A DNA stretch of 64,000 bases from an uncultured bacterium (GTDB lineage Bacteria > Verrucomicrobiota > Lentisphaeria > Victivallales > UBA1829). The notes under the pieces were generated by a model. The model was not told the origin of the DNA. It worked only from the letters and a program-made list of their open reading frames with translations, and searched no databases. The stretch covers positions 62,001 through 126,000 of the forward strand of contig CACYZF010000008.1 of the NCBI GenBank assembly GCA_902778895.1, written 5' to 3'. This document shows positions 1 to 64,000 of the stretch, piece after piece (position 1 is the stretch's first letter; every line of letters starts with the position of its first letter). Position numbers and translations under genes: made by a program.

Positions 1-893
1 GAAACATATTGCAGCATCCACTCGCCGACACGGCGCTCCAATGTGTCTGGGTCGTTTTCAAGCGCAGACAAACAGTGAGCTGGCCGCGATGCGTAATCCG
101 TCAAGACATTGAGCAGAGCGTATGCTGTTTCACCGTTTTCCTCGATATAGCTGTCGATCAAATTATCTAAATGTTCGTCTCGCTCTTTTGCCTCGATTTC
201 CTCTTTCTCATTCTTTGGAGCACGGAATTGTAACACTCTTGATATTTCCGGCATAAATTCCGATTTAGTAACCTTTTTGGCATTCAGAAGTTCAATCTTT
301 TTCCGGAACATTTCTTTTATCGCAGAAATAGCTCCATATTTCAACTTAAAGTCTGCCTCTATACTGTCCGAGTTCCTATTATGGCAATATTTGAATTCGA
401 TACTGTTTTTTCCGAAGATCATCCCGTTCTTACAAATCATACGGCAGAATCCAATATCGAATTTTAAGGCCATCTTCCGATTATAGCTATTGCTGATCCG
501 AAGAAAAAGACGCCATTCTTCATCTGCGTTTTCTCCGAGGCAGACTCGTTCCTGTTTGGAAAGAAAATCCATTGTGCAATAGCTTTGGGAAGACGGCATT
601 CTGAGATTGAAGAATTCCATCGAATCTGTTTTATCTTCACCAAACACTTGCTTAAAACATTTTTTTCCAAGTTCAAAGGCTTGCTTGTTTGTAATCAGCT
701 TATAAGAATTCCTTACTACGGCAAAGATATAGCCGTCGGAAACCCTTTTTAGGGCTTTGAAGCCAGGAATCATTATGGATTGATCGAACATTAAAAGCTG
801 ACCGCCCTCTTCTCTGTTCGCTGATGTATAAATCGGTGACAAGTCAACATCGAAGAATGCGTCTTCAAGTTCGTAAAGCGTCTTCTTGGGCAT
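1..893 (-). CDS. DUF932-domain protein, 3' end beyond the window
   Basis: I translated this frame by hand because no stop occurs before the left edge. It starts at ATG 893 with GGAGGA about 7 bases upstream and reads about 297 codons. The protein begins MPKKTLYELEDAFFDVDLSP and later has GFKALKRVSDGYIFAVVRNSYKLITN, the look of the DUF932 family found on phages, plasmids and genomic islands. The biochemical role of DUF932 is not established. It lies 21 bases after the stop of the RelE/UvrD gene on the same strand, so it is probably the next gene of the same transcript. The C-terminus is missing. I am fairly sure of the gene and less sure of the family. Confidence 0.75.
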   Translation of the reverse strand, partial: MPKKTLYELEDAFFDVDLSPIYTSANREEGGQLLMFDQSIMIPGFKALKRVSDGYIFAVVRNSYKLITNKQAFELGKKCFKQVFGEDKTDSMEFFNLRMPSSQSYCTMDFLSKQERVCLGENADEEWRLFLRISNSYNRKMALKFDIGFCRMICKNGMIFGKNSIEFKYCHNRNSDSIEADFKLKYGAISAIKEMFRKKIELLNAKKVTKSEFMPEISRVLQFRAPKNEKEEIEAKERDEHLDNLIDSYIEENGETAYALLNVLTDYASRPAHCLSALENDPDTLERRVGEWMLQYV

Positions 894-914
894 ATTGTCC
901 TCCAGTTCTTTCTT

Positions 915-3017
915 TTATTTTTTCAAGAATTCCGACATCTGCCCGTAGCCACTTACAAAAGCCCCTTTCTGTGCTCTTGTGAGAGCCACATATAGGAGAC
1001 ACTTTTCCGCTGTTATTGTTTCCTGTTCGCTTATTGCGTCACTATGATCTATTGCTGAAGCCAATGGAATGATACGCTTATTTGCCGCGACAACAAATAC
1101 ATATTGGAATTCCAGCCCCTTGACGCGATGCATGGTCGCTACGCGGATGCCATCCAATCCTCGATCATCTGCTTTGTTTCCTTTTATTTCATAACAGCGG
1201 ATTCCTTTTGCCGTAAACTGCGAGATATAATCATCCAAAAGCTTGTGCGTCCTCGCGACGACACAGATATTTTTCGCGGAAACTCCACCATCAACAAGTC
1301 CTTTGATTTCCTTCAAAACTGAATCAAATTCCTCATTCGCGTTGGAGAAAGAGTGTACTTGCGGAGGATCACCATGTGTCAGAGATTGACAACGGTCTCC
1401 CGTATCGAAATCATCATCAAGGTCGTCAAAAGAGATGCCGTTCAAAAGCGCAAAAGCCGCCTTCCGTATTTCTTCCGTTGTGCGATAGTTGATACGGAGA
1501 ATACTACTACGGCCTCTGACATTAATGCCGCACTTCGACAAGGATGCTTTGTTCTTATAGATCCGCTGATGAGCATCTCCAACAATAAAGATATCGTTCT
1601 CGTGTTCTTCTCCCGCAATCGCACGGAGAAGACGGAATCCATTAACGCTGAGATCCTGACCTTCGTCAACAATCACATGCTTATATCTGGTCTCGGAATT
1701 GGACTTCAAAAGAAGCATCCGGCATTCATACATCGCAGTATTGATATCCCGAACCTGTCGTTCTTTCATCATGTTCTGATAGGTTTCAAAAACCTTCCAA
1801 ATCTGCATGCGTTTCTTTCTGTCAAGCCTTGTGCCTCGTCCCGTTCTTGTTGCTTTGATATACTTTTCGAGGGAAAAAGCTTCCTGGGCAACAACGATTC
1901 TATTATATTCGTCCTCATAAAAGCTTGCAGGGAATTCGTCGCCAAGGTCATTTGCAGCCACAACATCTTCCCAGATTTTTTGAGTTTTATCATCATAAAT
2001 AATCTCTGCAGAATAACCATGCTCTCGCAAAAATTGCGCCACCCAGGCATCAAGATTGATAACATCTATTCTGCGGAGTTCATCCATCGTGCAGATTTTC
2101 CGCAGGTTATCCTTTATGTCCGAAGCAAGATTCGCTGTAAAGGTTGTAAAAAGAATGCGCTCTTTGTCTTTTAAACCTCCAGCCAGCTGTTTTGCGCGAT
2201 GCATTGCCACGACGGTCTTTCCGGTTCCTGCACCACCGAGAACGCGGGCCGCTCCGGAATAATTCTTGTTTACGATCTTTCTCTGTGTCGGATGCAGAAA
2301 AACGCGCCATTTCTCCAGTGGTTCCGCCATAATACGCCGCAATTCTTCCTCTCCTTCGACCACAACAAAAGATTTCAATGTTTCCGGGCGGTTCAGAGCT
2401 TCGGCAAGATTGCTGGATACCGTTTCAGTTTTCTGTTCCTGTTGTACCAAAGCCTTTACTTCACTCAAAGGGAATCCCTCGGCGAGCCACGAAAGGGATT
2501 CAAAAGCGTCTGCTGGGAAGCTGTTTTTATGGGAAAAGAACTCCTGTGCATCATGAATGCCTCTTGCAAAAGGAATCAATTCTTTCGGCAAACCAAGTTC
2601 CAGCAGATCTTTATCCGATATCTTCGAGAATAGCATATTGTCTTGTGCTGATGGAACAATCTGGGGTGCAGCGACCACGTCATAGACCTGTATAGCACCA
2701 GTCAAAGGATTGACCTCGCACTTTTTATTCCTTGCCCATGCATAGGCCTTGTCATGATGGTCTACCCAAAGAAGCAGATAAACGCCCGTTGCCTGCTGTC
2801 GGACAACAATCCCTCTGTAGGTATCATCAATACGGACTGAGTAGATTTTCCTGTCCTGACAAGCGTTGAGTTTTTCATAATTGATTCCAGGAGATGTGGG
2901 ATTATTCCGGAGTTTGTTCATGAACTCCGTAACCTTTCCCTGAATCTGTCTCGGCAATGCTACAAGAGCAGTCAAAAAGGTTTCGGATATCGCGAGTTTA
3001 GGCGGTTGTTCGTTCAT
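915..3017 (-). CDS. UvrD/Rep-type helicase with N-terminal RelE-like domain
   Basis: A superfamily 1 DNA helicase of 700 residues. Residues 1-100 resemble a RelE/YoeB-type toxin fold (short helices, then KIYSVRIDDTYRGIVV and LLLWVDHHDKAYAWA). The helicase part has Walker A GGAGTGKT near residue 260, Walker B VDEGQDL near 452 and motif VI YVALTRAQKG close to the C-terminus. GAGGAGG sits 8 bases before ATG 3017, which fixes the start. RelE-like plus UvrD fusions are known from defence islands, where the N-terminal part may bind RNA or ribosomes or may only be a structural adaptor; this is inference. It follows the DruE-like gene after 156 bases and precedes the DUF932 gene by 21 bases. Confidence 0.85.
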   Translation of the reverse strand: MNEQPPKLAISETFLTALVALPRQIQGKVTEFMNKLRNNPTSPGINYEKLNACQDRKIYSVRIDDTYRGIVVRQQATGVYLLLWVDHHDKAYAWARNKKCEVNPLTGAIQVYDVVAAPQIVPSAQDNMLFSKISDKDLLELGLPKELIPFARGIHDAQEFFSHKNSFPADAFESLSWLAEGFPLSEVKALVQQEQKTETVSSNLAEALNRPETLKSFVVVEGEEELRRIMAEPLEKWRVFLHPTQRKIVNKNYSGAARVLGGAGTGKTVVAMHRAKQLAGGLKDKERILFTTFTANLASDIKDNLRKICTMDELRRIDVINLDAWVAQFLREHGYSAEIIYDDKTQKIWEDVVAANDLGDEFPASFYEDEYNRIVVAQEAFSLEKYIKATRTGRGTRLDRKKRMQIWKVFETYQNMMKERQVRDINTAMYECRMLLLKSNSETRYKHVIVDEGQDLSVNGFRLLRAIAGEEHENDIFIVGDAHQRIYKNKASLSKCGINVRGRSSILRINYRTTEEIRKAAFALLNGISFDDLDDDFDTGDRCQSLTHGDPPQVHSFSNANEEFDSVLKEIKGLVDGGVSAKNICVVARTHKLLDDYISQFTAKGIRCYEIKGNKADDRGLDGIRVATMHRVKGLEFQYVFVVAANKRIIPLASAIDHSDAISEQETITAEKCLLYVALTRAQKGAFVSGYGQMSEFLKK

Positions 3018-3173
3018 CTGTTATACCTCCTCGGAAAGGAACCATCATCTATTGACTTTTCTGACGAATGGCTCTACTGTTATGGGTTAAGAATCGTCGG
3101 ATTGGATTAATTCATGTTTTTCGTAGGAAATCTCCTCTCTATGGATGGTTTTATTATCAATATCTGTCTTGTT

Positions 3174-6100
3174 TCATGGATTATTGAAAAACGCGTCGAT
3201 CTCGTCAACGCTCGTGAATATCTTCCATCCTGTTTTTTCCGCTTTTTCGCGGTCTGCCTGCTGAGCTTCCGTCATATATCCTATCTTGCGTTTTACCCAT
3301 GCAAGTTCAATTTCAGCGATAACCATACCTGATTCATCTACGAGTTCGTACCCAACCTCTTCTGGGGGTATAATACTCTTTTCCTCTAAAACATCAACGA
3401 GCTTACCCGTATCGTCATCAAAAATCATTCCACGGATAGCAACCCAGCCATCATTGGAACCAGTGGTGAGCGTGTCTTCCGCAGAGCTATCCGTCTGTCC
3501 ATAAGGTAAAGCTACATAAGCGTGACTGTCAAGCCCAGATTTGCAAATCGCAACAAAGCTCTTATTGAACTGCATTACATTAAAGAATTGCCAGAATCCG
3601 TTCCATTCCTGCTCATATTTATCCGTCCTTCTGTCCGTCCGGTCATCCAACAACGCAACAACAGATACAGGGGCATTCTTATCTGTTTTCATTCGTGCAA
3701 CAAGTATTCCTGCGTAAGCATAAAAGTGCGTATCGCTGCTTCTCGGGATCCATGTGCCGAAGAATGTGCCGGGGTGAACGAATATATCATCCGAAAAATG
3801 CACTTGGCTGTTTATTTTTCCGACAGTATCAATCCAATCCAAAAATGCAAGATTGTTTGTGGTTTTTGTCGGTTCCAGAAGGGAAAGAGAATATGCTCTT
3901 GCTTGTGTTTCAAACAGCGTTTCAGCATTATCCATATCCAGATAACGCATCAAAAGCTCAAAAGCTAGCATCTTTCCTGGCTTCAGTTCGTCCGCATTCC
4001 CAATGGTTGGCTGGTACATCTTTGCACCGGACGGCATTTTCTCGGGGGCAAGTGTGGAAGTGGCATATTCTCCCTGAGACTGGAAAACAGACTGCACATC
4101 CCTCCAACTCAAAGTCCAGACGTGATATCTTCCACTTCTACGAATGGCTTCTCGCTTAAGAGTATCATCCGCAACCTTGTCTTTATGATAGATGAATCCG
4201 TCTGTAAAAATGGCGACAGGCAGTTTGTCCTGCTTTCCTATCTGTCTGATAACGAAATCAGGTTTGCATTGAACAGATACTCCCTGCGTCGGACCCAATG
4301 TCACCTGCGGCTCAATTTCCCAAGAAAATTCATTGACCTTCAGAATGTAGCCCTCTTTATCATTGACAAGAGATTTGGATATCTCAATTTTGCGTTTTTC
4401 ATTTCCCATCTGGGCGAGAGCTTCTACAAAACGTCGTTCCAATTCACTATCAAACAAAGAGTTTACAGAAACATTTCCCAATCTTTCTATCTTAGTCAGA
4501 TTGTTTTTCCCGCTTAAGATAGATTTCAGTATGCGAATCGCCGTACTACGCGAAATATTACCGATATTCTGACTTTGGCGGTAAGCATACAAGCAGTGAT
4601 AGCATCCATCTTTTTTCGGGTCTTCCTTGCAGGAACACTGTTCTAGTTTCTGAAGCGCCCGTTCAAAAATGTCTATCAGAGACCCCTGTTCATTCATCAG
4701 CTGTTTCAGATAGCCCGTGCCACCGGGGACAGAATCATAAATAACAAGATACTGCTTCCTATAGTCCGCATCCGGTACAGGTACTTCGCTGACCGTAGCG
4801 CGAAGATGATCCACATTTCCGAAGTACTCCTTCATGCCGAGCATAAAAGCCGCAGCGAAGGATTCTGTTCTGATGGTGGAGGCATCCATTGTTGTGGCCG
4901 GAATCAAGATGCGTAAAGCCTCCGTAGCAAACTCCCTATAAAGGAAAAGGCACTCCACGAACGGATCATTATTAAACGCCTGCATTTTACGGGTCTTACA
5001 ATAGAAAGTATGGACCTCCTTGCCGTGCTCCGGCTGAATCTTTCCACAGTATTTGCATATTTTGAATCCCTTTCGGACATCCTCAACGCCAGATACTGTC
5101 ATCTTTTCGCCGACCAAATCACTTTCACCGAAGTTGATCTCCCGGAGTGTAGCTTTCTTAACAAACTCATACCCGAAAGCAAAATCTTCATTGTCCATCT
5201 CATAGGCGCAGGCGATGTCATGATCTTCATCGACGTCAACCAGAAGCTGTTTGCAATAGAACACATTGGAGCGGTCGTCGCTTTCATCGGAAATAAGGCT
5301 TTTGGTATAATCCATGTTGGAGTAGACCATTTGCACCTTGAGCATGTTTCGAACTTGTCCTGCATCCGCCCATGCAGGGCTTCCGCACTGGGGACAACAT
5401 GCCGTGTCTTTTCCGGCTTCTTCAATTTGAGCATGGGAACAGTTCGGGCATAGTCTCCATTTTGCCGATTGAGCACTTGTCAAATCCACTTGGTCGATGG
5501 TGAGTTTCCTGCCGTCCACATAGAAACTGTTGTTCGGCGCAAATTCACTGATTGCAGCAGATGCCGAGCGGCTGTACTCGTATACGGATTTCCTGAATCT
5601 GTTATTGGTCTGCGGAGTCCCCGTCTCATCATCTTTACGGTACAGTATCGCTTTTAAGACTATGCCAGACTCCGGGAAAGCATAATTCGGCAGAAGACCT
5701 TCATCCGAAAGGAAATTGAAGATATCTTTCTTGTTGATCTCCTTAACTACATTCATAAGGGCAGACTGTTCAGCCTTCAGTTCTTTTATTTCCTCATCAT
5801 AAGAAATGTCCCTGGGCCTTGCTTCCAGTTCCTTTACCATATCTTTCAGTAACTTAATGCTTTGCGACAGGGAATCCTTCTGCTTTTTCAGCGCTCTGAA
5901 GGCTTCTAGTATGCGGATGTGCATCGGGCTCTCTTTCAGCTTGTTGCCCTGTGCAAAGACGCGCAATTCATTCCTTACCGTATCATCAAGGTGCTGAGCA
6001 AAGAGTTGGATAAACGAGTTCAGAAGGTGAGACAGATTGTTCTGTACATAATGCAGGAAATTGAACGGGAAAACATCAATTGGGTGACTGTCCAGTTTTC

Positions 6101-9100
6101 CAAGAACTACGCTTACATTTTTTGGGATGGACTGTTCCGTCGCTCCTCGCTTTACCCAGGAATCCATGCAATAAGCCACAAACTGGCGTTCCAATACAGC
6201 AGATGCTTTCAGGAATATCTTAGGCGGCACCACATTGCCTTCCATCATGTCCAACGGATCAGCGTAGAAATACAAATCGTGCGGTCTTGCAGCGGCAATT
6301 GCAAGTGTCAACGCATTGCCATCTTTACGGCCAGCTCGTCCTGTTCGCTGCAAAAACTGCGACTGTGCCGGAGGCATACTGCAAAGGATAACAGTCGAAA
6401 GGTCTCCGATATCAATTCCCATTTCCAGCGTAGGCGTACAAGATAACACATTCGGATCCCACACCTGTTTCGTATCTTTTTTGCGCTTGAAATCAACTTC
6501 AAGGGACTCCCGGTCATCACGCTCCAGAAGTCCTGTATGCTCTTTGGCATTGATGCGGACGATGTCGCCTGTTGAGAACAGTTTCCCATAATAATCCAAC
6601 TGAGCGGAATTGCTCTCTTCAAATTTTCCGGCGCAGGCACTGCGGATGCATGCCGCATTATTCCAGAAAAGCTTATTTTCTGCGGCTACAGCATGAGTAA
6701 TTCCGCAGGCATCGCATTTCATTTGGATAACATCATCCGAGATAAAAACTCTGTTCTTGTCAAGGGCGTAAATCGTATATTCTGCCGTAGCAGGAATACT
6801 GACAACAATCCCGTCCTTCACAAGCTCCTCAAGAATGATACGGCTGATGGCCGTGTATGTTGATGAATCGATCAGCGTAAGCGTCTCATTGCAGCAAGCG
6901 GTAATCCAGTCTACATATTTTTTCCCTGACTCAGTGTCAAAGCTAATGATTCTTCGGTTTTGTCCTACGGGACGGTATATAAAACGAGGTGTATTTCTTC
7001 CCGACTGTCTGCCTGGCATCCAGCTTACTCTGTCATTGGAAAGCAGGTAAGTATCTCCATTTCCTTTGAGAAAGAGTGTGAACGCATCATCCATGAAAGC
7101 GCCGTTCTGCGCCATAAGCTTCAAGTACCCCGCCACCATCTGCGCGAAGCGCTCTGCTCTGATACTGTCCAATCCTCCAATCTCGTTGGTTACACGCTCA
7201 TGGACAGCATTGGAAACCCTTGTGATAGTTTCCACAGGGAACGACAGGCAGGAACAGCCCGATTTCTCTAAGGTGCGACCAATACGGCTGGTAAGGCCGT
7301 ATTCCAGCATGATTTCATAGGAGATGCGCTTTTCAATATCTCCCATCAGCTTTTTTGCCCTTGCATCTTTTCCGAACTTGCGCTTTTGGGTCATATCCTC
7401 ATAGGCGCTCATCCATGTCATGTTGGGAGCGATGAAGAAGCTGACAAAACTCTCGTCATCCAAATGGGCATGCCAGTACTTGATAAAGCCGTTGGTGAAA
7501 TCCGCAAGGGAAAGACCGGCTCCGCCATCCTGAACATAATGCTGGACTGCTGTCCTGAACCCGAATCTCCATGTGCGGGCATTGAAGAATCCGGCACGAT
7601 GAGCGGCATCCTGAACATTATCGGAGAATGCCAGCGTTTTCTTGTCATCATTGAATCTTGAGGCAAAGAGCTGAGAAAGTTCCGTGCTGATCTCCGTCGC
7701 GCTTCTCAGTCCCATAAGGGAAAGACCGCGCTTCGATCCGCAGAATGGACAGATAAACTGTTTGTTGTCTTTTGAGCCTGTTGTCGGTATCGGACTGGGC
7801 AGAACAACATCCACCATGTCGGAACCGCAGTTGTCGCATCTTGCGGACGAATCGTCTCCACTTTTCACCCGCAAACAGTCAGGACAAATATGCCCTGGGA
7901 CTACTCCCCATGGATAATTATTATCATGTTTGTGAGGGAACATCATGACAATCTTGTCATCCGCCTTGAAGAAACGGTTATAGAAAGTCTCCAGACTGTT
8001 TATCGTTGCATTTCCACGCTCACTGAGGATGGACGTCCAGCCCGTTGCGCCGCAGTCCCTGCAGTTGACCACGGGAAGATACTGCTTCGCCTGTTTGGCA
8101 TTCAGATCATGGGCGATGGCGTATGTCAACTCGTTTCCTGAAACTTTGGCTACCAGACGGCGCAGTTCCCTCATCCAAAGCTGTACCTGAACATTCAGGA
8201 ACGGTCGCAAACTGTCCGGTTTCCCCGTTCTGGCATGGGAAATCAGAGCAAGCAAAGCATTGACCGCCGCTTCGGCATCTTCCAGTTCCTTAAGCTGCGG
8301 ATAATTTACTTCCAGTTCTTCGATTATGTTCTGGACCTGATGATAATTGCCTTTGATCAGGGTAATCATTGCCTGCATAAAGCTGTGGTGCATCAGGTGT
8401 TCACCGAGAGCTATCCGTCCATCGGGCATGGTCACATCCACGTCGGACATGTCCGTCCAAGCGGACGCGGCTGCCTTAAGATAAGCATTCTCATCGTCCT
8501 GCCCCACAAGCTTGACAAGTCCGGCAACCTGCTCCGCAGTCGGCATGGTGAAGTCCGTAATCTCCTGCCCCTCGAAGAACTCGTCAGGGGACAGGCGGTC
8601 TTCCGTTACGATTGCATCGTCCTCGAACGGTTCTCCAAATATCTCCTCGGCATATTGAAGGATGCTCTTGCCGTTATCCTTGGACCCCATGGTCGCGGAT
8701 GTGCCGATACAGCAAAGAAACCCACCCGGAGTAAACAGGCGCGATTTCAGTCTGCGGAGCAGGCACGCAAGGTCTGTACCTTGCGCGCCGTCAAAAGTAT
8801 GCAGTTCATCGACTGCGATGTATTTCAATGTATCCGGTTTGTTTTCTTTCCACAGAGCCGCATCCTTCGGACGGACGAGCAGATAATCCAGCATCTTGTA
8901 GTTCGTCATCAGGATGTCCGGAGGATTCCCCAGCATGGTTTCGTGATCGGAAATAACGTTATCCTCGCTCATCAGACGGCAGGGATTCTGTTCATGTCCG
9001 CCGACGTACATACCGGCAGTCACATTGCCTCGGAGTTCCGGGCTTGTCCAGATAAGTTCCGCGATTCGTTTCGCCTGATCAGACGCCAACGCGTTCATTG

Positions 9101-9491
9101 GATAGATGATGAGCGCCTTGATGCCGGGTTCGCCTCTGTGCTGATAGCAGTATTCCAGGATGGGGTACAGGAAGCACTCAGTCTTACCGGAACCAGTGCC
9201 GGTCGCGATAAGCGTTGATCGGCCATCGTCTCCCGTGAGCCGGGTGAATGCGGTCTGCTGATGAACATAGGGAATGTAGGCGGGATGAATTGCGTCAAAG
9301 CATGTCGGCATCGACTCGGCAACACGGAAAGGCAACCGCACGGAAACATAAGGCTCATGATAGACCGAATCCCTGGTTTTCAGCAGCCTTTTGATGGACC
9401 CCTTGAAGGGCGCGTTGGTCATCGGGAACGTGGTTTCGATATAGTCCCCGATGCCTTTCTCCAATTGCTTTGCGAGTATGGATGGTAACAT
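3174..9491 (-). CDS. Giant DEAD/DEAH helicase with DUF1998 end, DruE-like
   Basis: A 2105-residue superfamily 2 helicase, the size reported for Druantia DruE and about twice DISARM DrmA. Walker A ATGTGSGKTE lies near residues 96-105 and the DEAH-box variant VDELH near 224. The second RecA lobe has TLEMGIDIGDL and QRTGRAGRKDGN. Several CxxC pairs (CRDCG, CPDC, CDNCG, CPFCG, CPNC, CPQCG) suggest zinc ribbons in the middle. The C-terminal part carries the DUF1998/MZB signature DSVPGGTGYLKQL followed by CSCKEDPKKDGCYHCLYA. The start at 9491 has AAGGAGAG upstream. The 5' end is duplicated at 11356-11430. It probably translocates on DNA during anti-phage defence; DrmA/DrmB fusion is the alternative label. 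Confidence 0.88.
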   Translation of the reverse strand: MLPSILAKQLEKGIGDYIETTFPMTNAPFKGSIKRLLKTRDSVYHEPYVSVRLPFRVAESMPTCFDAIHPAYIPYVHQQTAFTRLTGDDGRSTLIATGTGSGKTECFLYPILEYCYQHRGEPGIKALIIYPMNALASDQAKRIAELIWTSPELRGNVTAGMYVGGHEQNPCRLMSEDNVISDHETMLGNPPDILMTNYKMLDYLLVRPKDAALWKENKPDTLKYIAVDELHTFDGAQGTDLACLLRRLKSRLFTPGGFLCCIGTSATMGSKDNGKSILQYAEEIFGEPFEDDAIVTEDRLSPDEFFEGQEITDFTMPTAEQVAGLVKLVGQDDENAYLKAAASAWTDMSDVDVTMPDGRIALGEHLMHHSFMQAMITLIKGNYHQVQNIIEELEVNYPQLKELEDAEAAVNALLALISHARTGKPDSLRPFLNVQVQLWMRELRRLVAKVSGNELTYAIAHDLNAKQAKQYLPVVNCRDCGATGWTSILSERGNATINSLETFYNRFFKADDKIVMMFPHKHDNNYPWGVVPGHICPDCLRVKSGDDSSARCDNCGSDMVDVVLPSPIPTTGSKDNKQFICPFCGSKRGLSLMGLRSATEISTELSQLFASRFNDDKKTLAFSDNVQDAAHRAGFFNARTWRFGFRTAVQHYVQDGGAGLSLADFTNGFIKYWHAHLDDESFVSFFIAPNMTWMSAYEDMTQKRKFGKDARAKKLMGDIEKRISYEIMLEYGLTSRIGRTLEKSGCSCLSFPVETITRVSNAVHERVTNEIGGLDSIRAERFAQMVAGYLKLMAQNGAFMDDAFTLFLKGNGDTYLLSNDRVSWMPGRQSGRNTPRFIYRPVGQNRRIISFDTESGKKYVDWITACCNETLTLIDSSTYTAISRIILEELVKDGIVVSIPATAEYTIYALDKNRVFISDDVIQMKCDACGITHAVAAENKLFWNNAACIRSACAGKFEESNSAQLDYYGKLFSTGDIVRINAKEHTGLLERDDRESLEVDFKRKKDTKQVWDPNVLSCTPTLEMGIDIGDLSTVILCSMPPAQSQFLQRTGRAGRKDGNALTLAIAAARPHDLYFYADPLDMMEGNVVPPKIFLKASAVLERQFVAYCMDSWVKRGATEQSIPKNVSVVLGKLDSHPIDVFPFNFLHYVQNNLSHLLNSFIQLFAQHLDDTVRNELRVFAQGNKLKESPMHIRILEAFRALKKQKDSLSQSIKLLKDMVKELEARPRDISYDEEIKELKAEQSALMNVVKEINKKDIFNFLSDEGLLPNYAFPESGIVLKAILYRKDDETGTPQTNNRFRKSVYEYSRSASAAISEFAPNNSFYVDGRKLTIDQVDLTSAQSAKWRLCPNCSHAQIEEAGKDTACCPQCGSPAWADAGQVRNMLKVQMVYSNMDYTKSLISDESDDRSNVFYCKQLLVDVDEDHDIACAYEMDNEDFAFGYEFVKKATLREINFGESDLVGEKMTVSGVEDVRKGFKICKYCGKIQPEHGKEVHTFYCKTRKMQAFNNDPFVECLFLYREFATEALRILIPATTMDASTIRTESFAAAFMLGMKEYFGNVDHLRATVSEVPVPDADYRKQYLVIYDSVPGGTGYLKQLMNEQGSLIDIFERALQKLEQCSCKEDPKKDGCYHCLYAYRQSQNIGNISRSTAIRILKSILSGKNNLTKIERLGNVSVNSLFDSELERRFVEALAQMGNEKRKIEISKSLVNDKEGYILKVNEFSWEIEPQVTLGPTQGVSVQCKPDFVIRQIGKQDKLPVAIFTDGFIYHKDKVADDTLKREAIRRSGRYHVWTLSWRDVQSVFQSQGEYATSTLAPEKMPSGAKMYQPTIGNADELKPGKMLAFELLMRYLDMDNAETLFETQARAYSLSLLEPTKTTNNLAFLDWIDTVGKINSQVHFSDDIFVHPGTFFGTWIPRSSDTHFYAYAGILVARMKTDKNAPVSVVALLDDRTDRRTDKYEQEWNGFWQFFNVMQFNKSFVAICKSGLDSHAYVALPYGQTDSSAEDTLTTGSNDGWVAIRGMIFDDDTGKLVDVLEEKSIIPPEEVGYELVDESGMVIAEIELAWVKRKIGYMTEAQQADREKAEKTGWKIFTSVDEIDAFFNNP

Positions 9492-9548
9492 ACCGCCTGC
9501 TCTCCTTAGTTTATATTCATGTTGGAGCCTGTTTAAACCTCATTTGGA

Positions 9549-9598
9549 TTCACTTAATTCTCTTAAAATCCGGTTTTGCTTTAAGTGGATTAAGTGAA
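9549..9598. promoter_or_regulatory. Inverted repeat with TTAAGTG half-sites before the DruE-like gene
   Basis: The 10-base arms TTCACTTAAT (9549-9558) and ATTAAGTGAA (9589-9598) are perfect inverted repeats 30 bases apart. A third TTAAGTG lies just inside the right arm, at 9581-9587. The element sits in the 123-base gap between the AlbA_2 stop and the DruE-like start. It could be an operator for an island regulator or a weak bidirectional terminator. No T-tract follows it closely, which favours a binding site. Confidence 0.4.
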
Positions 9599-9614
9599 TT
9601 GGGAAGCCCCATGA

Positions 9615-11333
9615 TCACTTGTTTAATGCCCATTGGCGCTGACGACCTTCATGCCCGACAACCCTGATAATGTTCTGTTTCCTTAATGATGTAAGAAGAT
9701 TTCCAATTTTTTGTTCTTTTTGCATGTCGTTAAGAGAATCTGGCAGTTTCTCGATCAGAAGATCCCGTATTTGTTTTCTTGTCGCACGACCATATTGTTT
9801 AAGATATTTCACAATAAAATCGCGATAGTATTGATCATCAAAAGCTCTGTTTTTGATATATGTTGCTTCCTCTTTGATCGTCTTTGCGACCTCTGCCGAA
9901 AAATACAGGTTGTTTGCTCTTCCTTCAACCAGATGATGCTTTCTCAGGAATGCAATCGCATCCTTCGACATATTTTTTCCATGACTCTTTTGCACCTGGT
10001 CAAGAAGAAAAACCGTTTCCAAATCAAGCTCGGGATGTTCGAAAAGGATATAGGTATAGCGTTCATCCAAAACTTTCCCATAGACCTTCACGGAAACCTG
10101 ATTCTCTGTCTGCAGATCGTAATCCGGCATGGGGAAGAATTTTTCTTTTTGTATGCGGTAAACCTTTTTGATTCCGCTTGTCGCGGTGTCGATCATATGA
10201 AACTTCACCATTGCATCCGCCAGAAGCTGATTGCGGTAAAACGGCGGATTATATGTTTTCTGAAGGACCGTTTCCACGCTCTGAGGCAGAAATTCTCCGG
10301 GATTGGAGATGCTGATACAGTCGTCCTCTTCATTAACATAAATGCGACCGCCAATCTGATAGTTGGAATGGGCAATGCAGTTGTTCATGAGTTCGCGCAA
10401 AAGCCATGTGTCGTACTGTTGTGTTTCTTTGGGAAACAACGACAATTGATCTGGCATATAGCGATATGTCAGGATACGAATATGGGAAAACATCTTTTCC
10501 GTTACCGTCAGAAATGGAATTCCGGCGATCTCATAGTCCTTGACCGTTCCGTCAGGCGCAATCAGCCGCCACATCATACTGGGCGCACTCTCAAACAGAT
10601 TGTCATATTCCGGGTTGCCAAGAAGAAGCATGGCGGCATTGGTAACTCTTCCCTCTGTCATAAGCTTGAGTTTCGTAAGGAATTCCTCATCGGTCAGCCC
10701 GTCCACCTCTTCCGAAATATGAGGCTGGTTCATCTTTTCCTTGTACTTCGTCCGGGCAAAAGCAATCGCATCCTTATCCAAATGATCGATTGACGCACCC
10801 GGCAGGATCTGTCTTGACCAGTCTCTCCGTTGCTGATTCCGTATCATATCGATTTTATATTGCTGCAGAGGGACAAGACTATCCCCGTTGCGGGCATAGT
10901 ATCTCGTTTTCCATTCCGTAGGCATACCGGCAACAGCCGCCGGGATCTTGAACATAAGAACCCTTCGGGCCTGTCCTTCGTACACGGGATATAATTCGAT
11001 TACATCAAGAAATGTCATCCCATCGGTCGTTTCCTTGCTGATCTCGTACTTGAATCTCTCAATCAATGCGGAATCCCCCTGCTTAAATGATGATCCGACA
11101 GGATATTTCTGCTTCTGTTCGCTCACACCGAGGATCAACCAGCCATATTGCTGATTTTTTAAATTTGCTTCATTGCTTATGGCGGAGAAATACTGTCCGA
11201 TCTTATCTTCGGAATACTGCCCCTTTGCCTCCTTGAACTCGACGATCTCATGTTCCCAGCGTTCCATGAGAGTGACAAGCAAATCATAATACTCCGCGTT
11301 CGGAGATGTTTTGTCATATACAAATTCGTTCAT
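9615..11333 (-). CDS. AlbA_2 (Schlafen-type) and HATPase-like protein
   Basis: A 572-residue protein. Residues 20-150 match the AlbA_2 / Schlafen core, with HEIVEFKEAKGQ, GWLILGVSE and RYYARNGDSLVPL. The middle resembles the RecG-like HATPase_c_4 region that often follows AlbA_2 (ELMNNCIAHSNYQIGGRIYV, then ISISNPGEFLP). The C-terminal 100 residues look like a winged helix (ATRKQIRDLLIEKLPDSL). Such proteins are usually called transcriptional regulators or ATP-binding proteins, and some occur in defence clusters. GGAGG stands 6 bases before ATG 11333. The gene lies between the Gabija-like pair and the DruE-like gene, just after a truncated copy of the 5' end of the latter, so it appears to have been swapped into this slot. 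Confidence 0.85.
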   Translation of the reverse strand: MNEFVYDKTSPNAEYYDLLVTLMERWEHEIVEFKEAKGQYSEDKIGQYFSAISNEANLKNQQYGWLILGVSEQKQKYPVGSSFKQGDSALIERFKYEISKETTDGMTFLDVIELYPVYEGQARRVLMFKIPAAVAGMPTEWKTRYYARNGDSLVPLQQYKIDMIRNQQRRDWSRQILPGASIDHLDKDAIAFARTKYKEKMNQPHISEEVDGLTDEEFLTKLKLMTEGRVTNAAMLLLGNPEYDNLFESAPSMMWRLIAPDGTVKDYEIAGIPFLTVTEKMFSHIRILTYRYMPDQLSLFPKETQQYDTWLLRELMNNCIAHSNYQIGGRIYVNEEDDCISISNPGEFLPQSVETVLQKTYNPPFYRNQLLADAMVKFHMIDTATSGIKKVYRIQKEKFFPMPDYDLQTENQVSVKVYGKVLDERYTYILFEHPELDLETVFLLDQVQKSHGKNMSKDAIAFLRKHHLVEGRANNLYFSAEVAKTIKEEATYIKNRAFDDQYYRDFIVKYLKQYGRATRKQIRDLLIEKLPDSLNDMQKEQKIGNLLTSLRKQNIIRVVGHEGRQRQWALNK

Positions 11334-11430
11334 TTTGTACCTCCGTATTTCGTTTCGTCATCGGGAACGTCGTCTCAATATAATCCCCGATGCCCTTTTC
11401 CAATTGTTTTGCAAGTATGGATGGTAACAT
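11314..11430 (-). pseudogene. Truncated 5' end of a second druE-like gene
   Basis: From ATG 11430, with GAGGAG upstream, the frame encodes the same first 25 residues as the DruE-like protein (MLPSILAKQLEKGIGD, then YIETTFPMT). It then diverges and stops after 38 codons, inside the start of the AlbA_2 gene. Over the 75 shared bases (11356-11430 against 9417-9491) I count nine differences, all at third codon positions and all silent. The copy therefore descends from a functional but diverged druE allele rather than from a recent local duplication. It marks a recombination edge. Confidence 0.85.
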
Positions 11431-11463
11431 GCCGTCAGTTCTCCTCAATATCAAACTGCATTG

Positions 11464-12588
11464 TTATTTCGTATAGGAGTCTTTCAACTTTTTAAAGATG
11501 GAAGCCTTGATTAAATATAGATCCCCCTTGCTTCTAGTCAATGCCACATATAGTTTATTAATTGTTGACAAAGATATTCTCGCAACAGAAAAGTCTTCCT
11601 TGTCCAGCCCTTCAAATTGATCCGTTAGTATGACACACGCCACATCCACGGTATCTCCTTTGGAATAGGACCAATTCATGGCATTAAATGAATAATTAGC
11701 TGCCGAGTTATACACTAACTTTTGAATTGATGGATTCTGCAGGATGGCATCTATTTGCTCTTCTGCAAGCCATGTAATACCTCCCTGGTTAATCCCTGTC
11801 GACTCAATGTTGATGCCCAGTTTTTCTCTTACGAATGCGCAAATAGCCTCCGGGCATCTTCTTGATCTATTCAGAGTCGTTTCATCCACAGAATAGTTGT
11901 CTTGTTTCAATTTAGCCACATAGTCTGTGTATCCCACATCCGCCTTTTTATTCTTGAAAGGCCTCCCTGTATTATTGATTCCCGATACAGAATGTTGGTA
12001 ATAATCTCCCACAAGGAGAACGCAGCTTAAGAGATTTGACAGTGTATCAATTAAATCGTAATCATGTTCTCTGAAGTCTTGAAATTCATCTATGAGCACC
12101 TGGTCGAAAAACAGGTTCAACCGAGCTGCCGCCCTCTTAATTAACGATTCTCTTCCTCGCTTTACATACACGACTAGTTCGGATATTGTCGCACAGTAAT
12201 ACTGGTTTCCCTTCGTGATATAATGTCCGAGTTGATCTTTCCTTTTGTATTTCGGATTAGCGACAACGCCGCCGTAACCGTTTTCTATTCTTTGGGGCGG
12301 TGGATCGACAGTCGTGATCCCTTTACTCCGGAAGTCTTGATTATCGAAAAAATCTGCGATTGTTGGCTCGTAGGGACAAATGAAGTGCCGGTATACAAAC
12401 GAGTCAAACGTCATAACAGTCGTTCGTTCGGGAATACTTCCATGCGCATCTATCAATTCTTTTCTGATGTTGTGGATATTCTCATGGGTAAATGCCAAAA
12501 TCAGATTCCGCTTTTGCGGATCGATGCTGTGGCAAATATGGTATGTTTTCCCCGCGCCCGCAACTGCAAGAATTACCCGCTTATCCAT
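11464..12588 (-). CDS. Short UvrD-type helicase, GajB-like
   Basis: A 374-residue superfamily 1 helicase. Walker A is AVAGAGKTYH at residues 8-17, Walker B is LIDEFQDF near 167 with GDYYQHSVSG after it, and motif VI is LYVALTRSKGDLYLI near 350. It is shorter than Gabija GajB (close to 500 residues) and appears to lack much of the accessory subdomains. The start overlaps the 3' end of the OLD nuclease gene by 16 bases, so the two are translationally coupled, the usual layout of gajA-gajB. In Gabija, GajB senses DNA ends and licenses the GajA nuclease; the same role here is inferred. Confidence 0.82.
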   Translation of the reverse strand: MDKRVILAVAGAGKTYHICHSIDPQKRNLILAFTHENIHNIRKELIDAHGSIPERTTVMTFDSFVYRHFICPYEPTIADFFDNQDFRSKGITTVDPPPQRIENGYGGVVANPKYKRKDQLGHYITKGNQYYCATISELVVYVKRGRESLIKRAAARLNLFFDQVLIDEFQDFREHDYDLIDTLSNLLSCVLLVGDYYQHSVSGINNTGRPFKNKKADVGYTDYVAKLKQDNYSVDETTLNRSRRCPEAICAFVREKLGINIESTGINQGGITWLAEEQIDAILQNPSIQKLVYNSAANYSFNAMNWSYSKGDTVDVACVILTDQFEGLDKEDFSVARISLSTINKLYVALTRSKGDLYLIKASIFKKLKDSYTK

Positions 12589-14153
12589 CTGATCGCTTCC
12601 TTTACATATTGAGGGGTTGCATATTCTTGGGAGGACATAAGCATAAAGTAGGCAACATCCACCTTGTTATTTAGCATTCTCCCAAGAACAGGACCATAAT
12701 CATTGCCATGGAACAAATACGGGGTATTTGGCTTGACTTTAATCTGCTTGTCCAATAGGACTTGATTTTCCTTATAAATGCAGACTTCCCAAGTCCAGTC
12801 CTGAATATCTCTAGCCATAAAAACATGTTGCAGATTATTGGCTCCGTTGAAAGCGTTCGCCTCGTCAATCCTTTCCTGTTTTCCGTCGTTGTCGGTTATC
12901 ACAGCTATTTTTTTGTTGGTCGCTTTCGCTATCGCGAGATAATGGTGAAAAGAGATACCGTTGCAGGAGATTACCGTCACTTCATCTTCCTCAATCGTTT
13001 TTCCCGTCAGTCTTTGATAGAAATAGGGAACCAGTAAAAACTCCGTCGCACCCTCCACCAATATGGCTTTCTTGGAAAGCAGCAACTGCAAAAACGCATT
13101 ATCATCTGCCTTTACAAAGAAATTCGCTACTTTGGGATTTACAGTTTGTAATGATTTTGCGCCTTCCTCCGTAATCCATAGAACATTGTTCAAATTCAGT
13201 CTGCTGGCGATCATATTGCTGTGCGTGGCAACGATGATCTGCGATGTTTCCTGTTGGTCGGATATCTCCTGAAGCATTTTCCGCAGCGTAGTAAAACTCA
13301 AATGATTTTCCGGTTCTTCCATCATGATGACACTCACCCCGCTTCCCCGGTCGAGCGCAATCTTTGTTTTAATCAGGCTCTCCATGCCGCTTCCCCGGTT
13401 TTCGAGCGGAATAGAGTTCTCATAAACGGATAAAACAGTCTCTAATACCACTTTTTTGCCGTCGATGCCGAACTTTCTTTTTTCATCAATCGGCGGCAAC
13501 CCGGTTTGTTCAAATGCCTGATCCAATTTGTCGCGGAATGTATTCTTGGCTCTTATTCGCGTACTTTCATCATATTTATTTGCAAACAACGTTCTATTGT
13601 AGTAGTTGAATGATGAAACCGCACCATTGTTCGTTGTATCGATGGAAATAAAGTTGATCGGACGCTTTACCATCTGATAAGGTCTGTTGGCAAAGGTCGT
13701 CCAAGTCATGGAATAATACTCATACGGAATTCGTCCTTCATTGATTATCTCATCCAGACCATCGCCGATTTCTTCATCAAATTTACATTCAAAACGGATG
13801 CCGTATTTTTCAGGCTGCGGTTTGCGCACTCCATACACTTCTCCATAAAAGTACTCCGCATTGTTCTGATCCGGATCAAGTTCCAATTCGACCTCAATCA
13901 CGATTCTGGGAAGAGTCTTGATGCCGGGATGTTCCTGAAACGCCTTGACCACATCTACATTGAAAAGATCCCGCAGGATTGCCTTGTCAGCATTTCTGTA
14001 CTGTTGATTCAGGACAGTGCGCAAGGCATCCAGAACCGTGCTCTTTCCTGCTTCGTTCTCTCCAACAAGAATATTCATGTGTTCGTTAAAGTCCATCTGA
14101 AGGGAAACAAACTTCTTGAACCCCTCAATGATCAGATGCTTGATGTGATTCAT
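12573..14153 (-). CDS. OLD-family ATPase-TOPRIM nuclease, GajA-like
   Basis: A 526-residue ABC-type ATPase fused to a TOPRIM nuclease. Walker A GENEAGKST is at residues 32-40, Walker B with catalytic Glu is IMMEEPENH near 278, and the switch histidine is in IVATHSNM. TOPRIM acidic residues are seen in LVEGATE near 368 and ITDNDGK near 420. Length and order fit class 2 OLD proteins and GajA of Gabija. It overlaps the methyltransferase gene by 4 bases (ATGA) and the UvrD-type gene by 16. Predicted job: cutting phage DNA when nucleotide levels or DNA ends signal infection. PARIS AriA is another OLD-like relative, but a UvrD partner favours Gabija. Confidence 0.87.
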   Translation of the reverse strand: MNHIKHLIIEGFKKFVSLQMDFNEHMNILVGENEAGKSTVLDALRTVLNQQYRNADKAILRDLFNVDVVKAFQEHPGIKTLPRIVIEVELELDPDQNNAEYFYGEVYGVRKPQPEKYGIRFECKFDEEIGDGLDEIINEGRIPYEYYSMTWTTFANRPYQMVKRPINFISIDTTNNGAVSSFNYYNRTLFANKYDESTRIRAKNTFRDKLDQAFEQTGLPPIDEKRKFGIDGKKVVLETVLSVYENSIPLENRGSGMESLIKTKIALDRGSGVSVIMMEEPENHLSFTTLRKMLQEISDQQETSQIIVATHSNMIASRLNLNNVLWITEEGAKSLQTVNPKVANFFVKADDNAFLQLLLSKKAILVEGATEFLLVPYFYQRLTGKTIEEDEVTVISCNGISFHHYLAIAKATNKKIAVITDNDGKQERIDEANAFNGANNLQHVFMARDIQDWTWEVCIYKENQVLLDKQIKVKPNTPYLFHGNDYGPVLGRMLNNKVDVAYFMLMSSQEYATPQYVKEAIRWISG

Positions 14154-17100
14154 GATAATTCCTCCTTTTTCCCATACTTCTTCTCGAAGAATTTCCAGGC
14201 TGTTTCGTAATCCTGCTCACGGTCGCAACGGTCGAACGGTGCGACATATTCTATGGTACGCTCCACAGGCCCACCGGGCATGGTGTCGTCGGTAATGGTG
14301 CGATAGAACTTCTTCCCTGCAGGAGCGCCTTTGATACCATTTTCCCATTCTTTGCGTTCAAAGCCTACACCTGAAAGTCCTTTGTTGTTGGTAAAAACAA
14401 TTCTTCCATTACTGTCATACCAAGTATCTTTTTCATATTCATTCAGAACAGGGAATTGCAGCCTGAACATTGTTTTTAATTCGTCTAAAGTAATTCCCAA
14501 TGCAAATGAACACAAAACATCTAATTCTACTAAAGCCTGCCTACGTTCATAATCCGTTCTTAATGGAGATGTATAGCACCAATTCTCAATTAAGCCACTA
14601 TATTTCTTATGCGAAAGACGGTTGTCTTTCTTTGTCCAGCTAAGAACATTTTCTTTAAAACACTTTTGCATATCTTTCCATATGTTCGAAAAATATGAAT
14701 TAACACAGTTCAACAATAATGCCCGCGCTTGAATATCTGAAGAATATTTTGATTTAGCCATCGGCAATCTCAATATGGTGTCTGAATACAAATTGGATTT
14801 TCCTAAAATCTTAATGAAAAAATCAAATGGCAAAGAAATAAACAGTCCTGCGCTAAGCACAAGAAGCTTTGTGTCATCAAATTCACATCCTATCAGACCA
14901 TTTGTGTGTGCTGTTTGCGGTGGCACCAAAGCAGAAATCAATGTCCTCTCACCATCAATATTAAGCATTTTTCTTGAAACAAGCCTATATTTTTGATTAG
15001 TAGGTTGTTTGGAAAAATTGCAGGGAATCCTTTTTGTATACTCATCCATACCGCAAATTGGGATATAATTACATCTTTGCAAATAGTCTGTTCGTATTTC
15101 GCATAAATCAATACAGTCAAATGCTCTATGAGTACTACAATTCCTTTGAGATGCTTTGAATAACGGATTACCCAACCCAATATGTGGACCTGAATAAATC
15201 AAATCGAGTGCGCTTTCCGGAAAATGTACATCTCTCTTTATTGTTTTGTCCTCCTGTGCAACCGTTTCATGCCACATTTCAGATATAAACAGCGAATTAC
15301 CTAGAGAATAATATCTATCACTGTTTCTTGTAAAGCAACGAAGTATATCAATAAATGGCTGACCTTGTAGAACGGGAAGACGGGCACCATGCCAATCTCT
15401 ATTCTCCTCCTCACTGTCATCAAAAATCTCAGAGAACAGTTTAAGAGTTTCATCTGTGACTATTATAACTCTTTGTCTGCTTCCTTGAGTATTCCAAATA
15501 TTGTTTTCATCTTTTATCCCCTTCAATTCTGTGTCATTCGACATATCAAAGCTCTCATCAATTGTACTGGGATAAAAAAGATTTGATATTGACATAAAAC
15601 TTGAACGTTCTTTCTTCGAATATATATTAATCGAATAGACTTCGCGATTAGCAACTTCCGAAAACAATTTCAGTTCATTTCTAAATTGAAAATGATAAAC
15701 TAACTTTTTATATTGCTGTTTACGAAAAGCCTCAGCTTTTGGATCATTATAAATACCATCTGGGTGTAATAATCCGGCAGCACCTTTTTCTGAAAGAATG
15801 CTCCATGCTTGTGGTAAAAAACACTTGTATAGGTTTGTCTGTTGGCCAGACAACATCTCGTAATTATGAACAGATGAATAGTAATTAATCTGTCCCGTTT
15901 GTTCTATATACGAGGTAATATATTCTTTTTCTGCATCATGATTCCTTAATGTTTCATTTCTCAACGAGGATGTCGCTGTAGCACTTAGTTTTTTTACAGA
16001 GAATGATGGATTATAATCAGATAGTATTCCTTGTTCCTCCCATGTTAATTTTATCCATGGCGGATTGCCAAGAACAAGGTCAAACCCACCACGCTCTGCA
16101 AACAAATCGGCGAATTCAAGTTCCCAATGCATGAAGTGGTTATGTTCCGCAATTTCGCGCACCAAAGCAAGCCTCGGGAACAGGGTACAGAGGTTGTCGA
16201 TATCCACCGTATTCTGTTCGGGGAAGAGGTCTCGAATCTTTCCGATGATCTCCTCACGCTCCGTGGGGAACAGGCTCAGCTGTTCGTCTTCCATGAGGTT
16301 TTTGCCTTTTGTGGTGAAAGTCCCAACAAGGATCAGGTTCAGATCATTCAGAAACTCGCTGCGGCTTGGCAGCAAATCCGCTTTGTCGATCGGCCAAAAC
16401 CAAAGCGCGCACCAGTAGTCCATGGCAAACTTCAATCTTGCATACGGTCCTGCATTCTTCATGTGTTCGGACTTATACAACTTGGAGAGAATCTGGTCTT
16501 TCTGTCGAATCGTCGTATGGGAATCGGTGGCTGTATCGCTGTATCCGTAAACGGAAAGCCGATCCTGCGTCTCCTGCTCCACTGTCTGCCGCAGCTTGAT
16601 CTGATTGTTCCACAGGTCATCAATGACCTCGGAAAGCCCGCGCAGAGTTTCAATATCGCTGAGGTTATACGGCGCTGTGAACTTCTTGTTCCATTCCGTC
16701 ATTGCCTTGATGTTTTTTGGTTCCAGCGATTTGATGACCTTATCGGTATAACTGCACATGCCGGGATCGCCCAGAAGGAAGTGATAGATCTGAGCATTCC
16801 CACGCCGTTTCTTTCGTTCCGTTCCCAGCGGCACACGCTCCGGCGCATTTTCATACCAATGCAGCCCCTTGGATGTGGCTGTCAGGGCTGCTTCCTGGTA
16901 ACATTGACGGCGTGCTCCGATCAGGGAGTTGCCGTTCACGAGCTGCGTACCGAACCACGGTACAAAACCGCCCTCATAGATCGTGTTAAGCCACAGGGAT
17001 ACTTCCGCCAGCTCCACGGCGATAGGATTCAGGTCGATGCCGTAGACATTGCGGTCGGCGATATACATCTTGACCTTTTGGAGTTCCTGCAGGCGCTTTT

Positions 17101-18946
17101 CAGCGGGGATCATTTCCCCCTGTTCTTTCTGTTTTCTATCAAGATATGCTTCCGCGATCTGGTTAATAGCTTCATTCAAGAATGCCGCACTGCCCATAGC
17201 CGGTTCGCAGATGGTCAGGTGAAGAATCTCGTCGGCTTTTTTGTCCTCCAGCAGTTCCTTCAGCGCATACTTTACCAGGCACTTCGTCAATACTTCCGGC
17301 GTGTAGTAGGAGGCGGATTTTTCCCGTTCACGTCCGGCAAGACGGTAGATGAAGGTGCCTTTTTCGTATTTGCGGAGCTGTCCCCTCCTGTATCTCCCGT
17401 CAGGATCGTCCTTTTCGTAACGGACACGTTCATCCTCGGTGTACTGATCCAATTCTTCTTCCGCAACGAAGTATCCGACATCCAGCTCGTTGAAACTGTC
17501 CCCTGCCCGCTTTACCTCAAACAGGGTATGTTCCGCGATGAAGCCTCTGTAGGAAAGCAGCGCCTCATAAACGGATCCCATCTGGTTGATTCCGAGGTTC
17601 GCATAGGAGATACGACCTCGACGGTCGTTCCGTCGGCCGGTTTCACGTGTCAGGCTCATGAGATCGATGATGCGCAGCATGACGGAATTGCGCAGTTTCG
17701 CCCCCGTAATCATTTTTGTGTATTCCGGGTCGAAGATGTGTGCCTTCAGGGGAGCAATCACAAACATGTCGTGGAGGCTTTCCTCCTGCGAGTATTTCAG
17801 GATTTCCTCCTCGGTCGCCGGATAGCCGTTATAGATCAGGTCATACAGCTTGGAAAGAGTTTCATGCAGATAGTAACCGCTGCCGACTTCCGTAACCTCA
17901 TCGCGGATGTCATCCGCGATGTCACGCAGGCTTTCCAGCGAGTAACCTGTCAGGTAGGCCTGTGCCTTGATTGGCGCATAGCCTAATTCCGGACGAGCCT
18001 CAATGAAGAGCACGAAGAGCATGCGGTACATATACCGCAGACACTCAATGGTCAGCTGCCCGGCATCCACAGGATCGGCATTTAGATCACGTCCTTGGCG
18101 AGTCGCCATGTCATACAGCACTTCATTGCCGAGAAGCTCAATACTCTCACGCAGGGCATATTTCAGATCCTGCGATACGCCCGCGGCATGTTTCTGGGAG
18201 TTGGCGTCAAGCTCGTCCAGCAAGGCCGTTCCTTCCTCCGGACAAAGACTGGTGCGGTGAAGCAGAACCGCCATCGCCTGCAAGGTGGATTCTTCGTGAC
18301 GGCTGAATATCTCTTCCAGTTCAAATTGCAGATACCGCTTCTCATTCCATTTATTTCGGTCGATCAGCGCAATCTGGTTCATACCGATCAGGATGATGAA
18401 GCGCGGCGGCTCCGCCTGCCCAAACAAAATCTTTGTAACAAGATCTTCATTCGGAATCGTGGTCAGGCTTTCGGGGGAAACCGCATTCAGTCCTTCCTCG
18501 CCGATTCCCTGAGCGGCGAAACAGTATTTATCCAGGATGGCCGCCTCTTTGTCCTCCGAGGTCGCAAGCAGAACCCATAGCAAGGGCGCACCGTTCGGCT
18601 TTTTCAGTTCCAGATATACGGGAACCTTCGTCGTGTCATCAATATCGACCCACTCCGGAGCTGCCTCCGGATATCCGAGAGCCGACAGGTATATATCCGC
18701 AAGGGTGCATATGTTCGCCAATGTCTGCGTATCGAGCTTTGAACGAAGGAATCTGTCATGGATGGGATAATACTGCCGTGCGGCATCCCTCAGGAGCGAC
18801 CACGGAGTGCGCACACCTTCACCGTCCTTCGCATCCGCTCTCCATTTTGAAATGGTTTCGGACGCGTTCTCCTCGAAGATGGAGGCGAAATAGTGGTTGG
18901 TATAGTATTCGTTCTGGTTTGTAATACCGGTCAAATCCATGCTCAT
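14150..18946 (-). CDS. Large adenine-specific DNA methyltransferase, DrmMI/PglX-like
   Basis: A 1598-residue class I N6-adenine methyltransferase. Motif I is CEPAMGSAAFL near residue 582, followed by YGIDLNPIAVELAEVSLWLN. Catalytic motif IV is LGNPPW near 960. The long N-terminal and C-terminal parts probably serve target recognition, as in DISARM DrmMI, BREX PglX and type IIG enzymes. I see no clear PD-(D/E)XK nuclease motif, so it likely marks self DNA rather than cutting. Its start overlaps the SNF2 stop by 4 bases and its end overlaps the OLD nuclease gene by 4. The stretch 14,500-16,000 is locally more A+T rich, which may mark an exchanged target-recognition region. Confidence 0.88.
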   Translation of the reverse strand: MSMDLTGITNQNEYYTNHYFASIFEENASETISKWRADAKDGEGVRTPWSLLRDAARQYYPIHDRFLRSKLDTQTLANICTLADIYLSALGYPEAAPEWVDIDDTTKVPVYLELKKPNGAPLLWVLLATSEDKEAAILDKYCFAAQGIGEEGLNAVSPESLTTIPNEDLVTKILFGQAEPPRFIILIGMNQIALIDRNKWNEKRYLQFELEEIFSRHEESTLQAMAVLLHRTSLCPEEGTALLDELDANSQKHAAGVSQDLKYALRESIELLGNEVLYDMATRQGRDLNADPVDAGQLTIECLRYMYRMLFVLFIEARPELGYAPIKAQAYLTGYSLESLRDIADDIRDEVTEVGSGYYLHETLSKLYDLIYNGYPATEEEILKYSQEESLHDMFVIAPLKAHIFDPEYTKMITGAKLRNSVMLRIIDLMSLTRETGRRNDRRGRISYANLGINQMGSVYEALLSYRGFIAEHTLFEVKRAGDSFNELDVGYFVAEEELDQYTEDERVRYEKDDPDGRYRRGQLRKYEKGTFIYRLAGREREKSASYYTPEVLTKCLVKYALKELLEDKKADEILHLTICEPAMGSAAFLNEAINQIAEAYLDRKQKEQGEMIPAEKRLQELQKVKMYIADRNVYGIDLNPIAVELAEVSLWLNTIYEGGFVPWFGTQLVNGNSLIGARRQCYQEAALTATSKGLHWYENAPERVPLGTERKKRRGNAQIYHFLLGDPGMCSYTDKVIKSLEPKNIKAMTEWNKKFTAPYNLSDIETLRGLSEVIDDLWNNQIKLRQTVEQETQDRLSVYGYSDTATDSHTTIRQKDQILSKLYKSEHMKNAGPYARLKFAMDYWCALWFWPIDKADLLPSRSEFLNDLNLILVGTFTTKGKNLMEDEQLSLFPTEREEIIGKIRDLFPEQNTVDIDNLCTLFPRLALVREIAEHNHFMHWELEFADLFAERGGFDLVLGNPPWIKLTWEEQGILSDYNPSFSVKKLSATATSSLRNETLRNHDAEKEYITSYIEQTGQINYYSSVHNYEMLSGQQTNLYKCFLPQAWSILSEKGAAGLLHPDGIYNDPKAEAFRKQQYKKLVYHFQFRNELKLFSEVANREVYSINIYSKKERSSFMSISNLFYPSTIDESFDMSNDTELKGIKDENNIWNTQGSRQRVIIVTDETLKLFSEIFDDSEEENRDWHGARLPVLQGQPFIDILRCFTRNSDRYYSLGNSLFISEMWHETVAQEDKTIKRDVHFPESALDLIYSGPHIGLGNPLFKASQRNCSTHRAFDCIDLCEIRTDYLQRCNYIPICGMDEYTKRIPCNFSKQPTNQKYRLVSRKMLNIDGERTLISALVPPQTAHTNGLIGCEFDDTKLLVLSAGLFISLPFDFFIKILGKSNLYSDTILRLPMAKSKYSSDIQARALLLNCVNSYFSNIWKDMQKCFKENVLSWTKKDNRLSHKKYSGLIENWCYTSPLRTDYERRQALVELDVLCSFALGITLDELKTMFRLQFPVLNEYEKDTWYDSNGRIVFTNNKGLSGVGFERKEWENGIKGAPAGKKFYRTITDDTMPGGPVERTIEYVAPFDRCDREQDYETAWKFFEKKYGKKEELS

Positions 18947-21765
18947 TTCGATACTCCCTTCAGAACTGTCACGATCCGTATGTACGGGTTATTCTGAATG
19001 GTCAAAGTGTCTGTTACCCAGTTTGTGAATTTTTCAAACAACTCATCGACCATGCGTTCTTGTTCGCTCTTCTTCCTCTCGCTCTCAAAAAGGGAAAGTT
19101 GGTAATCCTTATGCTTGTCTTCCAGCTCTGCCAGCTTGTCCAGTTCCTCGTTAAGCAATGGATTGATGCGGTCGGAATACTGACGGAAAAACAGTCGCAT
19201 ATGCTCTTTCGCGTGTTCCACGACATCGGGAAGAAGTATCGTTGCCTCATGTACACTCTCATCTGTGAGAGCATTGCTGTTTGGGATATTGATGTTTCGG
19301 AAATTCGTACGCTTGAGCACCTCGTTCATGGAGAGGCTTTCTCTGAACTTTCCGTTTTCATAAACAAGCCCGAACCACTCATCCACCAACGGTGTGGATT
19401 TCTTATTCGGGATACTGCCGGTAACGATGAATACTGTTTCCGAAGGCTTCAGCAGATCGGGAAGCCCGACGATGGGGGCCTCGCCCCTGCCGTAAAGCAG
19501 ACCGGCCTTGTCATTTACCCAGGTGAAAAGCGGGTGCAGTTTCCAAAGGTACTGAACCTTCGGCCATGCGGTTTCTGCCATATTGTTCTGCATACTGCGT
19601 TTCATTTCCGCCATACAGAAAGCCTTATCATCTGAAAGGCGCATATAGTCGCCCTGAGGCATGGCTTCTTCCGGCAACAGCGCGGTCAGACGCTTCCGCA
19701 TATCAGGTGTTATCATGATGTCCAGACCGGAGACCGTGCGGAGACGTTCTACTGGATGGCTTTCCGAATGGTTCAGGAATGCAAATGCCTGGTTCAGATA
19801 ATCAATATCCTTAAACAGCGTCTCGTCGGATTTCACCTGAACAGGTGCATTATCCTCATTCGATGCCGCCATCAGCGCCTCGAACGGATCAAATTCTTCT
19901 TCCCCGCTGTCGAGGACTTTTTCAAATGCCGCGGCATCCGCACCGTTTTCAATGGCATCGGAAACAACCAGCTCTTCATCCTCAATGGAGAATTTACCAA
20001 GCAGAAGCGCCGGGTCTCCGATATTCTTCAGGGCCTGCTCTTCCTTCGTAATCAGAATTTCGATAATGCGCATATCACCCTTGATGCGAGGATTCGCACT
20101 CTCGATAAGCATATAACGGATGTCAGGGCGCTGCTTCTGGCCATAACGGTCGATACGTCCGTTGCGCTGCTGAAAGACCATCAGCGACCACGGAATATCA
20201 AAATGGATAAGCCTGTGGCTCAGATAATGGAGGTTCAAACCTTCCGATGCCACATCGGAAGCAACCAGTACACGGATCGGAGATTCTTCGCGCCCGAAGT
20301 TTTCTACTATGTTCTGCTGATCGACATCGCTCATCCCGCCTGAGATTTCCTGAATGGCGTCTTCCTTCAGATTCAAGTCTTTCTTCAGCTGGGCAGCAAG
20401 ATACTTCATGGTTTCGATTCGCTCGGTGAAGATTACAACACGATCATCGGTCCGTGCCGTCCATCCATACTCCTTGCTTTGGAGCAAGGATAAAAGTTTC
20501 TGATACCGGGAAAAGTCGGCAGGCTTGATTTCCACCAGTGCATTCCGAAGCTCTTCAAGAGCCTGAATGTCGCTGATTTCATTGGCGGCGTATTTCTTTT
20601 TCAGTTTGCCCAGTCTAGCATCAATGCTCTTTATGCAGGCAGCCGGACTGGAAAAGAGTGATTTCTCAAGGCTGGTTTTGAAAAGCTGTCCTTGTGCCTT
20701 AGGCTTGTTCAAATCCATTTGCAGGTGCATCTCGGCAAAAATGTTATAGGCGTATTCTTCCCTGGGAGAAGCTTTGCATCGTTCCAGTTCGATTCTGCGC
20801 TCAAGAAATGAGCCGCTGACCTGATCTTTCACATCTTTCTTAAAGCGCCGTATGCACAGCCCCTTAATATCATCCTTGGTATAATCGTCCGGATTCGCAA
20901 TGGCGGTCGGATCAAGCATATTCATCAGGGATGCAAAACTCTTTGCCCGTCCGTCATGTGGTGTTGCCGAAAGCATAATCATGGTATCGGAGCGATCAGC
21001 AAGGAGCTTTGCCAACCTTGCACGCTGAGCCTGACGGTCGCCACGTTCCGCAACGTTCTGCGCCTCATCTATGACGATGATATCCCAGTAGGCATTTTCC
21101 AGGTGAGTGCGGTACTCCACATCGCGCTTCAAGGTGTCAATGGACACAATCGTTTTGTCGTAATAGAAGAACGGGTTATAGTTCGACGGCAACTTTGCAC
21201 GGATATCGTGAATCTTCTTGGAATCCAAACGAACAAGCGGAATTGTGAAACGATTCCACATTTCCTTTTGGAACTGCGTCATCATGCTTTTTACCGTCAC
21301 GACGAGGATTCTCTTTCCCTTCCCACGCGCAATAAGCTCACTCATGAGAATGCCGGCTTCCAGTGTTTTACCAAGGCCCACGGTATCGGCAATCAGGATG
21401 CGCTGGCGTGGCCTGCGAAGAGATATCTGAGCAGGATCAAGCTGATAAGGCATCAAATCCATTGCCGCCTTATCTCCGACATGTAAATCCGTGTCAGTCG
21501 GAATTTGTTGCCGCCACTGGCTTTCCAGATACAGCTGTGTCTTTCTGAAATGGGAAGATGTATCCGGTATCAGATGCACCTCTGCCGGATTGATCACCTT
21601 AATAACTTCCAAATCGGCCAGGAAGATGACTTCCTTATCCTTGACCAAAGGAGAAATCCCGATACAATGCAGAGCAAGATTGCCCAGGTTGTTTTTTTCT
21701 ATCTTTTTGACCATCCATTCTTCGTCACGAATGATGGTTCTCATGCCAGGTGCATAATCAACCAT
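18943..21765 (-). CDS. SNF2-family helicase, DrmD-like
   Basis: A 940-residue Swi2/Snf2 ATPase and the first gene of the defence operon. Walker A is ADTVGLGKT near residue 127, the DEAH-type box is VIDEAQNVAERGD near 233, motif III is MLSATPHDG, and the C-terminal lobe has VASDVASEGLNLH and QQRNGRIDRYGQ near 533. DISARM class 1 pairs a SNF2 protein (DrmD) with a methyltransferase (DrmMI) in this order, which is the basis for the comparison. A 4-base ATGA overlap couples it to the methyltransferase. A strong promoter lies 53-81 bases upstream of the start. The start codon has only a weak ribosome site (GAGTAAAAACT). Confidence 0.87.
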   Translation of the reverse strand: MVDYAPGMRTIIRDEEWMVKKIEKNNLGNLALHCIGISPLVKDKEVIFLADLEVIKVINPAEVHLIPDTSSHFRKTQLYLESQWRQQIPTDTDLHVGDKAAMDLMPYQLDPAQISLRRPRQRILIADTVGLGKTLEAGILMSELIARGKGKRILVVTVKSMMTQFQKEMWNRFTIPLVRLDSKKIHDIRAKLPSNYNPFFYYDKTIVSIDTLKRDVEYRTHLENAYWDIIVIDEAQNVAERGDRQAQRARLAKLLADRSDTMIMLSATPHDGRAKSFASLMNMLDPTAIANPDDYTKDDIKGLCIRRFKKDVKDQVSGSFLERRIELERCKASPREEYAYNIFAEMHLQMDLNKPKAQGQLFKTSLEKSLFSSPAACIKSIDARLGKLKKKYAANEISDIQALEELRNALVEIKPADFSRYQKLLSLLQSKEYGWTARTDDRVVIFTERIETMKYLAAQLKKDLNLKEDAIQEISGGMSDVDQQNIVENFGREESPIRVLVASDVASEGLNLHYLSHRLIHFDIPWSLMVFQQRNGRIDRYGQKQRPDIRYMLIESANPRIKGDMRIIEILITKEEQALKNIGDPALLLGKFSIEDEELVVSDAIENGADAAAFEKVLDSGEEEFDPFEALMAASNEDNAPVQVKSDETLFKDIDYLNQAFAFLNHSESHPVERLRTVSGLDIMITPDMRKRLTALLPEEAMPQGDYMRLSDDKAFCMAEMKRSMQNNMAETAWPKVQYLWKLHPLFTWVNDKAGLLYGRGEAPIVGLPDLLKPSETVFIVTGSIPNKKSTPLVDEWFGLVYENGKFRESLSMNEVLKRTNFRNINIPNSNALTDESVHEATILLPDVVEHAKEHMRLFFRQYSDRINPLLNEELDKLAELEDKHKDYQLSLFESERKKSEQERMVDELFEKFTNWVTDTLTIQNNPYIRIVTVLKGVSK

Positions 21766-21817
21766 AGTTTTTACTCTGTTTGAGGGTGGATAAGGGTGGT
21801 ATTATCAATAGATGCAC

Positions 21818-21846
21818 ATTATATCACAGTCGAGGCTAAAAATCAA
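21818..21846 (-). promoter_or_regulatory. Sigma-70-type promoter of the defence operon
   Basis: Reading the minus strand, TTGATT (21841-21846) is followed after exactly 17 bases by a perfect TATAAT (21818-21823), ahead of the SNF2 gene. It lies just after the stop of the repeat-protein gene, so the defence genes can be expressed apart from the WYL operon upstream. Confidence 0.8.
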
Positions 21847-21866
21847 GCGAAAAACCGAAGAAATCC

Positions 21867-22289
21867 TCAAAAAACGCCGCATTTCTTCGTTCCCACTGTC
21901 TTCCCCGTAGCGTCGCGATAAGTTGTCCCGCTTCCGGAGGTGGTCGCGGTGCCAGAGGTCTTGCCTGTGGCGTCACGGTACGTAGTCTTGTTGCCAGATT
22001 CTGTAGCGGTACCTACGGTCTTCCCGGTGGCATCTCGGTAGGTCGTCCTGTTTCCGGTCTCTGTCGCCGTTCCTACGGTCTTTCCTGTGGCATCCCGATA
22101 AATCGTGCGGTTGCCGTCAGTGGTAGCTGTACCAGTCACTTTTCCATGGGCATCACGATAAACTGTTTTGTTTCCATCTGTCGTAGCTGTCCCAACGACC
22201 TTGCCATGGGCATCACGAATGGTCTCCCGCTCACCGCAAAAAGCGGTGGCGGTCAGCAGTAACATGATTACGATCAGAAATCTGTTCAT
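21867..22289 (-). CDS. Exported protein made of 20-residue repeats
   Basis: A 140-residue protein with a clear export signal (MNRFLIVIMLLLTATAFCG) and then about six copies of a 20-residue unit of the form YRDATGKTVGTATETGNRT. The DNA repeats at 60 bases. Copies near the N-terminus have RDAHGKV and later ones RDATGKT. The unit is rich in Gly, Thr and charged residues and should form a regular beta structure outside the cytoplasm. It ends KKCGVF. Its start overlaps the zinc-ribbon gene by 4 bases. Similar YRD(A)GK/GTA repeat proteins occur in other bacteria without a known role. It is the last gene of the WYL-headed operon. Confidence 0.8.
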   Translation of the reverse strand: MNRFLIVIMLLLTATAFCGERETIRDAHGKVVGTATTDGNKTVYRDAHGKVTGTATTDGNRTIYRDATGKTVGTATETGNRTTYRDATGKTVGTATESGNKTTYRDATGKTSGTATTSGSGTTYRDATGKTVGTKKCGVF

Positions 22290-22705
22290 TGTTTGCTCCT
22301 CAGCAGTACAAGTTCTTTTTCAATTTCTTCCAGACGATCTACGATCCGGAAACCGCGCACAGTATCGCCGACAAGGGTGTTCTCCTCATCCATGGTGATG
22401 CGAGCATAGCCGATCTCATCCTGAATAACAGCAAGAAAGCCTTCCAGCATCGCCTGTTCACTTTCGAGCTTGTCGATCTGTCTTTGTCGCCATATCCGAT
22501 TTGCCATCTGGCTGATTGTTTCTGTTTCTTGGGGGACGTCATTGAAGTCATCTTCAAAATCTCCCGAATCTTCGGCTGTATCGGGTGTCACGGGTGTGGA
22601 AAGCTCGCGGAAGCAGTTTCCGCAAACGAACTCATCCACTTCAGGAACGTACTTGAATGCGTTCATGAAGTCAAAGCCTCCGCATCTTCCGCATTTCATT
22701 CTCAT
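22286..22705 (-). CDS. Small zinc-ribbon protein with coiled coil
   Basis: A 139-residue protein. Two CxxC pairs at the N-terminus (MKCGRCGGFD and FVCGNCFREL) make a zinc ribbon. An acidic linker follows (residues 40-65), then a helical stretch RIWRQRQIDKLESEQAMLEG and a C-terminal helix DRLEEIEKELVLL. There is no enzyme motif. It may be a nucleic-acid or protein adaptor. Both ends overlap neighbouring genes by 4 bases (ATGA type), so it is coupled to the ADP-ribosylglycohydrolase-like gene before it and the repeat-protein gene after it. Confidence 0.75.
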   Translation of the reverse strand: MRMKCGRCGGFDFMNAFKYVPEVDEFVCGNCFRELSTPVTPDTAEDSGDFEDDFNDVPQETETISQMANRIWRQRQIDKLESEQAMLEGFLAVIQDEIGYARITMDEENTLVGDTVRGFRIVDRLEEIEKELVLLRSKQ

Positions 22706-23541
22706 ATCACGGCCACCTTCAAAAAAGATTCGATGAGATCTGATATCTTTTCGCGGTCCTTGATTGCAGAGAGCCAGCGTTCAGGAATGGCCTCGAATCC
22801 GTAATAGGCGCCGGCAATCTGCCCATAAACGGCCCCAATGCTGTCAGCATCACCGCCGAGGTTCACAGCAGTGATCATGCCGTCCTCGAACGTTTTCGTC
22901 GTATGGAACGCCCACAACGCCGCCTGGAGCGTTGATACAGCCCAGCCGGAGTTGTCGACCTCATCCCTCGTTTCATACATGGATTGCACGATGGTTGGAT
23001 GTCCCTGCATATGCTCATCGCAAATATCAGCCATCAAGCTGATGATACCACGGACACGCTTGCTCTGGTGCGTCAGATCCCCGACCTCATAGAGAATGGT
23101 GCGGTCAGGATTGCCGTAGTTCAGGATATACGATGGAGCAAGGCGCATGATGCTGCCGTTTCCCTGAGAATCCTCATCTCCGTTGCGAAGACTGCCGGAT
23201 TCGATTCCTCGAATCGCAATCATGGTTGCTCCACCGATATCGAATGCATCCGGCAAACTTGACCAATAGCCCTCGCGCAGCCATTTCACGAAAGTGTCGG
23301 CGATATCCTGTAAATCGTACTTTCCACATCTTACCACACTGTCCGCAACGCAGAAAGCCATTGCGGAATCATCCGTCCAATAGCCCGGAGGCGTGTGGAA
23401 GAATAAGCACGGAAGCATGTCCGTCACATGAACATGCCGATCCTTATCCGAAAACTGGATCGGCGAGCCAAGGCAGTCACCGACTACGAGTCCCCAGAAC
23501 ATACCTCGAAAACGGCGAAGAAGATCATTCTTTGCGGGCAT
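22702..23541 (-). CDS. ADP-ribosylglycohydrolase family protein
   Basis: A protein of the DraG/ARH family, which removes ADP-ribose from proteins or nucleic acids using two Mg ions. Motifs are GLVVGDCLGSPIQF near the N-terminus, YWTDDSAMAF (metal ligands) and NLGGDADSIGAVYGQIAGA near the C-terminus. I chose ATG 23541 (MPAKNDLLRRF, 279 residues) because GAGGAG lies 7 bases before it; ATG 23547 would leave only one base, and the longer frame to 23670 has no family match. It overlaps the preceding gene by 17 bases. ADP-ribose removal next to a defence cluster suggests a reversal or antidote step, but no ADP-ribosyltransferase is recognisable in this window. Confidence 0.85.
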   Translation of the reverse strand: MPAKNDLLRRFRGMFWGLVVGDCLGSPIQFSDKDRHVHVTDMLPCLFFHTPPGYWTDDSAMAFCVADSVVRCGKYDLQDIADTFVKWLREGYWSSLPDAFDIGGATMIAIRGIESGSLRNGDEDSQGNGSIMRLAPSYILNYGNPDRTILYEVGDLTHQSKRVRGIISLMADICDEHMQGHPTIVQSMYETRDEVDNSGWAVSTLQAALWAFHTTKTFEDGMITAVNLGGDADSIGAVYGQIAGAYYGFEAIPERWLSAIKDREKISDLIESFLKVAVI

Positions 23542-24508
23542 TTGCATACTCCTCTTCAGCTTGTTTTTTGAATTTCTCTCGTGCCAGGCTGAGGCGTTTT
23601 CTGAACAGTTCCGCCGTATCTTCCCTTGTGCTTTTCGGGAGAGCCTTCCATTGCGAAGCAAACGGTTCAACGGTAAAGCACGGTAAAAACTCCTTACGGT
23701 AGAGCTCCAGATACAGGAACATCAGCATGGAATATTCGACAGACCCGTCTTGAACGAGGTTTGGATTCCGAATGAGACGTGTTTCCAAGAAGAACAAAGC
23801 CAAAGCATTCAAGTGGTCATCGGCTGAAATCATTCGTGTGCTACAGAGATTGTACATATGTTTTTCGATTTTGTACACAATATCCAAATACTTTTTGACG
23901 TCCTTAATGCCTCCAAGCGGAATGTGCGAACTGTCCGATATATAGAGAGCGGCAGCCAGCATAGGAATATTGATGCTCATTGCCAGAATCACTTCCGGAC
24001 GCTTCCTGTACTTCGAATCCAGTTTCGAGACAATCTTCTCATGATTTGCGGTCAAAAAAGCTTTTGCCTCCTCCTCAAACGAGGCAATTGGCGAACGATA
24101 TCCAGCCATGAATTCCATGCGTACAACGCTGGCAAGCTGTTCCCGCTCTTCAACTGTTGTATAATCTTCCTTGCCGAAGAAATGGCCCTTAAACGGTTCA
24201 GGGAGATCATGCCGATACGTCTCCAGAAAAAGCAGATAAAACAGCGAATAGTCACGATCTGATTCCGGTGTTTGCTCGCCACCCCATTTCCCAAAAATCC
24301 TTTGCAACGCAAACAGGGCAGCCCGTAAAAGTATCTGGTCGTACCCGATGTAAAAATACCGCCTGAAATCATCGAAAACGCGTGACCAGCAATTATCCTC
24401 TCCGGGCTTATCGTTGAACGCTATTTTTGCGATTTTATATCCATCAGCCTCAAGAGCAAAATGCTCCACACCCTCATAGGCGGACTCTAGACAATGTTTA
24501 TTTCTCAT
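23525..24508 (-). CDS. Unrecognised protein of 327 residues
   Basis: I do not recognise the family. The protein is mostly helical, with no signal peptide or membrane segment. It is rich in aromatic and charged residues (YIGYDQILLRAALFALQRIF, MLMFLYLELYRKEFLP). Two internal stretches share the pattern SLFYLLFLETYR and LMFLYLELYRKE, which hints at a duplicated helical repeat. Its start overlaps the preceding gene by 11 bases and its end overlaps the ADP-ribosylglycohydrolase gene by 17, so it belongs to the same translationally coupled operon. It may be a substrate, partner or sensor of that enzyme, but nothing in the sequence proves it. Confidence 0.7.
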   Translation of the reverse strand: MRNKHCLESAYEGVEHFALEADGYKIAKIAFNDKPGEDNCWSRVFDDFRRYFYIGYDQILLRAALFALQRIFGKWGGEQTPESDRDYSLFYLLFLETYRHDLPEPFKGHFFGKEDYTTVEEREQLASVVRMEFMAGYRSPIASFEEEAKAFLTANHEKIVSKLDSKYRKRPEVILAMSINIPMLAAALYISDSSHIPLGGIKDVKKYLDIVYKIEKHMYNLCSTRMISADDHLNALALFFLETRLIRNPNLVQDGSVEYSMLMFLYLELYRKEFLPCFTVEPFASQWKALPKSTREDTAELFRKRLSLAREKFKKQAEEEYANARKE

Positions 24509-24890
24509 TTCGGAGGTCTCCCTGTTTGTCGCTGTCAGTCAAAGCATCAGCCATCTGTCCGGTCCGCAGCTCAGACCAGCAACCCATATAGGCGAGATCG
24601 CGCGGACTTCGATTGCCTTCGTGGACGCTATCTTTGAAGTTGTCGTAGTTGATTTCCTCGGCGATTTCCCCGACTGCCTTTGCGAAAACACGCTTCGGCA
24701 TCTCCAACCGATAAAGGTAATCGGCATTCGGTGTTTCTTCCACGGAAGAACACACATCGCGGTCTTCGGGAGACATGCTGTCGAGGAGGCGTTCCAAGTC
24801 TCCACTGAATCTGCCTCGAACAAGCAGAATGTCGGGCTTATCGCGATGCTGAACGGCGGAAAAGAATCCGAGTTTGCAGAAAATCCACAT
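24498..24890 (-). CDS. Small conserved-looking protein, MWIF start
   Basis: The frame opens at a TTG (24947), but ATG 24890 gives a protein starting MWIFCKLGFFSAVQHRDKPD (130 residues). I recall a family of small hypothetical proteins that begin the same way (MWxFTxxGFFS, then a VRARxRxDLxAL-like stretch), and an AAAGGG motif lies about 8 bases before this ATG. ATG 24908 is the other option. No catalytic residues stand out. The middle has VRGRFSGDLERLLD and the C-terminal part LAYMGCWSELRTGQMAD. The stop overlaps the start of the 327-residue protein by 11 bases. Function unknown; small size and position suggest an accessory or regulatory role. Confidence 0.65.
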   Translation of the reverse strand: MWIFCKLGFFSAVQHRDKPDILLVRGRFSGDLERLLDSMSPEDRDVCSSVEETPNADYLYRLEMPKRVFAKAVGEIAEEINYDNFKDSVHEGNRSPRDLAYMGCWSELRTGQMADALTDSDKQGDLRNEK

Positions 24891-24977
24891 GAGTCGTTGC
24901 CCTTTCATTTTCGGTGTTAATATATCATTGTGTTCGTACTTTTTCAACCGTGATTCCGGTTTTACCTCATTCTTGCC

Positions 24978-25400
24978 TCAACAGGAGAAACATGGCCTTT
25001 CCATGCTCTCGTCCGACCTCAGAATACCGCGAACCTGTGCAATGGTACACATGCGGGCTATGACGTGATAAAACGTGTTCCATTGGAGAGGTGGAGGAAG
25101 GCCATTGCAGCCGTGTGTCTCCTTGAGCAGCTTTTTGCCGTTGTACAGCTTCAGATACCACGAATTGCCATCCATGATCATAGCACCGACTGAGGGGTGA
25201 TACTCTTCTGCCCAAGCATCTATATGGCTGAGATCAAATCGGGCCCTGAACGCGATTTTCTCGGGTATCGTGATGCAGCATGCCCGAATACCCTCAATTG
25301 TCCTTAATTCCAGCTCACAGCGTTTGCAGTTGAAGGTCAAAGTCCTGCCGATCACATCAGGCCAGATGTCTTCGTGAAAAACGAGCTTGTTGTAGTTCAT
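24978..25400 (-). CDS. Unrecognised 140-residue protein, coupled to the WYL gene
   Basis: Start at ATG 25400, because this ATGA overlaps the stop of the WYL gene; the frame upstream of it reads the WYL gene out of phase. The protein begins MNYNKLVFHEDIWPDVIGRT and has a CKRCELELRTIEG pair, an acidic/aromatic middle (DAWAEEYHPSVGAMIMDGNS) and ends MERPCFSC. There are six or more cysteines, so a metal site is possible. I do not recognise a family. The close coupling suggests that it works with the WYL protein. Confidence 0.68.
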   Translation of the reverse strand: MNYNKLVFHEDIWPDVIGRTLTFNCKRCELELRTIEGIRACCITIPEKIAFRARFDLSHIDAWAEEYHPSVGAMIMDGNSWYLKLYNGKKLLKETHGCNGLPPPLQWNTFYHVIARMCTIAQVRGILRSDESMERPCFSC

Positions 25401-26428
25401 GGCTTGTCTCCCATGATCACTTCCTGGATTCGAGGCAGGAAAAACAGCCGTTGGTCTTCCCGCAACGTGCAGTAAGCGTCCAGATACCAACCGGTGGTTT
25501 TCTCTTCCAGCGAATCGGGCCGGATGAGGCGAACGGTTTCTTCTCCGTCACGGTCTACATAGCGGATTTTAACCCAATCGCCTTTCTCAATGGCATATTT
25601 CAACAAGCCTCGAACATACGGATTATCCGTTTGGGCTGGTGGCAATTCCCTACGCACGTTTTCGTGTTGAACAAACGAAAGCTCATCTTTGAACTGTTCG
25701 CTGTTTCCATACAGCAGCGACGGAGTGGCAGGTCGGATCGGGACAATGCCGATACAGAGATTATCCTCATCCGTTGCTACCAAATATCCGGCTGAAGAAT
25801 GTGGAATGCCTTCTCCAGAACATCCACAGTCTAAATCATGTGCTTCTTCGAGCGTGCGGCAATAAGCGAGACAACCATTGTCGATCAACTGATCGATATT
25901 GACCATTTTTCCGAAATCGAAGTCGTATTCCACCGGAGCTGGATAGAGTTCGTTCAACGCGACCGCAAGAGAATCAGGATCGCCCTCGAATTCAAGTTTC
26001 TCCGCGATTCTCCTCATTCCGAATTCCCATAGGTAAGTGGATGCCTGCGGGAGTAAGTAACCGATTCTGAATGACGCATCATCGGCATCTACTTTTTCGG
26101 GATGTTCCATGACCATATATGCCACAAACGACGCTTCATTCGCCACACGGCAGGATTCTGACGGTCCTGAAGTCGGCCCAAAGGATTTGAAGAGGACTTC
26201 GCACATCATGTCGCGCATAGCCTTGTACATGGCTTTGTGCAGTTTCTCGCGGACAGATTCCTGCGGGAGGTCCTTCTTCTGAAAATCAACCGGGATTTCG
26301 GTCTTGTATACGACCCATTCGAACGTGCTGTATTCGCCGAGCAGTTCTTTTACCACGGGATTGATGAGCTTGTTGTACTCCTCACGGGCGATTTCGAGTC
26401 GATCTTGTTTGAGCAGATTCAGTTTCAT
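25397..26428 (-). CDS. WYL-domain protein, probable ligand-sensing regulator
   Basis: The last 70 residues form a WYL domain: VKIRYVDRDGEETVRLIRPD, then GWYLDAYCTLREDQRLFFLP, with the Trp-Tyr-Leu and the following Arg/Phe residues in place. WYL domains bind nucleotides or other ligands and control transcription of CRISPR, BREX and CBASS systems (for example BrxR/CapW). I see no obvious helix-turn-helix in the first 200 residues, which look helical and unusual, so DNA binding is uncertain. ATG 26428 (343 residues) is preferred over the longer frame because AAGGAA lies about 7 bases before it. It is the first gene of the seven-gene operon and has a good promoter upstream. Confidence 0.8.
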   Translation of the reverse strand: MKLNLLKQDRLEIAREEYNKLINPVVKELLGEYSTFEWVVYKTEIPVDFQKKDLPQESVREKLHKAMYKAMRDMMCEVLFKSFGPTSGPSESCRVANEASFVAYMVMEHPEKVDADDASFRIGYLLPQASTYLWEFGMRRIAEKLEFEGDPDSLAVALNELYPAPVEYDFDFGKMVNIDQLIDNGCLAYCRTLEEAHDLDCGCSGEGIPHSSAGYLVATDEDNLCIGIVPIRPATPSLLYGNSEQFKDELSFVQHENVRRELPPAQTDNPYVRGLLKYAIEKGDWVKIRYVDRDGEETVRLIRPDSLEEKTTGWYLDAYCTLREDQRLFFLPRIQEVIMGDKP

Positions 26429-26485
26429 GGCAGTTTCCTTAACATTGCGGGTTGTTCGCTTTTTGTTTCTGATCTTAATATAGCA

Positions 26486-26514
26486 CAATACACTGCCATC
26501 TAATGTCAGTCAAA
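26486..26514 (-). promoter_or_regulatory. Promoter of the WYL-headed operon
   Basis: On the minus strand, TTGACT (26509-26514) and TATTGT (26486-26491) are separated by 17 bases. The start codon of the WYL gene is about 58 bases further on. The stretch around it is A+T rich. Confidence 0.65.
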
Positions 26515-26692
26515 GACAAAAATACAAAAAAAATCAAAAAAAGATTGCCCTTTGCCCAAAAAAGAATACTTTTACCTCAAATTGTACAAGTTTCCTCGCA
26601 CACGTAAGAAAAAAGTTTTTCGATTCACGTGTCATACCTGACGAGTCTTTAATCGAAGTTGGCTTCGACAAACATCAACTCCTGTTCAAATC

Positions 26693-26725
26693 CCTCCACA
26701 GAGCACATTACGTGCTCGGTGGAGG
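26693..26725. repeat. Strong hairpin in the gap between the WYL operon and the VWA remnant
   Basis: CCTCCAC (26693-26699) pairs with GTGGAGG (26719-26725), and inside it GAGCAC pairs with GTGCTC around an ATTAC loop, giving a 13-pair stem with one mismatch. The direct repeat CTGTTCAAAT flanks it (near 26682 and 26741), and a smaller hairpin CGAAG/CTTCG lies near 26654-26667. The rest of 26,515-26,765 holds no gene that I can support. Confidence 0.5.
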
Positions 26726-26765
26726 TCCTTAACTAGGGGATCTGTTCAAATTTGGTTCGAAAAGC

Positions 26766-27047
26766 TCATTTCTTCGGTTTCTTCCGAATCTTATCCATGC
26801 AGTGATTCATTCGAGAGCAGAGCTTGGTCACACCGACGAAGTCGTGCGAAAACTCCATACAGGAATCATGGTCGATTCCAAAAGATTCTCCTGCGGCAAA
26901 TGCGTCCTGATCTGCCGCCAGGAACTCGAACTGCCAATTGTACACGGTCTTCTGGTGTTCGATGCGTTCTTTGACATCCTTCGCCGTATGCTCACGACTC
27001 GCGTTTTCCAAGCCATCTGTGATAATGACGCAGAGGTAACTGAGCAA
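26766..27047 (-). pseudogene. C-terminal fragment of a VWA-domain protein
   Basis: The frame gives 93 residues with LCVIITDGLENASRE, a typical central strand and motif of bacterial/phage VWA proteins, then WQFEFLAADQDAFAAGESFG and a lysine-rich end. A complete domain would need roughly 100 more residues in front, including the MIDAS DxSxS. None are found: the frame only opens at a TTG at 27047, with no ribosome site. It is a relic cut off near the start of the Pif1 region. Confidence 0.7.
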
Positions 27048-27128
27048 TCAAGTTTAGTTAATACCCTTGCTGAACACGGTAAAGTGCCAGCACGGGAGTT
27101 TAAAGAAAATTATTTTTTTGTATATGTG

Positions 27129-27137
27129 TGGTATACT
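27129..27137 (+). promoter_or_regulatory. Extended -10 promoter of the Pif1-like gene
   Basis: TGG-TATACT in an A+T rich stretch gives an extended -10 element (-10 at 27132-27137); there is no good -35. The gene start is about 90 bases downstream and has AGGAGG 8 bases before its ATG. Confidence 0.45.
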
Positions 27138-27226
27138 ATGGAAAATAATCGAAATAATCATCTCGCGTTTCCTTATGAAAGAAGATGACCAAAACATACA
27201 ACATATATAATTAGGAGGTACTAATT

Positions 27227-29023
27227 ATGCAAAAAACAGAAATTAAACTCGCTCCTGAGCAGAAAAGAGCACTTGACCTGATGCTTTCCGGTAAGAACGT
27301 GTTTTTGACTGGAAAAGCCGGTACAGGCAAATCAACAGCCGTTGATGAATTTCGAAAAGCTTGCAAGAACGGATGCGTTTTCCTGGCACCGACAGGAATC
27401 GCCGCTATCAATATCAAGGGTTCGACGATTCACAGCTTTTTCCAGTTGAAGCCAGGACTCCTTACCCCTGATTCGATAGAGCCTATCGGAAGTCGAAAGC
27501 GCATTGACATGATCCGCAGTGTCAGGACCATCGTGATCGACGAGATTTCCATGGTGAGGAGCGATCTCTTCGTCGCCATAGATATGCGCCTGCAGGAGAT
27601 TACTGGATGCAACAAGCCCTTTGGAGGGAAGCAGATCATTCTAGTTGGGGATTTCCTGCAACTTCCGCCTGTGGTGAAGGAAAAAACCGAAGCTGATTAT
27701 CTGGATCGTGAACTTGGCGGGCATTATGCCTTCCAAACGGCTCTCTGGCAGCAGGCAGATCTCCAGTGTGTGTGCCTCCAAACTATCCACCGCCAAGGAA
27801 ATGATGCGCTCTTTATGAAAATCCTGAACCATCTGAGGTACGGTGAACTTGAGATTCGCGACATACAGCTGGAAGGTCTTAAAAAGGCATTGAACGTGAT
27901 TGAGGCGCTTACCCGTCTCTGTGTGGAGGCGACTCCACTCGACCATCCTCCCATATTCCTCTGCACCACCAACCGCACTGCCGATTCTTTGAACCAGTTA
28001 TATCAAAGCAAGCTCAAAGGCGCAGTCCATCTATTCCGTGCTGTGGTACGCGGTAAATTCCCAGAAGGAGACTATCCCACTCTAGAAACGCTTGCTCTGA
28101 AGGTCGGTGCACGAGTGATGACGCTTACAAATAAGCGCACACCGGATGGCGAGATCGAATACGTGAATGGCGAGATAGGTGTCGTTGAAGACATGGATGA
28201 CGGCGAAAACGCCGTAGTGCGCGTTCGTCTTGATCGCGGTCCAACAGTGTCAGTCGAACGCACGAAATGGAGCAAATACGAGTATGACTTCGAACTTGAC
28301 GCTAACACAGGAAGACCGATAGTCCGGCAAAGAGAAGTCGGAACGTTTGTTCAGATCCCGCTGAAACTCGCATATGCTTCCACGATCCATAAGTCCCAGG
28401 GGCTGACGTTAGACAGCGTCGAGGTGAAACTGGGCAATGGATGCTTCGCTTCAGGGCAGATGTATACTGCTCTTTCAAGATGCCGCAGCATCAAAAATCT
28501 CCGGATCGATCGCCCCATTTGTCTTGCGGATGCAGTCATCGATGAAGCCGTCATCGATTTCTATCGCGAGATTGAATCGGGACACCAGCCCAAAGGCGAA
28601 CGTAAAACGAAGGCCATGAGTATGGACAAATATGAGGAAGAGATGATTCGAGCTTATTTCTCGCAGCAGCACGGCGAAAAGACTGCCTTCAAACGTCACG
28701 CCATTGATCAGGAAGACACCGACTTGGCAAAATCGGGAACTACATCAAGATCGCCTGAAGTGGAATCGGAACAAGTGCCAAAGGGACAGAAGATCACAAC
28801 CAGCCCAGACATCGATCACTTGCTCATCGTATATCGGAACCAAAACGACGACGAAATACACGCCAAGAGGACGAAGAGATTGAATGGAAAGGGCTTCAAC
28901 AAGATGGATGCCCCAGTGCTTACGGAACTCGCAGAAAAATATCTGAATGAGGGCTACTTGGCCGAGAGCGAATTGGAAACGGTCCACCGTTTGATCGCTA
29001 AATACAGGAAGCAATGGGGATAA
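27227..29023 (+). CDS. Pif1-like superfamily 1B helicase
   Basis: A 598-residue 5'-3' DNA helicase of the Pif1/RecD2-like type. Walker A is LTGKAGTGKST at residues 27-37, Walker B is IVIDEISMV near 103, motif III is GDFLQLPPV near 143, and the C-terminal SH3-like/UvrD_C2 part has LAYASTIHKSQGLTLDSV near 378-395 and YTALSRCRS. Residues 440-598 form a charged tail with KGFNKMDAPVLTELAEKYL and ISQ/Lys-rich linkers, longer than the minimal helicase. Pif1 enzymes resolve G-quadruplexes and help replication or recombination; copies on islands often belong to mobile elements. It is the only plus-strand gene of the island. The start is supported by AGGAGG. Confidence 0.9.
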   Translation: MQKTEIKLAPEQKRALDLMLSGKNVFLTGKAGTGKSTAVDEFRKACKNGCVFLAPTGIAAINIKGSTIHSFFQLKPGLLTPDSIEPIGSRKRIDMIRSVRTIVIDEISMVRSDLFVAIDMRLQEITGCNKPFGGKQIILVGDFLQLPPVVKEKTEADYLDRELGGHYAFQTALWQQADLQCVCLQTIHRQGNDALFMKILNHLRYGELEIRDIQLEGLKKALNVIEALTRLCVEATPLDHPPIFLCTTNRTADSLNQLYQSKLKGAVHLFRAVVRGKFPEGDYPTLETLALKVGARVMTLTNKRTPDGEIEYVNGEIGVVEDMDDGENAVVRVRLDRGPTVSVERTKWSKYEYDFELDANTGRPIVRQREVGTFVQIPLKLAYASTIHKSQGLTLDSVEVKLGNGCFASGQMYTALSRCRSIKNLRIDRPICLADAVIDEAVIDFYREIESGHQPKGERKTKAMSMDKYEEEMIRAYFSQQHGEKTAFKRHAIDQEDTDLAKSGTTSRSPEVESEQVPKGQKITTSPDIDHLLIVYRNQNDDEIHAKRTKRLNGKGFNKMDAPVLTELAEKYLNEGYLAESELETVHRLIAKYRKQWG

Positions 29024-29045
29024 AGACAAGCAAATGAAGTGGACA

Positions 29046-29077
29046 CCACGCCGGACGCAAAAAAACATCCGGCGTGG
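29046..29077 (+). terminator. Hairpin after the Pif1-like gene
   Basis: CCACGCCGGA (29046-29055) and TCCGGCGTGG (29068-29077) form a perfect 10-pair stem with an A-rich loop, 22 bases after the stop codon. Only a short mixed T stretch follows, so termination may be partial. Confidence 0.6.
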
Positions 29078-29082
29078 GACCA

Positions 29083-29450
29083 TTCTTCTGATAAATCCTG
29101 TTCAGTACGTACATTCAGGTGAGTTCCCCCTTCCCCCCCCTTCAAGAAGCAATGGCCTTTTTTTGTGAATTTGCGCCATATAACGCGCGCGCGGCGCGCG
29201 TGCATACTCAAGCAACTCAAAACAAAAACGATGTCAAGACAGCAAAAACAGAATAACAAGCACATGTAGAGTGTGTTACACCTGAACTTTTGCAGTGGCG
29301 GTAGTCTCAAAAAACGAGTAATCGTCGTAAAAAAGCGTCATAAGAAGGAATAGAATATCCTGTCGTTAGGCTACGACGGGCTATCCCCGTCGCTAAAGGA
29401 AAAAGCTACGACGGGCTATCCCCGTCGCGAAAAAAATACGATAAAAAAAA
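29083..29450. other. Non-coding stretch at the island edge
   Basis: No gene can be supported here. It holds a run of C (near 29,130-29,150), a perfect palindromic stem ACGCGCGC-GCG-GCGCGCGT at 29083+100 (29183-29201), A-rich tracts and the paired hairpins described separately. Confidence 0.6.
29370..29428. repeat. Two identical 24-base hairpin repeats
   Basis: The 24-base unit GCTACGACGGGCTATCCCCG + TCGC occurs at 29370-29393 and 29405-29428 without a mismatch, 35 bases apart. Each can fold as CGACGGG-CTATC-CCCGTCG. A-rich tracts follow both copies. They may be REP-like elements, terminators or protein sites linked to the nearby integration junction. Confidence 0.75.
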
Positions 29451-29493
29451 GCGGGGTAGAGCAGAAGTAGCTCGTCAGGCTCGGGACCTGGGC
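29451..29493 (+). pseudogene. Inverted partial copy of the initiator tRNA gene
   Basis: GCGGGGTAGAGCAG is followed by AAGTAGCTCGTCAGGCTC and CCTGG, matching the 5' half of the tRNA-fMet gene at 29694-29768 base for base except for one G-to-A change in the D-loop and the anticodon (GGGA replaces CATA). After the anticodon stem the similarity ends; no T-arm (GGTTCGA) or CCA is present, so it is not a working tRNA. It lies on the opposite strand, 200 bases from the real gene. It is probably the scar of an integration or rearrangement that used this tRNA. Confidence 0.8.
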
Positions 29494-29517
29494 TTGACTT
29501 TCAGGGGTTGAGGTGGT

Positions 29518-29557
29518 ATATTTTGCGTACATTTTGCGTACATTTTTGCGTACATTT
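29518..29557. repeat. Three direct TTTTGCGTACA repeats
   Basis: The unit ATTTTGCGTAC occurs three times in a row with 11-12 base spacing (29519-29553). Next to a tRNA fragment, such rows often are arm-type binding sites of tyrosine integrases or iteron-like sites. No integrase gene is in the window, so this is inference. The remaining bases to 29,651 hold no gene that I can support. Confidence 0.6.
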
Positions 29558-29651
29558 TCCCAAAAACAGGGCTAAAACGGCCCAAAAAACAAGAAAGGAA
29601 TGGCTGCAAAGCGGCTGTAATAATGACTACGCAACTTCGCAAAACTGAGGC

Positions 29652-29681
29652 AAAAAAAAAGGCCATCCGTGACGGACAGCC
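29652..29681 (-). terminator. Terminator of the tRNA-fMet gene
   Basis: On the minus strand, GGCTGTCCG-TCA-CGGATGGCC forms a nine-pair stem with two wobble pairs, followed by nine T. It lies 13 bases after the tRNA CCA end. Confidence 0.85.
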
Positions 29682-29693
29682 CTGAAAAATCAT

Positions 29694-29768
29694 TGGTAGC
29701 GGGGGTTGGAATCGAACCAACGGCCTCCAGGTTATGAGCCTGACGAGCTACCTCTGCTCTACCCCGCA
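29694..29768 (-). tRNA. Initiator tRNA-fMet (anticodon CAT)
   Basis: The cloverleaf is complete: acceptor TGCGGGG/CCCCGCT, D-arm GAGC...GCTC, anticodon stem CAGG-CTCATAA-CCTG, T-arm GTTGG-TTCGATT-CCAAC, and an encoded CCA end. Bases 1 and 72 are both T and do not pair, and the D-stem has A11-T24. Both are hallmarks of initiator tRNA and rule against elongator Met or Ile2. The anticodon stem has A-T at the first of the usual three G-C pairs, an unusual but tolerated variant. A promoter and a terminator flank it, so it is a single-gene transcript. It is also the likely integration site of the island. Confidence 0.93.
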
Positions 29769-29784
29769 ATATTGTGTATCAAAT

Positions 29785-29812
29785 ACTATATCACTTTTTC
29801 CGTGAAATGCAA
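29785..29812 (-). promoter_or_regulatory. Promoter of tRNA-fMet
   Basis: On the minus strand, TTGCAT (29807-29812) and TATAGT (29785-29790) are 16 bases apart, with the tRNA 5' end 17 bases past the -10 element. Confidence 0.7.
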
Positions 29813-29902
29813 GCCGGAATCCGAAAAAAAACGCGTTTTTCCGCTGAAAAGTGAGGAATGATTAAACGGATTGATATCCGACTAGAGAAAGGAACACGTG
29901 CC

Positions 29903-30301
29903 ATGAAGTTATTGGAATATGCGCTCCTTCTGAGCTGCATGGCGGCCGCGGTCTGCGGATGCGCCTGCGGCAACACGGAAAAAGGCTCGGACAGCACACA
30001 GGCGGAACAGTCCGTCAAGGTCGACCTGAACACTGCCGTCCTGCTGGACGTACGTTCGCCGGAGGAATACGCGTCCGGGTATCTGCAGGGAGCATTGAAC
30101 ATCCCGCACGATCAGATCAATGCGGAGATCGCCGCCGTCGTGCCGGACAAGTCCGCGCAGGTCATCCTGTACTGCCGTTCCGGCCGCCGCGCGAAAACCG
30201 CGCTGGAGACTTTGCGCGCGATGGGCTACACCGACGTCTCGAATTTCGGCGGGCTGGAGGACGCGCAGGAACGCCTCGGCCTGCCCGTCGTAACGGAATA
30301 A
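29903..30301 (+). CDS. Rhodanese-domain lipoprotein
   Basis: A 132-residue protein with a lipoprotein-type signal (MKLLEYALLLSCMAAAVCGC) and a single rhodanese domain: AVLLDVRSPEEYASGYLQGA, then the active-site loop YCRSGRRAKTA with the catalytic Cys, and MGYTDVSNFGGLEDA at the end. It would handle sulfane sulfur or thiols on the cell-envelope side. I use ATG 29903 rather than 29858 because AAAGGA lies upstream and the signal peptide starts here. It runs towards the BspA-like gene, their stops only 20 bases apart. Confidence 0.88.
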   Translation: MKLLEYALLLSCMAAAVCGCACGNTEKGSDSTQAEQSVKVDLNTAVLLDVRSPEEYASGYLQGALNIPHDQINAEIAAVVPDKSAQVILYCRSGRRAKTALETLRAMGYTDVSNFGGLEDAQERLGLPVVTE

Positions 30302-30320
30302 CATTCTCATTCCCGAAAGG

Positions 30321-32186
30321 CTATGGCCTGCGTGTCAGTTTGTTCAGGCGCTCCCTTGTTTCCTGGTCAAGGGACTCGCAACCGGAAAAAGCGCCCGGAG
30401 AAATGGTTTTCAGGCTGTCCGGGAGCGTCACGTGCTTCAGTCCGGTACAGCCCGCAAACGCGCTTTCCCCGATGGATGTGACGTTCGGCGGGATCGTGAT
30501 CTCCGTCAGACCGGTACACGCCGTAAACGCGGCAAACTCGATTTCCGTCAGCGAATCCGGCAGATCGACGCGCTTCAGCCCGGCACACACGATAAACGTG
30601 CTGGACTTGATGACACGGATGCCCGGCGGGATCGCGATCTCCGTCAGTCCGGTACACTCCTCAAACGCATTGGTCCCGATCTCTTCCAGCGAATCCGGCA
30701 GATTGATGCGTTTCAACCCGGAGCATTTCCAAAATGCGGAGCGGCCGATCTTCGTGATGCCTTCCGGCAGGCGGACTTCCGTCAATCCGGCGCAGCCGGA
30801 AAACGCGCGATCTGCGATGGTCTTCACGCCCGGCTGGACGATGCACGGGCCGTTCGGCGCGGAAACGCAGGAAATGAGGGTGGAACCGTCCTCCGAGTAA
30901 AGAATGCCGTTCACAAGCCGGGAACCCGGATACTCGTCCTGCGCGGCGGATCTGCCTCCGGTTCTGTTGACGGCTCCGCCGCCATTGCCAGTCGCGGATT
31001 CCGTGTTCCAATTCGTATTTCTTACCTGCCCCGTGATGTTGTTGAGGGCGTTGTACTCGTAGGCGATGCCGCTGCCGGGGCTGCGCGCTAGCCGCAGCTG
31101 GATATTGACTTTTCCGGTCAATGGCTCCGGAAGCGACAATTCGGGGAAAACCGGATGCGTGACGGAAAGTTTATAATACACTTCCTTCATTCTTGCCCCG
31201 TCCAGGAACTTATCGAGTTCATCCGTTTGCGCTTCGCTCATTTTGTTGAAAAAGAATTTCTCTCCTTCCAGACGGACCATTTCTTCCTTGAGGTCCTGAT
31301 CACGATACAGGGATAATGTCATCTTCTGATCCGGCACAAACAATCCGGTGTTTTCGCTGAAGTATTGATTCCCTCTTGTGTGTATCGCCAGTGACTGCCC
31401 GCTATAAAAGATAATGCCGACCGGGAAAGGCGTCATCTCCGGTATGCTGCAAACAATAATATAATCTCCTTTCCGAAAAACGCCGGCGGGTTGTATGGGT
31501 TCTAGGAATGCCACAAGGGAATACGGATTCTTCTGAATATCCACCTTCGTCAGAAGGATCTGGTCCACGGTCTCATTCCGGGGAGACTTCAAGGCGATTT
31601 CCGAAAAGTAGAACGAATATTTCCCCGTACTATAGTCTACTTCGAATATCGTTTTACTCAGTTCCGTGAGATACGGCAGATACCGTTCCATCATCGTCGC
31701 AAGCTCTTCCCGTTCCTTCCGGGCTTCATTCTCATCCTTGAAGACTATGGAGTAAAGGAACCATGGCTCGATTGCGAATCCCTGCTTCCTGTTCTCTTTT
31801 CCTGTATCGACTAGAGGGAGCGGAAACACCTTCTTTGCATCTTTTTCCAATTCGACATGCTCGTTGATTCGCAGAATCTCTTTCCCGTTGTTGGTGACGG
31901 AATAGCCGTATAAGTCAATCGTTTTGTCGGACCGGTTCGCAATGGAAACAGACTGAGTACTTCCTTTCGGCGGCATGGAACCGCCGTCGCCGAGATAATA
32001 ATTCAGCTGAATATTTGCGATCTCCAGGTCCTTTTGTTCCTGTTGCAGAACAGTCGCGATCTCCCGGCCCTTTTGCTCCTGGTTCGGTGCAACGGACGAT
32101 GACGCGGCATCTTCCTGTGAACAGGAACACACTCCGCCCAGCACACAAGCGATCAAAGAGGCGATCAGAAATACTCGGAGTTTCAT
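30321..32186 (-). CDS. BspA-type leucine-rich-repeat lipoprotein
   Basis: A 621-residue surface protein. It starts with a lipoprotein signal (MKLRVFLIASLIACVLGGVC), then has a unique region of about 400 residues and a C-terminal array of six LRR_5 repeats of about 23 residues, such as LTEVRLPEGITKIGRSAFWK and the later LPDSLEEIGTNAF. This array type (BspA/TpLRR) is common in host-associated bacteria and protists and serves binding or adhesion. The start has GGAG about 9 bases upstream. The unique middle resembles nothing I know. Stops 20 bases from the rhodanese gene on the other strand. Confidence 0.85.
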   Translation of the reverse strand: MKLRVFLIASLIACVLGGVCSCSQEDAASSSVAPNQEQKGREIATVLQQEQKDLEIANIQLNYYLGDGGSMPPKGSTQSVSIANRSDKTIDLYGYSVTNNGKEILRINEHVELEKDAKKVFPLPLVDTGKENRKQGFAIEPWFLYSIVFKDENEARKEREELATMMERYLPYLTELSKTIFEVDYSTGKYSFYFSEIALKSPRNETVDQILLTKVDIQKNPYSLVAFLEPIQPAGVFRKGDYIIVCSIPEMTPFPVGIIFYSGQSLAIHTRGNQYFSENTGLFVPDQKMTLSLYRDQDLKEEMVRLEGEKFFFNKMSEAQTDELDKFLDGARMKEVYYKLSVTHPVFPELSLPEPLTGKVNIQLRLARSPGSGIAYEYNALNNITGQVRNTNWNTESATGNGGGAVNRTGGRSAAQDEYPGSRLVNGILYSEDGSTLISCVSAPNGPCIVQPGVKTIADRAFSGCAGLTEVRLPEGITKIGRSAFWKCSGLKRINLPDSLEEIGTNAFEECTGLTEIAIPPGIRVIKSSTFIVCAGLKRVDLPDSLTEIEFAAFTACTGLTEITIPPNVTSIGESAFAGCTGLKHVTLPDSLKTISPGAFSGCESLDQETRERLNKLTRRP

Positions 32187-32333
32187 GTTATATCTCCGTG
32201 GGTTATGATATTGCGGAAACCAAACCGGGGGAAACGGGGACAAAAGACCCCGTATCATAACATTTAACGTTTTTTACGGACTGTTTATTGTAACATAAAA
32301 AAACAACGGACGGAGTTTCCTGTTTCTTTATGC

Positions 32334-32368
32334 AAAAAGCCCCGAGAAAACGGAAGTTTCCACAGGGC
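32334..32368 (-). terminator. Terminator after the MscS gene
   Basis: On the minus strand a GCCC...GGGGC stem with an inner GAAAC/GTTTTC-like stem is followed by five T. It lies about 30 bases past the MscS stop and has the same position as the terminator after rpsA. Confidence 0.6.
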
Positions 32369-32369
32369 G

Positions 32370-32413
32370 GATGAGACTTCTTACAAATCTCTGACTACGC
32401 TCAGTCCTGCTTC
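32370..32413 (-). repeat. Gene-end repeat, copy 1 (MscS stop)
   Basis: A 44-base segment that spans the last codons and stop of the MscS gene is repeated at 34079-34122 across the stop of rpsA with two mismatches. It includes the shared final residues KQD. Confidence 0.8.
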
Positions 32414-33735
32414 GGACCGGAGTCGGCAAGAGATTTGCCGCGCTCGAAGGGGAATGCGCCGCCCACGACGTCGATCTGATAGCGGCCTTCCTGGTGGATG
32501 TCGCTGCTTCTCTGGAATACGCGCAGCCCGAAACTCGGCAGGACCGCCAGCAGATGTTCCATGATCTTGGATTGGACTCTTTCAAAGGGAACCCATTGGA
32601 CTTCCTTGGTAAAGCAATAGATTTCGAGGGGAACGCCGGAATCGCTGGGAGACAATGCGCGGACGAACAGCGTCAGATCGGCACGAATGTCCGGATTCTG
32701 CTCCAGATACCGCTGCGCATAGATGCGGAAGACGCCGAGATTGGTCAGATGGCGGGTATTGAATCCCGAATGGGTGGAATTATATTCGCTGATCCTGGTT
32801 TGCCGGTCCTCGAGATAATCCTTCAGAAGATCGAACCCTTTGAGGATCTCAACCTCTTCATCGCTCAGGAAGCGGATGGTGCGCTGATCAATCAGGAATG
32901 CTTTCTGGATGCGGCGGCCGCCGCCTCTTTCCATGGCGGTGTAATTCACGAAAGGCTTGCTGACCATGAAGCTGATCGGCAGGCAGACCTGTGTCCTGTC
33001 CCAGTTGCGGACTTTCACGGTATGCAGCGAGATATCCGTGACGATACCGTCGATATCTTCGAAGTCCTCGGTCTCCATGACGATCCAGTCGCCGATCTCG
33101 ACCAGATGGTCGGTGTTGATCTCCACGCTGGCGACAAAGGACTGGATCGTATGCTGAAAGAGGAGCAGCAGGACCGCCGCGATCGCGCCCAAACCGGAAA
33201 GCAGATAGACCGGGCTTTTTTCGATCAGCATCGCGATGAAGACAATGATCGCGGCCGCCCATACGAAGCAGATGGCCAGCTCGATGAGACCGTCAATGGG
33301 GCGCTGTTCCGCGTTGCGCTGCTGCTTGTACCAGAGTCCGAAACTCTTGATGGCGTATGTTCCAGTCAGGGCCAGGAGCGCGATTCCGATCCCCCACAGC
33401 GGCTTGATGATCAGGACCGCGACCCATTCGTGGATTCCGTCGCACCACACGGAGTAGCTGATGAGGACCAGCGGCAGACACCCCACGAAGGAAATGATCA
33501 TCCGGCTGATGCATGCCTGAAGCTCCGCGTTCATCGTGCAGTGGCGGCGGTAGAAACGGTTCAGGAGGGGCCGCAGCAGGAGAAACAGGACAAAGGAAAA
33601 CAGCGCGCCGACCGCGAACGAACTGGCGATCACGAGGATGTCGGCGAGATAGGGATAAGGCGAAAGATCGTGAATGATCCGTTTTGCATATTCCGGAGTC
33701 ATTTCATCTTCGATCAGTTTTGAAAAATCCATCAT
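32401..33735 (-). CDS. MscS-family mechanosensitive channel, YbdG-like
   Basis: A 444-residue inner-membrane protein with about five membrane segments (residues 33-60, 80-100, 110-130, 150-175, 180-200), the pore-lining helix near LLSGLGAIAAVLLLLFQHTI, and a C-terminal MscS beta domain (GDWIVMETEDFEDIDGIVTD, then ISLHTVKVRNWD and LPISFMVSKPFVNY). The length and the inserted region between beta domain and C-terminus fit the YbdG/MscM type, which opens on osmotic downshock. No frameshift is seen. Ends with KQD at the repeat shared with rpsA. The small ORF 33737-33877 on the other strand overlaps its promoter region and is not convincing. Confidence 0.87.
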   Translation of the reverse strand: MMDFSKLIEDEMTPEYAKRIIHDLSPYPYLADILVIASSFAVGALFSFVLFLLLRPLLNRFYRRHCTMNAELQACISRMIISFVGCLPLVLISYSVWCDGIHEWVAVLIIKPLWGIGIALLALTGTYAIKSFGLWYKQQRNAEQRPIDGLIELAICFVWAAAIIVFIAMLIEKSPVYLLSGLGAIAAVLLLLFQHTIQSFVASVEINTDHLVEIGDWIVMETEDFEDIDGIVTDISLHTVKVRNWDRTQVCLPISFMVSKPFVNYTAMERGGGRRIQKAFLIDQRTIRFLSDEEVEILKGFDLLKDYLEDRQTRISEYNSTHSGFNTRHLTNLGVFRIYAQRYLEQNPDIRADLTLFVRALSPSDSGVPLEIYCFTKEVQWVPFERVQSKIMEHLLAVLPSFGLRVFQRSSDIHQEGRYQIDVVGGAFPFERGKSLADSGPKQD

Positions 33736-34109
33736 AATGAAAACCTGCGTTGTCTGCGCCCGTCAATTCCGCCGGACTGTTTATCTTGACTTCACCGGTT
33801 ATGCCAATGGTACGCCGAAACAACCGATGCGTGAACATGAAAAATTGATTCCCGTCTTAGCCGGAAACCAGTTCTGAACGACAATATATCCCGCGAAAGG
33901 AAGAAAGTCAAATCTTTTGCAGGAAAAACTTGAAAAACGCCCGAAAACACGAGCATGAAAAAGCCCCGCCGGAAGGCTGCGCCTCCACTTGGGTAGTGCC
34001 CGGCTGCGCTCGGGCACAGGGAATAGCGGCATGCAAAGCAAGTAAAAAGCCCCGCCAGAAACGAATTCCAGCGGGGCAGATGAGACTTCTTATGAATCTC
34101 TGACTACGC
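33736..34109. other. Gap between rpsA and the MscS gene
   Basis: No gene is supported. It contains the rpsA terminator (34044-34077), a further hairpin GTGCCCG/CGGGCAC at 33996-34017, and a second AAAAAGCCCCGCC block near 33,958 that copies the start of the rpsA terminator. The MscS promoter must lie in 33,740-33,950, but I see no convincing box. Confidence 0.55.
34044..34077 (-). terminator. Terminator after rpsA
   Basis: On the minus strand GCCCCGC (34071-34077 complement) and GCGGGGC form a seven-pair stem with a 15-base loop, followed by TTTTT. It is 33 bases past the rpsA stop. Confidence 0.8.
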
Positions 34110-34122
34110 TCAGTCCTGCTTC
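34079..34122 (-). repeat. Gene-end repeat, copy 2 (rpsA stop)
   Basis: Second copy of the 44-base gene-end segment, spanning the rpsA stop; see 32370-32413. Two mismatches (CA against TG in the middle, near 34093). Confidence 0.8.
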
Positions 34123-35858
34123 AGGTCGAGGTTGTCGAGGGAGTTGCCGAAGATGGTGCCCATGTCGCCGAGGGCTTCGCCCGGCTTGAGCGCGGCGGAG
34201 ACTTCCTCGCCGGCCGCCTTGATGGACTCTTCGTTGAAACCTTCCTCGAGCGCCTTGATGCTGAGGCCGATGCGGCGTTCGTCCTTGTCGATCTTGATCA
34301 CGACGGCTTCGATCTCGTCGCCGAGATTGAGTTTGTCTTTGACCTTTTCGACGTGGTCGCGGGAGATCTGGGAGATGTGGACGAGACCGTCGATCTTGTG
34401 GGAGAGCTCGATGAAGGCGCCGAACGCGGTAACCTTCGTAACTTTGCCCTTCACGACGTCGCCGATCTTGTAGATCTGCTCGATGTTGGCCCACGGATCG
34501 ACTTCGGTCTGCTTCAGGCCGAGGGAGATGCGCTGCTGGGTCGGATCGATGTCGAGAATGACGGCTTCGACTTCTTCGCCGACCTTCAGGACTTCGTTCG
34601 GGTGATTGATCTTGCGGGTCCAGGACATGTCTGAGACGTGGATCATGCCGTCGATGTCGTTTTCGATCTCGACGAACGCGCCGTAGGTGGTCATATTGCG
34701 GACCTTGCCCTTGATGTGGCTTCCCGGAGGATACTTCTCGGCGAGGACTTCCCACGGATTGCGGGTCTTCTGGCGGAGACCGAGGGAGATCTTCTTGTCG
34801 GCCTTGTTGACCTCAAGAATGACAGCTTCGACTTCTTCACCCTGGCTGACGACGTCGCTGGCCTTCGTGATGCGCTTGGTCCAGGACATTTCGGAGACGT
34901 GGATGAGGCCTTCGACGCCCTGTTCGATCTCGACGAACGCGCCGTAGGGCATGATATTGACCACATGGCCCTTGACGGTGGAGCCGACCGGATACTTGGT
35001 CTCGACTTCGTCCCAGGGGTTCGCGGATTTCTGCTTCAGGCCGAGGGAGACGCGCTCCTTGGCGAAGTCGATGTCGAGGACCATGACCTCGATCTCCTGA
35101 CCGACTTCCAGCATTTCCTTCGGGTTCGTGATGCGGCCCCAGGACATATCGGTGATATGAAGGAGTCCGTCCACGCCGCCGAGGTCGATGAACGCGCCGA
35201 AATCGGTGATGTTTTTGACTTTGCCCTTGCGGAGTTCGCCGACCTTCATTTCCTTCAGGAACTGAGCACGCATATCCTTGCGGGATTCTTCGAGCAGTTC
35301 GCGGCGGGAAACGACGATGTTGTGGCGTTCCTGGTTGATCTTGAGAATCTTGAAATCGTATTCCTGATCGATGAGGTCGTCGAGGTTCTTGACGGGGCCG
35401 ATATCGATCTGGGAACCGGGGAGGAATGCTTCCACGCCGTCGAGGTCGATGAGGATGCCGCCTTTGACTTTCTTCTTCATCTTGCCGCGGATCACGCTGC
35501 CTTCGCCGAAGTCGGAGGTAATCTTCTTCCAAGTCTGGATGAAGGCCGCCTTCTGCAGGCTGATCCCGGGCTGGTTCTGTTCGTTCTCGAGCTCTTCGAG
35601 ATAGACGTCGATCTGATCGTTCAGGTTGACTTCTTCCCAGTTCTTGAACTCGGTGTAGGGGATGAACCCTTCGGCCTTCAGACCGATGTCGACCAGCGCG
35701 CCGTCCTGGCGCTTCTCGACGATCGTACCGGTGACGATCGAATCGACCTTGAAATCGGTTTTGGTCTGTCCGCTCAGCAGATCTTCCATCGTCAGCTTGT
35801 CGTCGATGATGACGTAGCTCTTCTGCACGGGTGCATCCTGTTTCTTTTCTTCGCTCAT
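34110..35858 (-). CDS. rpsA: 30S ribosomal protein S1
   Basis: A 582-residue protein with six S1 RNA-binding repeats, for example VKGHVVNIMPYGAFVEIEQG, IKGKVRNMTTYGAFVEIEND and VKGKVTKVTAFGAFIELSHK, each ending in a VSLGLKQ-like strand. Domains 1 and 2 (TGTIVEKRQDGALVDIGLK; IRGKMKKKVKGGILIDLDG) are the ribosome-binding pair. S1 recruits mRNA to the 30S subunit. Six repeats and the length are normal for Gram-negative bacteria. It is transcribed alone from a good promoter (35944-35972) and has its own terminator. Confidence 0.97.
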   Translation of the reverse strand: MSEEKKQDAPVQKSYVIIDDKLTMEDLLSGQTKTDFKVDSIVTGTIVEKRQDGALVDIGLKAEGFIPYTEFKNWEEVNLNDQIDVYLEELENEQNQPGISLQKAAFIQTWKKITSDFGEGSVIRGKMKKKVKGGILIDLDGVEAFLPGSQIDIGPVKNLDDLIDQEYDFKILKINQERHNIVVSRRELLEESRKDMRAQFLKEMKVGELRKGKVKNITDFGAFIDLGGVDGLLHITDMSWGRITNPKEMLEVGQEIEVMVLDIDFAKERVSLGLKQKSANPWDEVETKYPVGSTVKGHVVNIMPYGAFVEIEQGVEGLIHVSEMSWTKRITKASDVVSQGEEVEAVILEVNKADKKISLGLRQKTRNPWEVLAEKYPPGSHIKGKVRNMTTYGAFVEIENDIDGMIHVSDMSWTRKINHPNEVLKVGEEVEAVILDIDPTQQRISLGLKQTEVDPWANIEQIYKIGDVVKGKVTKVTAFGAFIELSHKIDGLVHISQISRDHVEKVKDKLNLGDEIEAVVIKIDKDERRIGLSIKALEEGFNEESIKAAGEEVSAALKPGEALGDMGTIFGNSLDNLDLKQD

Positions 35859-35943
35859 AGTGGTTTGGTTCCTGGTTTGGTTGTTGGTTTATTGGTTTCC
35901 AATCCGCCCAAAAGCCCATTCGCTTTTCGGGTTATAAACATAT

Positions 35944-35972
35944 AATATACCCCCGGACGGATTCTTTTTCAA
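35944..35972 (-). promoter_or_regulatory. Promoter of rpsA
   Basis: On the minus strand, TTGAAA (35967-35972) and TATATT (35944-35949) are 17 bases apart, about 85 bases before the rpsA start. Confidence 0.75.
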
Positions 35973-36079
35973 GCGGCTTTTCTTAAAAGTATAAAAAAAA
36001 GACATACATGCGCACATGCATACGCAAATCCGGACAGTCCGCCCGACATTGTTTTTTCCGCAAAACAGACGTTCCGTTC

Positions 36080-36108
36080 TTGACTTTTCCGCACGAACGT
36101 GGTACATT
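36080..36108 (+). promoter_or_regulatory. Promoter of the SNF symporter operon
   Basis: TTGACT (36080-36085), 17 bases, TACATT (36103-36108), about 50 bases before the small membrane protein at 36159. Confidence 0.7.
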
Positions 36109-36158
36109 TTTTTGCATTTTATTCACAAAAAGCCTTTTCAGGACACAGGAGCTCCTCC

Positions 36159-36368
36159 ATGAAAGACAAAAACTTGCTCGGTTTTATCGCGATAGACATC
36201 CTTCTTGCCCTCGGTGTGATCTGGGGGCTTGCGATGGGCTACAAACTGCTCGGCTACGGCCTGCTGGTCTATTTTGTGATCAACACGCTCGCGATCGTGC
36301 TCAGGCTGACCGGAAACAGGAAAGACGGCGGCGACGGTAAGGACGGTAGCGAAGACGACAAGGAATAA
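36159..36368 (+). CDS. Small membrane protein with charged tail
   Basis: A 69-residue protein, start ATG 36159 with AGGAGC 7 bases upstream. Two hydrophobic segments (GFIAIDILLALGVIWGLAMG and YGLLVYFVINTLAIVL) are followed by a hydrophilic tail rich in Lys, Gly and Asp (NRKDGGDGKDGSEDDKE). I do not recognise a family. It sits 54 bases before the symporter gene in the same direction and may be its small accessory subunit. Confidence 0.7.
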   Translation: MKDKNLLGFIAIDILLALGVIWGLAMGYKLLGYGLLVYFVINTLAIVLRLTGNRKDGGDGKDGSEDDKE

Positions 36369-36422
36369 ACGTTCCTTTTCAACGATCAAGAATCAACTTT
36401 TCTTTTCAGGAAGCCTTTCCTA

Positions 36423-37808
36423 ATGCCTGACATCAAACGCGAATCGCTCGGTTCCCGCCTCGGATTTATCCTTCTCACCGCCGGATGCGCCATCGGTCTC
36501 GGCAACATCTGGCGTTTCCCCTACGTCACCGGCAAATACGGCGGCGCGTGCTTCGTGGCGTTCTACATCTTTTTCCTCGTCGCGATGGGCCTGCCGCTGA
36601 TGGTCATGGAGCTGGCGATCGGACGCGCGAGCAAACGCACGCTCTACGGCGCGGCGAAGGTGCTGACGCACTCCCGTCCGGAATCCTGGCAGATACCGGC
36701 CGGGGTCTTCTGCGCCGGATGCGCCGTCCTGATGATCTTCTATACGACCGTGACGGGCTGGATGCTCTGCTATACGTTCGACTATCTCTTCAGCGGACTG
36801 CCCGCGCTGGACACCGAGGGCATCGGGAAGCATTTCGGCGCGGTCGTCGCCAGCCCGTGGAAAAACGTTTTCTTCATGTGCATCACGGTCGCCGCCGGGT
36901 CCGCCATCTGCGGCGCGGGACTGAAGAACGGTGTGGAACGCGTCACGAAGATCCTGATGGGCGGACTGTTCATCCTGCTCCTTGTCCTCTGCTGCCGGGC
37001 GCTCTTCCTGCCCGGCGCGAAGGAAGGACTGAAGTTCTACCTCCTGCCGAACATGGAGGCGGTCCACGAAACGGGGCTTTCCGAGGTCGTGGTCGCCGCG
37101 ATGGGACAGGCATTTTTCACGCTCAGCCTGGGTGTCGGCGCGATCACGATCTGCGGCAGTTACATCGGGCACGAACATTCGCTGATGAAGGAATCCCTTA
37201 TCATCATCTCGCTGGACACCGCGGTCGCCGTGCTCGCAGGCATCGTGACCTTCCCCGCGTGCAAGTCCTACGGCATCGACGTCACGTCCGGCCCCGGCCT
37301 CGTCTTCGTTTCTCTTCCCGATGTGTTCAATCACATGGCCTGGCCGCGTCTCTGGGGCGCGTTTTTCTTCCTCTTCATGAGCGCGGCGGCGTTCACCACG
37401 GTCGTCGCCGTCTTCGAGAATCTCATCGCGCTCATGATCGACGAACTGCATTATTCCCGCCGGAAAGCCGCGATTGTGAACATGGTCGTCATCTTCATTT
37501 TCTCACTGCCCTGCGCCCTCGGGTTCAATCTCCTGAGCGGCATCCATCCGCTTGGCGGCGAGTCCACGATCCTCGACCTGGAGGACTACATTGTGAGCGA
37601 CATCCTGCTCCCGCTCGGATCGTTCTTCATCGTCATCTTCTGCGGCGCATCCGCCGCCTGGGGGTGGAGAAACTTCTTCGCGGAGGCGAACACGGGCAAA
37701 GGGATGAAGCTCCCGCTCTGGTCGCGCTGGTATCTCTTCACGGTGATCCCGTTCCTGATCTTCGCGCTCATCGCGATCGGCACGGTCAAACGCTGGTGGC
37801 CGGATTGA
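36423..37808 (+). CDS. Sodium-dependent transporter, neurotransmitter:sodium symporter family
   Basis: A 461-residue inner-membrane carrier. The N-terminus has the family signature AIGLGNIWRFPYVTGKYGG in TM1, whose unwound middle binds Na and substrate, followed by GLPLMVMELAIGR in TM2. About 11-12 membrane segments can be traced. Bacterial members (LeuT, MhsT, TnaT) import amino acids with sodium. The substrate cannot be read from the sequence. The next gene is on the other strand and a terminator for that strand lies at 37858. Confidence 0.92.
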   Translation: MPDIKRESLGSRLGFILLTAGCAIGLGNIWRFPYVTGKYGGACFVAFYIFFLVAMGLPLMVMELAIGRASKRTLYGAAKVLTHSRPESWQIPAGVFCAGCAVLMIFYTTVTGWMLCYTFDYLFSGLPALDTEGIGKHFGAVVASPWKNVFFMCITVAAGSAICGAGLKNGVERVTKILMGGLFILLLVLCCRALFLPGAKEGLKFYLLPNMEAVHETGLSEVVVAAMGQAFFTLSLGVGAITICGSYIGHEHSLMKESLIIISLDTAVAVLAGIVTFPACKSYGIDVTSGPGLVFVSLPDVFNHMAWPRLWGAFFFLFMSAAAFTTVVAVFENLIALMIDELHYSRRKAAIVNMVVIFIFSLPCALGFNLLSGIHPLGGESTILDLEDYIVSDILLPLGSFFIVIFCGASAAWGWRNFFAEANTGKGMKLPLWSRWYLFTVIPFLIFALIAIGTVKRWWPD

Positions 37809-37857
37809 TCTCGGCGCGAGCTCGGGATCAATACACAGCCCCCTACCCCGAAGCTAC

Positions 37858-37902
37858 AAAAAAGACCTCGCCACGAAGCCTTCCGCGACTTCCGGCGAGG
37901 TC
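37858..37902 (-). terminator. Terminator of the two-gene membrane operon
   Basis: GACCTCGCC (37864-37872) and GGCGAGGTC (37894-37902) form a nine-pair stem; on the minus strand six T follow. It may also stop the symporter transcript. Confidence 0.85.
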
Positions 37903-37922
37903 AAATGTTTTAAGAGAAAAGG

Positions 37923-38240
37923 TCAGGGTTTCTTCTTCAGCAGGGCCGAACGCACGACGCCGTTCGGATCGCTCACGAGAAACACGGCGGTCCAGATCAC
38001 GAGCGCGATCGTGATCACGGCCAGCCCGAGCAGGGAATCGTTCAGCACGTCGGCGAACTCGGGCTCGAAGACCTTCGCGCCTTCCTCCGCGTACTCGAAC
38101 ACCAGGTCGACGAGCCACATGATGGCCGCGCCCCAGAAAAGCCAGCAGAGCACGCTGATCTTCATGTCGCGCATCGTTTTGGAGGCGTACCAGACCGCGG
38201 TGCTGACCACGGCCGCGAGGGCAGTCAGGATCAGACACAT
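37923..38240 (-). CDS. Small membrane protein, three segments
   Basis: A 105-residue protein, start ATG 38240 with GGAGG 7 bases upstream and 2 bases after the stop of its partner. Three hydrophobic segments are visible: residues 1-20 (MCLILTALAAVVSTAVWYAS), 30-48 and 68-90, with an acidic loop EYAEEGAKVFEPEFADVLND between. I do not recognise the family. It forms a transcript with the 120-residue membrane protein upstream, so the two probably make one membrane complex. Confidence 0.75.
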   Translation of the reverse strand: MCLILTALAAVVSTAVWYASKTMRDMKISVLCWLFWGAAIMWLVDLVFEYAEEGAKVFEPEFADVLNDSLLGLAVITIALVIWTAVFLVSDPNGVVRSALLKKKP

Positions 38241-38242
38241 AG

Positions 38243-38605
38243 TCAGGCCTCCGCTTCCGCAGTTTTGCCGCGCTTCACGATGAGCGAGGAGACGATCAGC
38301 ATCCCGATCCAGACGGCGACGATCAGGGCGGTCATGGCGCCGCCGACGGTCGCGATCTCGCGCAGGACTTCAGCCGTGTTGCCGTCGCGGACTCCGGTCA
38401 GGAACGGGAACCGGAAGATGATCTCGCCGTGCCAGACGTGTTCGAACGCCAGCAGGATGCATCCGCCGAAGAAGAGTTTTTCGAGCCAGCCGAGTTTCGT
38501 GGCCCAGCTGATGGTTCCGGGCTGTTCGACGGTTTTTGCTGCCATGCCGCGGCGGACGATGCCGGTCGCGATCGCGGCGGCGAGGGGAGCACTGAAACAA
38601 GCCAT
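38243..38605 (-). CDS. Small membrane protein, partner of 37923-38240
   Basis: A 120-residue protein, start ATG 38605 chosen because AGGAGG lies 6 bases before it; the longer frame to 38758 would read through a structured leader. Two or three hydrophobic segments are visible: LEKLFFGGCILLAFEHVW and MTALIVAVWIGMLIVSSLIV. A loop with FRFPFLTGVRDGN lies between. Family unknown. The histidine in LLAFEHVWHGEI could be functional. Transcribed from 38763-38791 behind a 150-base leader. Confidence 0.75.
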   Translation of the reverse strand: MACFSAPLAAAIATGIVRRGMAAKTVEQPGTISWATKLGWLEKLFFGGCILLAFEHVWHGEIIFRFPFLTGVRDGNTAEVLREIATVGGAMTALIVAVWIGMLIVSSLIVKRGKTAEAEA

Positions 38606-38755
38606 TTTGGCCTCCTGAAATAAAAAGGGAGCGTTTCCGTTTCGCGGAAACCAGGCACCTCTTCTTGAGGCGCTGAGGATCATGAAATTACGAAACCCGG
38701 ACCGGAACGCTCCGGCGTCCCTCACGGCGGCTTCTGCCGCCCCCGGTTCAAAACA
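38606..38755 (-). ncRNA. Structured 5' leader with four hairpins
   Basis: Between the promoter and the start at 38605 the minus-strand RNA can form four stems in a row: GGCGGC-AGAA-GCCGCC, CCGGA-GCGT-TCCGG, GCGCCTC-AAGA-AGAGGTGC and GTTTCCG-CGAAA-CGGAAAC. The last is just before the ribosome site. That is much structure for a 150-base leader and suggests a riboswitch or protein-binding leader. I could not match it to a known class. Confidence 0.45.
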
Positions 38756-38762
38756 CAACTAT

Positions 38763-38791
38763 ACTATATCATGTTTCGCGGAAAAAATCAA
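38763..38791 (-). promoter_or_regulatory. Promoter of the two-gene membrane operon
   Basis: On the minus strand, TTGATT (38786-38791), 17 bases, TATAGT (38763-38768). The -35 box overlaps the last codons of the DUF3842 gene, so this promoter works separately from it. Confidence 0.7.
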
Positions 38792-39195
38792 GCGAGGATT
38801 TTCCGCAATTCCTCGATCGCCTGCTGGATCAGATTGCCCAGCGTGTAGTCGGACACGCCGACGATCACATTGTCGCAGTGCTTGAACGGCAGCAGGATCC
38901 GTTTCGCGTCGGACTGCGCCACGGCATTCGCCATCGCGGGCGTGATCTCGCCGCCCAGCGAATCCGCCACCACGATCCCGAGCGGACCAACAATAATATC
39001 GGCTTTCCGGGCGGCCACGAGCACGGCGTTCTCGCCGGTCGCCGCGGTGTCCGCGCCGCCTTTCAGCATGGCCGACGTGGCGATGGTGTTTGTGCCGACC
39101 GCCATGAGCTCGACGTCGGGAAACGCCTGCTTGATCTGGACCGCGAGCTGACGACCCACGCCGCCGCCCTGCCCGTCCACAATAAGTATTCTCAT
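38788..39195 (-). CDS. DUF3842 family protein
   Basis: A 135-residue protein starting MRILIVDGQGGGVGRQLAVQ, the sign of DUF3842. ATG 39195 is chosen because AGGAG lies 6 bases upstream and the nucleotide-binding-like start GQGGGVGRQ follows at once. The rest has VGTNTIATSAMLKGGADTAA and GPLGIVVADSLGGEIT, as in a Rossmann-like fold. The role of the family is not known; it is frequent in anaerobes. Promoter at 39260-39288. Confidence 0.85.
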   Translation of the reverse strand: MRILIVDGQGGGVGRQLAVQIKQAFPDVELMAVGTNTIATSAMLKGGADTAATGENAVLVAARKADIIVGPLGIVVADSLGGEITPAMANAVAQSDAKRILLPFKHCDNVIVGVSDYTLGNLIQQAIEELRKILA

Positions 39196-39259
39196 AGTTT
39201 CTCCTGAATATTGCCTGTCTTGAAAACAGCGGATTCCCGCGTTTTCCGGAGTACCTAAT

Positions 39260-39288
39260 ACAATAACGGCACTCCTCGCGTTTTTCAA
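39260..39288 (-). promoter_or_regulatory. Promoter of the DUF3842 gene
   Basis: On the minus strand, TTGAAA (39283-39288), 17 bases, TATTGT (39260-39265), 65 bases before the start. Confidence 0.65.
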
Positions 39289-39423
39289 GCGGGGATTCGG
39301 ACGCTTCCTTCATTTTCACGTTTTTTTCGCATTTCGCGCTAAGAAAACGGTACCCTCGAGCATCCAATTATTGAACACAAAATTTCAGAAACACTTTTTC
39401 TTCTCTTCAAAAGGAACCGGACC

Positions 39424-39549
39424 ATGAGCAAAACCTCTCTCTTTTCCGTCATCTTCACCGCCGTCATGCTCTGCAGCATCCTCTCCATGCTCGCGAAGCT
39501 CTGCGCCGCCGTCGAATCCGCCGCGGCGGCTTTCCCGTCCGTCCTCTGA
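39424..39549 (+). CDS. 41-residue membrane peptide
   Basis: ATG 39424 follows AAGGAA at 8 bases. The peptide is MSKTSLFSVIFTAVMLCSIL, then SMLAKLCAAVESAAAAFPSV, with one hydrophobic segment (residues 6-24) and two cysteines. It is too short to assign. Codon use fits the surrounding core genes. It may be a real small membrane protein or a remnant. Confidence 0.45.
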   Translation: MSKTSLFSVIFTAVMLCSILSMLAKLCAAVESAAAAFPSVL

Positions 39550-39566
39550 GAAAAAGGAGGCTTTTC

Positions 39567-39602
39567 ATGCTCTTTTTCGACTTTTTTTCATGTTTTTTTT
39601 GA
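39567..39602 (+). CDS. 11-residue phenylalanine-rich micro-ORF
   Basis: A perfect AGGAGG lies 6 bases before ATG 39567, and the frame reads MLFFDFFSCFF and stops at TGA 39600-39602. Six of 11 residues are Phe. Such peptides are known as attenuation leaders of phenylalanine-biosynthesis genes (pheL), yet the next gene is not biosynthetic. The T-rich sequence alone could create this by chance, so confidence is low. Confidence 0.3.
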   Translation: MLFFDFFSCFF

Positions 39603-39626
39603 TTTTTTTCAAAAACGCGCTAAGAT
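39599..39626 (+). promoter_or_regulatory. Promoter of the thioredoxin-like gene
   Basis: TTGATT (39599-39604), 16 bases, TAAGAT (39621-39626), 79 bases before the start at 39705. The -35 box overlaps the stop of the Phe-rich micro-ORF. Confidence 0.5.
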
Positions 39627-39704
39627 AATACTGCACTCCGCCGTCTAATTATCAGATTTGTTCCAGTCATCAACCATATTTTCATTCTTTGGAAGGACTC
39701 CGAA

Positions 39705-41096
39705 ATGAATAAGACCACGATTTTCGCAGCGGCCTCCGCGGCCGCACTCTTCACCACCGTCCCCGCCTTCGCGCAGGCCAATCAGCAGGGCGGCGGCTTC
39801 GTCACGCTCGACCTCAACTGGACCGAGACGGGCGCCGATAAAGAGGAATCCGACGGCGACTCCATGAAGCAGATGCTTGAACGCGATCAGGCACGCGCAC
39901 AATGGATCCAGGAACGCACCAAGGCGAAAGCCTCGGCGATCAAGCCCGAACTCGGCAAGGACGACGCGCCGAAAGCGGACGAAGCCCATGCCGACGCGCC
40001 GAAAACCGCCACGATCACCGTACCCCTCACCAGATCCGGCAACACGCTCACAGGCGATCAGATGCGCCAGATCCTCGAACGCGACCAGGCGCGCGTCCGC
40101 TGGATTCAGGAACGGGCGAAAGCCGAACAGGTCAAGCTCGACGAGCCGAAGAACGAAACGAAAGCCGCGACGCCCGTCGCGCCCCCGGATTCCTCGCGTC
40201 CGCGCACCATTTCTTCGGACCAGATGCGCCAGATCGTCGAGCGCGACCGTGCCCGCGCCAAGGCAATGGGCGAACGCATCCGTGCCGCCCAGGTCGAAGC
40301 CGAGGCTGAGAAATACATCAAGGAACACCCCGGCGAATTCACGCCCGGCAAGACGCCCGCGGGATGGACGGACAATTTCACTGCCGCAGTCGGCAAGGCC
40401 AAGGCGGACAAGAAACCGATCCTCGCGCTCTTCACCGGTTCCGACTGGTGCCCGCCCTGCCAGCAGCTCGAAAAGAACATCCTGCTTCAGCCCGCGTTCA
40501 AGGACTTCGCGAAGAAGCATCTCGTGACGCTTTTCCTGGATTTCCCGCGTGAGGCGAAGATTGACGACGGTGTGAAACAGCAGAACGACTCCCTCGCGAA
40601 AAAGTTCTCCGTCGAAGCCTTCCCGACCATCCTCATCCTCTCCGCCGACGGCGAGAAGGAACTCTGGAAGGAAGTCGGCTACAACGCGCTCTTTCTCGAA
40701 AAACTTCAGGACGCCGTGAAGGGGCTCGACAAGGATTTCCCCGAGAACGCCAAGGCCGTGAAGGACGAAATGGAAGCCGAAGCCAAGGCGAAAGCCGAGG
40801 AAAAGGCCGCGAAGGAAAAGGCCGAACTCGAGGAGTTCGAAAGACAGCAGAAACAGCTGAAGGAACTTGAAGAATCCTGGGAGAAGTATTCCTCCCCCGA
40901 CATCATCGATCCCGCCACGGCAAACCGGAACCCGTGGGGCGCCGGACGCATCAACCGCCGCGGAAACGGCAATCCCCTCGACAATCTTTCCCCTGAGGAA
41001 CGCGAGGCGCTCTTCCGCGGACTCGACGCGAACGGCCCGATCCAGGGCCCGGATGTCCTTCCGCACGGCATCCGTCCCGCTGTCAAGCGCGACTGA
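39705..41096 (+). CDS. Exported thioredoxin-fold protein with ERDQAR repeats
   Basis: A 463-residue protein with a signal peptide (MNKTTIFAAASAAALFTTVPAFA). Residues 50-200 hold three copies of a helical unit of the form DQMRQILERDQARVRWIQER, separated by Pro/Ala linkers. A thioredoxin_7-like domain follows, with active site DWCPPCQQLE near residue 247 and FPTILILSADGEKELW as the cis-Pro region. Residues 345-390 are a charged Lys/Glu/Ala coiled coil, and a Gly/Asn-rich tail ends the protein. It would act on disulfides in the periplasm. The repeats are not part of the normal domain and may bind a partner. Confidence 0.85.
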   Translation: MNKTTIFAAASAAALFTTVPAFAQANQQGGGFVTLDLNWTETGADKEESDGDSMKQMLERDQARAQWIQERTKAKASAIKPELGKDDAPKADEAHADAPKTATITVPLTRSGNTLTGDQMRQILERDQARVRWIQERAKAEQVKLDEPKNETKAATPVAPPDSSRPRTISSDQMRQIVERDRARAKAMGERIRAAQVEAEAEKYIKEHPGEFTPGKTPAGWTDNFTAAVGKAKADKKPILALFTGSDWCPPCQQLEKNILLQPAFKDFAKKHLVTLFLDFPREAKIDDGVKQQNDSLAKKFSVEAFPTILILSADGEKELWKEVGYNALFLEKLQDAVKGLDKDFPENAKAVKDEMEAEAKAKAEEKAAKEKAELEEFERQQKQLKELEESWEKYSSPDIIDPATANRNPWGAGRINRRGNGNPLDNLSPEEREALFRGLDANGPIQGPDVLPHGIRPAVKRD

Positions 41097-41125
41097 TCCT
41101 TTTTCCATTTGATATCCTTAGTGAA

Positions 41126-41159
41126 GAACCGGACAGTTTCCCCTGCCCGGTTCTTTTTT
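41126..41159 (+). terminator. Terminator of the thioredoxin-like gene
   Basis: GAACCGG (41126-41132) and CCGGTTC (41147-41153) pair, extended by AA/TT outside, followed by six T. Confidence 0.9.
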
Positions 41160-41177
41160 GCATAGAGGTGACCATAG

Positions 41178-41209
41178 AAAAGCCCCCGCCGCATTTCCGC
41201 GGCGGAGGC
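41178..41209 (-). terminator. Terminator of the cysteine-rich exported protein gene
   Basis: On the minus strand GCCTCCGCCGC pairs with GCGGCGGGGGC (one G-T pair), followed by TTTT. Confidence 0.8.
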
Positions 41210-41240
41210 ATGTTTTGTTACGTTTTTCTGTTCGCAACGG

Positions 41241-41714
41241 TCAGTTGGACTCCACCTCGATCACGCTCATCGTGGCTGTATCCATTTGAGGTTGAGGCAT
41301 TGTCGCGGGGCGTCCCGCGGCGTGCTTCACGGCTTCGGCCTTGTTGGTCATGATGTGCTGCTGCGCCGTCGTGCCGGACGCCTGACTGCCGGACGTCGTG
41401 CCGGCCGGCGCGTTGTAAGCCGGGGTTTTGTTTCCAAGGCAGCATTTCAGCGCGTGCGCGGTGCCGCAGTTCGCCTGACAGACCGGACACGTGTGGCAGA
41501 CGGGGCACGGCATCAGCAGGATGTACCCCTCGGTACACTCCACCGTCTCAAGCGCCGGAGCCTGCATGACCTGCTGGGCGTCCGTCATGGGCTTTTGCGT
41601 CATCGGCCCGGCCGTACCGCTCTGAGGCATACTCGTGCCGTCGGCACCGATCAGATACACGGCGGCAAGTCCTGTTGCGATGACCGCAGCGACAGCAAAC
41701 AATGTTCGATTCAT
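41241..41714 (-). CDS. Exported protein with a dense cysteine cluster
   Basis: A 157-residue protein with a signal-anchor or signal peptide (MNRTLFAVAAVIATGLAAVY). Residues 60-92 contain eight cysteines in about 30 residues: ECTEGYILLMPCPVCHTCPV, then CQANCGTAHALKCC. This could bind Fe-S, zinc or copper or form disulfides. The flanks are low-complexity Thr/Ser/Gln/Met. I do not recognise the family. Single-gene transcript with promoter at 41786-41813 and terminator at 41178-41209. Confidence 0.75.
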   Translation of the reverse strand: MNRTLFAVAAVIATGLAAVYLIGADGTSMPQSGTAGPMTQKPMTDAQQVMQAPALETVECTEGYILLMPCPVCHTCPVCQANCGTAHALKCCLGNKTPAYNAPAGTTSGSQASGTTAQQHIMTNKAEAVKHAAGRPATMPQPQMDTATMSVIEVESN

Positions 41715-41785
41715 ATTATCCCCCTTTGTTGAAATGGTCCGGCACGCCGCCTCCCCTCATGGAACGCCCGCCGCCGAATGCATAC

Positions 41786-41813
41786 AATGTAGCACGGAAC
41801 CGGTAAAAATCAA
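41786..41813 (-). promoter_or_regulatory. Promoter of the cysteine-rich protein gene
   Basis: On the minus strand, TTGATT (41808-41813), 16 bases, TACATT (41786-41791), 72 bases before the start. Confidence 0.6.
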
Positions 41814-41915
41814 GTCCGGGAACAGGTCGTTTTCACGCAGAGACGCCCCGGTTGGACGCGATCGCTGAAACAATCTTCCGCATAGAAAAACGGGAGGACG
41901 AATGGCCCGGACCGT

Positions 41916-42962
41916 TCAGTCTTCGATATCCGGGTAACAGTACGGCACGCCGCGGAAATTCCGGAACGTGTACACGCGTCCCTCGGCCTTTTCCAGATAG
42001 TCGGGGATCAGAGGGACTTTGCCCCCGCCACGCGGCAGGTCGATGGCGAAGTGGGGCACGGCCATGCCGGAGGTCCAGCCGCGCAGTTTCTTCATGATGT
42101 CCAGCCCCACGGACAACGGTGTGCGGAAATGCTCCGTGCCGTAGATCAGGTCGGACTGGAAGAGATAATACGGTTTCACGCGCACGGCGAGCAGTTTCCG
42201 CATCAGGAGACGGATCACCTCCGGATCGTCGTTCACGCCGCGCAGCAGCACTGTCTGGCTGCCGAGCGGAATCCCGGCGTCGGCAAGTCTGTTCAATGCG
42301 GCGGCGGACTGAGGCGTGATTTCGTCCGGGTGGTTGAAATGCACGTTGATGTACAGCGGATGGTATTGCCGGAGCATGGAGACGAGACGCCGGTTGATGC
42401 GTTCGGGCAGGACGCACGGCGTACGCGTGCCGATACGGATGAAGTCGACGTGTTCGATCGCGCGGAGTCTGCTGAGAATGGATTCCAGACGGTCCGTGTC
42501 GAGCAGGAATGGATCACCTCCCGACACCAGAACGTCGTGAATATCGGGATTCGAGGCGATGTATTCGATGCCGCGGCTTACGTTGGCCTCGTCCACGCAC
42601 ATCGGCGTGCGGAATTTGCGTTTGCGCGTACAGAAACGGCAGTAACAGGCGCAGCAGTTCGACACCAGAAGCAGGCAGTGGTCAGGATAACGGTGCACCA
42701 CGCACGGCGCCGGGGTCAGACCTTCCTCTCCGAGCGGATCGTCCATCAGGTCGCCGCTCTCCTGAAGTTCCAGTTCGTCGGGCACGCACTGGCGATAGAT
42801 CGGATCGCCTTTCGACCGGATCAGCGAGAGATAATACCGCGTGATCCGGAACGGAAACACGGCGGACACGCGGCGGACGACCTCTTCGGAGAGGTTAAAC
42901 CGTTTCGCCAGCTCGGACGCGTCCGTCAGGGCGTTTTCCAGACTTTTCTGCCATTGTTCCAT
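41916..42962 (-). CDS. KamA-family radical SAM lysine 2,3-aminomutase, EpmB-sized
   Basis: A 348-residue enzyme. The radical SAM cluster motif is CACYCRFCTRKRKF near residues 103-116. Family marks are DVLVSGGDPFLLD, RIGTRTPCVLPERI and HPDEIT; PLP-binding Lys is expected in the C-terminal part (GGGKVPL). Classical lysine 2,3-aminomutases are about 415 residues; this one lacks the extra C-terminal domain and is the size of EpmB (YjeK), which makes beta-lysine for elongation factor P. No epmA or efp gene is in the window, so the choice between them stays open. ATG 42962 has AGGA about 8 bases upstream and starts MEQWQKSLENAL as in the family. Confidence 0.9.
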   Translation of the reverse strand: MEQWQKSLENALTDASELAKRFNLSEEVVRRVSAVFPFRITRYYLSLIRSKGDPIYRQCVPDELELQESGDLMDDPLGEEGLTPAPCVVHRYPDHCLLLVSNCCACYCRFCTRKRKFRTPMCVDEANVSRGIEYIASNPDIHDVLVSGGDPFLLDTDRLESILSRLRAIEHVDFIRIGTRTPCVLPERINRRLVSMLRQYHPLYINVHFNHPDEITPQSAAALNRLADAGIPLGSQTVLLRGVNDDPEVIRLLMRKLLAVRVKPYYLFQSDLIYGTEHFRTPLSVGLDIMKKLRGWTSGMAVPHFAIDLPRGGGKVPLIPDYLEKAEGRVYTFRNFRGVPYCYPDIED

Positions 42963-43375
42963 GCGCTTATCCTGATCCCGGTTGTTTCGTGCGGCGGGAC
43001 GGGGCCGTGTTATGATGCATTCGAACCAGACGATTCCGTTGCGCCCGGATGGCGCGCAAGGGAAAGCGTTTCTGTTTTTTGACCTTATAATGTAGCATTT
43101 TTTGTTCAAAAATCAATCGAGCCGCGTGTTTTTCCCCGTTTTCCCGTGAAATGCGACACCCGAACAACCTATTCTTTCCCCCTCCCCGTACCGGACAAAA
43201 AAGACACGGTTTTCCCTGATTATTTTTCCGTTTTTTTATTTCGCGGGGTTGAAAAACGGCGGATATGATGCTAAAGTAGAGAAAACATTAACCATAACAA
43301 CCTGAAAAGCGGCTTTAGCGAGCCGCTGGGATGCGGTGGGAACACCCTGTTTCCCTTCGTGATTTGGATTCCTCT
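42963..43375. other. Divergent non-coding region
   Basis: The 413 bases between the KamA-like gene and the heptosyltransferase gene hold both promoters. The minus-strand one is probably TTGAAC near 43,110 with TAAGGT about 16 bases later; the plus-strand one is listed separately. A hairpin AGCGGC-TTTAGCGA-GCCGCT lies at 43306-43325 in the leader of the heptosyltransferase gene. No gene is seen. Confidence 0.5.
43249..43277 (+). promoter_or_regulatory. Promoter of the heptosyltransferase gene
   Basis: TTGAAA (43249-43254), 17 bases, TAAAGT (43272-43277), about 100 bases before the ATG at 43376. Confidence 0.65.
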
Positions 43376-44854
43376 ATGAACGAAAAAGCCTCTCCGGGGT
43401 CTGCCCCGAAAAAGAATGTTACGTATACCATCAAGAACACCGTTATTCCGATGGGAAACAATCTTGTCGGCAATAGTCCCGGAAGGAAATCGCAGGCTCC
43501 GCCGCCGATCGGACCGGAAATCGGCCCCGATCCGCGCAGTTCCATCGGTGCGCGCATTTCCATGGGAGATCTTCCCGGTGTCAAAGACGAAAAATCCGGC
43601 ATTCTGTTCGACTTCTGCTACGGCTACCGTGTCAAATTCCCGGCCGGGAACAAACAGTACAAGCTCCGCGTGTACGATCTGGACAGCGGCATGCTGCTGG
43701 AGGAACACACGCACAAAGGCGGGGAATTCATCACGGCCGTAAACAAGTTTTATGTGCGTTACCGCCTTGAAGTCTATCAGGGGGACCAGCTTGTTTTCGG
43801 GCATGATTACGACTGCGAGGACAAGGAAGTCTGCATCATCATCCCGGACGGCGGACTCGGAGACAACCTCGCCTGGTTGCCCTATCTGGAAAAATTCCGT
43901 CTGCTCCGCAAAGCGAAAGTCACGGCGGTCATCGGCGAATGGATGATCCGTCTCGCCAAGCCGTTTTACCCCGGCCTAAAATTCATTCCGCTTGCCACAA
44001 AACCGAACCTCAAGTTCGCCTATGCGATCTATTTCTGCGGGATTTTCGAGGCGGACCGCAAGCCGTGGCGTCCGGTCGAGCATCAGCAGCTCGGCATGCA
44101 GAAGACCGTGGCGAAGATCCTCGGTCTCCCGCTCGAAGACCTCCACTGCCGTCTCCCGCTCGGATCGCCGCGTCCAGTCAAGGAACCGTATGTCTGCATC
44201 TCCACGATGGCGACGAATCCGACGAAATACTGGAATTACCGGTCCAGCGCGAATCTGAAGGACCCGGACGGATGGAACATCCTCATCCGCTGGCTCAAAT
44301 CCTACGGCTACCGCGTCTTTGTGCTCGATCGCGACAAACAGCTTTATTTCAACGATAAGCACACCTATCAGATCCCGACCGAGGCGGAAGACCTCACCGG
44401 ACGGATTCCGATCACGGAGCGCATCCATTATCTGGAGCATGCCGATTTCTTCGTCGGACTCCCCAGCGGCCTCAGCTGGCTCGCATGGAACTGCAACATT
44501 CCGGTCGTCATGATCTCCGGCTTCACGATGCCGAACTGTGAATTCCCGACGCCGTACCGCGTCACGAATTTCCTCTTCTGCCATGGCTGCTGGAACGACA
44601 CGAATTTCTTCTTCGACTCGAAAGCGCCTGTCTGGTGCCCGCGCCACGTCGGCACCCCGCGCGAGATCGAATGCACCAAGACCATTACCCCGAAAATGGT
44701 GCAGGAGACCATCATGCGGATCCCCGCTTTCCAGAAACACGTCGCCGAGATGAAGGAGCAGGAGCTGCTTGACGATCTCCGGACAAACACCGTTCCCTTC
44801 ACCAGCACGCTGAAAGAGCTCCCGCGAGAACCCGAAAAAAAAAAGCTCCGGTAA
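43376..44854 (+). CDS. Autotransporter-type O-heptosyltransferase (TibC/BAHT-like)
   Basis: A 492-residue GT9-like enzyme that transfers heptose to beta-helix autotransporter passengers in the cytoplasm. After about 110 variable residues it has IIIPDGGLGDNLAWLPYLEK (start of the GT-B domain), YVCISTMATNPTKYWNY, GLPSGLSWLAWNC, and the iron-binding cysteine set FCHGCWNDTNFFFD, WCPRH and ECTKTITP that marks TibC and its relatives. I use ATG 43376 (MNEKASPGSAPKK); an upstream ATG at 43331 lacks a ribosome site too, so the start is unsure. The frame ends in a run of ten A and TAA, where a -1 shift would fuse it to the next gene (see 44835-44901). Confidence 0.85.
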   Translation: MNEKASPGSAPKKNVTYTIKNTVIPMGNNLVGNSPGRKSQAPPPIGPEIGPDPRSSIGARISMGDLPGVKDEKSGILFDFCYGYRVKFPAGNKQYKLRVYDLDSGMLLEEHTHKGGEFITAVNKFYVRYRLEVYQGDQLVFGHDYDCEDKEVCIIIPDGGLGDNLAWLPYLEKFRLLRKAKVTAVIGEWMIRLAKPFYPGLKFIPLATKPNLKFAYAIYFCGIFEADRKPWRPVEHQQLGMQKTVAKILGLPLEDLHCRLPLGSPRPVKEPYVCISTMATNPTKYWNYRSSANLKDPDGWNILIRWLKSYGYRVFVLDRDKQLYFNDKHTYQIPTEAEDLTGRIPITERIHYLEHADFFVGLPSGLSWLAWNCNIPVVMISGFTMPNCEFPTPYRVTNFLFCHGCWNDTNFFFDSKAPVWCPRHVGTPREIECTKTITPKMVQETIMRIPAFQKHVAEMKEQELLDDLRTNTVPFTSTLKELPREPEKKKLR

Positions 44855-44901
44855 TCCTTCCCGAACAGCGTGACGCCACGATCCTGCTCCCCGTTTACCG
44901 G
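44835..44901 (+). promoter_or_regulatory. Probable -1 frameshift site
   Basis: Ten A followed by G (44835-44845) include the slippery heptamer A-AAA-AAG in the zero frame, ahead of CTC CGG TAA. CCGGTAA (44848-44854) can pair with TTACCGG (44895-44901), with a small CGTG/CACG hairpin inside the loop. Slipping back one base avoids the stop and enters the glycosyltransferase frame. The spacer of 2 bases is shorter than usual, so transcript slippage on A10 is the other option. Confidence 0.6.
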
Positions 44902-45993
44902 GCGAATCCGGATTATCTCAGGATCACGCTGGATTCCGTGATCCGCGTCGCGGAACCCCAGGGCAACACCGAAGTCATCCTCTTCAACGACTGTTCGCCC
45001 GACGATTCCCAGCGCATCATCGACGAATACGCGGACCGTTATCCGTCCATCGTCCGCAAGATGCGCTCCGAACACAACCTCGGCGTCGGGAATGCCCGTA
45101 CGGAGATGTGCAAAAACGCCCGCGGACGCTATATCCTCTCGTTCGACCAGGACGACATCATGCTCCCGTTCGACCTCGGCGGCGTGATCGGCATGATGGA
45201 CAGGAACCCGCAATACGGGGCGAGCTATTCCAGAAAATACCTCTTCAACGACAAGGGCCTTACTGGCGAAGTCCACGGCGGCTGCCTTTCCGAATTCAAT
45301 GCGTTCTTCACGCCGAAACTCAACATCAACGCCATGGTCATCCGGGCCGATGTCCTCGCCGCGCACGATTATTTCAAACCTGTTCCGGGCTGCGCCATCA
45401 ACGACGACGTCTTCCTCATGATCCGCCTCGCTGCGGATACGGATTATCACTTCGACGAGAACAACCCGCGCCTGCTCTACCGGATGCACGGCAAACAGAA
45501 TTCGCTCCTCTTCCACCACGAAAACCAGAATCCGTTCCGCTGGATGGCCACATACATGACCGAACAGCAGCCTGATCTTTACAAACGCATCCTCGCCAAC
45601 GATCCGCCGAAGCTCACGCAGAAAAACCGGCACTGGGTCCTCGGTCTGATGGGGGCTGCGGTCTTCCTCCGGCAAAAGGAAGTCGGACTTGTTCTCCCGA
45701 TCGTCAACAAGGCCTGCGAGATCGCGCCGGACGACTACGGCGTATGGGAACACAAACTCCTCGTTCTCGCCATCGCGAAACGGTACGATGAGTTCATGGA
45801 GACGTTCCAAACCGCCGTCGAAAGGTTCAAGGGACAGTCTCCGTCGAAGGAAATCCAGTTCATCAGCGCAATGGCGCTTTTCTTCCAGTCCATCCGCAAA
45901 CCGCTCCCGAAAAATGTTTTGAGCCGCTATAAGGAGCTCTCAAAACTGAACAGCGCCCCGCCGCAGATCGTGCTGGACAATCTGCCGAAATAA
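44845..45993 (+). CDS. GT2 glycosyltransferase, read by -1 shift from the heptosyltransferase
   Basis: The frame is open from the A-run and encodes 382 residues. The first strand of the GT-A fold, ATILLPVYRANPDYLRITLD, lies upstream of the only usable start (GTG 44938), and no ATG precedes it. A separately started protein would lack an essential strand. The domain continues with ILFNDCSPDDSQRIIDEY, FDQDDIMLPFDL (DxD-type motif) and INDDVFLMIRLA. The C-terminal 100 residues look like helical TPR-type repeats (VNKACEIAPDDYGVWEHKLL). A -1 shift would give an 872-residue bifunctional enzyme. A sequencing error in the A-run or an unusual ATC start are alternatives. Confidence 0.82.
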   Translation, partial: APVILPEQRDATILLPVYRANPDYLRITLDSVIRVAEPQGNTEVILFNDCSPDDSQRIIDEYADRYPSIVRKMRSEHNLGVGNARTEMCKNARGRYILSFDQDDIMLPFDLGGVIGMMDRNPQYGASYSRKYLFNDKGLTGEVHGGCLSEFNAFFTPKLNINAMVIRADVLAAHDYFKPVPGCAINDDVFLMIRLAADTDYHFDENNPRLLYRMHGKQNSLLFHHENQNPFRWMATYMTEQQPDLYKRILANDPPKLTQKNRHWVLGLMGAAVFLRQKEVGLVLPIVNKACEIAPDDYGVWEHKLLVLAIAKRYDEFMETFQTAVERFKGQSPSKEIQFISAMALFFQSIRKPLPKNVLSRYKELSKLNSAPPQIVLDNLPK

Positions 45994-46102
45994 CACACCG
46001 CAAGCGGTGATGATACAGCGCTCTCAGCTCCGCTTGAGCACACGGCAAACCGTACTGATACAGTGCTCTGCTTCGCGAGAGCACGAGGGGTTGAACCGGG
46101 GC
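45994..46102. terminator. Hairpin-rich convergent gap
   Basis: The 109 bases between the converging GT2 and nadC genes hold at least three stems: CACCGC/GCGGTG at 45996-46009, ACGG-CAAA-CCGT at 46042-46053 and GTGCTCT/AGAGCAC at 46063-46084. The motif TGATACAG(C/T)GCTCT occurs twice. It probably ends transcripts from both sides, though no long T-run is present. Confidence 0.5.
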
Positions 46103-46972
46103 TTATTTCTCCGGGATTCTGATATCCATGGAGATGTCGCTCGACTTCACGGAATGCGTGAGCGCGCCGGAGGAAATGAAGTCGACGCCGGTCTCGGACA
46201 GCGACGGAATACGGGCGAGCGTAACGTTTCCGCTGGCCTCCAGACGAGCCTTGTTGCGGGCGATCCCGACGGCCTTCACGACCTTCTCGTTGTCCATATT
46301 GTCGAGCAGGATGTACTCCGCGCCGGAGAGCAGCGCCTCGTCGAGCTCGTCGAGGGAATCCACCTCAACCTCGATTTCCAGCTGGGGATACATCTCGCGG
46401 GCGCGGCGGACGGAACGCAGGATGCCGCCCTTCCCTTCCATCCCGGCGAGTTCGCGATGGTTGTCCTTGATCATGATGCGGTCGTACAGGCCGATACGGT
46501 GGTTGAATGCGCCGCCGACTGCCACGGCGTACTTTTCGAGGTTGCGCCAGCCGGGCGTGGTCTTGCGCGTATCGAGAATCTTCGCACGGTTTCCGGCGAG
46601 TTCCTGATATTTGTGCGAGGCCGTCGCAACGCCGCACAGACGCTGGAGGAAGTTCAGCGCGGTGCGTTCCCCGGTCAGCAGTACACGCGCCGGACCGGAG
46701 ATCTCCGCCATGATCGTCCCGCGGGGACATGCCTCGCCCTCCTTCACCTTCGCCGTGAACACGACGTCCGGGTCGAGCGTATGGAACAGGCGTTCCGCGA
46801 CGGGCAGTCCGGCGCAGATGAGGTCTTCTTTCGCGATCAGCACGGCGGTCGTCTTCAGGTCGGCGGGGATGACCGAATTGGTCGTGGTGTCTCCGAGATC
46901 GCCAAGGTCTTCTTCAAGGGCAAGCTGTATCAGGATGTCGGCGCGTTTCCAGTCGATTTCGGGTTTCTGCAT
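46103..46972 (-). CDS. nadC: Nicotinate-nucleotide pyrophosphorylase (carboxylating)
   Basis: This enzyme turns quinolinate and PRPP into nicotinate mononucleotide in NAD synthesis. Typical signatures are GERTALNFLQRLCGVAT, ILDTRKTTPGWRNLEKYAV, GGAFNHRIGLYDRIMIKDNH, EIEVEVDSLDEL, ILLDNMDN and the end VDFISSGALTHSV. Length (289 residues) is normal. ATG 46972 is preferred over the upstream frame start because AGGAGA lies 8 bases before it. nadA and nadB are not in the window. It is transcribed on the minus strand, after the phosphoesterase gene. Confidence 0.97.
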   Translation of the reverse strand: MQKPEIDWKRADILIQLALEEDLGDLGDTTTNSVIPADLKTTAVLIAKEDLICAGLPVAERLFHTLDPDVVFTAKVKEGEACPRGTIMAEISGPARVLLTGERTALNFLQRLCGVATASHKYQELAGNRAKILDTRKTTPGWRNLEKYAVAVGGAFNHRIGLYDRIMIKDNHRELAGMEGKGGILRSVRRAREMYPQLEIEVEVDSLDELDEALLSGAEYILLDNMDNEKVVKAVGIARNKARLEASGNVTLARIPSLSETGVDFISSGALTHSVKSSDISMDIRIPEK

Positions 46973-47050
46973 CGGGGGGTCTCCTATAATCTCGTTCAAA
47001 ATATCGTTTGTCCTAATTTTCCGTGCGCTCGCGTCAGCAGCGCACTGCGT

Positions 47051-47872
47051 TTACACACTATGTGTGTCGGGGTCGTACATGACGGAGATCGGCTTGATCT
47101 CGACCGCCCTGCCGGTCTGCATGTCGTAGCGGATCACGGCGGCGTCCAGCCGGATCCCGGTCTCCACCACGGGGAATTTGTGCGGCATCCCGGTCCGGAA
47201 TTTCGCGATCACGTCCGGCACGGCGCGTCCGAGGATCGAATCCGCCGCGCCGACCATGCCGACGTCGGACAGAAACGCCGTTCCGCCGGGCAGGATGCGG
47301 GCGTCGGCTGTCTGCACGTGCGTATGCGTGCCGAGGACAGCCGTCACGCGGCCGTCCAGAAACCACGCGAGGGCTGCCTTTTCGCTGGTGGCCTCGGCGT
47401 GGATGTCCACGATGATGCACTTGCAGGTGATCGGAATCTGCGTCAGGATCTGCTCGACGGTCTCGAAGGGGCAGTACGCGCTGTCCTTCATAAAGACTTT
47501 GCCCACCAGCGAGATGACGGCCACTTCGCCGCCCGCCGGATTGCGCGTGTACAGCCAGCCGCGTCCGGGCTGAAGTTTGCTCATATTTGCCGGACGCACC
47601 ACGTTCTTCAATCCGCGGATCTCGTCCTCGAATTCCTTGCGGTCCCACGTATGGTCGCCGGACGTGAAGACGTCCACGACGTCCGCCATTTCGCCCAAAC
47701 AGGTCTTGTTCATGCCCGCGCCCGCCGCGCAGTTCTCGCCGTTCGCGACCACGAACGTGCACATGTACTGCTGTTTCAGCTGCGGCACAAGCGCCTTGAC
47801 CGCCTTGCGGCCGCCCTTGCCGACGATATCTCCGATGAATAGCAAATTGAGCGTGGGACCGTTCAAGTTCAT
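47051..47872 (-). CDS. YmdB-like metallophosphoesterase (TIGR00282 family)
   Basis: A 273-residue enzyme with the metal-site motifs LLFIGDIVGKGGRKAV, VVANGENCAAG, VFTSGDHTWDRKEF, IIVDIHAEATSEKAA and VLGTHTHVQTADARI. YmdB of Bacillus hydrolyses 2',3'-cAMP. The start is either ATG 47872 (AAGGAG only one base before it) or TTG 47866 with the same AAGGAG at 7 bases; the latter has normal spacing. The longer open frame to 48256 has no family match and crosses the promoter of the gene on the other strand. Confidence 0.9.
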   Translation of the reverse strand: MNLNGPTLNLLFIGDIVGKGGRKAVKALVPQLKQQYMCTFVVANGENCAAGAGMNKTCLGEMADVVDVFTSGDHTWDRKEFEDEIRGLKNVVRPANMSKLQPGRGWLYTRNPAGGEVAVISLVGKVFMKDSAYCPFETVEQILTQIPITCKCIIVDIHAEATSEKAALAWFLDGRVTAVLGTHTHVQTADARILPGGTAFLSDVGMVGAADSILGRAVPDVIAKFRTGMPHKFPVVETGIRLDAAVIRYDMQTGRAVEIKPISVMYDPDTHSV

Positions 47873-47897
47873 ACTCCTTGTTTTTTCCTGTTTCGAT

Positions 47898-47926
47898 TTG
47901 AAAAATGAGTTGGAACGCTGTATATT
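47898..47926 (+). promoter_or_regulatory. Promoter of the flippase-like gene
   Basis: TTGAAA (47898-47903), 17 bases, TATATT (47921-47926), 69 bases before the start at 47996. Confidence 0.75.
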
Positions 47927-47995
47927 TTTCAAACCGCTTTCTACAAGAAAAATATAGTCGCGAAAAGCGGAAACTGCAAACCGGAATCGGAAAAA

Positions 47996-49123
47996 ATGAC
48001 GAAAAACACGAAGAAAGACGCCGCACCCACTGCACAGACCGCCCCCGGATGCGCCGCGCCCGGTTCCGCGCCGGAGGAATCCGCTCCGAACAAGGCGGTC
48101 GTCCTCCTGAAATACGCGGTCAAGATCCTGGTCACGGCAGGCATCGTCGCCGTGCTCGTCTACACGTCGAAAAGACATGGCACGTTCGATGGCGTCGACT
48201 TCTCCGGGCTGAACTGGGGCTGGCTGGCGGCGGCGTTCGTGCTGTACATCGTCCACCTTTTCGTGAATGCCTGGCGCTGGCGGCTTCTGCTGGCCTACCG
48301 CGAAATCCCCTGCTCGCTCTTCTCAGCCTTCTCCCTTACCACGCAGTCGTTCTTCTTCTCGCTGGTGATGCCCGGCGGGGCGATCGGCGGCGACGTGATC
48401 CGCGCGGGCTTTCTGGCGTACCGTGTACCGAAGGGACAGAAATTCGACGGCGTCTTCACGATCCTGATGGACCGGTTCACGGGCATGATCGGCATCTTCC
48501 TGACCGTATTCCTCGCCCTGCCCTTCGCGTGGCGTTACCTCGACGGGACCGACCCGCGGGCGAAACTTCTGACCTTCGCGCTGCTGGGCGCGTCCGCTGC
48601 CGGACTCCTCTCCGCCGCCGTGATCTTCCTGCACAAACAGCTTGAAAAGATCGCCTTCTTCCGTTGGGGAGAAGACCTCGGCGCGAAGCTCTCGCGCGGT
48701 TTCTCGACAAAGCTCCTGAACGCACTGGATTCCTACAGCGGCGCGACGAAGGAGATCGTCTGGTGCGTGATCGCGAGCATCCTCGGCGTGAATTTCGTGC
48801 TCGGGCTGTGCTTCTACTGCGTCTGCCTCGCGTTCTCGAATTCGCTCGTGCCCCTTTTCGGTCCCATCGTCGCCGCGATCACGGTCGGAAACATCGCCGG
48901 GCTCATCCCGCTCACCATGTCCGGCATCGGACTGCGCGACTACTTCGTGGCGGCGATCCTCGGCGCGGCACTCGCGGAACTCCCCGACTGCTCCGTCCCC
49001 CCCCTCGCCCCGACGCTCGTTATGACCGGCGTCATCATCGCGGGCGGGCTCTTCGGCGGGATTTTCTTCCTATTCGACAACGCATACAAAAATAAGGCTC
49101 CCGCGCCCCCGAAGGAGGGCTGA
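47996..49123 (+). CDS. Flippase-like membrane protein (LPG synthase TM domain)
   Basis: A 375-residue protein with eight or nine membrane segments and the family signature of the lysylphosphatidylglycerol synthase TM domain / UPF0104: AWRWRLLLAYREIP near residue 90, then LVMPGGAIGGDVIRAGFLAY and DRFTGMIGIFL. The C-terminal end has GNIAGLIPLTMSGIGLRDYF. Members without the aminoacyl-transfer domain probably move lipids or lipid-linked sugars. It lies 6 bases before a GT-C-like gene, so the pair may serve envelope glycan assembly. Confidence 0.88.
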   Translation: MTKNTKKDAAPTAQTAPGCAAPGSAPEESAPNKAVVLLKYAVKILVTAGIVAVLVYTSKRHGTFDGVDFSGLNWGWLAAAFVLYIVHLFVNAWRWRLLLAYREIPCSLFSAFSLTTQSFFFSLVMPGGAIGGDVIRAGFLAYRVPKGQKFDGVFTILMDRFTGMIGIFLTVFLALPFAWRYLDGTDPRAKLLTFALLGASAAGLLSAAVIFLHKQLEKIAFFRWGEDLGAKLSRGFSTKLLNALDSYSGATKEIVWCVIASILGVNFVLGLCFYCVCLAFSNSLVPLFGPIVAAITVGNIAGLIPLTMSGIGLRDYFVAAILGAALAELPDCSVPPLAPTLVMTGVIIAGGLFGGIFFLFDNAYKNKAPAPPKEG

Positions 49124-49129
49124 CACGCT

Positions 49130-50971
49130 ATGCCGGACGGAAAACGCAAGCTCGAAATCGGTCTGCGCTGGGCGCTCTTCCTCGCTTACGCCGCGGTCAC
49201 ATTCGTGCTGACGCTCCGTCACGAGCCCTGGGCGGACGAACTTCAGGCGTGGCTGATCGCTCGCGACTGCACCGTCCCGGAGATTTTCAAAATGATGCGC
49301 TGGGAAGGCCATTTCGTGCCGTGGTATCTCATGCTGCACGTCTTCGCGGCGAATGGCGGCCCGGTCCTCTGCATGAATCTCCTTTCCTGGGCGTTCATGG
49401 CCGCCGCCGGAGCGTTCTTCGTGTTCCGCGCGCCGTTCACGCTCCCTCTGAAAGCCCTTGTGCTTGGGTCCGCCGGAATGCTCTTCTGGTATCCGGTGGT
49501 CGCACGCTGCTACGCACCGATCCCGATCCTGCTCTTTACGCTCGCGGCGGTCTATCCCGCCCGGCTGAAACGCCCCCTGCTCTACGGATTTCTGATCGCC
49601 TGCCTGACGAATACGCACGCGTATTTCGAGGGGTTCTGCGGCATCGTCTTCGTCCTGTGGGCGTTCGACGCGTGGAAACTCCGCGCGGAACTCCCCCGCC
49701 GCGAACTCCGACGCATCGTCACCGGGCTCTGCATCGCCGCCGCCGGAGCGCTGTTCGGGTTCCTCCAGGTCGCCCCGGGCATGCTGAATGCGCGTTCGGT
49801 CGGCAACCAGCGGTTCTGGCCGCTGAAGATGAACTTCTTCGAACGCCTCGCCACTTCGTTCGTCGACTTCGCGGGATGCTCCAAGGAGGTCGCGAACGTG
49901 AACCTGCCGATTCTGGAATATCTCTGGGTCGCGCTCCTGATCATCCTGATCGCGTGGTTCGTCCGGCGCCGCCGGACGCTCGTGCTGTATCTCGTGCTCG
50001 CCGCCGTCTTCTTCTGCGCGATCTACTTCGTCCTGCCGCCGCACGAACACCCCTTCCAGTCGAGTTTCCAGCTCTTCCTCGACTTTGTCTTCCTGACGTT
50101 CTTCGCTGTCTCAATGCTATCGTTGTTCCGCGTGTCCCGTCGCATGGGCCTGGTCTGCCTCGCGTCGTTCCTTTGGATGATCGCCTTCGCGATGTATCTC
50201 TTCTACTTCCTGCCGCAGCGCGCGTATCTGGTCTTCCTCACGTTCGTCTTCTGCTGCTGGGTCCTCATGGAAAATCCGTCCGAACTGGAATCCGTCGCGC
50301 CCGGAGCGTTCTTCCGCCTGCTGGACGGTCCGAAACCGCCGCCCCTGAAACGCCGCCTCGCGGAACTCCTCGCGATCTACGTCTGCTTCACGGTCCCCGC
50401 GTGCGTCTCGTTCGCCGTGCAGGATTTCCGGCATCCCTTCTCCGGCGCGAAGAACATGGGCGAATACCTCACGAAGACTCTCCCGCCCGGCTCGACCGTC
50501 GTCCTCCCGTACTACGGCATCACGGACGCCGTAATCTCGGCCTACGCGCCCGGCCTCAAGTTCTACTGCGTGGAGTCCGGCAGGTATTTCACGTTCTGCC
50601 CGCTCGACTGGTCGCTTGAAGAGGTCAAACGCAGGAGCGTCCTGATCGTGCCGGACTGGATCAAGGAGAAGAACGACGAATACATCACCCTCATCGACCA
50701 GACGGGTTTCATGTATTCGCCGATTTGGGAACCGGTCCTTGAGGGGCCCGGTCCGCATTATTTCGTGTGCAGTATGCGCTATCTGCAGGCGCTGTGGGAA
50801 AACCCGATCCGGCTCCAGAGCAAGGACCGCCGCCGCACGTTCACCGAGGTCTACCGTTCCCCGCGCATCCGCTTCACCGCCGTCGCCGGCGAACAATACT
50901 GGCTCTTCACCGACGCCCCGCCCGAACAGAACGACGAAGGGAACCAGGATGCTCCTTCCGGCACACGCTGA
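49130..50971 (+). CDS. Polytopic membrane protein, GT-C glycosyltransferase-like
   Basis: A 613-residue protein with about ten membrane segments in the first 420 residues and a soluble C-terminal part of about 190 residues. Near the N-terminus it has RHEPWADELQAWLIARDCTV, with an acidic pair in the first external loop, as in lipid-linked-sugar-dependent GT-C enzymes. WEGHFVPWYLMLHVF follows. This is a structural likeness, not a firm family assignment. It follows the flippase-like gene by 6 bases. The C-terminal part has QDFRHPFSGAKNMGEYLTK and LPYYGITDAVISAYAPG, as in other large hypothetical GT-C proteins. Confidence 0.78.
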   Translation: MPDGKRKLEIGLRWALFLAYAAVTFVLTLRHEPWADELQAWLIARDCTVPEIFKMMRWEGHFVPWYLMLHVFAANGGPVLCMNLLSWAFMAAAGAFFVFRAPFTLPLKALVLGSAGMLFWYPVVARCYAPIPILLFTLAAVYPARLKRPLLYGFLIACLTNTHAYFEGFCGIVFVLWAFDAWKLRAELPRRELRRIVTGLCIAAAGALFGFLQVAPGMLNARSVGNQRFWPLKMNFFERLATSFVDFAGCSKEVANVNLPILEYLWVALLIILIAWFVRRRRTLVLYLVLAAVFFCAIYFVLPPHEHPFQSSFQLFLDFVFLTFFAVSMLSLFRVSRRMGLVCLASFLWMIAFAMYLFYFLPQRAYLVFLTFVFCCWVLMENPSELESVAPGAFFRLLDGPKPPPLKRRLAELLAIYVCFTVPACVSFAVQDFRHPFSGAKNMGEYLTKTLPPGSTVVLPYYGITDAVISAYAPGLKFYCVESGRYFTFCPLDWSLEEVKRRSVLIVPDWIKEKNDEYITLIDQTGFMYSPIWEPVLEGPGPHYFVCSMRYLQALWENPIRLQSKDRRRTFTEVYRSPRIRFTAVAGEQYWLFTDAPPEQNDEGNQDAPSGTR

Positions 50972-51050
50972 ACATCAAAAGGGATGAACGAGTAAAATAC
51001 GTCTTATAGGACCTGTAAGTCCTAATTCAGAAAAAAAGTCCGCAGTCGGC

Positions 51051-51512
51051 TTATTTCTGTATGGATCCCGCGCATGAGGAGGCCATGGCGGCGCGGCAGT
51101 CCGTTTTCGGGCAGTAGCCGTGGCAGGAGAGCTGGATCTCCTTCAGCACGAACCCCTCCGGCAGGCCGGGCACCGACGGCATCAGCGGTTCATTTTCGTC
51201 GGGGAAAAGATCGTAGACTTCGCCGCAGTGCAGGCACTTGAAATGGCCGTGGTCGCACATATTGGCATCATAGCGCAGTTCGCCGCCCTCGATCGTGATC
51301 TCCCACACGGCGTGTTTTCCCGCGAGGAGTTTCAGCGTGTTGTACACGGTCGTGAGCGACAGCGTGGGCTGTTCCGCCCGAACGGCCTCGAAGATCGTCT
51401 CGGCGGTCGGATGGATCGCGTGGGTCCGCAGAAAATGGTAGATCGCGGTACGCTGCGGCGACGGCGTTATGCCGAGTTTTCGCAGAATCTCGATGCTGGA
51501 TTCGCGTGTCAT
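51051..51512 (-). CDS. Fur/PerR-family metalloregulator
   Basis: A 153-residue regulator. The winged helix is at residues 10-80 (LGITPSPQRTAIYHFLRT, LSLTTVYNTLKLL), followed by the metal-binding region CDHGHFKCLHCGEVYDL and a second structural pair HGYCPKTDC. The CxxC pairs bind structural zinc as in PerR and Fur. The family type cannot be settled from motifs, but its neighbour is rubrerythrin with a PerR-like operator, so peroxide response is likely. The start is uncertain: ATG 51512 was chosen over TTG 51524. It is transcribed behind the rubrerythrin gene, after a hairpin. Confidence 0.92.
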   Translation of the reverse strand: MTRESSIEILRKLGITPSPQRTAIYHFLRTHAIHPTAETIFEAVRAEQPTLSLTTVYNTLKLLAGKHAVWEITIEGGELRYDANMCDHGHFKCLHCGEVYDLFPDENEPLMPSVPGLPEGFVLKEIQLSCHGYCPKTDCRAAMASSCAGSIQK

Positions 51513-51547
51513 CACGGGCGGCAAAAAGTGAAAAGGGTTGAATGAAG

Positions 51548-51574
51548 GGCCCGCACCCTGTTACGGATGCGGGC
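51548..51574. repeat. Hairpin between rubrerythrin and the Fur-type gene
   Basis: GGCCCGCACC and GGATGCGGGC pair around CTGTTAC. There is no T-run on either side, so it may only stabilise or attenuate the transcript. Confidence 0.5.
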
Positions 51575-51606
51575 ATAGACAAAAAACTAAGACCTACTTC
51601 AAGAAA

Positions 51607-52155
51607 TCAGTCTTTGAAATAGCGTTTCAGGAGGCCGGCGAACGCGGCGCCGTGGCGCGCTTCGTCCTTGGCCATTTCGTGCACGGTGTCGTGGATGGCG
51701 TCGAAACCGAGCTGTTTCGCCTTCTTGGCGATCTCGAACTTGCCGGCGCATGCGCCGTGTTCGGCTTCCACGCGCTTGGTCAGGTTGGTCTTCGTGCAGG
51801 GGGCGACGACTTCGCCGAGGAGTTCGGCGAACTTGGCGGCGTGTTCGGCCTCTTCGAACGCGATGCGCTTGTAGGCTTCGGCGATCTCGGGATAGCCTTC
51901 GCGGTCCGCGACGCGGCTCATGGCGAGATACATGCCGACTTCGGTGCATTCGCCGGTGAAGTTGGCGTGGAGACCGTCCATGATCTCCTTGTCATCGACC
52001 TTGCCGTCGCCGATGCTGTGAACGGTGGCGAACGCCATGTCGGCTTTTTCGTCCTTGGCGACGAACTTGGAGGCGGGAGCCTTGCACTGGGGGCAGAATT
52101 CGGGGGGATTGTCGCCTTCGTGGACATAGCCGCAGACCTGGCAAACGTACTTCAT
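51607..52155 (-). CDS. Reverse rubrerythrin
   Basis: A 182-residue peroxide-reducing diiron protein. The rubredoxin-like domain is at the N-terminus ([14 protein letters not shown] and FCPQCKAP, two CxxC pairs), which marks reverse rubrerythrin, while classic forms carry it at the C-terminus. The diiron four-helix part follows with [14 protein letters not shown] and [13 protein letters not shown]. It protects anaerobes from peroxide and oxygen. ATG 52155 has AAGGAA 8 bases upstream. Promoter and a PerR/Fur-like site lie just upstream, and a Fur-family gene follows. Confidence 0.93.
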
Positions 52156-52250
52156 GATGAGGTTCCTTTCTTTCACGCGCCGGGCGGCGCATGAGGTGGG
52201 TTAGGGTTTTGTTGGGAAAATGCTGATCCAGTGAAGGGGAAACACCGGAT

Positions 52251-52273
52251 TTGTAATGATTACAGAATTACAA
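52251..52273 (-). promoter_or_regulatory. PerR/Fur-like operator of rubrerythrin
   Basis: TGTAAT-G-ATTACA (52252-52264) is a perfect 6-1-6 palindrome, close to the PerR and Fur box type (TTATAATnATTATAA). A further half-site ATTACAA (52267-52273) extends it so that TTGTAAT and ATTACAA also form a larger inverted repeat. It touches the -10 box, which suits repression. Confidence 0.7.
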
Positions 52274-52297
52274 TAACTCCAAATCCAGAAAAGTCAA
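52270..52297 (-). promoter_or_regulatory. Promoter of rubrerythrin
   Basis: On the minus strand, TTGACT (52292-52297), 16 bases, TATTGT (52270-52275), about 115 bases before the start. Confidence 0.65.
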
Positions 52298-52341
52298 ACC
52301 CGAAATCCCGTTTTTTTGAAGAATAGTTGCAACCCGATGCG

Positions 52342-53133
52342 TCAGAGCGACTTTTTCAGGAGCTCAGGCGCGAATTTTCCGCGGTTCGCGGGATCCAGAA
52401 GACGCCATTTCGCCAGTCCCATCCGCGCAAAACAATACCGCAAGGCAACCGCGAGACAGCCGAACCCGTACTTCACGCTCCGCCGGAAAGAGATACTCGA
52501 AGCCTCCTCGAAATACTTGGTCGGGCACGAGACCTCGGCGATCACGGCTCCGGTCCATGCGATCTGCGCGAGCATTTCGTTGTCGAAGATGAAGTCGTCC
52601 GAATTCCCGCTCAGGTCGAGCGATTCGAGCAGTTCGCGCGAGAATCCGCGGTAGCCGGTGTGATACTCGGAGAGCTTCTGCCCCATGAGCACGTTTTCCA
52701 CGAAGGTGAGGATACGGTTCGAGACGTATTTGTACAGGGGCATGCCGCCGCGCAGGGCGCACCCGCCGAGGATGCGCGAGCCGAGCGTGCAGTGGTACAG
52801 GCCGTTGCCGATCATCGCGGCCATCGCGGGGATGAGCAGAGGCGTGTACTGGTAGTCGGGATGCACCATGATGACGATGTCCGCACCCTGTTCGAGCGCG
52901 AGTTTGTAGCACTGCTTCTGGTTGCCGCCGTAGCCGGTGTTGCAGTGCATGCGGTAGGTCACGGCGCCTTCGATGCGGGACGCCGCCGCCCACGTGTCGT
53001 CGCTGCTGGCGTCGTCCACGATCACGACCTGATCGACGAACGGCTGAGCGGTGACTTCGCGGAAGGTCTTTTCGAGGGTCTTCTCCGCGTTGTACGCGGG
53101 CATGACCACGACGACTTTTTTTCCGTTGAACAT
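52342..53133 (-). CDS. GT2 glycosyltransferase, dolichyl-phosphate-mannose-synthase type
   Basis: A 263-residue enzyme with the GT-A start VVVVMPAYNAEKTLEKTF, IVDDASSDDTW, HPDYQYTPLLIPAM (metal-site region) and RGFSRELLESLD. No membrane segments. It resembles the dolichyl/undecaprenyl-phosphate mannose synthase group, which loads sugars on lipid carriers. ATG 53133 is chosen because GGAG lies 6-9 bases upstream and the family start MFNGKKVVVVMPAYNAE follows; the longer frame to 53202 has no match. The neighbouring flippase and GT-C genes (47,996-50,971) would need such a donor. Confidence 0.9.
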   Translation of the reverse strand: MFNGKKVVVVMPAYNAEKTLEKTFREVTAQPFVDQVVIVDDASSDDTWAAASRIEGAVTYRMHCNTGYGGNQKQCYKLALEQGADIVIMVHPDYQYTPLLIPAMAAMIGNGLYHCTLGSRILGGCALRGGMPLYKYVSNRILTFVENVLMGQKLSEYHTGYRGFSRELLESLDLSGNSDDFIFDNEMLAQIAWTGAVIAEVSCPTKYFEEASSISFRRSVKYGFGCLAVALRYCFARMGLAKWRLLDPANRGKFAPELLKKSL

Positions 53134-53327
53134 CTTTGCTCCGTGAATGCTATTTTGAGGTGCGGATCCCGGCGTGTTCCGGCTCCATATTTCCGCACAC
53201 ATTTTATGCTTAAATATACATCCGGCGGGGCATTTTTCAAGCGTGGATTCGGATGCGCGGTACCGATTCGGAGGAATCTCCTTTCGTTTTTACCTAGGAA
53301 AAATAGTTCATTTCCTTGATTAACGTC

Positions 53328-53356
53328 TTGAATTTTCACGCGCGCGAGGGTATATT
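53328..53356 (+). promoter_or_regulatory. Promoter of the MoxR operon
   Basis: TTGAAT (53328-53333), 17 bases, TATATT (53351-53356), 74 bases before the start at 53431. Confidence 0.7.
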
Positions 53357-53430
53357 TTACGATAGAAAAACGACAGACATTTTTTTTACCTCAAAATGAA
53401 CGGAACCATCCGCGCACAGGGACCAAGCAC

Positions 53431-54933
53431 ATGAATCAGACCAGTCTTCCCGCGGCATCCTGGCGCGCGCTGTACGCGCCCGTCGACGCACTCTGCAACG
53501 GCATCCGAAACCGTCTTTTCCTGCGGGAATCGGCGGCGTTCTGCGCCGCGGCGCTCTTCCTCGCGGGCGGCGTCGTGCTCGCGTGGCGGCTGGCGTTCCC
53601 GGAATGGCAACGCAACGCCGTGATCGCCGCGTCCGTCATGCTTATGGCGGCTGCGCTGTTTATCGCATGGCTCCGGGCGATCCAGCTCACGCCGCCGAAA
53701 CATAAGCTCCTGGTCTGGCTGGACGCGCATGCGGACTGCGGCGGATTCCTGGCGGCGTCGCTGGAGACGGACTGTTCGGCGTGGGCGTCAGACATACGGA
53801 TCCCGCGGGTCCCCGAACTGAGCATGGAGTTTCCCTCCGCCCGCCTGACCGCGCTCCTGACCGCGGCGCTTTTCTTCGCGGGGGCGTTTCTGGTCGACAC
53901 GGAACGCGCCGGGGTCACCGGTCCGCGTTCGCTCGATATTCATGAAGAACAGGAGGAATTGCAGGAAAAGCTCGAGATCCTCGAAGAGGAACCGCTGGTC
54001 CCGCAGGATGAGATCGAGGCGGCGAAGGAAGAGCTCGCCGAACTCGTGGAGAACAATTCCGGCACGTCCCCGGCGAAGACGTTCGAGGGCATCGAAGCGC
54101 TCCGCGAACTGACCGATTCTCTCGCCGCCAACGCCTCGCGCGCACTGGAGCATTCCTACGACAATTTCCAGAAACTTTCGCAGACGGCCTCCGCTCTCGC
54201 GAATCTGCCGACTGACGTGCAGGGCCGCACCAAGGCGCTGGAACAGCTCAAACAGCTCGCAGAACAGCTCGCCGCGGACGACGCTGCACTGGCGGAGTTT
54301 CTGAAGCAGAGCGGGGACAATCTCGCCTCGACCATGACGCCGGATCAGCTTCAGTCGTTCGCCGATTCGCTCGCCGGAAACGCGCAGGAATTGCGCGACC
54401 ATCTCGAAAAACTCGCGCAGGTCCGCAACGACCAGATGCAGCAGATGTCCGGTCAGGGCGGACAAGGCCAGGGTCAAGGACAACAGCAGGGGCAAGGTCA
54501 GGGCCAGGGTCAGGGCAACACCGGACTCGCGACCGAGGACGATTACGAGAACAGCGCCGAATCGCTTCAGCAGTGGCTGGAGGAGAACGCGCCGGGCGCA
54601 TCCGATCTTTCCAACGCCGCCGGACAAGGTAACGGCACACCCGGTTCAGGCGGCATTACCCGCGGACGCGGCGACGCCCTTCTCTATTTCACCGGAGAAA
54701 CACAGGACATCGGTGACGAACGCCGCGACCTCGTGCTTGATAACAACACCCCCGGGCAGAGCGTCTCCATCCTGGAGTTCGCCACTTCGCCCGGCGAGGA
54801 GACCGCCGAACGTGCCAAGGCTGGACAGCTTTCCGGCACAGGCCAGCCAGCGGAGCATGCCGAAACACGCATCCTTCCCTCGCACCGCGAATCCGTCCGG
54901 CGCTATTTCAACAACTCATCCGAACAACCATAA
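53431..54933 (+). CDS. Membrane-anchored coiled-coil protein of the MoxR operon
   Basis: A 500-residue protein. Two or three hydrophobic segments (residues 34-52, 64-80, 134-151) are followed by a long coiled coil with EEQEELQEKLEILEE and EQLKQLAEQLAADD. A Gly/Gln run (GQGQGQQQGQGQGQGQGN) at about 345-365 is a spacer, and the tail is rich in Ser, Pro and Glu. I do not recognise the family. It is the first gene of a plus-strand operon in which proteins of this shape accompany MoxR and VWA proteins. Confidence 0.75.
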   Translation: MNQTSLPAASWRALYAPVDALCNGIRNRLFLRESAAFCAAALFLAGGVVLAWRLAFPEWQRNAVIAASVMLMAAALFIAWLRAIQLTPPKHKLLVWLDAHADCGGFLAASLETDCSAWASDIRIPRVPELSMEFPSARLTALLTAALFFAGAFLVDTERAGVTGPRSLDIHEEQEELQEKLEILEEEPLVPQDEIEAAKEELAELVENNSGTSPAKTFEGIEALRELTDSLAANASRALEHSYDNFQKLSQTASALANLPTDVQGRTKALEQLKQLAEQLAADDAALAEFLKQSGDNLASTMTPDQLQSFADSLAGNAQELRDHLEKLAQVRNDQMQQMSGQGGQGQGQGQQQGQGQGQGQGNTGLATEDDYENSAESLQQWLEENAPGASDLSNAAGQGNGTPGSGGITRGRGDALLYFTGETQDIGDERRDLVLDNNTPGQSVSILEFATSPGEETAERAKAGQLSGTGQPAEHAETRILPSHRESVRRYFNNSSEQP

Positions 54934-54951
54934 TTCATTTATCATACCCAC

Positions 54952-56013
54952 ATGGAGCAGACTCCCGCGATGAACACCGAACAACCCTCCCTGATGACAC
55001 CCGAAGAACTCAGCCGCGTCAGCGCCCTCGCGGCGCGCCTCCTCGACGAACTCGACAAGATCCTCCTCGGCCAGCACGAGGTCCACAGACTTCTTCTCAT
55101 CGGCATCTTCAGCCGCGGCCACGTCCTGCTCGAAGGCCTCCCCGGCGTCGGCAAGACCGCGCTCGTGAAGGCGCTCGGCAAACTCATGCGCCTCGAGTTC
55201 AAGCGCATCCAGTTCACGCCCGACCTGCTCCCCAGCGACATTCTCGGCGGCAGCATCCTGCAGGTCATGCCGGACGGCTCCCGCAAGATGGAGTTCCAGC
55301 CCGGCGCGATCTTCTCCAACATCCTCCTCGCCGACGAGATCAACCGCGCGTCGCCGAAAACCCAGTCCGCCATGCTCGAAGCCATGCAGGAACACGCCGT
55401 GACGCTCCTCGGCGAGACGCGCCCCCTGCCCGATCCGTTCTTCGTGCTGGCGTCTCAGAACCCGATCGAGCTCGAAGGCACCTACCCGATCCCGGAAGCC
55501 CAGCTCGACCGCTTCCTCTTCAAGATCAACGTGGCGGGCGTCGACGCCGACGTCCTCACGCAGATCATCGCGCACCGCCGCCGCGGCGAGCCGCCGGAGC
55601 CGGAATGGACTCTCTCCGCAGAGGAACTGAAGGATATCTTCGCCGCCATGGACCGCATCTACCTCAGCGAATCCGTCGCGAACTACATCGCGCGCATCGT
55701 GGCCGCCGGACACCCCGGCAACCCCGCCGCCATCCCGGACGTAACGCGTTTCGTGACCTACGGCCCCTCGCCGCGCGCCGCCATCGCCCTCGCCGAATCC
55801 TCCCGCGCCGCCGCGCTCATCGCCGGACGCCCCGCGGTCGGGTTCGAGGACGTCCGCAGCGTGGCGCCCGCGGTACTGAACCACCGCCTCATCCTGAACT
55901 ACCAGGCGAAGCTCGACAAGATCACGCCTGTGGAGCTCTCCGCCCGCCTGCTCGAAAAAGTCGATCCCGCCGGCATCGAATGGCCGCAGGGCGTCAACGC
56001 CGGAAAGGATTGA
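54952..56013 (+). CDS. MoxR-type AAA+ ATPase
   Basis: A 353-residue AAA+ protein. Walker A is EGLPGVGKTAL near residue 60-70, Walker B is ILLADEINRASPKTQSAML near 125, sensor 1 is FFVLASQNPIELEGTYPIPE and the sensor 2 part has PRAAIAL. MoxR ATPases act as chaperones with VWA proteins, inserting metals or assembling complexes. ATG 54952 or 54970 may be the start. It is followed after 4 bases by the next gene and works with the DUF58 and VWA genes further down. Confidence 0.93.
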   Translation: MEQTPAMNTEQPSLMTPEELSRVSALAARLLDELDKILLGQHEVHRLLLIGIFSRGHVLLEGLPGVGKTALVKALGKLMRLEFKRIQFTPDLLPSDILGGSILQVMPDGSRKMEFQPGAIFSNILLADEINRASPKTQSAMLEAMQEHAVTLLGETRPLPDPFFVLASQNPIELEGTYPIPEAQLDRFLFKINVAGVDADVLTQIIAHRRRGEPPEPEWTLSAEELKDIFAAMDRIYLSESVANYIARIVAAGHPGNPAAIPDVTRFVTYGPSPRAAIALAESSRAAALIAGRPAVGFEDVRSVAPAVLNHRLILNYQAKLDKITPVELSARLLEKVDPAGIEWPQGVNAGKD

Positions 56014-56017
56014 TTCC

Positions 56018-58174
56018 ATGACGCACCGATTCATGAGGACATTTCGGCGCACGTTCCTGCCCGCGCTTTTCCTGCTGCTGCCCGCGGCGGCGTTTCCGTT
56101 CGCGGCCAGTCGGGCCCCGGCCGGGGTCCCGACCACGGCTCCGGTCAGAGTATCGGATCCCCAGCGCATCGCCGACGACGACGATCCGGCATCGATCAGG
56201 GCGGGAACGCCCGCGTCCGCCCCATCCGGCCCGGTGAAGATTACCGCCCTGCCCGCGCCCTTCCTGTCCATCGCCGCCGGCGACCAGATCGTCCGCGAGT
56301 TCATCGTGCAGAACGATTCCGCGAAGCCGATCGACGTCAGGATCGACATGAACTACATGATCGGCTGGCGCGGCAACAGGCTTGACCGTTCCGTCACGAC
56401 CTCGCGGAAAATCCCCGCGAACTCCATCCAGACCATATCCGTTTACGTCCCGTCGAGCTTCGATGGCGACGATCAGAACATGGAAGTCTACGATCCGCGC
56501 ATCTACGTCGATGGCAGGCAGTTCAAGCCGCTTCCGCCCGGCATCTTCGATATCGGCAGCCAGGAGAGGGAGTATTACGCCGCGCCCTCCTCGTTCTCCG
56601 CGGAGGAACCGGTCCTGACCCCCCTCGTCAACGGGATCATCACGAAGTCTTACCCTTCCTACCGCTGGCACGACATGGAGGCGGGCTTCTCCGCCTCCGA
56701 CACGGTCCAGTGGCCCGCCGTCCCGCAGTTCTACCAGGCGAAGAACCTCATTATCCGCAAGACCGCCGACAAATTCACGCCCGACGCCGAACGCGCCATC
56801 CGCGATGCTGTGATGCTGGGCGCAACCGAGCTCCTCTTCGTCGCAGAGGGCACACGCGCGCCCGAATGGGTCCCAGCGCCGGAATTCCCCGGCGTACCGG
56901 TCATCGTGCCGCGCGGTTTCGGACGCACCATCGTGATCGACGAACGCCTCTTCTCCTCCATCCCGGGTCTCCCGAGGCAGAACGCCTCCCTGTCCGAGGG
57001 CATGCCCGATCCGCATTTTGAAAATGGAAAAGCTATCGCGCCCCGGGGCAACGGAAACGAGGAGAAAATGATCTCCGGCATGATCCAGCCGATCGTCGAC
57101 TACCTGAAAAACGCCGACCTCTTTATCGTGAACCCTGCCGTGGTGTGCCAGATGCTGCCGTGCGTCGACGTCCCGAACATGTCGTTCGCGATCGTCATCC
57201 TCGCGCTGCTGGCGTACATCGTTCTCGTGGGCCCGGTCAACTACTTTTACCTCATCAAGCACAAGAAAAGCATCCTGCTGCTCCTGCTGACCGTCCCGGT
57301 GATCTCGTTCCTCTTCGTCGGGATCGTCATCGTCTTCGTCACCCTCTTCGAAGGCTGGTACACCCGCGCCTCCGCCGTCGGCATGACCTTCCTCGACCAG
57401 CAGGAAAGCATGGCGTACACGCGCGCCGCCGTAAGCCTGTACGCGCCGCTCCCCGTCCGCAGGCTGACTTTCGATCCCTCGGACACCGTTTCCTTCGCCC
57501 GCGCGAAGAACGCGTACGTCTCGCTCGGACGCAACCAGGTCGTCACAGGCGCGAACAAGGCGCGCGTCCCGCTGGTCTACGGTCTCTCCCGCGCGGAAAA
57601 GCACCTCGAACAGCTTAAAGTCTCGCGCAACGCCGCCGGCACGCTCACGGTCATGAACGGACTCGGCGCACCCGTGAAGGTCCTTGCCATGAAGACCCCC
57701 GACGGCAAGCTCTGGCTTCCTTCGGACGGCGTCATTCCGCCCGGCGCATCCGCCGAGCTGAAGCCGTACACCGGGACCGAACCGCCCGATGCAGCCGTGA
57801 AAGCGCAGCTCGCGAGCATGAAGAAGGAAGAGGTCTCCGCCCCCTCGCCCGCCGAAGTGTGGCGTCACGGACGCAACCAGCTGTTCTACACCGTCTGCGC
57901 GTATCTGCTGGAGCCCGGCACCAGCAACGGCGCGGGCAACAATGCCCGCTCGGAAACGAACGGGTATTTCTCCAACGGTTCGACGATAAGCATCCGCCAC
58001 GATGCGCTCGCCGTCGTTAAGGAGAAAGGCGACGTCTCCCCGCTTTCCGCCTGCCTCGAACCCGGCATGTACGTCGTCGAGACCGACAGGCCGCTCTTCT
58101 ACTCGCCCGGCTGCAACCCGCTTTCCTTCCGTGCCCGCCACCTCGTCGTCGGCACGTTCACCCTTCAGGAGTAA
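56018..58174 (+). CDS. Exported/membrane protein of the MoxR operon
   Basis: A 718-residue protein with a signal peptide (residues 1-30) and one or two membrane segments near 388-450 (IVILALLAYIVLVGPVNYFY and LLTVPVISFLFVGIVIVFV). The N-terminal part before them is extracytoplasmic and beta-rich. PVNYFYLIKHKK is a mark of BatD-like or DUF4350-like exporter-associated proteins in such operons. I do not recognise a defined family. It probably forms the periplasmic part of the ABC exporter encoded next; the ATPase gene follows after 6 bases. Confidence 0.78.
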   Translation: MTHRFMRTFRRTFLPALFLLLPAAAFPFAASRAPAGVPTTAPVRVSDPQRIADDDDPASIRAGTPASAPSGPVKITALPAPFLSIAAGDQIVREFIVQNDSAKPIDVRIDMNYMIGWRGNRLDRSVTTSRKIPANSIQTISVYVPSSFDGDDQNMEVYDPRIYVDGRQFKPLPPGIFDIGSQEREYYAAPSSFSAEEPVLTPLVNGIITKSYPSYRWHDMEAGFSASDTVQWPAVPQFYQAKNLIIRKTADKFTPDAERAIRDAVMLGATELLFVAEGTRAPEWVPAPEFPGVPVIVPRGFGRTIVIDERLFSSIPGLPRQNASLSEGMPDPHFENGKAIAPRGNGNEEKMISGMIQPIVDYLKNADLFIVNPAVVCQMLPCVDVPNMSFAIVILALLAYIVLVGPVNYFYLIKHKKSILLLLLTVPVISFLFVGIVIVFVTLFEGWYTRASAVGMTFLDQQESMAYTRAAVSLYAPLPVRRLTFDPSDTVSFARAKNAYVSLGRNQVVTGANKARVPLVYGLSRAEKHLEQLKVSRNAAGTLTVMNGLGAPVKVLAMKTPDGKLWLPSDGVIPPGASAELKPYTGTEPPDAAVKAQLASMKKEEVSAPSPAEVWRHGRNQLFYTVCAYLLEPGTSNGAGNNARSETNGYFSNGSTISIRHDALAVVKEKGDVSPLSACLEPGMYVVETDRPLFYSPGCNPLSFRARHLVVGTFTLQE

Positions 58175-58180
58175 GCCCAC

Positions 58181-59230
58181 ATGAAAACTGAAGTCCGCAA
58201 TCTCACGCGCGTGTTCGGCAAGACCGTCGCCGTCAACGATATCTCGTTCTCGTTCGAGGACGGCAACATCTTCGGATTCATCGGGCCGAACGGCGCGGGC
58301 AAGACCACCACGATCCGCATCATGGCTACGCTCGACCTCGCCACGTCCGGCGACGTCTTCTACGACGGCGTGTCCGCCACGCTCTACCCGGAGGCCGTCC
58401 GCCGCGTGGTCGGCTACATGCCCGACTCCCTGCCCGGCTACAAGGACATCCAGGTCTGGGAATACCTCGATTTCTTCGCGCGCAGTTTCGGCCTGAAGGG
58501 CGCGGAGCGCACACGCGCGCTGGACGACATCGTGGAGTTCACCAACCTCGGCGAACTCCGCAACAAGTTCCTCTACGCGCTCTCCAAGGGCATGAAGCAG
58601 CGCGTCAGCCTCGCGCGCGCCCTGATCCACAATCCGAAGGTCCTCATCATGGACGAACCGGCGGCCGGTCTCGATCCGCGCGCCCGCCACGAGCTCCGCA
58701 CCCTGCTGAAGATCCTCGCCGACCAGAAGAAAGCCATCTTCCTGAGCAGCCACATCCTGTCCGAGCTTCAGGACATCTGCGACGGCGCGGTCATCATCGA
58801 ACAGGGCAAGCTCCTGTCCGCCGGCACGCTGAACGACCTCCTCGCGCAGGTCAACGGCGCCCCCATACCGTCCGCCGCGCCCGCTCCGGCACAGCCGCAG
58901 TCCGGCGAAACCGCCGACCTCTCCGGTTCGGACGCCGCGACCGCCGCGCCTCAGCCGCAGGCCGCGCCGAAGGGCGTCAGCATCACGCTGAAGACCCCGC
59001 GCGGCGAGGCGGAACCCGTCCGACTGAAACTCCTCGAACACCCGCTCACGCGCTCCGTGGACCTGTTCGACGACGATGAAGTCCACGCGGTCATCGAAGG
59101 CACCGACGCCGAGGTCTCCCGCGTCGTCGGCACCGTCTTCGCCGCCGGGCTCACGGTCCTGTCGTTCACGCGGAACCAGATGGGCCTGGAGGAGCTCTTC
59201 ATGAAGATCACGCAGGGCAAGGTCCAGTAA
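58181..59230 (+). CDS. ABC transporter ATP-binding protein
   Basis: A 349-residue ABC ATPase. Walker A is GPNGAGKTTTIRI, the signature is LSKGMKQRVSLARAL, Walker B is LIMDEPAAGLDP, and the H-loop is ILSSHILSELQDI. Residues 225-270 hold a Pro/Ala linker before a C-terminal extension (about 80 residues) not found in minimal ATPases. It would drive the membrane subunits encoded next. It resembles the GldA/CcmA-type group used with GldFG-like permeases. Confidence 0.95.
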   Translation: MKTEVRNLTRVFGKTVAVNDISFSFEDGNIFGFIGPNGAGKTTTIRIMATLDLATSGDVFYDGVSATLYPEAVRRVVGYMPDSLPGYKDIQVWEYLDFFARSFGLKGAERTRALDDIVEFTNLGELRNKFLYALSKGMKQRVSLARALIHNPKVLIMDEPAAGLDPRARHELRTLLKILADQKKAIFLSSHILSELQDICDGAVIIEQGKLLSAGTLNDLLAQVNGAPIPSAAPAPAQPQSGETADLSGSDAATAAPQPQAAPKGVSITLKTPRGEAEPVRLKLLEHPLTRSVDLFDDDEVHAVIEGTDAEVSRVVGTVFAAGLTVLSFTRNQMGLEELFMKITQGKVQ

Positions 59231-59242
59231 GGAGGCGCGCAC

Positions 59243-60742
59243 ATGGTCGAAAAAGCATTCTTCGAAAACCTCGGCGAGTCCCTGAACCCGGTCTTCATCA
59301 AGGAAATGCGCCAGTATTTCCAGAACCGCCGCATGGTCATCTTCATGGGCCTGCTCCTCCTCGTGCAGTTCATCGTCACGCTCTTCTTCGCCTCCGCCAT
59401 GACGTTCGACGCGGACGGGAGCGACGGCGTCGTGTTCTTCCTGCTCATCGTGTTCGCCGGGGCCGGGCTGTCCGTCCTGCTCTGCTCGATCGGCGCGGAA
59501 CAGCGCTTCGCGGAGGAGCGCTCGGACAAGGAGCTGAACTACTCCATGCTGACCACGCTCAAACCGTCCGCCGTCATCATCGGCAAGCTCGAAGGTGCCA
59601 TGGTCATGATCCTGTGCATTTTCTCCATGCTGCTGCCGTTCCTGACCGCGGCGTACTTCATGCGCGGGCTTTCTGCGGCGTCCCTGCTCGTCACGGTCTG
59701 CCTCTTCCCGATCCTCGTGCTGTACGCGCTCGCGGGCATCTTCGCCGGATCGTTCGGGCAGAAATGGGTCACGGTGCTGTTTTTCGTCGGGATCTTCAAC
59801 AGCGCGTTCGCGCTGATCCCGGCCTTCTTCGAGATCGTCGAGGACCTCATGGAACGGGGCAGCATCGATTCCACCTTCTGGATTACCGTCCTCGTCGAAT
59901 ACGAGGTCGCGCTCCTGGCCGGCATCATGCTCTTCCTGCTCTCGCTCGCGGTCGTCTCCCCGCCGAAATCCAACCGGCTCCTGCCCGCGAAGGTCTACCT
60001 CTTCGCCCTGCCCTTCCTTTCGCTGCTCATGATGATCCCGTACTACATCGTCTACGGCCCCAGCGACTTTTCCCCGGATGTCTTCTTCTTCATCGAGTTC
60101 ACCTTCTGCTGCTTCGCGGCCGTCGTGTTCGGGATCATCGCGATCTTCGAGATGCCGACGAACAGCATCCGCGTGTACATGAAATGCCCGCGCGCTCCAG
60201 TCGGCCGCTTCCTGCATTTCCTGTTCTCCACCGGGTTCTCCGGCTCCCTGATCCTCGCGTTCCTGGTCCTCGCGATCCCCTTCGCGCTGCTCCCGTTCGG
60301 GGATCTCTCCGCGGATGAGACCGCCTACTTCCAGGGATTACTCAGCATCATCGTGTCTTTCCTGGGGTTCGTGACCTTCTCGCTCGTCCTGAGCTGGCGG
60401 ACCAAACTGCCCCTGCCCGCCTGGCTGTGGATGATCATTTTCGAGGTCGCGGGCAACACCCTCGCATGGATTCCCGTCCTGCTCAACGGCGGGGAGATCA
60501 GCGGGCTCGGGGATTACGTGCGCCATGCCTGCATGCTGGTCTCCCATTTCTACGCCCTCGTCGAACTGGTCGACACTGCTCCCCTCTGGGCTTTCAACCT
60601 TCACGCCCTCTACGCATCTCTCGCGGTCACGGGCGTCCTCTTCCTGCTTCTGCTGCCCGCGATCTTCAAGGCGTTCCGCATGCACCGCCGCCCGGATGAC
60701 GGCGCCGTCAAACCGCCCACGAAGGAAATGCTCAGGAAATGA
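59243..60742 (+). CDS. ABC-2-like membrane subunit
   Basis: A 499-residue membrane protein with about 12 hydrophobic segments. The N-terminal cytoplasmic part has NPVFIKEMRQYFQNRRMVIF, as in ABC-2 permeases, and the first segments follow (LLLVQFIVTLFFASAM; FLLIVFAGAGLSVLLCSIG). Its start is 12 bases after the ATPase gene and its end overlaps the next gene by 4 bases. It is probably one of two permease subunits. Confidence 0.85.
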   Translation: MVEKAFFENLGESLNPVFIKEMRQYFQNRRMVIFMGLLLLVQFIVTLFFASAMTFDADGSDGVVFFLLIVFAGAGLSVLLCSIGAEQRFAEERSDKELNYSMLTTLKPSAVIIGKLEGAMVMILCIFSMLLPFLTAAYFMRGLSAASLLVTVCLFPILVLYALAGIFAGSFGQKWVTVLFFVGIFNSAFALIPAFFEIVEDLMERGSIDSTFWITVLVEYEVALLAGIMLFLLSLAVVSPPKSNRLLPAKVYLFALPFLSLLMMIPYYIVYGPSDFSPDVFFFIEFTFCCFAAVVFGIIAIFEMPTNSIRVYMKCPRAPVGRFLHFLFSTGFSGSLILAFLVLAIPFALLPFGDLSADETAYFQGLLSIIVSFLGFVTFSLVLSWRTKLPLPAWLWMIIFEVAGNTLAWIPVLLNGGEISGLGDYVRHACMLVSHFYALVELVDTAPLWAFNLHALYASLAVTGVLFLLLLPAIFKAFRMHRRPDDGAVKPPTKEMLRK

Positions 60743-62487
60743 ACCCGGAACCCGCGCCCGAAATCACGAATCCGCCGCCGGAAAAGACGTTCCCCGAACG
60801 CTCCGCGGAATCAGGAGAAGCCCGTCCCGGGAAAAAGCCAGGACGTTTCATCCGCTTCGTCCGGTGGTTCGACCGCGGCCTGGACCTGGAGGGACGCGAC
60901 ACGTCCGACTGGAACATCTACTATTATTATTTCCGGCAGGTCGCCCAGCACCGCGCCCCGATCAAGCTCAAATACCTGAAGTGGTTCGCGCTGGCCTTCC
61001 AGTTCTATTTCTTCGGGTCGGTCATCTTCGCGGTCATCAACGGCATCCTGGCGGCCTCCGTGCCGAGAGGCGCGGGCGAAGGGTTCGAGGCGATCCCCAT
61101 CTTCGCACACATTTTTTTGGGCATAGCCGGACTGGCGAGCAACCTCCTCCTCCTGCTGCCCATGCTGCTCCTCCCCGTCCTCGTGGTCGCCCCGGCGTTC
61201 CGGCTCCGCAGCAAGAACCGCGCCCTCATCACGTCCCGCGCGAAGGAACCGCCTCTGCTGGCGCACCTGGTGCAGTACACCTCGCACAAAGGCCTCGTGC
61301 AGGGCGTGCTGCAAAGCTTTTTCTACACATGGAAACGGCTGCTCATCCTGCTGTCGCCGTGCCTTGTCCCCATTCTCCTGTTCCTGGTATATGGGATCGT
61401 GGAGGGCATTGTCTCGGGCGATCTTACGGCTGCGGCGTTCCTGAGGTTTGCCTTCACGCCAGTCAGCGCCGTCCTGTGCATCCTGGCGGTCTCGCTGTTC
61501 TTCCTCATGCAGCCGTTCTGCTACCGGCTGGACTCCCTGATGGTGGCGATCGGAATCGGCTTCGAAACGATCATGCTCATCAGGTTCATCATCATGTTCA
61601 AATTGACCCCGACCGGGCTGGTACCGGCTGCATCCGCTGCGTCCTCGGCGGATTTCCTGGCGTTCTCTTCGGTCTATATCGTATCGTGCCTGTTCGCCAT
61701 CGTGTATTTCCCGCTCGCCGCCGCCGATACCGGCGAACTCGGCCTCGGCAAACGCGCCTCGAGATGGCTCCGCATCCTGCTGTACACGACGGCGGGCGTG
61801 TTTCTCGCGCTCATCCTCCTGTCGAAAGCATTCTTCGCGAGCCTGAACGACTCCTCCTATCAAGGCGAGCTCGTCGAGCTCCTCGCCATGGTCATGGTCT
61901 GGGGGCTTGCCATCTGTATCTGCGGACTGCTCGTCACCTCGATGTCCGCCACCTCGCCCCTGGCGGCGCGCCAGCTCCAAACCCGCGCGAAGGAACCGTT
62001 CCTGAAAAAAATAATCGACCCTGCCTCGCCGCTCTCCCTGCTCCCTGCCCTCGCGCTGGAGCTGATCACCCTCGCGACCGTTTTCATTCTGTTCCGGTGG
62101 GATGCCATCCGGATGCCGGGCAGCTATCACGGCGTGGTTGGAACGATCATCCTCTACAGTTGCGGCAGCAGGGCGCGGAATGCCTGGACTGCGATCCATT
62201 TCGGGCTAGCATTCGCATACGCCCGCCAGCGGAGGAAACCGGAACTGAAAGCGCCGTGGGAGTTCCATGTCCGGTTCAACATGATCGTCCTCATCACCTA
62301 CGTCGCTCTCCAGCTGTTCCTGGCGCTGACTTCCAGAAACGGCGCCGGATTCGTCGGCATCGTTCTGTACATCGTGTCCCTGATCGTCCTGTTCACCGCC
62401 TTCGGCTTCCTGAAAAGCCCCGCTTCGGCCTATAAGGTCGTAGATCCGCAGTCCGAACCGGAACAGGACAAGGAGGAGGCGTCATGA
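60739..62487 (+). CDS. Second membrane subunit of the exporter
   Basis: A 582-residue protein with about 10-12 hydrophobic segments, an N-terminal cytoplasmic part with RFIRFVRWFDRGLDLEGR and a C-terminal tail PASAYKVVDPQSEPEQDKEE. It overlaps both neighbours by 4 bases (ATGA). It has no motif that I can name. Position and topology suggest that it is the partner permease of the preceding gene. Confidence 0.78.
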   Translation: MNPEPAPEITNPPPEKTFPERSAESGEARPGKKPGRFIRFVRWFDRGLDLEGRDTSDWNIYYYYFRQVAQHRAPIKLKYLKWFALAFQFYFFGSVIFAVINGILAASVPRGAGEGFEAIPIFAHIFLGIAGLASNLLLLLPMLLLPVLVVAPAFRLRSKNRALITSRAKEPPLLAHLVQYTSHKGLVQGVLQSFFYTWKRLLILLSPCLVPILLFLVYGIVEGIVSGDLTAAAFLRFAFTPVSAVLCILAVSLFFLMQPFCYRLDSLMVAIGIGFETIMLIRFIIMFKLTPTGLVPAASAASSADFLAFSSVYIVSCLFAIVYFPLAAADTGELGLGKRASRWLRILLYTTAGVFLALILLSKAFFASLNDSSYQGELVELLAMVMVWGLAICICGLLVTSMSATSPLAARQLQTRAKEPFLKKIIDPASPLSLLPALALELITLATVFILFRWDAIRMPGSYHGVVGTIILYSCGSRARNAWTAIHFGLAFAYARQRRKPELKAPWEFHVRFNMIVLITYVALQLFLALTSRNGAGFVGIVLYIVSLIVLFTAFGFLKSPASAYKVVDPQSEPEQDKEEAS

Positions 62488-63359
62488 CCTCGCCCGTCAC
62501 ATCCATCCCGTATTTCAGGGACGCGGTCGAACGCGCCCTGGCCGCCGCCGGAGGCGTTGAGCTGACTGCTCCCGCCCAGGTGTCCGGCATCGACGGACGC
62601 CGCGTCGGACGCAGGACGGGCAACGCGCTGGAGTTCTCCGAGTACCGCGAGTACCGGCCCGGCGACGACCTGCGGCGCATCGACTGGCGCGTGTACGCCC
62701 GGAGCGAACAGCTCATGATCAAACTGTATTCGGAGGAGATCGACCCGCGCTGCGACGTGATCGTGGACCATTCGGCGTCCATGGCGTCGACCGAACGCAA
62801 GGCGTCCGCCGCGATCTCGCTCGCCGCGATCTTCGCCACCGCCGCCGCGAACTCCGGGTTCTCCCTGAACCTCTGGCACGCCGCCGACACGTTCCGCAAG
62901 GATCCCGCGCCCGCCTCGCCGCTCCTCTGGGACTTCCCGCCCTTCGACACGCCGTTCAGTCCTTCGGAGAATCCCGCCTCCTTCACCGGCCAGTTCTTCC
63001 GGCGCGGCATCCGCATCCTCGTGACCGACCTCATGGGGCCGGACGATCCCGCGCCCGTGCTGTCCCGCCTCGCCGACGGAGCCAAACGCGCCGTGGTCGT
63101 GATGGTGCTGGACCCGGCTGAGCTCGAACCCGAACCGGACGCGAACGTGCTGCTGGTCGACGCGGAGACAGGAGAGGAACGCGAACTCGTGCTTGACGAA
63201 GGCGCGCTGGCGCGTTACCATGAACGCCTCGAGAACCACCGCGCCATGTGGGCCGCCGCCGCTTTGTCGCGCGGGGTCCTGCTCCTGCCGCTTTCTGCCG
63301 CGGATTTCTGCCCGGAGATCCGTCCCGACGAACTTTTCCACGCGGGGCTGCTCAAATGA
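62484..63359 (+). CDS. DUF58 domain protein
   Basis: A 291-residue protein with the DUF58 signature GNALEFSEYREYRPGDDLRRIDW, which forms the core of this family, and a VWA-like second half with CDVIVDHSASM (a DxSxS-type metal site) and VLVTDLMGPDDPAPV-like strands. DUF58 proteins almost always accompany MoxR ATPases and VWA membrane proteins. The 4-base overlaps at both ends show tight coupling. Confidence 0.92.
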   Translation: MTSPVTSIPYFRDAVERALAAAGGVELTAPAQVSGIDGRRVGRRTGNALEFSEYREYRPGDDLRRIDWRVYARSEQLMIKLYSEEIDPRCDVIVDHSASMASTERKASAAISLAAIFATAAANSGFSLNLWHAADTFRKDPAPASPLLWDFPPFDTPFSPSENPASFTGQFFRRGIRILVTDLMGPDDPAPVLSRLADGAKRAVVVMVLDPAELEPEPDANVLLVDAETGEERELVLDEGALARYHERLENHRAMWAAAALSRGVLLLPLSAADFCPEIRPDELFHAGLLK

Positions 63360-64000
63360 ACGACTTCTTCTTCGGTTTTGAACATAATCTGCTCCTGTGG
63401 TGCGCCCTGCCGGTCTTCCTGGTGCTGCTCCTGCTCTATCTCCTGCACCGCCGCTCGAAAATCCGCATCGTGCCCGCCATCTTCCTGTGGGACCGTCCGC
63501 AGGCGTCGCCGCACAGCGGAACGCGCATCAAATTCCGGTTCCCGCCCGCGATCTTCTACCTGGAGCTCGCCGCACTGCTGTTCCTGACCGCCGCGCTCGC
63601 CGCGCCGTTCGTCTCCACGCCGGAGACCTACCCGCCGCTCGCCGTGATCCTCGACGACTCCATGTCCATGCAGGCGAAAGTTCCCGGCGGCAAGTCCCCG
63701 CTCGAATCCGGCACGGAGTTCATCAGAAGCGAAATTCGCGGCCTGCCCGACCGCCGCGTCCTGTGGATCGTGGCGGGCGAATCGCCCGTGCTCGCCTCGG
63801 ACAGCAACGGGCGGACGGACTTCGGGGGGTTCTGGACCGGACAGGCGGCCTCTTCCGACCTCGCCGCGGCCGCCGCCCTCGCCCGTCGCATGGCACGCGG
63901 CTGCCACCTCCTGATCGTGACCGACCGCAAGCCTGTGATCGAGCTCGCGCCGGATACCACATGTTATTCCGCAGGCGCGCCTCTGGGCAACTCCGCCATC
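63356..64000 (+). CDS. BatA/VWA membrane protein, 3' end beyond the window
   Basis: The gene overlaps the DUF58 stop (ATGA) and is cut by the right edge after 215 codons. It starts with a membrane segment LLLWCALPVFLVLLLLYLLH, then a short cytoplasmic loop FLWDRPQASPH, a second segment at about 64-82 (AIFYLELAALLFLTAALAAP), and a VWA domain with the metal-site motif LDDSMSMQAK. This layout fits BatA and other Bat/CoxE-type proteins that work with MoxR and DUF58. Confidence 0.88.
   Translation, partial: MNDFFFGFEHNLLLWCALPVFLVLLLLYLLHRRSKIRIVPAIFLWDRPQASPHSGTRIKFRFPPAIFYLELAALLFLTAALAAPFVSTPETYPPLAVILDDSMSMQAKVPGGKSPLESGTEFIRSEIRGLPDRRVLWIVAGESPVLASDSNGRTDFGGFWTGQAASSDLAAAAALARRMARGCHLLIVTDRKPVIELAPDTTCYSAGAPLGNSAI

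Follow-up and report, generated by a model that had tools for sequence, protein, structure and literature searches.

The window (the whole 64,000-nt stretch of DNA analysed) carries a 25-codon copy of the start of armC, a helicase gene of a multi-gene defence operon. We conclude that this relic is probably the beginning of another armC allele, joined to the apparent tail of another armB. Two ARMADA Type II operons that differed in the cargo of one and the same slot would have recombined illegitimately and been left end to end.

A diverged copy of the armC start

Sequence comparison revealed that codons 1–25 of armC (9417–9491) are duplicated on the same strand in front of the AlbA_2 gene (Table 1), all 25 residues being identical. 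The copy differs from the start of the window's own armC at 9 of 75 bases, each difference is silent, and the match ends at codon 26. Together with ~15 nt upstream, which include the ribosome-binding site, the pair forms the longest direct repeat in positions 5000–16000 (92 nt, 86% identity; the runner-up has 26 nt). Under a simple substitution model (synonymous fraction 0.24), nine silent changes out of nine have a probability of ~2.6e-6 without selection. Thus, the relic very likely diverged while it belonged to a working gene. The initial annotation had described this repeat as a piece of a different, functional allele, left by recombination between related loci; codon comparison confirms its nine silent differences, which support the different allele, and recombination accounts for the copy.

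The identical 25 residues are common to eight loci of our set, the window included. At the nucleotide level the relic is nearest to L120 and L037 (68/75 bases) and the window's own armC to L003 and L120 (69/75), with 66/75 between relic and own armC; a comparison of alleles over 75 bases carries little signal. Searching plasmids with the relic DNA gave no match, and searching phages with the armC start as a protein gave one weak match only.

The joint creates a short ORF whose end overlaps the AlbA_2 start (11333) by 20 nt. Its last 13 codons are an out-of-frame reading of an armB-like tail (see below) and of the AlbA_2 start. The same 38-aa ORF is present in the protein database (P0058) on a contig of 7,202 bases, the window contig having at least 126,000 bases; an assembly error of the window contig alone is therefore unlikely. 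Apart from possibly leading ribosomes to the AlbA_2 start, the relic is likely without function.

Table 1. Features of the operon, its slot cargo and the joint in the window
Feature	Position	Strand	Remark
armA: SNF2/BrxHII-DrmD-like helicase	18943..21765	-	
armB: methyltransferase, left flank of slot	14150..18946	-	
Cargo: GajA-like OLD/TOPRIM ATPase, 526 aa	12573..14153	-	
Cargo: GajB-like helicase, 374 aa	11464..12588	-	
Ribosome-binding region before relic	11431..11445	-	11/15 bases as before armC
Relic: first 25 codons of diverged armC allele	11356..11430	-	Repeat and silent differences
Short ORF made by the joint: 38 codons and stop	11314..11430	-	ORF list, codon comparison
Apparent tail of second armB, stop overlapping AlbA_2 start (ATGA)	11330..11353	-	19/24 bases as in L003
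Cargo: SLFN_AlbA_2 + HATPase_c_4 protein, 572 aa	9615..11333	-	89% to L003
Inverted repeat between AlbA_2 and armC	9548..9599	-	Counterpart in L003
armC: YprA/DruE-like helicase, 2105 aa, right flank of slot	3174..9491	-	
armD: UvrD/GajB-like helicase with predicted RelE-like N-terminal domain	915..3017	-	

The operon fits ARMADA Type II

With its middle genes set aside, the window has the gene order of ARMADA Type II, which the available sections of PMC12458937 give as a BrxHII-like helicase, a PglX-like methyltransferase, a YprA helicase closest to Druantia, and a UvrD helicase, this last gene having a RelE-like N-terminal domain. The likeness covers gene order, the helicase and methyltransferase families and the N-terminus of armD. 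An E. coli plasmid record (L119) has the same gene order. The profile matches of the window's armB are mainly to type IIG and DrmMI models, those to PglX being weak. armC scores well against DruE profiles and matches the Zn-binding domain of MrfA. When the first 240 residues of armD were modelled (pLDDT 86.2), the best matches were the toxins RelE, YoeB and YafQ, and a RelE-like domain is predicted there, as for ARMADA Type II. Gene order and the RelE-like armD are the reason why we name the genes armA, armB, armC and armD.

Druantia type III consists of druH-druE, and the large helicase of the window resembles it in scoring well against DruE profiles. Unlike in that system, ARMADA genes are found here, and no DruH appears beside armC among the best 25 matches per protein for the seven cluster proteins scanned. 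The operon fits ARMADA Type II, and the gene that the initial annotation had called druE fits armC instead. The two genes next to armB form an adjacent Gabija pair (PADLOC GajA, 2.2e-93, and GajB, 9e-44; Pfam OLD-like_TOPRIM and UvrD).

A cargo slot between armB and armC

We compared the borders of the operon across loci, 50 of which came from an armC scan of genome contigs and the others from further genomes, IMG/VR and one plasmid record; distant short matches were mostly left out. For the armB–armC border, 52 loci were counted in which the armB end and the armC start are both readable, after removal of the duplicates L149 (identical to L046 by sequence), L124 (to L020), L125 (to L038) and L185 (to L024), L124 and L125 having identical matches. 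Outside the 52 are L026 and L027, which have no armC start, and loci with no readable armB end, such as L044, L047 and L052; L187 was counted without a check by eye.

Cargo is accommodated at the armB–armC border, whereas the neighbouring borders are closed. This slot is empty (<150 nt) in 19 loci and filled (474 to 9,791 nt) in 33. The gap between armA and armB is 0–32 nt in 35/35 measurable loci and that between armC and armD at most 330 nt in 40/40 (both in a set of 56 loci). Almost all slot ORFs longer than 150 aa (52 of 53 in a set of 45 loci) are co-directional with the operon.

Slot cargo is varied. It comprises Gabija-like GajAB (window, L010, L025, L048), AlbA_2 (window, L003 by its 89% identity, L028), GmrSD_N (L015, L036, L041, L128), AAA_21 (L015, L025), an SMODS/AGS_C cyclase (L035), Abi_2 (L046), the PADLOC candidate PDC-M49A (L012), a PDDEXK_9 ATPase (L019) and SIR2_2 (L152). 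A Pfam scan of 31 proteins of the other loci (one of them, in L044, outside the 52) left 12 with no family at E 0.001.

Gabija-like genes were also seen outside the slot. In L030 the GajAB pair (58% and 55%) is found immediately downstream of armD (18482–21159), the slot border there being empty, and L018 and L038 likewise have GajA-like matches downstream of armD.

An armB-like tail follows the relic

In L003, armB directly abuts AlbA_2: the AlbA_2 ribosome-binding site lies within the armB end GAGAAGTACGGAGGTGTAAAATGA, and the armB stop codon shares an ATGA with the AlbA_2 start codon. In the window, the 24-base stretch leading to the ATGA of AlbA_2, ACGAAATACGGAGGTACAAAATGA, is identical to this armB end at 19 positions. 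As a background we took, from the same set of loci, 512 further ATGA sites that carry a ribosome-binding motif; when these were matched to all armB ends, two came to 18 identical bases and none got as far as 19. A KYGG-type tail with the ATGA overlap is likewise found at the armB ends of L024 and L049. The changeover from armC' to armB'' was placed by eye within 11351–11358, with at most 3–4 shared bases.

The bases after codon 25 of the relic therefore look like the last codons of a second armB, an assignment that covers only ~20 bases and rests on one strong match. With this tail directly after the relic, the window order, armB-GajAB-[armC' start][armB'' tail]-AlbA_2-armC, appears to be a fusion of two filled slots, one behind the other. 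The initial annotation had the cargo simply inserted at the start of its druE; it overlooked the apparent second armB, and the tail points to two joined filled slots instead.

Parental arrangements and a second joint

Both halves of the window arrangement exist separately. GajAB stands directly before armC in L010 and L048, where the full gene right after GajB, foreseen by the initial annotation, is found; the order armB-AlbA_2-armC is that of L003. The window has both arrangements in tandem, with the relic between them.

A joint of the same kind was observed in L012, with the order armB, cargo, armC start, ~190 nt from the 3′ end of armB, a further small cargo ORF and armC. Its copy of the armC start matches at 27 of 29 alignment columns, with one base missing; the armB 3′ end follows within a few bases and has an internal deletion. 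Breakpoints differ from those of the window, and L012 has an independent joint with the same armC-then-armB order. This order was found in only 2 of the 33 filled slots.

Could AlbA_2 alone have been inserted near the start of armC after GajAB, the second armC start being supplied later or with it, and no second armB taking part? The existence of the L010 and L048 arrangement is in keeping with this, as are the 33 nt between GajB and the relic, much like the position of armC in those two loci, and the L003-like pairing of AlbA_2 with armC. A plain insertion, however, would leave both armC parts as the same allele, whereas nine silent differences separate them, and it explains neither the armB-like tail before AlbA_2 nor the armC-then-armB order of L012. 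We regard it as distinctly unlikely.

Other loci hold partial arrangements. In L044 (Akkermansiaceae), a 54-codon copy of the armC start (2906–3067; 96% over 138 nt) precedes a DUF4143 ATPase, with no recognisable armB beside it. L152 contains an orphan slot (9517–12039) made of an armA fragment, the last 56 armB codons, a SIR2_2 gene and ~129 armC codons; the rest of the operon is absent within 13 kb, and the slot adjoins genes that by eye resemble integrases. A cassette of this kind, which has its two borders but no intact operon around it, would suit a circle with armB end, cargo and armC start that integrated through a single crossover at the start of armC. Circle integration predicts exactly the order seen in the window (armC start, joint, armB end, cargo, full armC), but its two arms, 75 nt of armC and ~20 nt of armB, offer little length for homologous recombination, and we consider this origin highly improbable. 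The chance that selection keeps the short ORF as a functional leader peptide or a translational coupler controlling AlbA_2 or armC is very remote: its frame is intact with no amino-acid change in 25 codons, its ribosome-binding site is kept and it overlaps AlbA_2, but the intact relic occurs in the window alone among 33 filled slots (L012 having a decayed copy), L003 has the same cargo gene with no short ORF, and the last 13 codons are armB-like tail and AlbA_2 start out of frame.

Two filled slots joined by illegitimate recombination thus remain our preferred reading. It keeps from the initial annotation the other allele, the recombination and the L010 and L048 states, and gives up the gene name and the simple insertion.

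In protein P0034, the armC start is in frame with an ATP-binding region ~60 residues further on, an arrangement not seen in that form in the window. We dropped a census of short proteins as scar evidence. The first 45 residues of armC returned 67 short proteins, many of which begin like armC and carry foreign tails, but armA starts gave as many (72) and armD starts gave 1, so the armC count provides no support. At least 6 of the 67 are plain armC frameshifts. The tail of one census protein (P0040) is presumably adapter-derived.

Possible exchange near the slot borders

Signals of cargo exchange were sought in 50-nt bins of pairwise identity. Between L005 and L011, the last 1.5 kb of armB are 88–100% identical until the final 100 nt (76 and 70%); the slot is empty in the one and 1.7 kb long in the other, and armC starts at 84% and continues at 92–98% over the next 250 nt. 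This pattern suggests exchange near the slot borders and is probably a clean cargo swap. L014 and L036 have a similar drop of identity across the last 200 nt of armB. L017 and L020 differ strongly at the armB 3′ end with both slots empty, so armB divergence alone is no proof of a cargo swap; since in seven of the ten compared pairs the border is likewise unclear, owing to general divergence or to the variable armB part, this evidence for cargo exchange is suggestive only.

Residues ~975–1500 of armB are diverged in 44 of 45 pairs (10 loci), all but L005/L011, and this hides recombination endpoints. The region is likely the target-recognition region, exchanged independently. L005 and L011 share it (94–97% at the nucleotide level); L008 and L011 are 42–57% identical there, though 88–97% over the first 900 alignment columns.

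Sliding identity to 19 loci made no homologous-recombination endpoint visible, the window being L003-like on both sides, and the armB 3′ end singles out no donor. Neither this sliding identity nor the armB profiles (10 loci, 45 pairs) nor the armB 3′ ends gave a signal for the order of cargo arrival; GajAB may have come into an L003-like operon, or AlbA_2-armC into a GajAB operon.

Among 387 genomes drawn from the phylum of the window, a close armC was found only in the window genome. The other 13 with matches have distant relatives (at most 47% identity over the matched part). The closest relatives are in Lachnospiraceae and Selenomonadales assemblies, and several other close ones come from ruminants. 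With the close armC confined to one of these 387 genomes and the nearest relatives in those two groups, the operon likely arrived by horizontal transfer.

A possible route for stacking cargo

We propose that recombination within the end regions of armB and armC would normally swap the cargo. When two allelic ARMADA Type II operons meet, each with a different cargo in the armB–armC slot, homology in armB or armC would align the incoming DNA with the resident operon at one end. At the opposite end, joining would take place at ~3 bases that armC' codons 25–27 share with the last armB codons. A clean swap would have homology on both sides and leave no scar; a misjoined exchange would keep both cargos and the joint. 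Such a mechanism would be homology-facilitated illegitimate recombination, described in the available sections of PMC3240628 as an experimental process with one homologous and one illegitimate end. Here, in contrast, we infer the pairing and joining steps from a natural joint, in which the few-base end is seen and the homologous end is not located.

More tentatively, the armB–armC border may be a recombinase-free cassette site. The conserved last armB and first armC codons would then act as homology arms, ordinary recombination could spread any defence gene flanked by them among distant bacteria, and exchanges that misjoin would stack cassettes and leave armC'::armB'' scars.

Relation to known systems

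Defence genes embedded in other defence operons are already known; Payne et al. 2024 is reportedly cited on them. In the available sections of PMC11411939 and PMC12255303, TgvAB and DarTG2, respectively, are embedded in type I RM operons, and the latter source calls the hsdS-hsdR site a potential recombination hotspot. A Campylobacter hypervariable region with a type I RM system is described in the corresponding parts of PMC5183652. The window resembles the TgvAB and DarTG2 cases in having defence genes between genes of another defence operon, and differs in that the host operon is ARMADA and that scars and parental states suggest how two cargos came to share a slot. PMC12458937, in the sections available, calls the ARMADA Type II gene order strict, whereas 33 of our 52 loci have cargo at the armB–armC border; the words 'Gabija' and 'accessory' gave no hit in its text, and the 'cargo' passages listed concern mobile elements. 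No description of cargo in the armB–armC slot, or of scars at that border, was found in the literature searched.

The route by which defence genes enter other defence operons has been poorly documented so far. This one border shows the parental arrangements, empty sites, what is probably a clean swap, and two stacking joints, and the route therefore becomes testable. If the reading of the scar is true, it shows how bacteria stack immune genes. A practical rule for finding new defence genes follows: read what sits between armB and armC.

Repeats and RNA genes

An inverted repeat lies between AlbA_2 and armC both in the window and in L003 (9905–10000), with both arms changed (TTAAGTG/CACTTAA versus TTAAGAG/CTCTTAA). 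Its RNA fold has a z-score of –1.17 in the window, which is not significant, and –3.57 in L003; it may possibly be an operator or attenuator of the AlbA_2 cargo. The sole RNA gene found in the window is a tRNA-Met (CAT) gene at 29694–29768. Short tandem repeats stand beside slot cargo in L028 (~8030–8110), L049 (~3090–3270) and L025 (~9880–9990), of the types CTTGACGAAAGA, CTTGACAAAACG and GTCAGCAAAGCTGAC.
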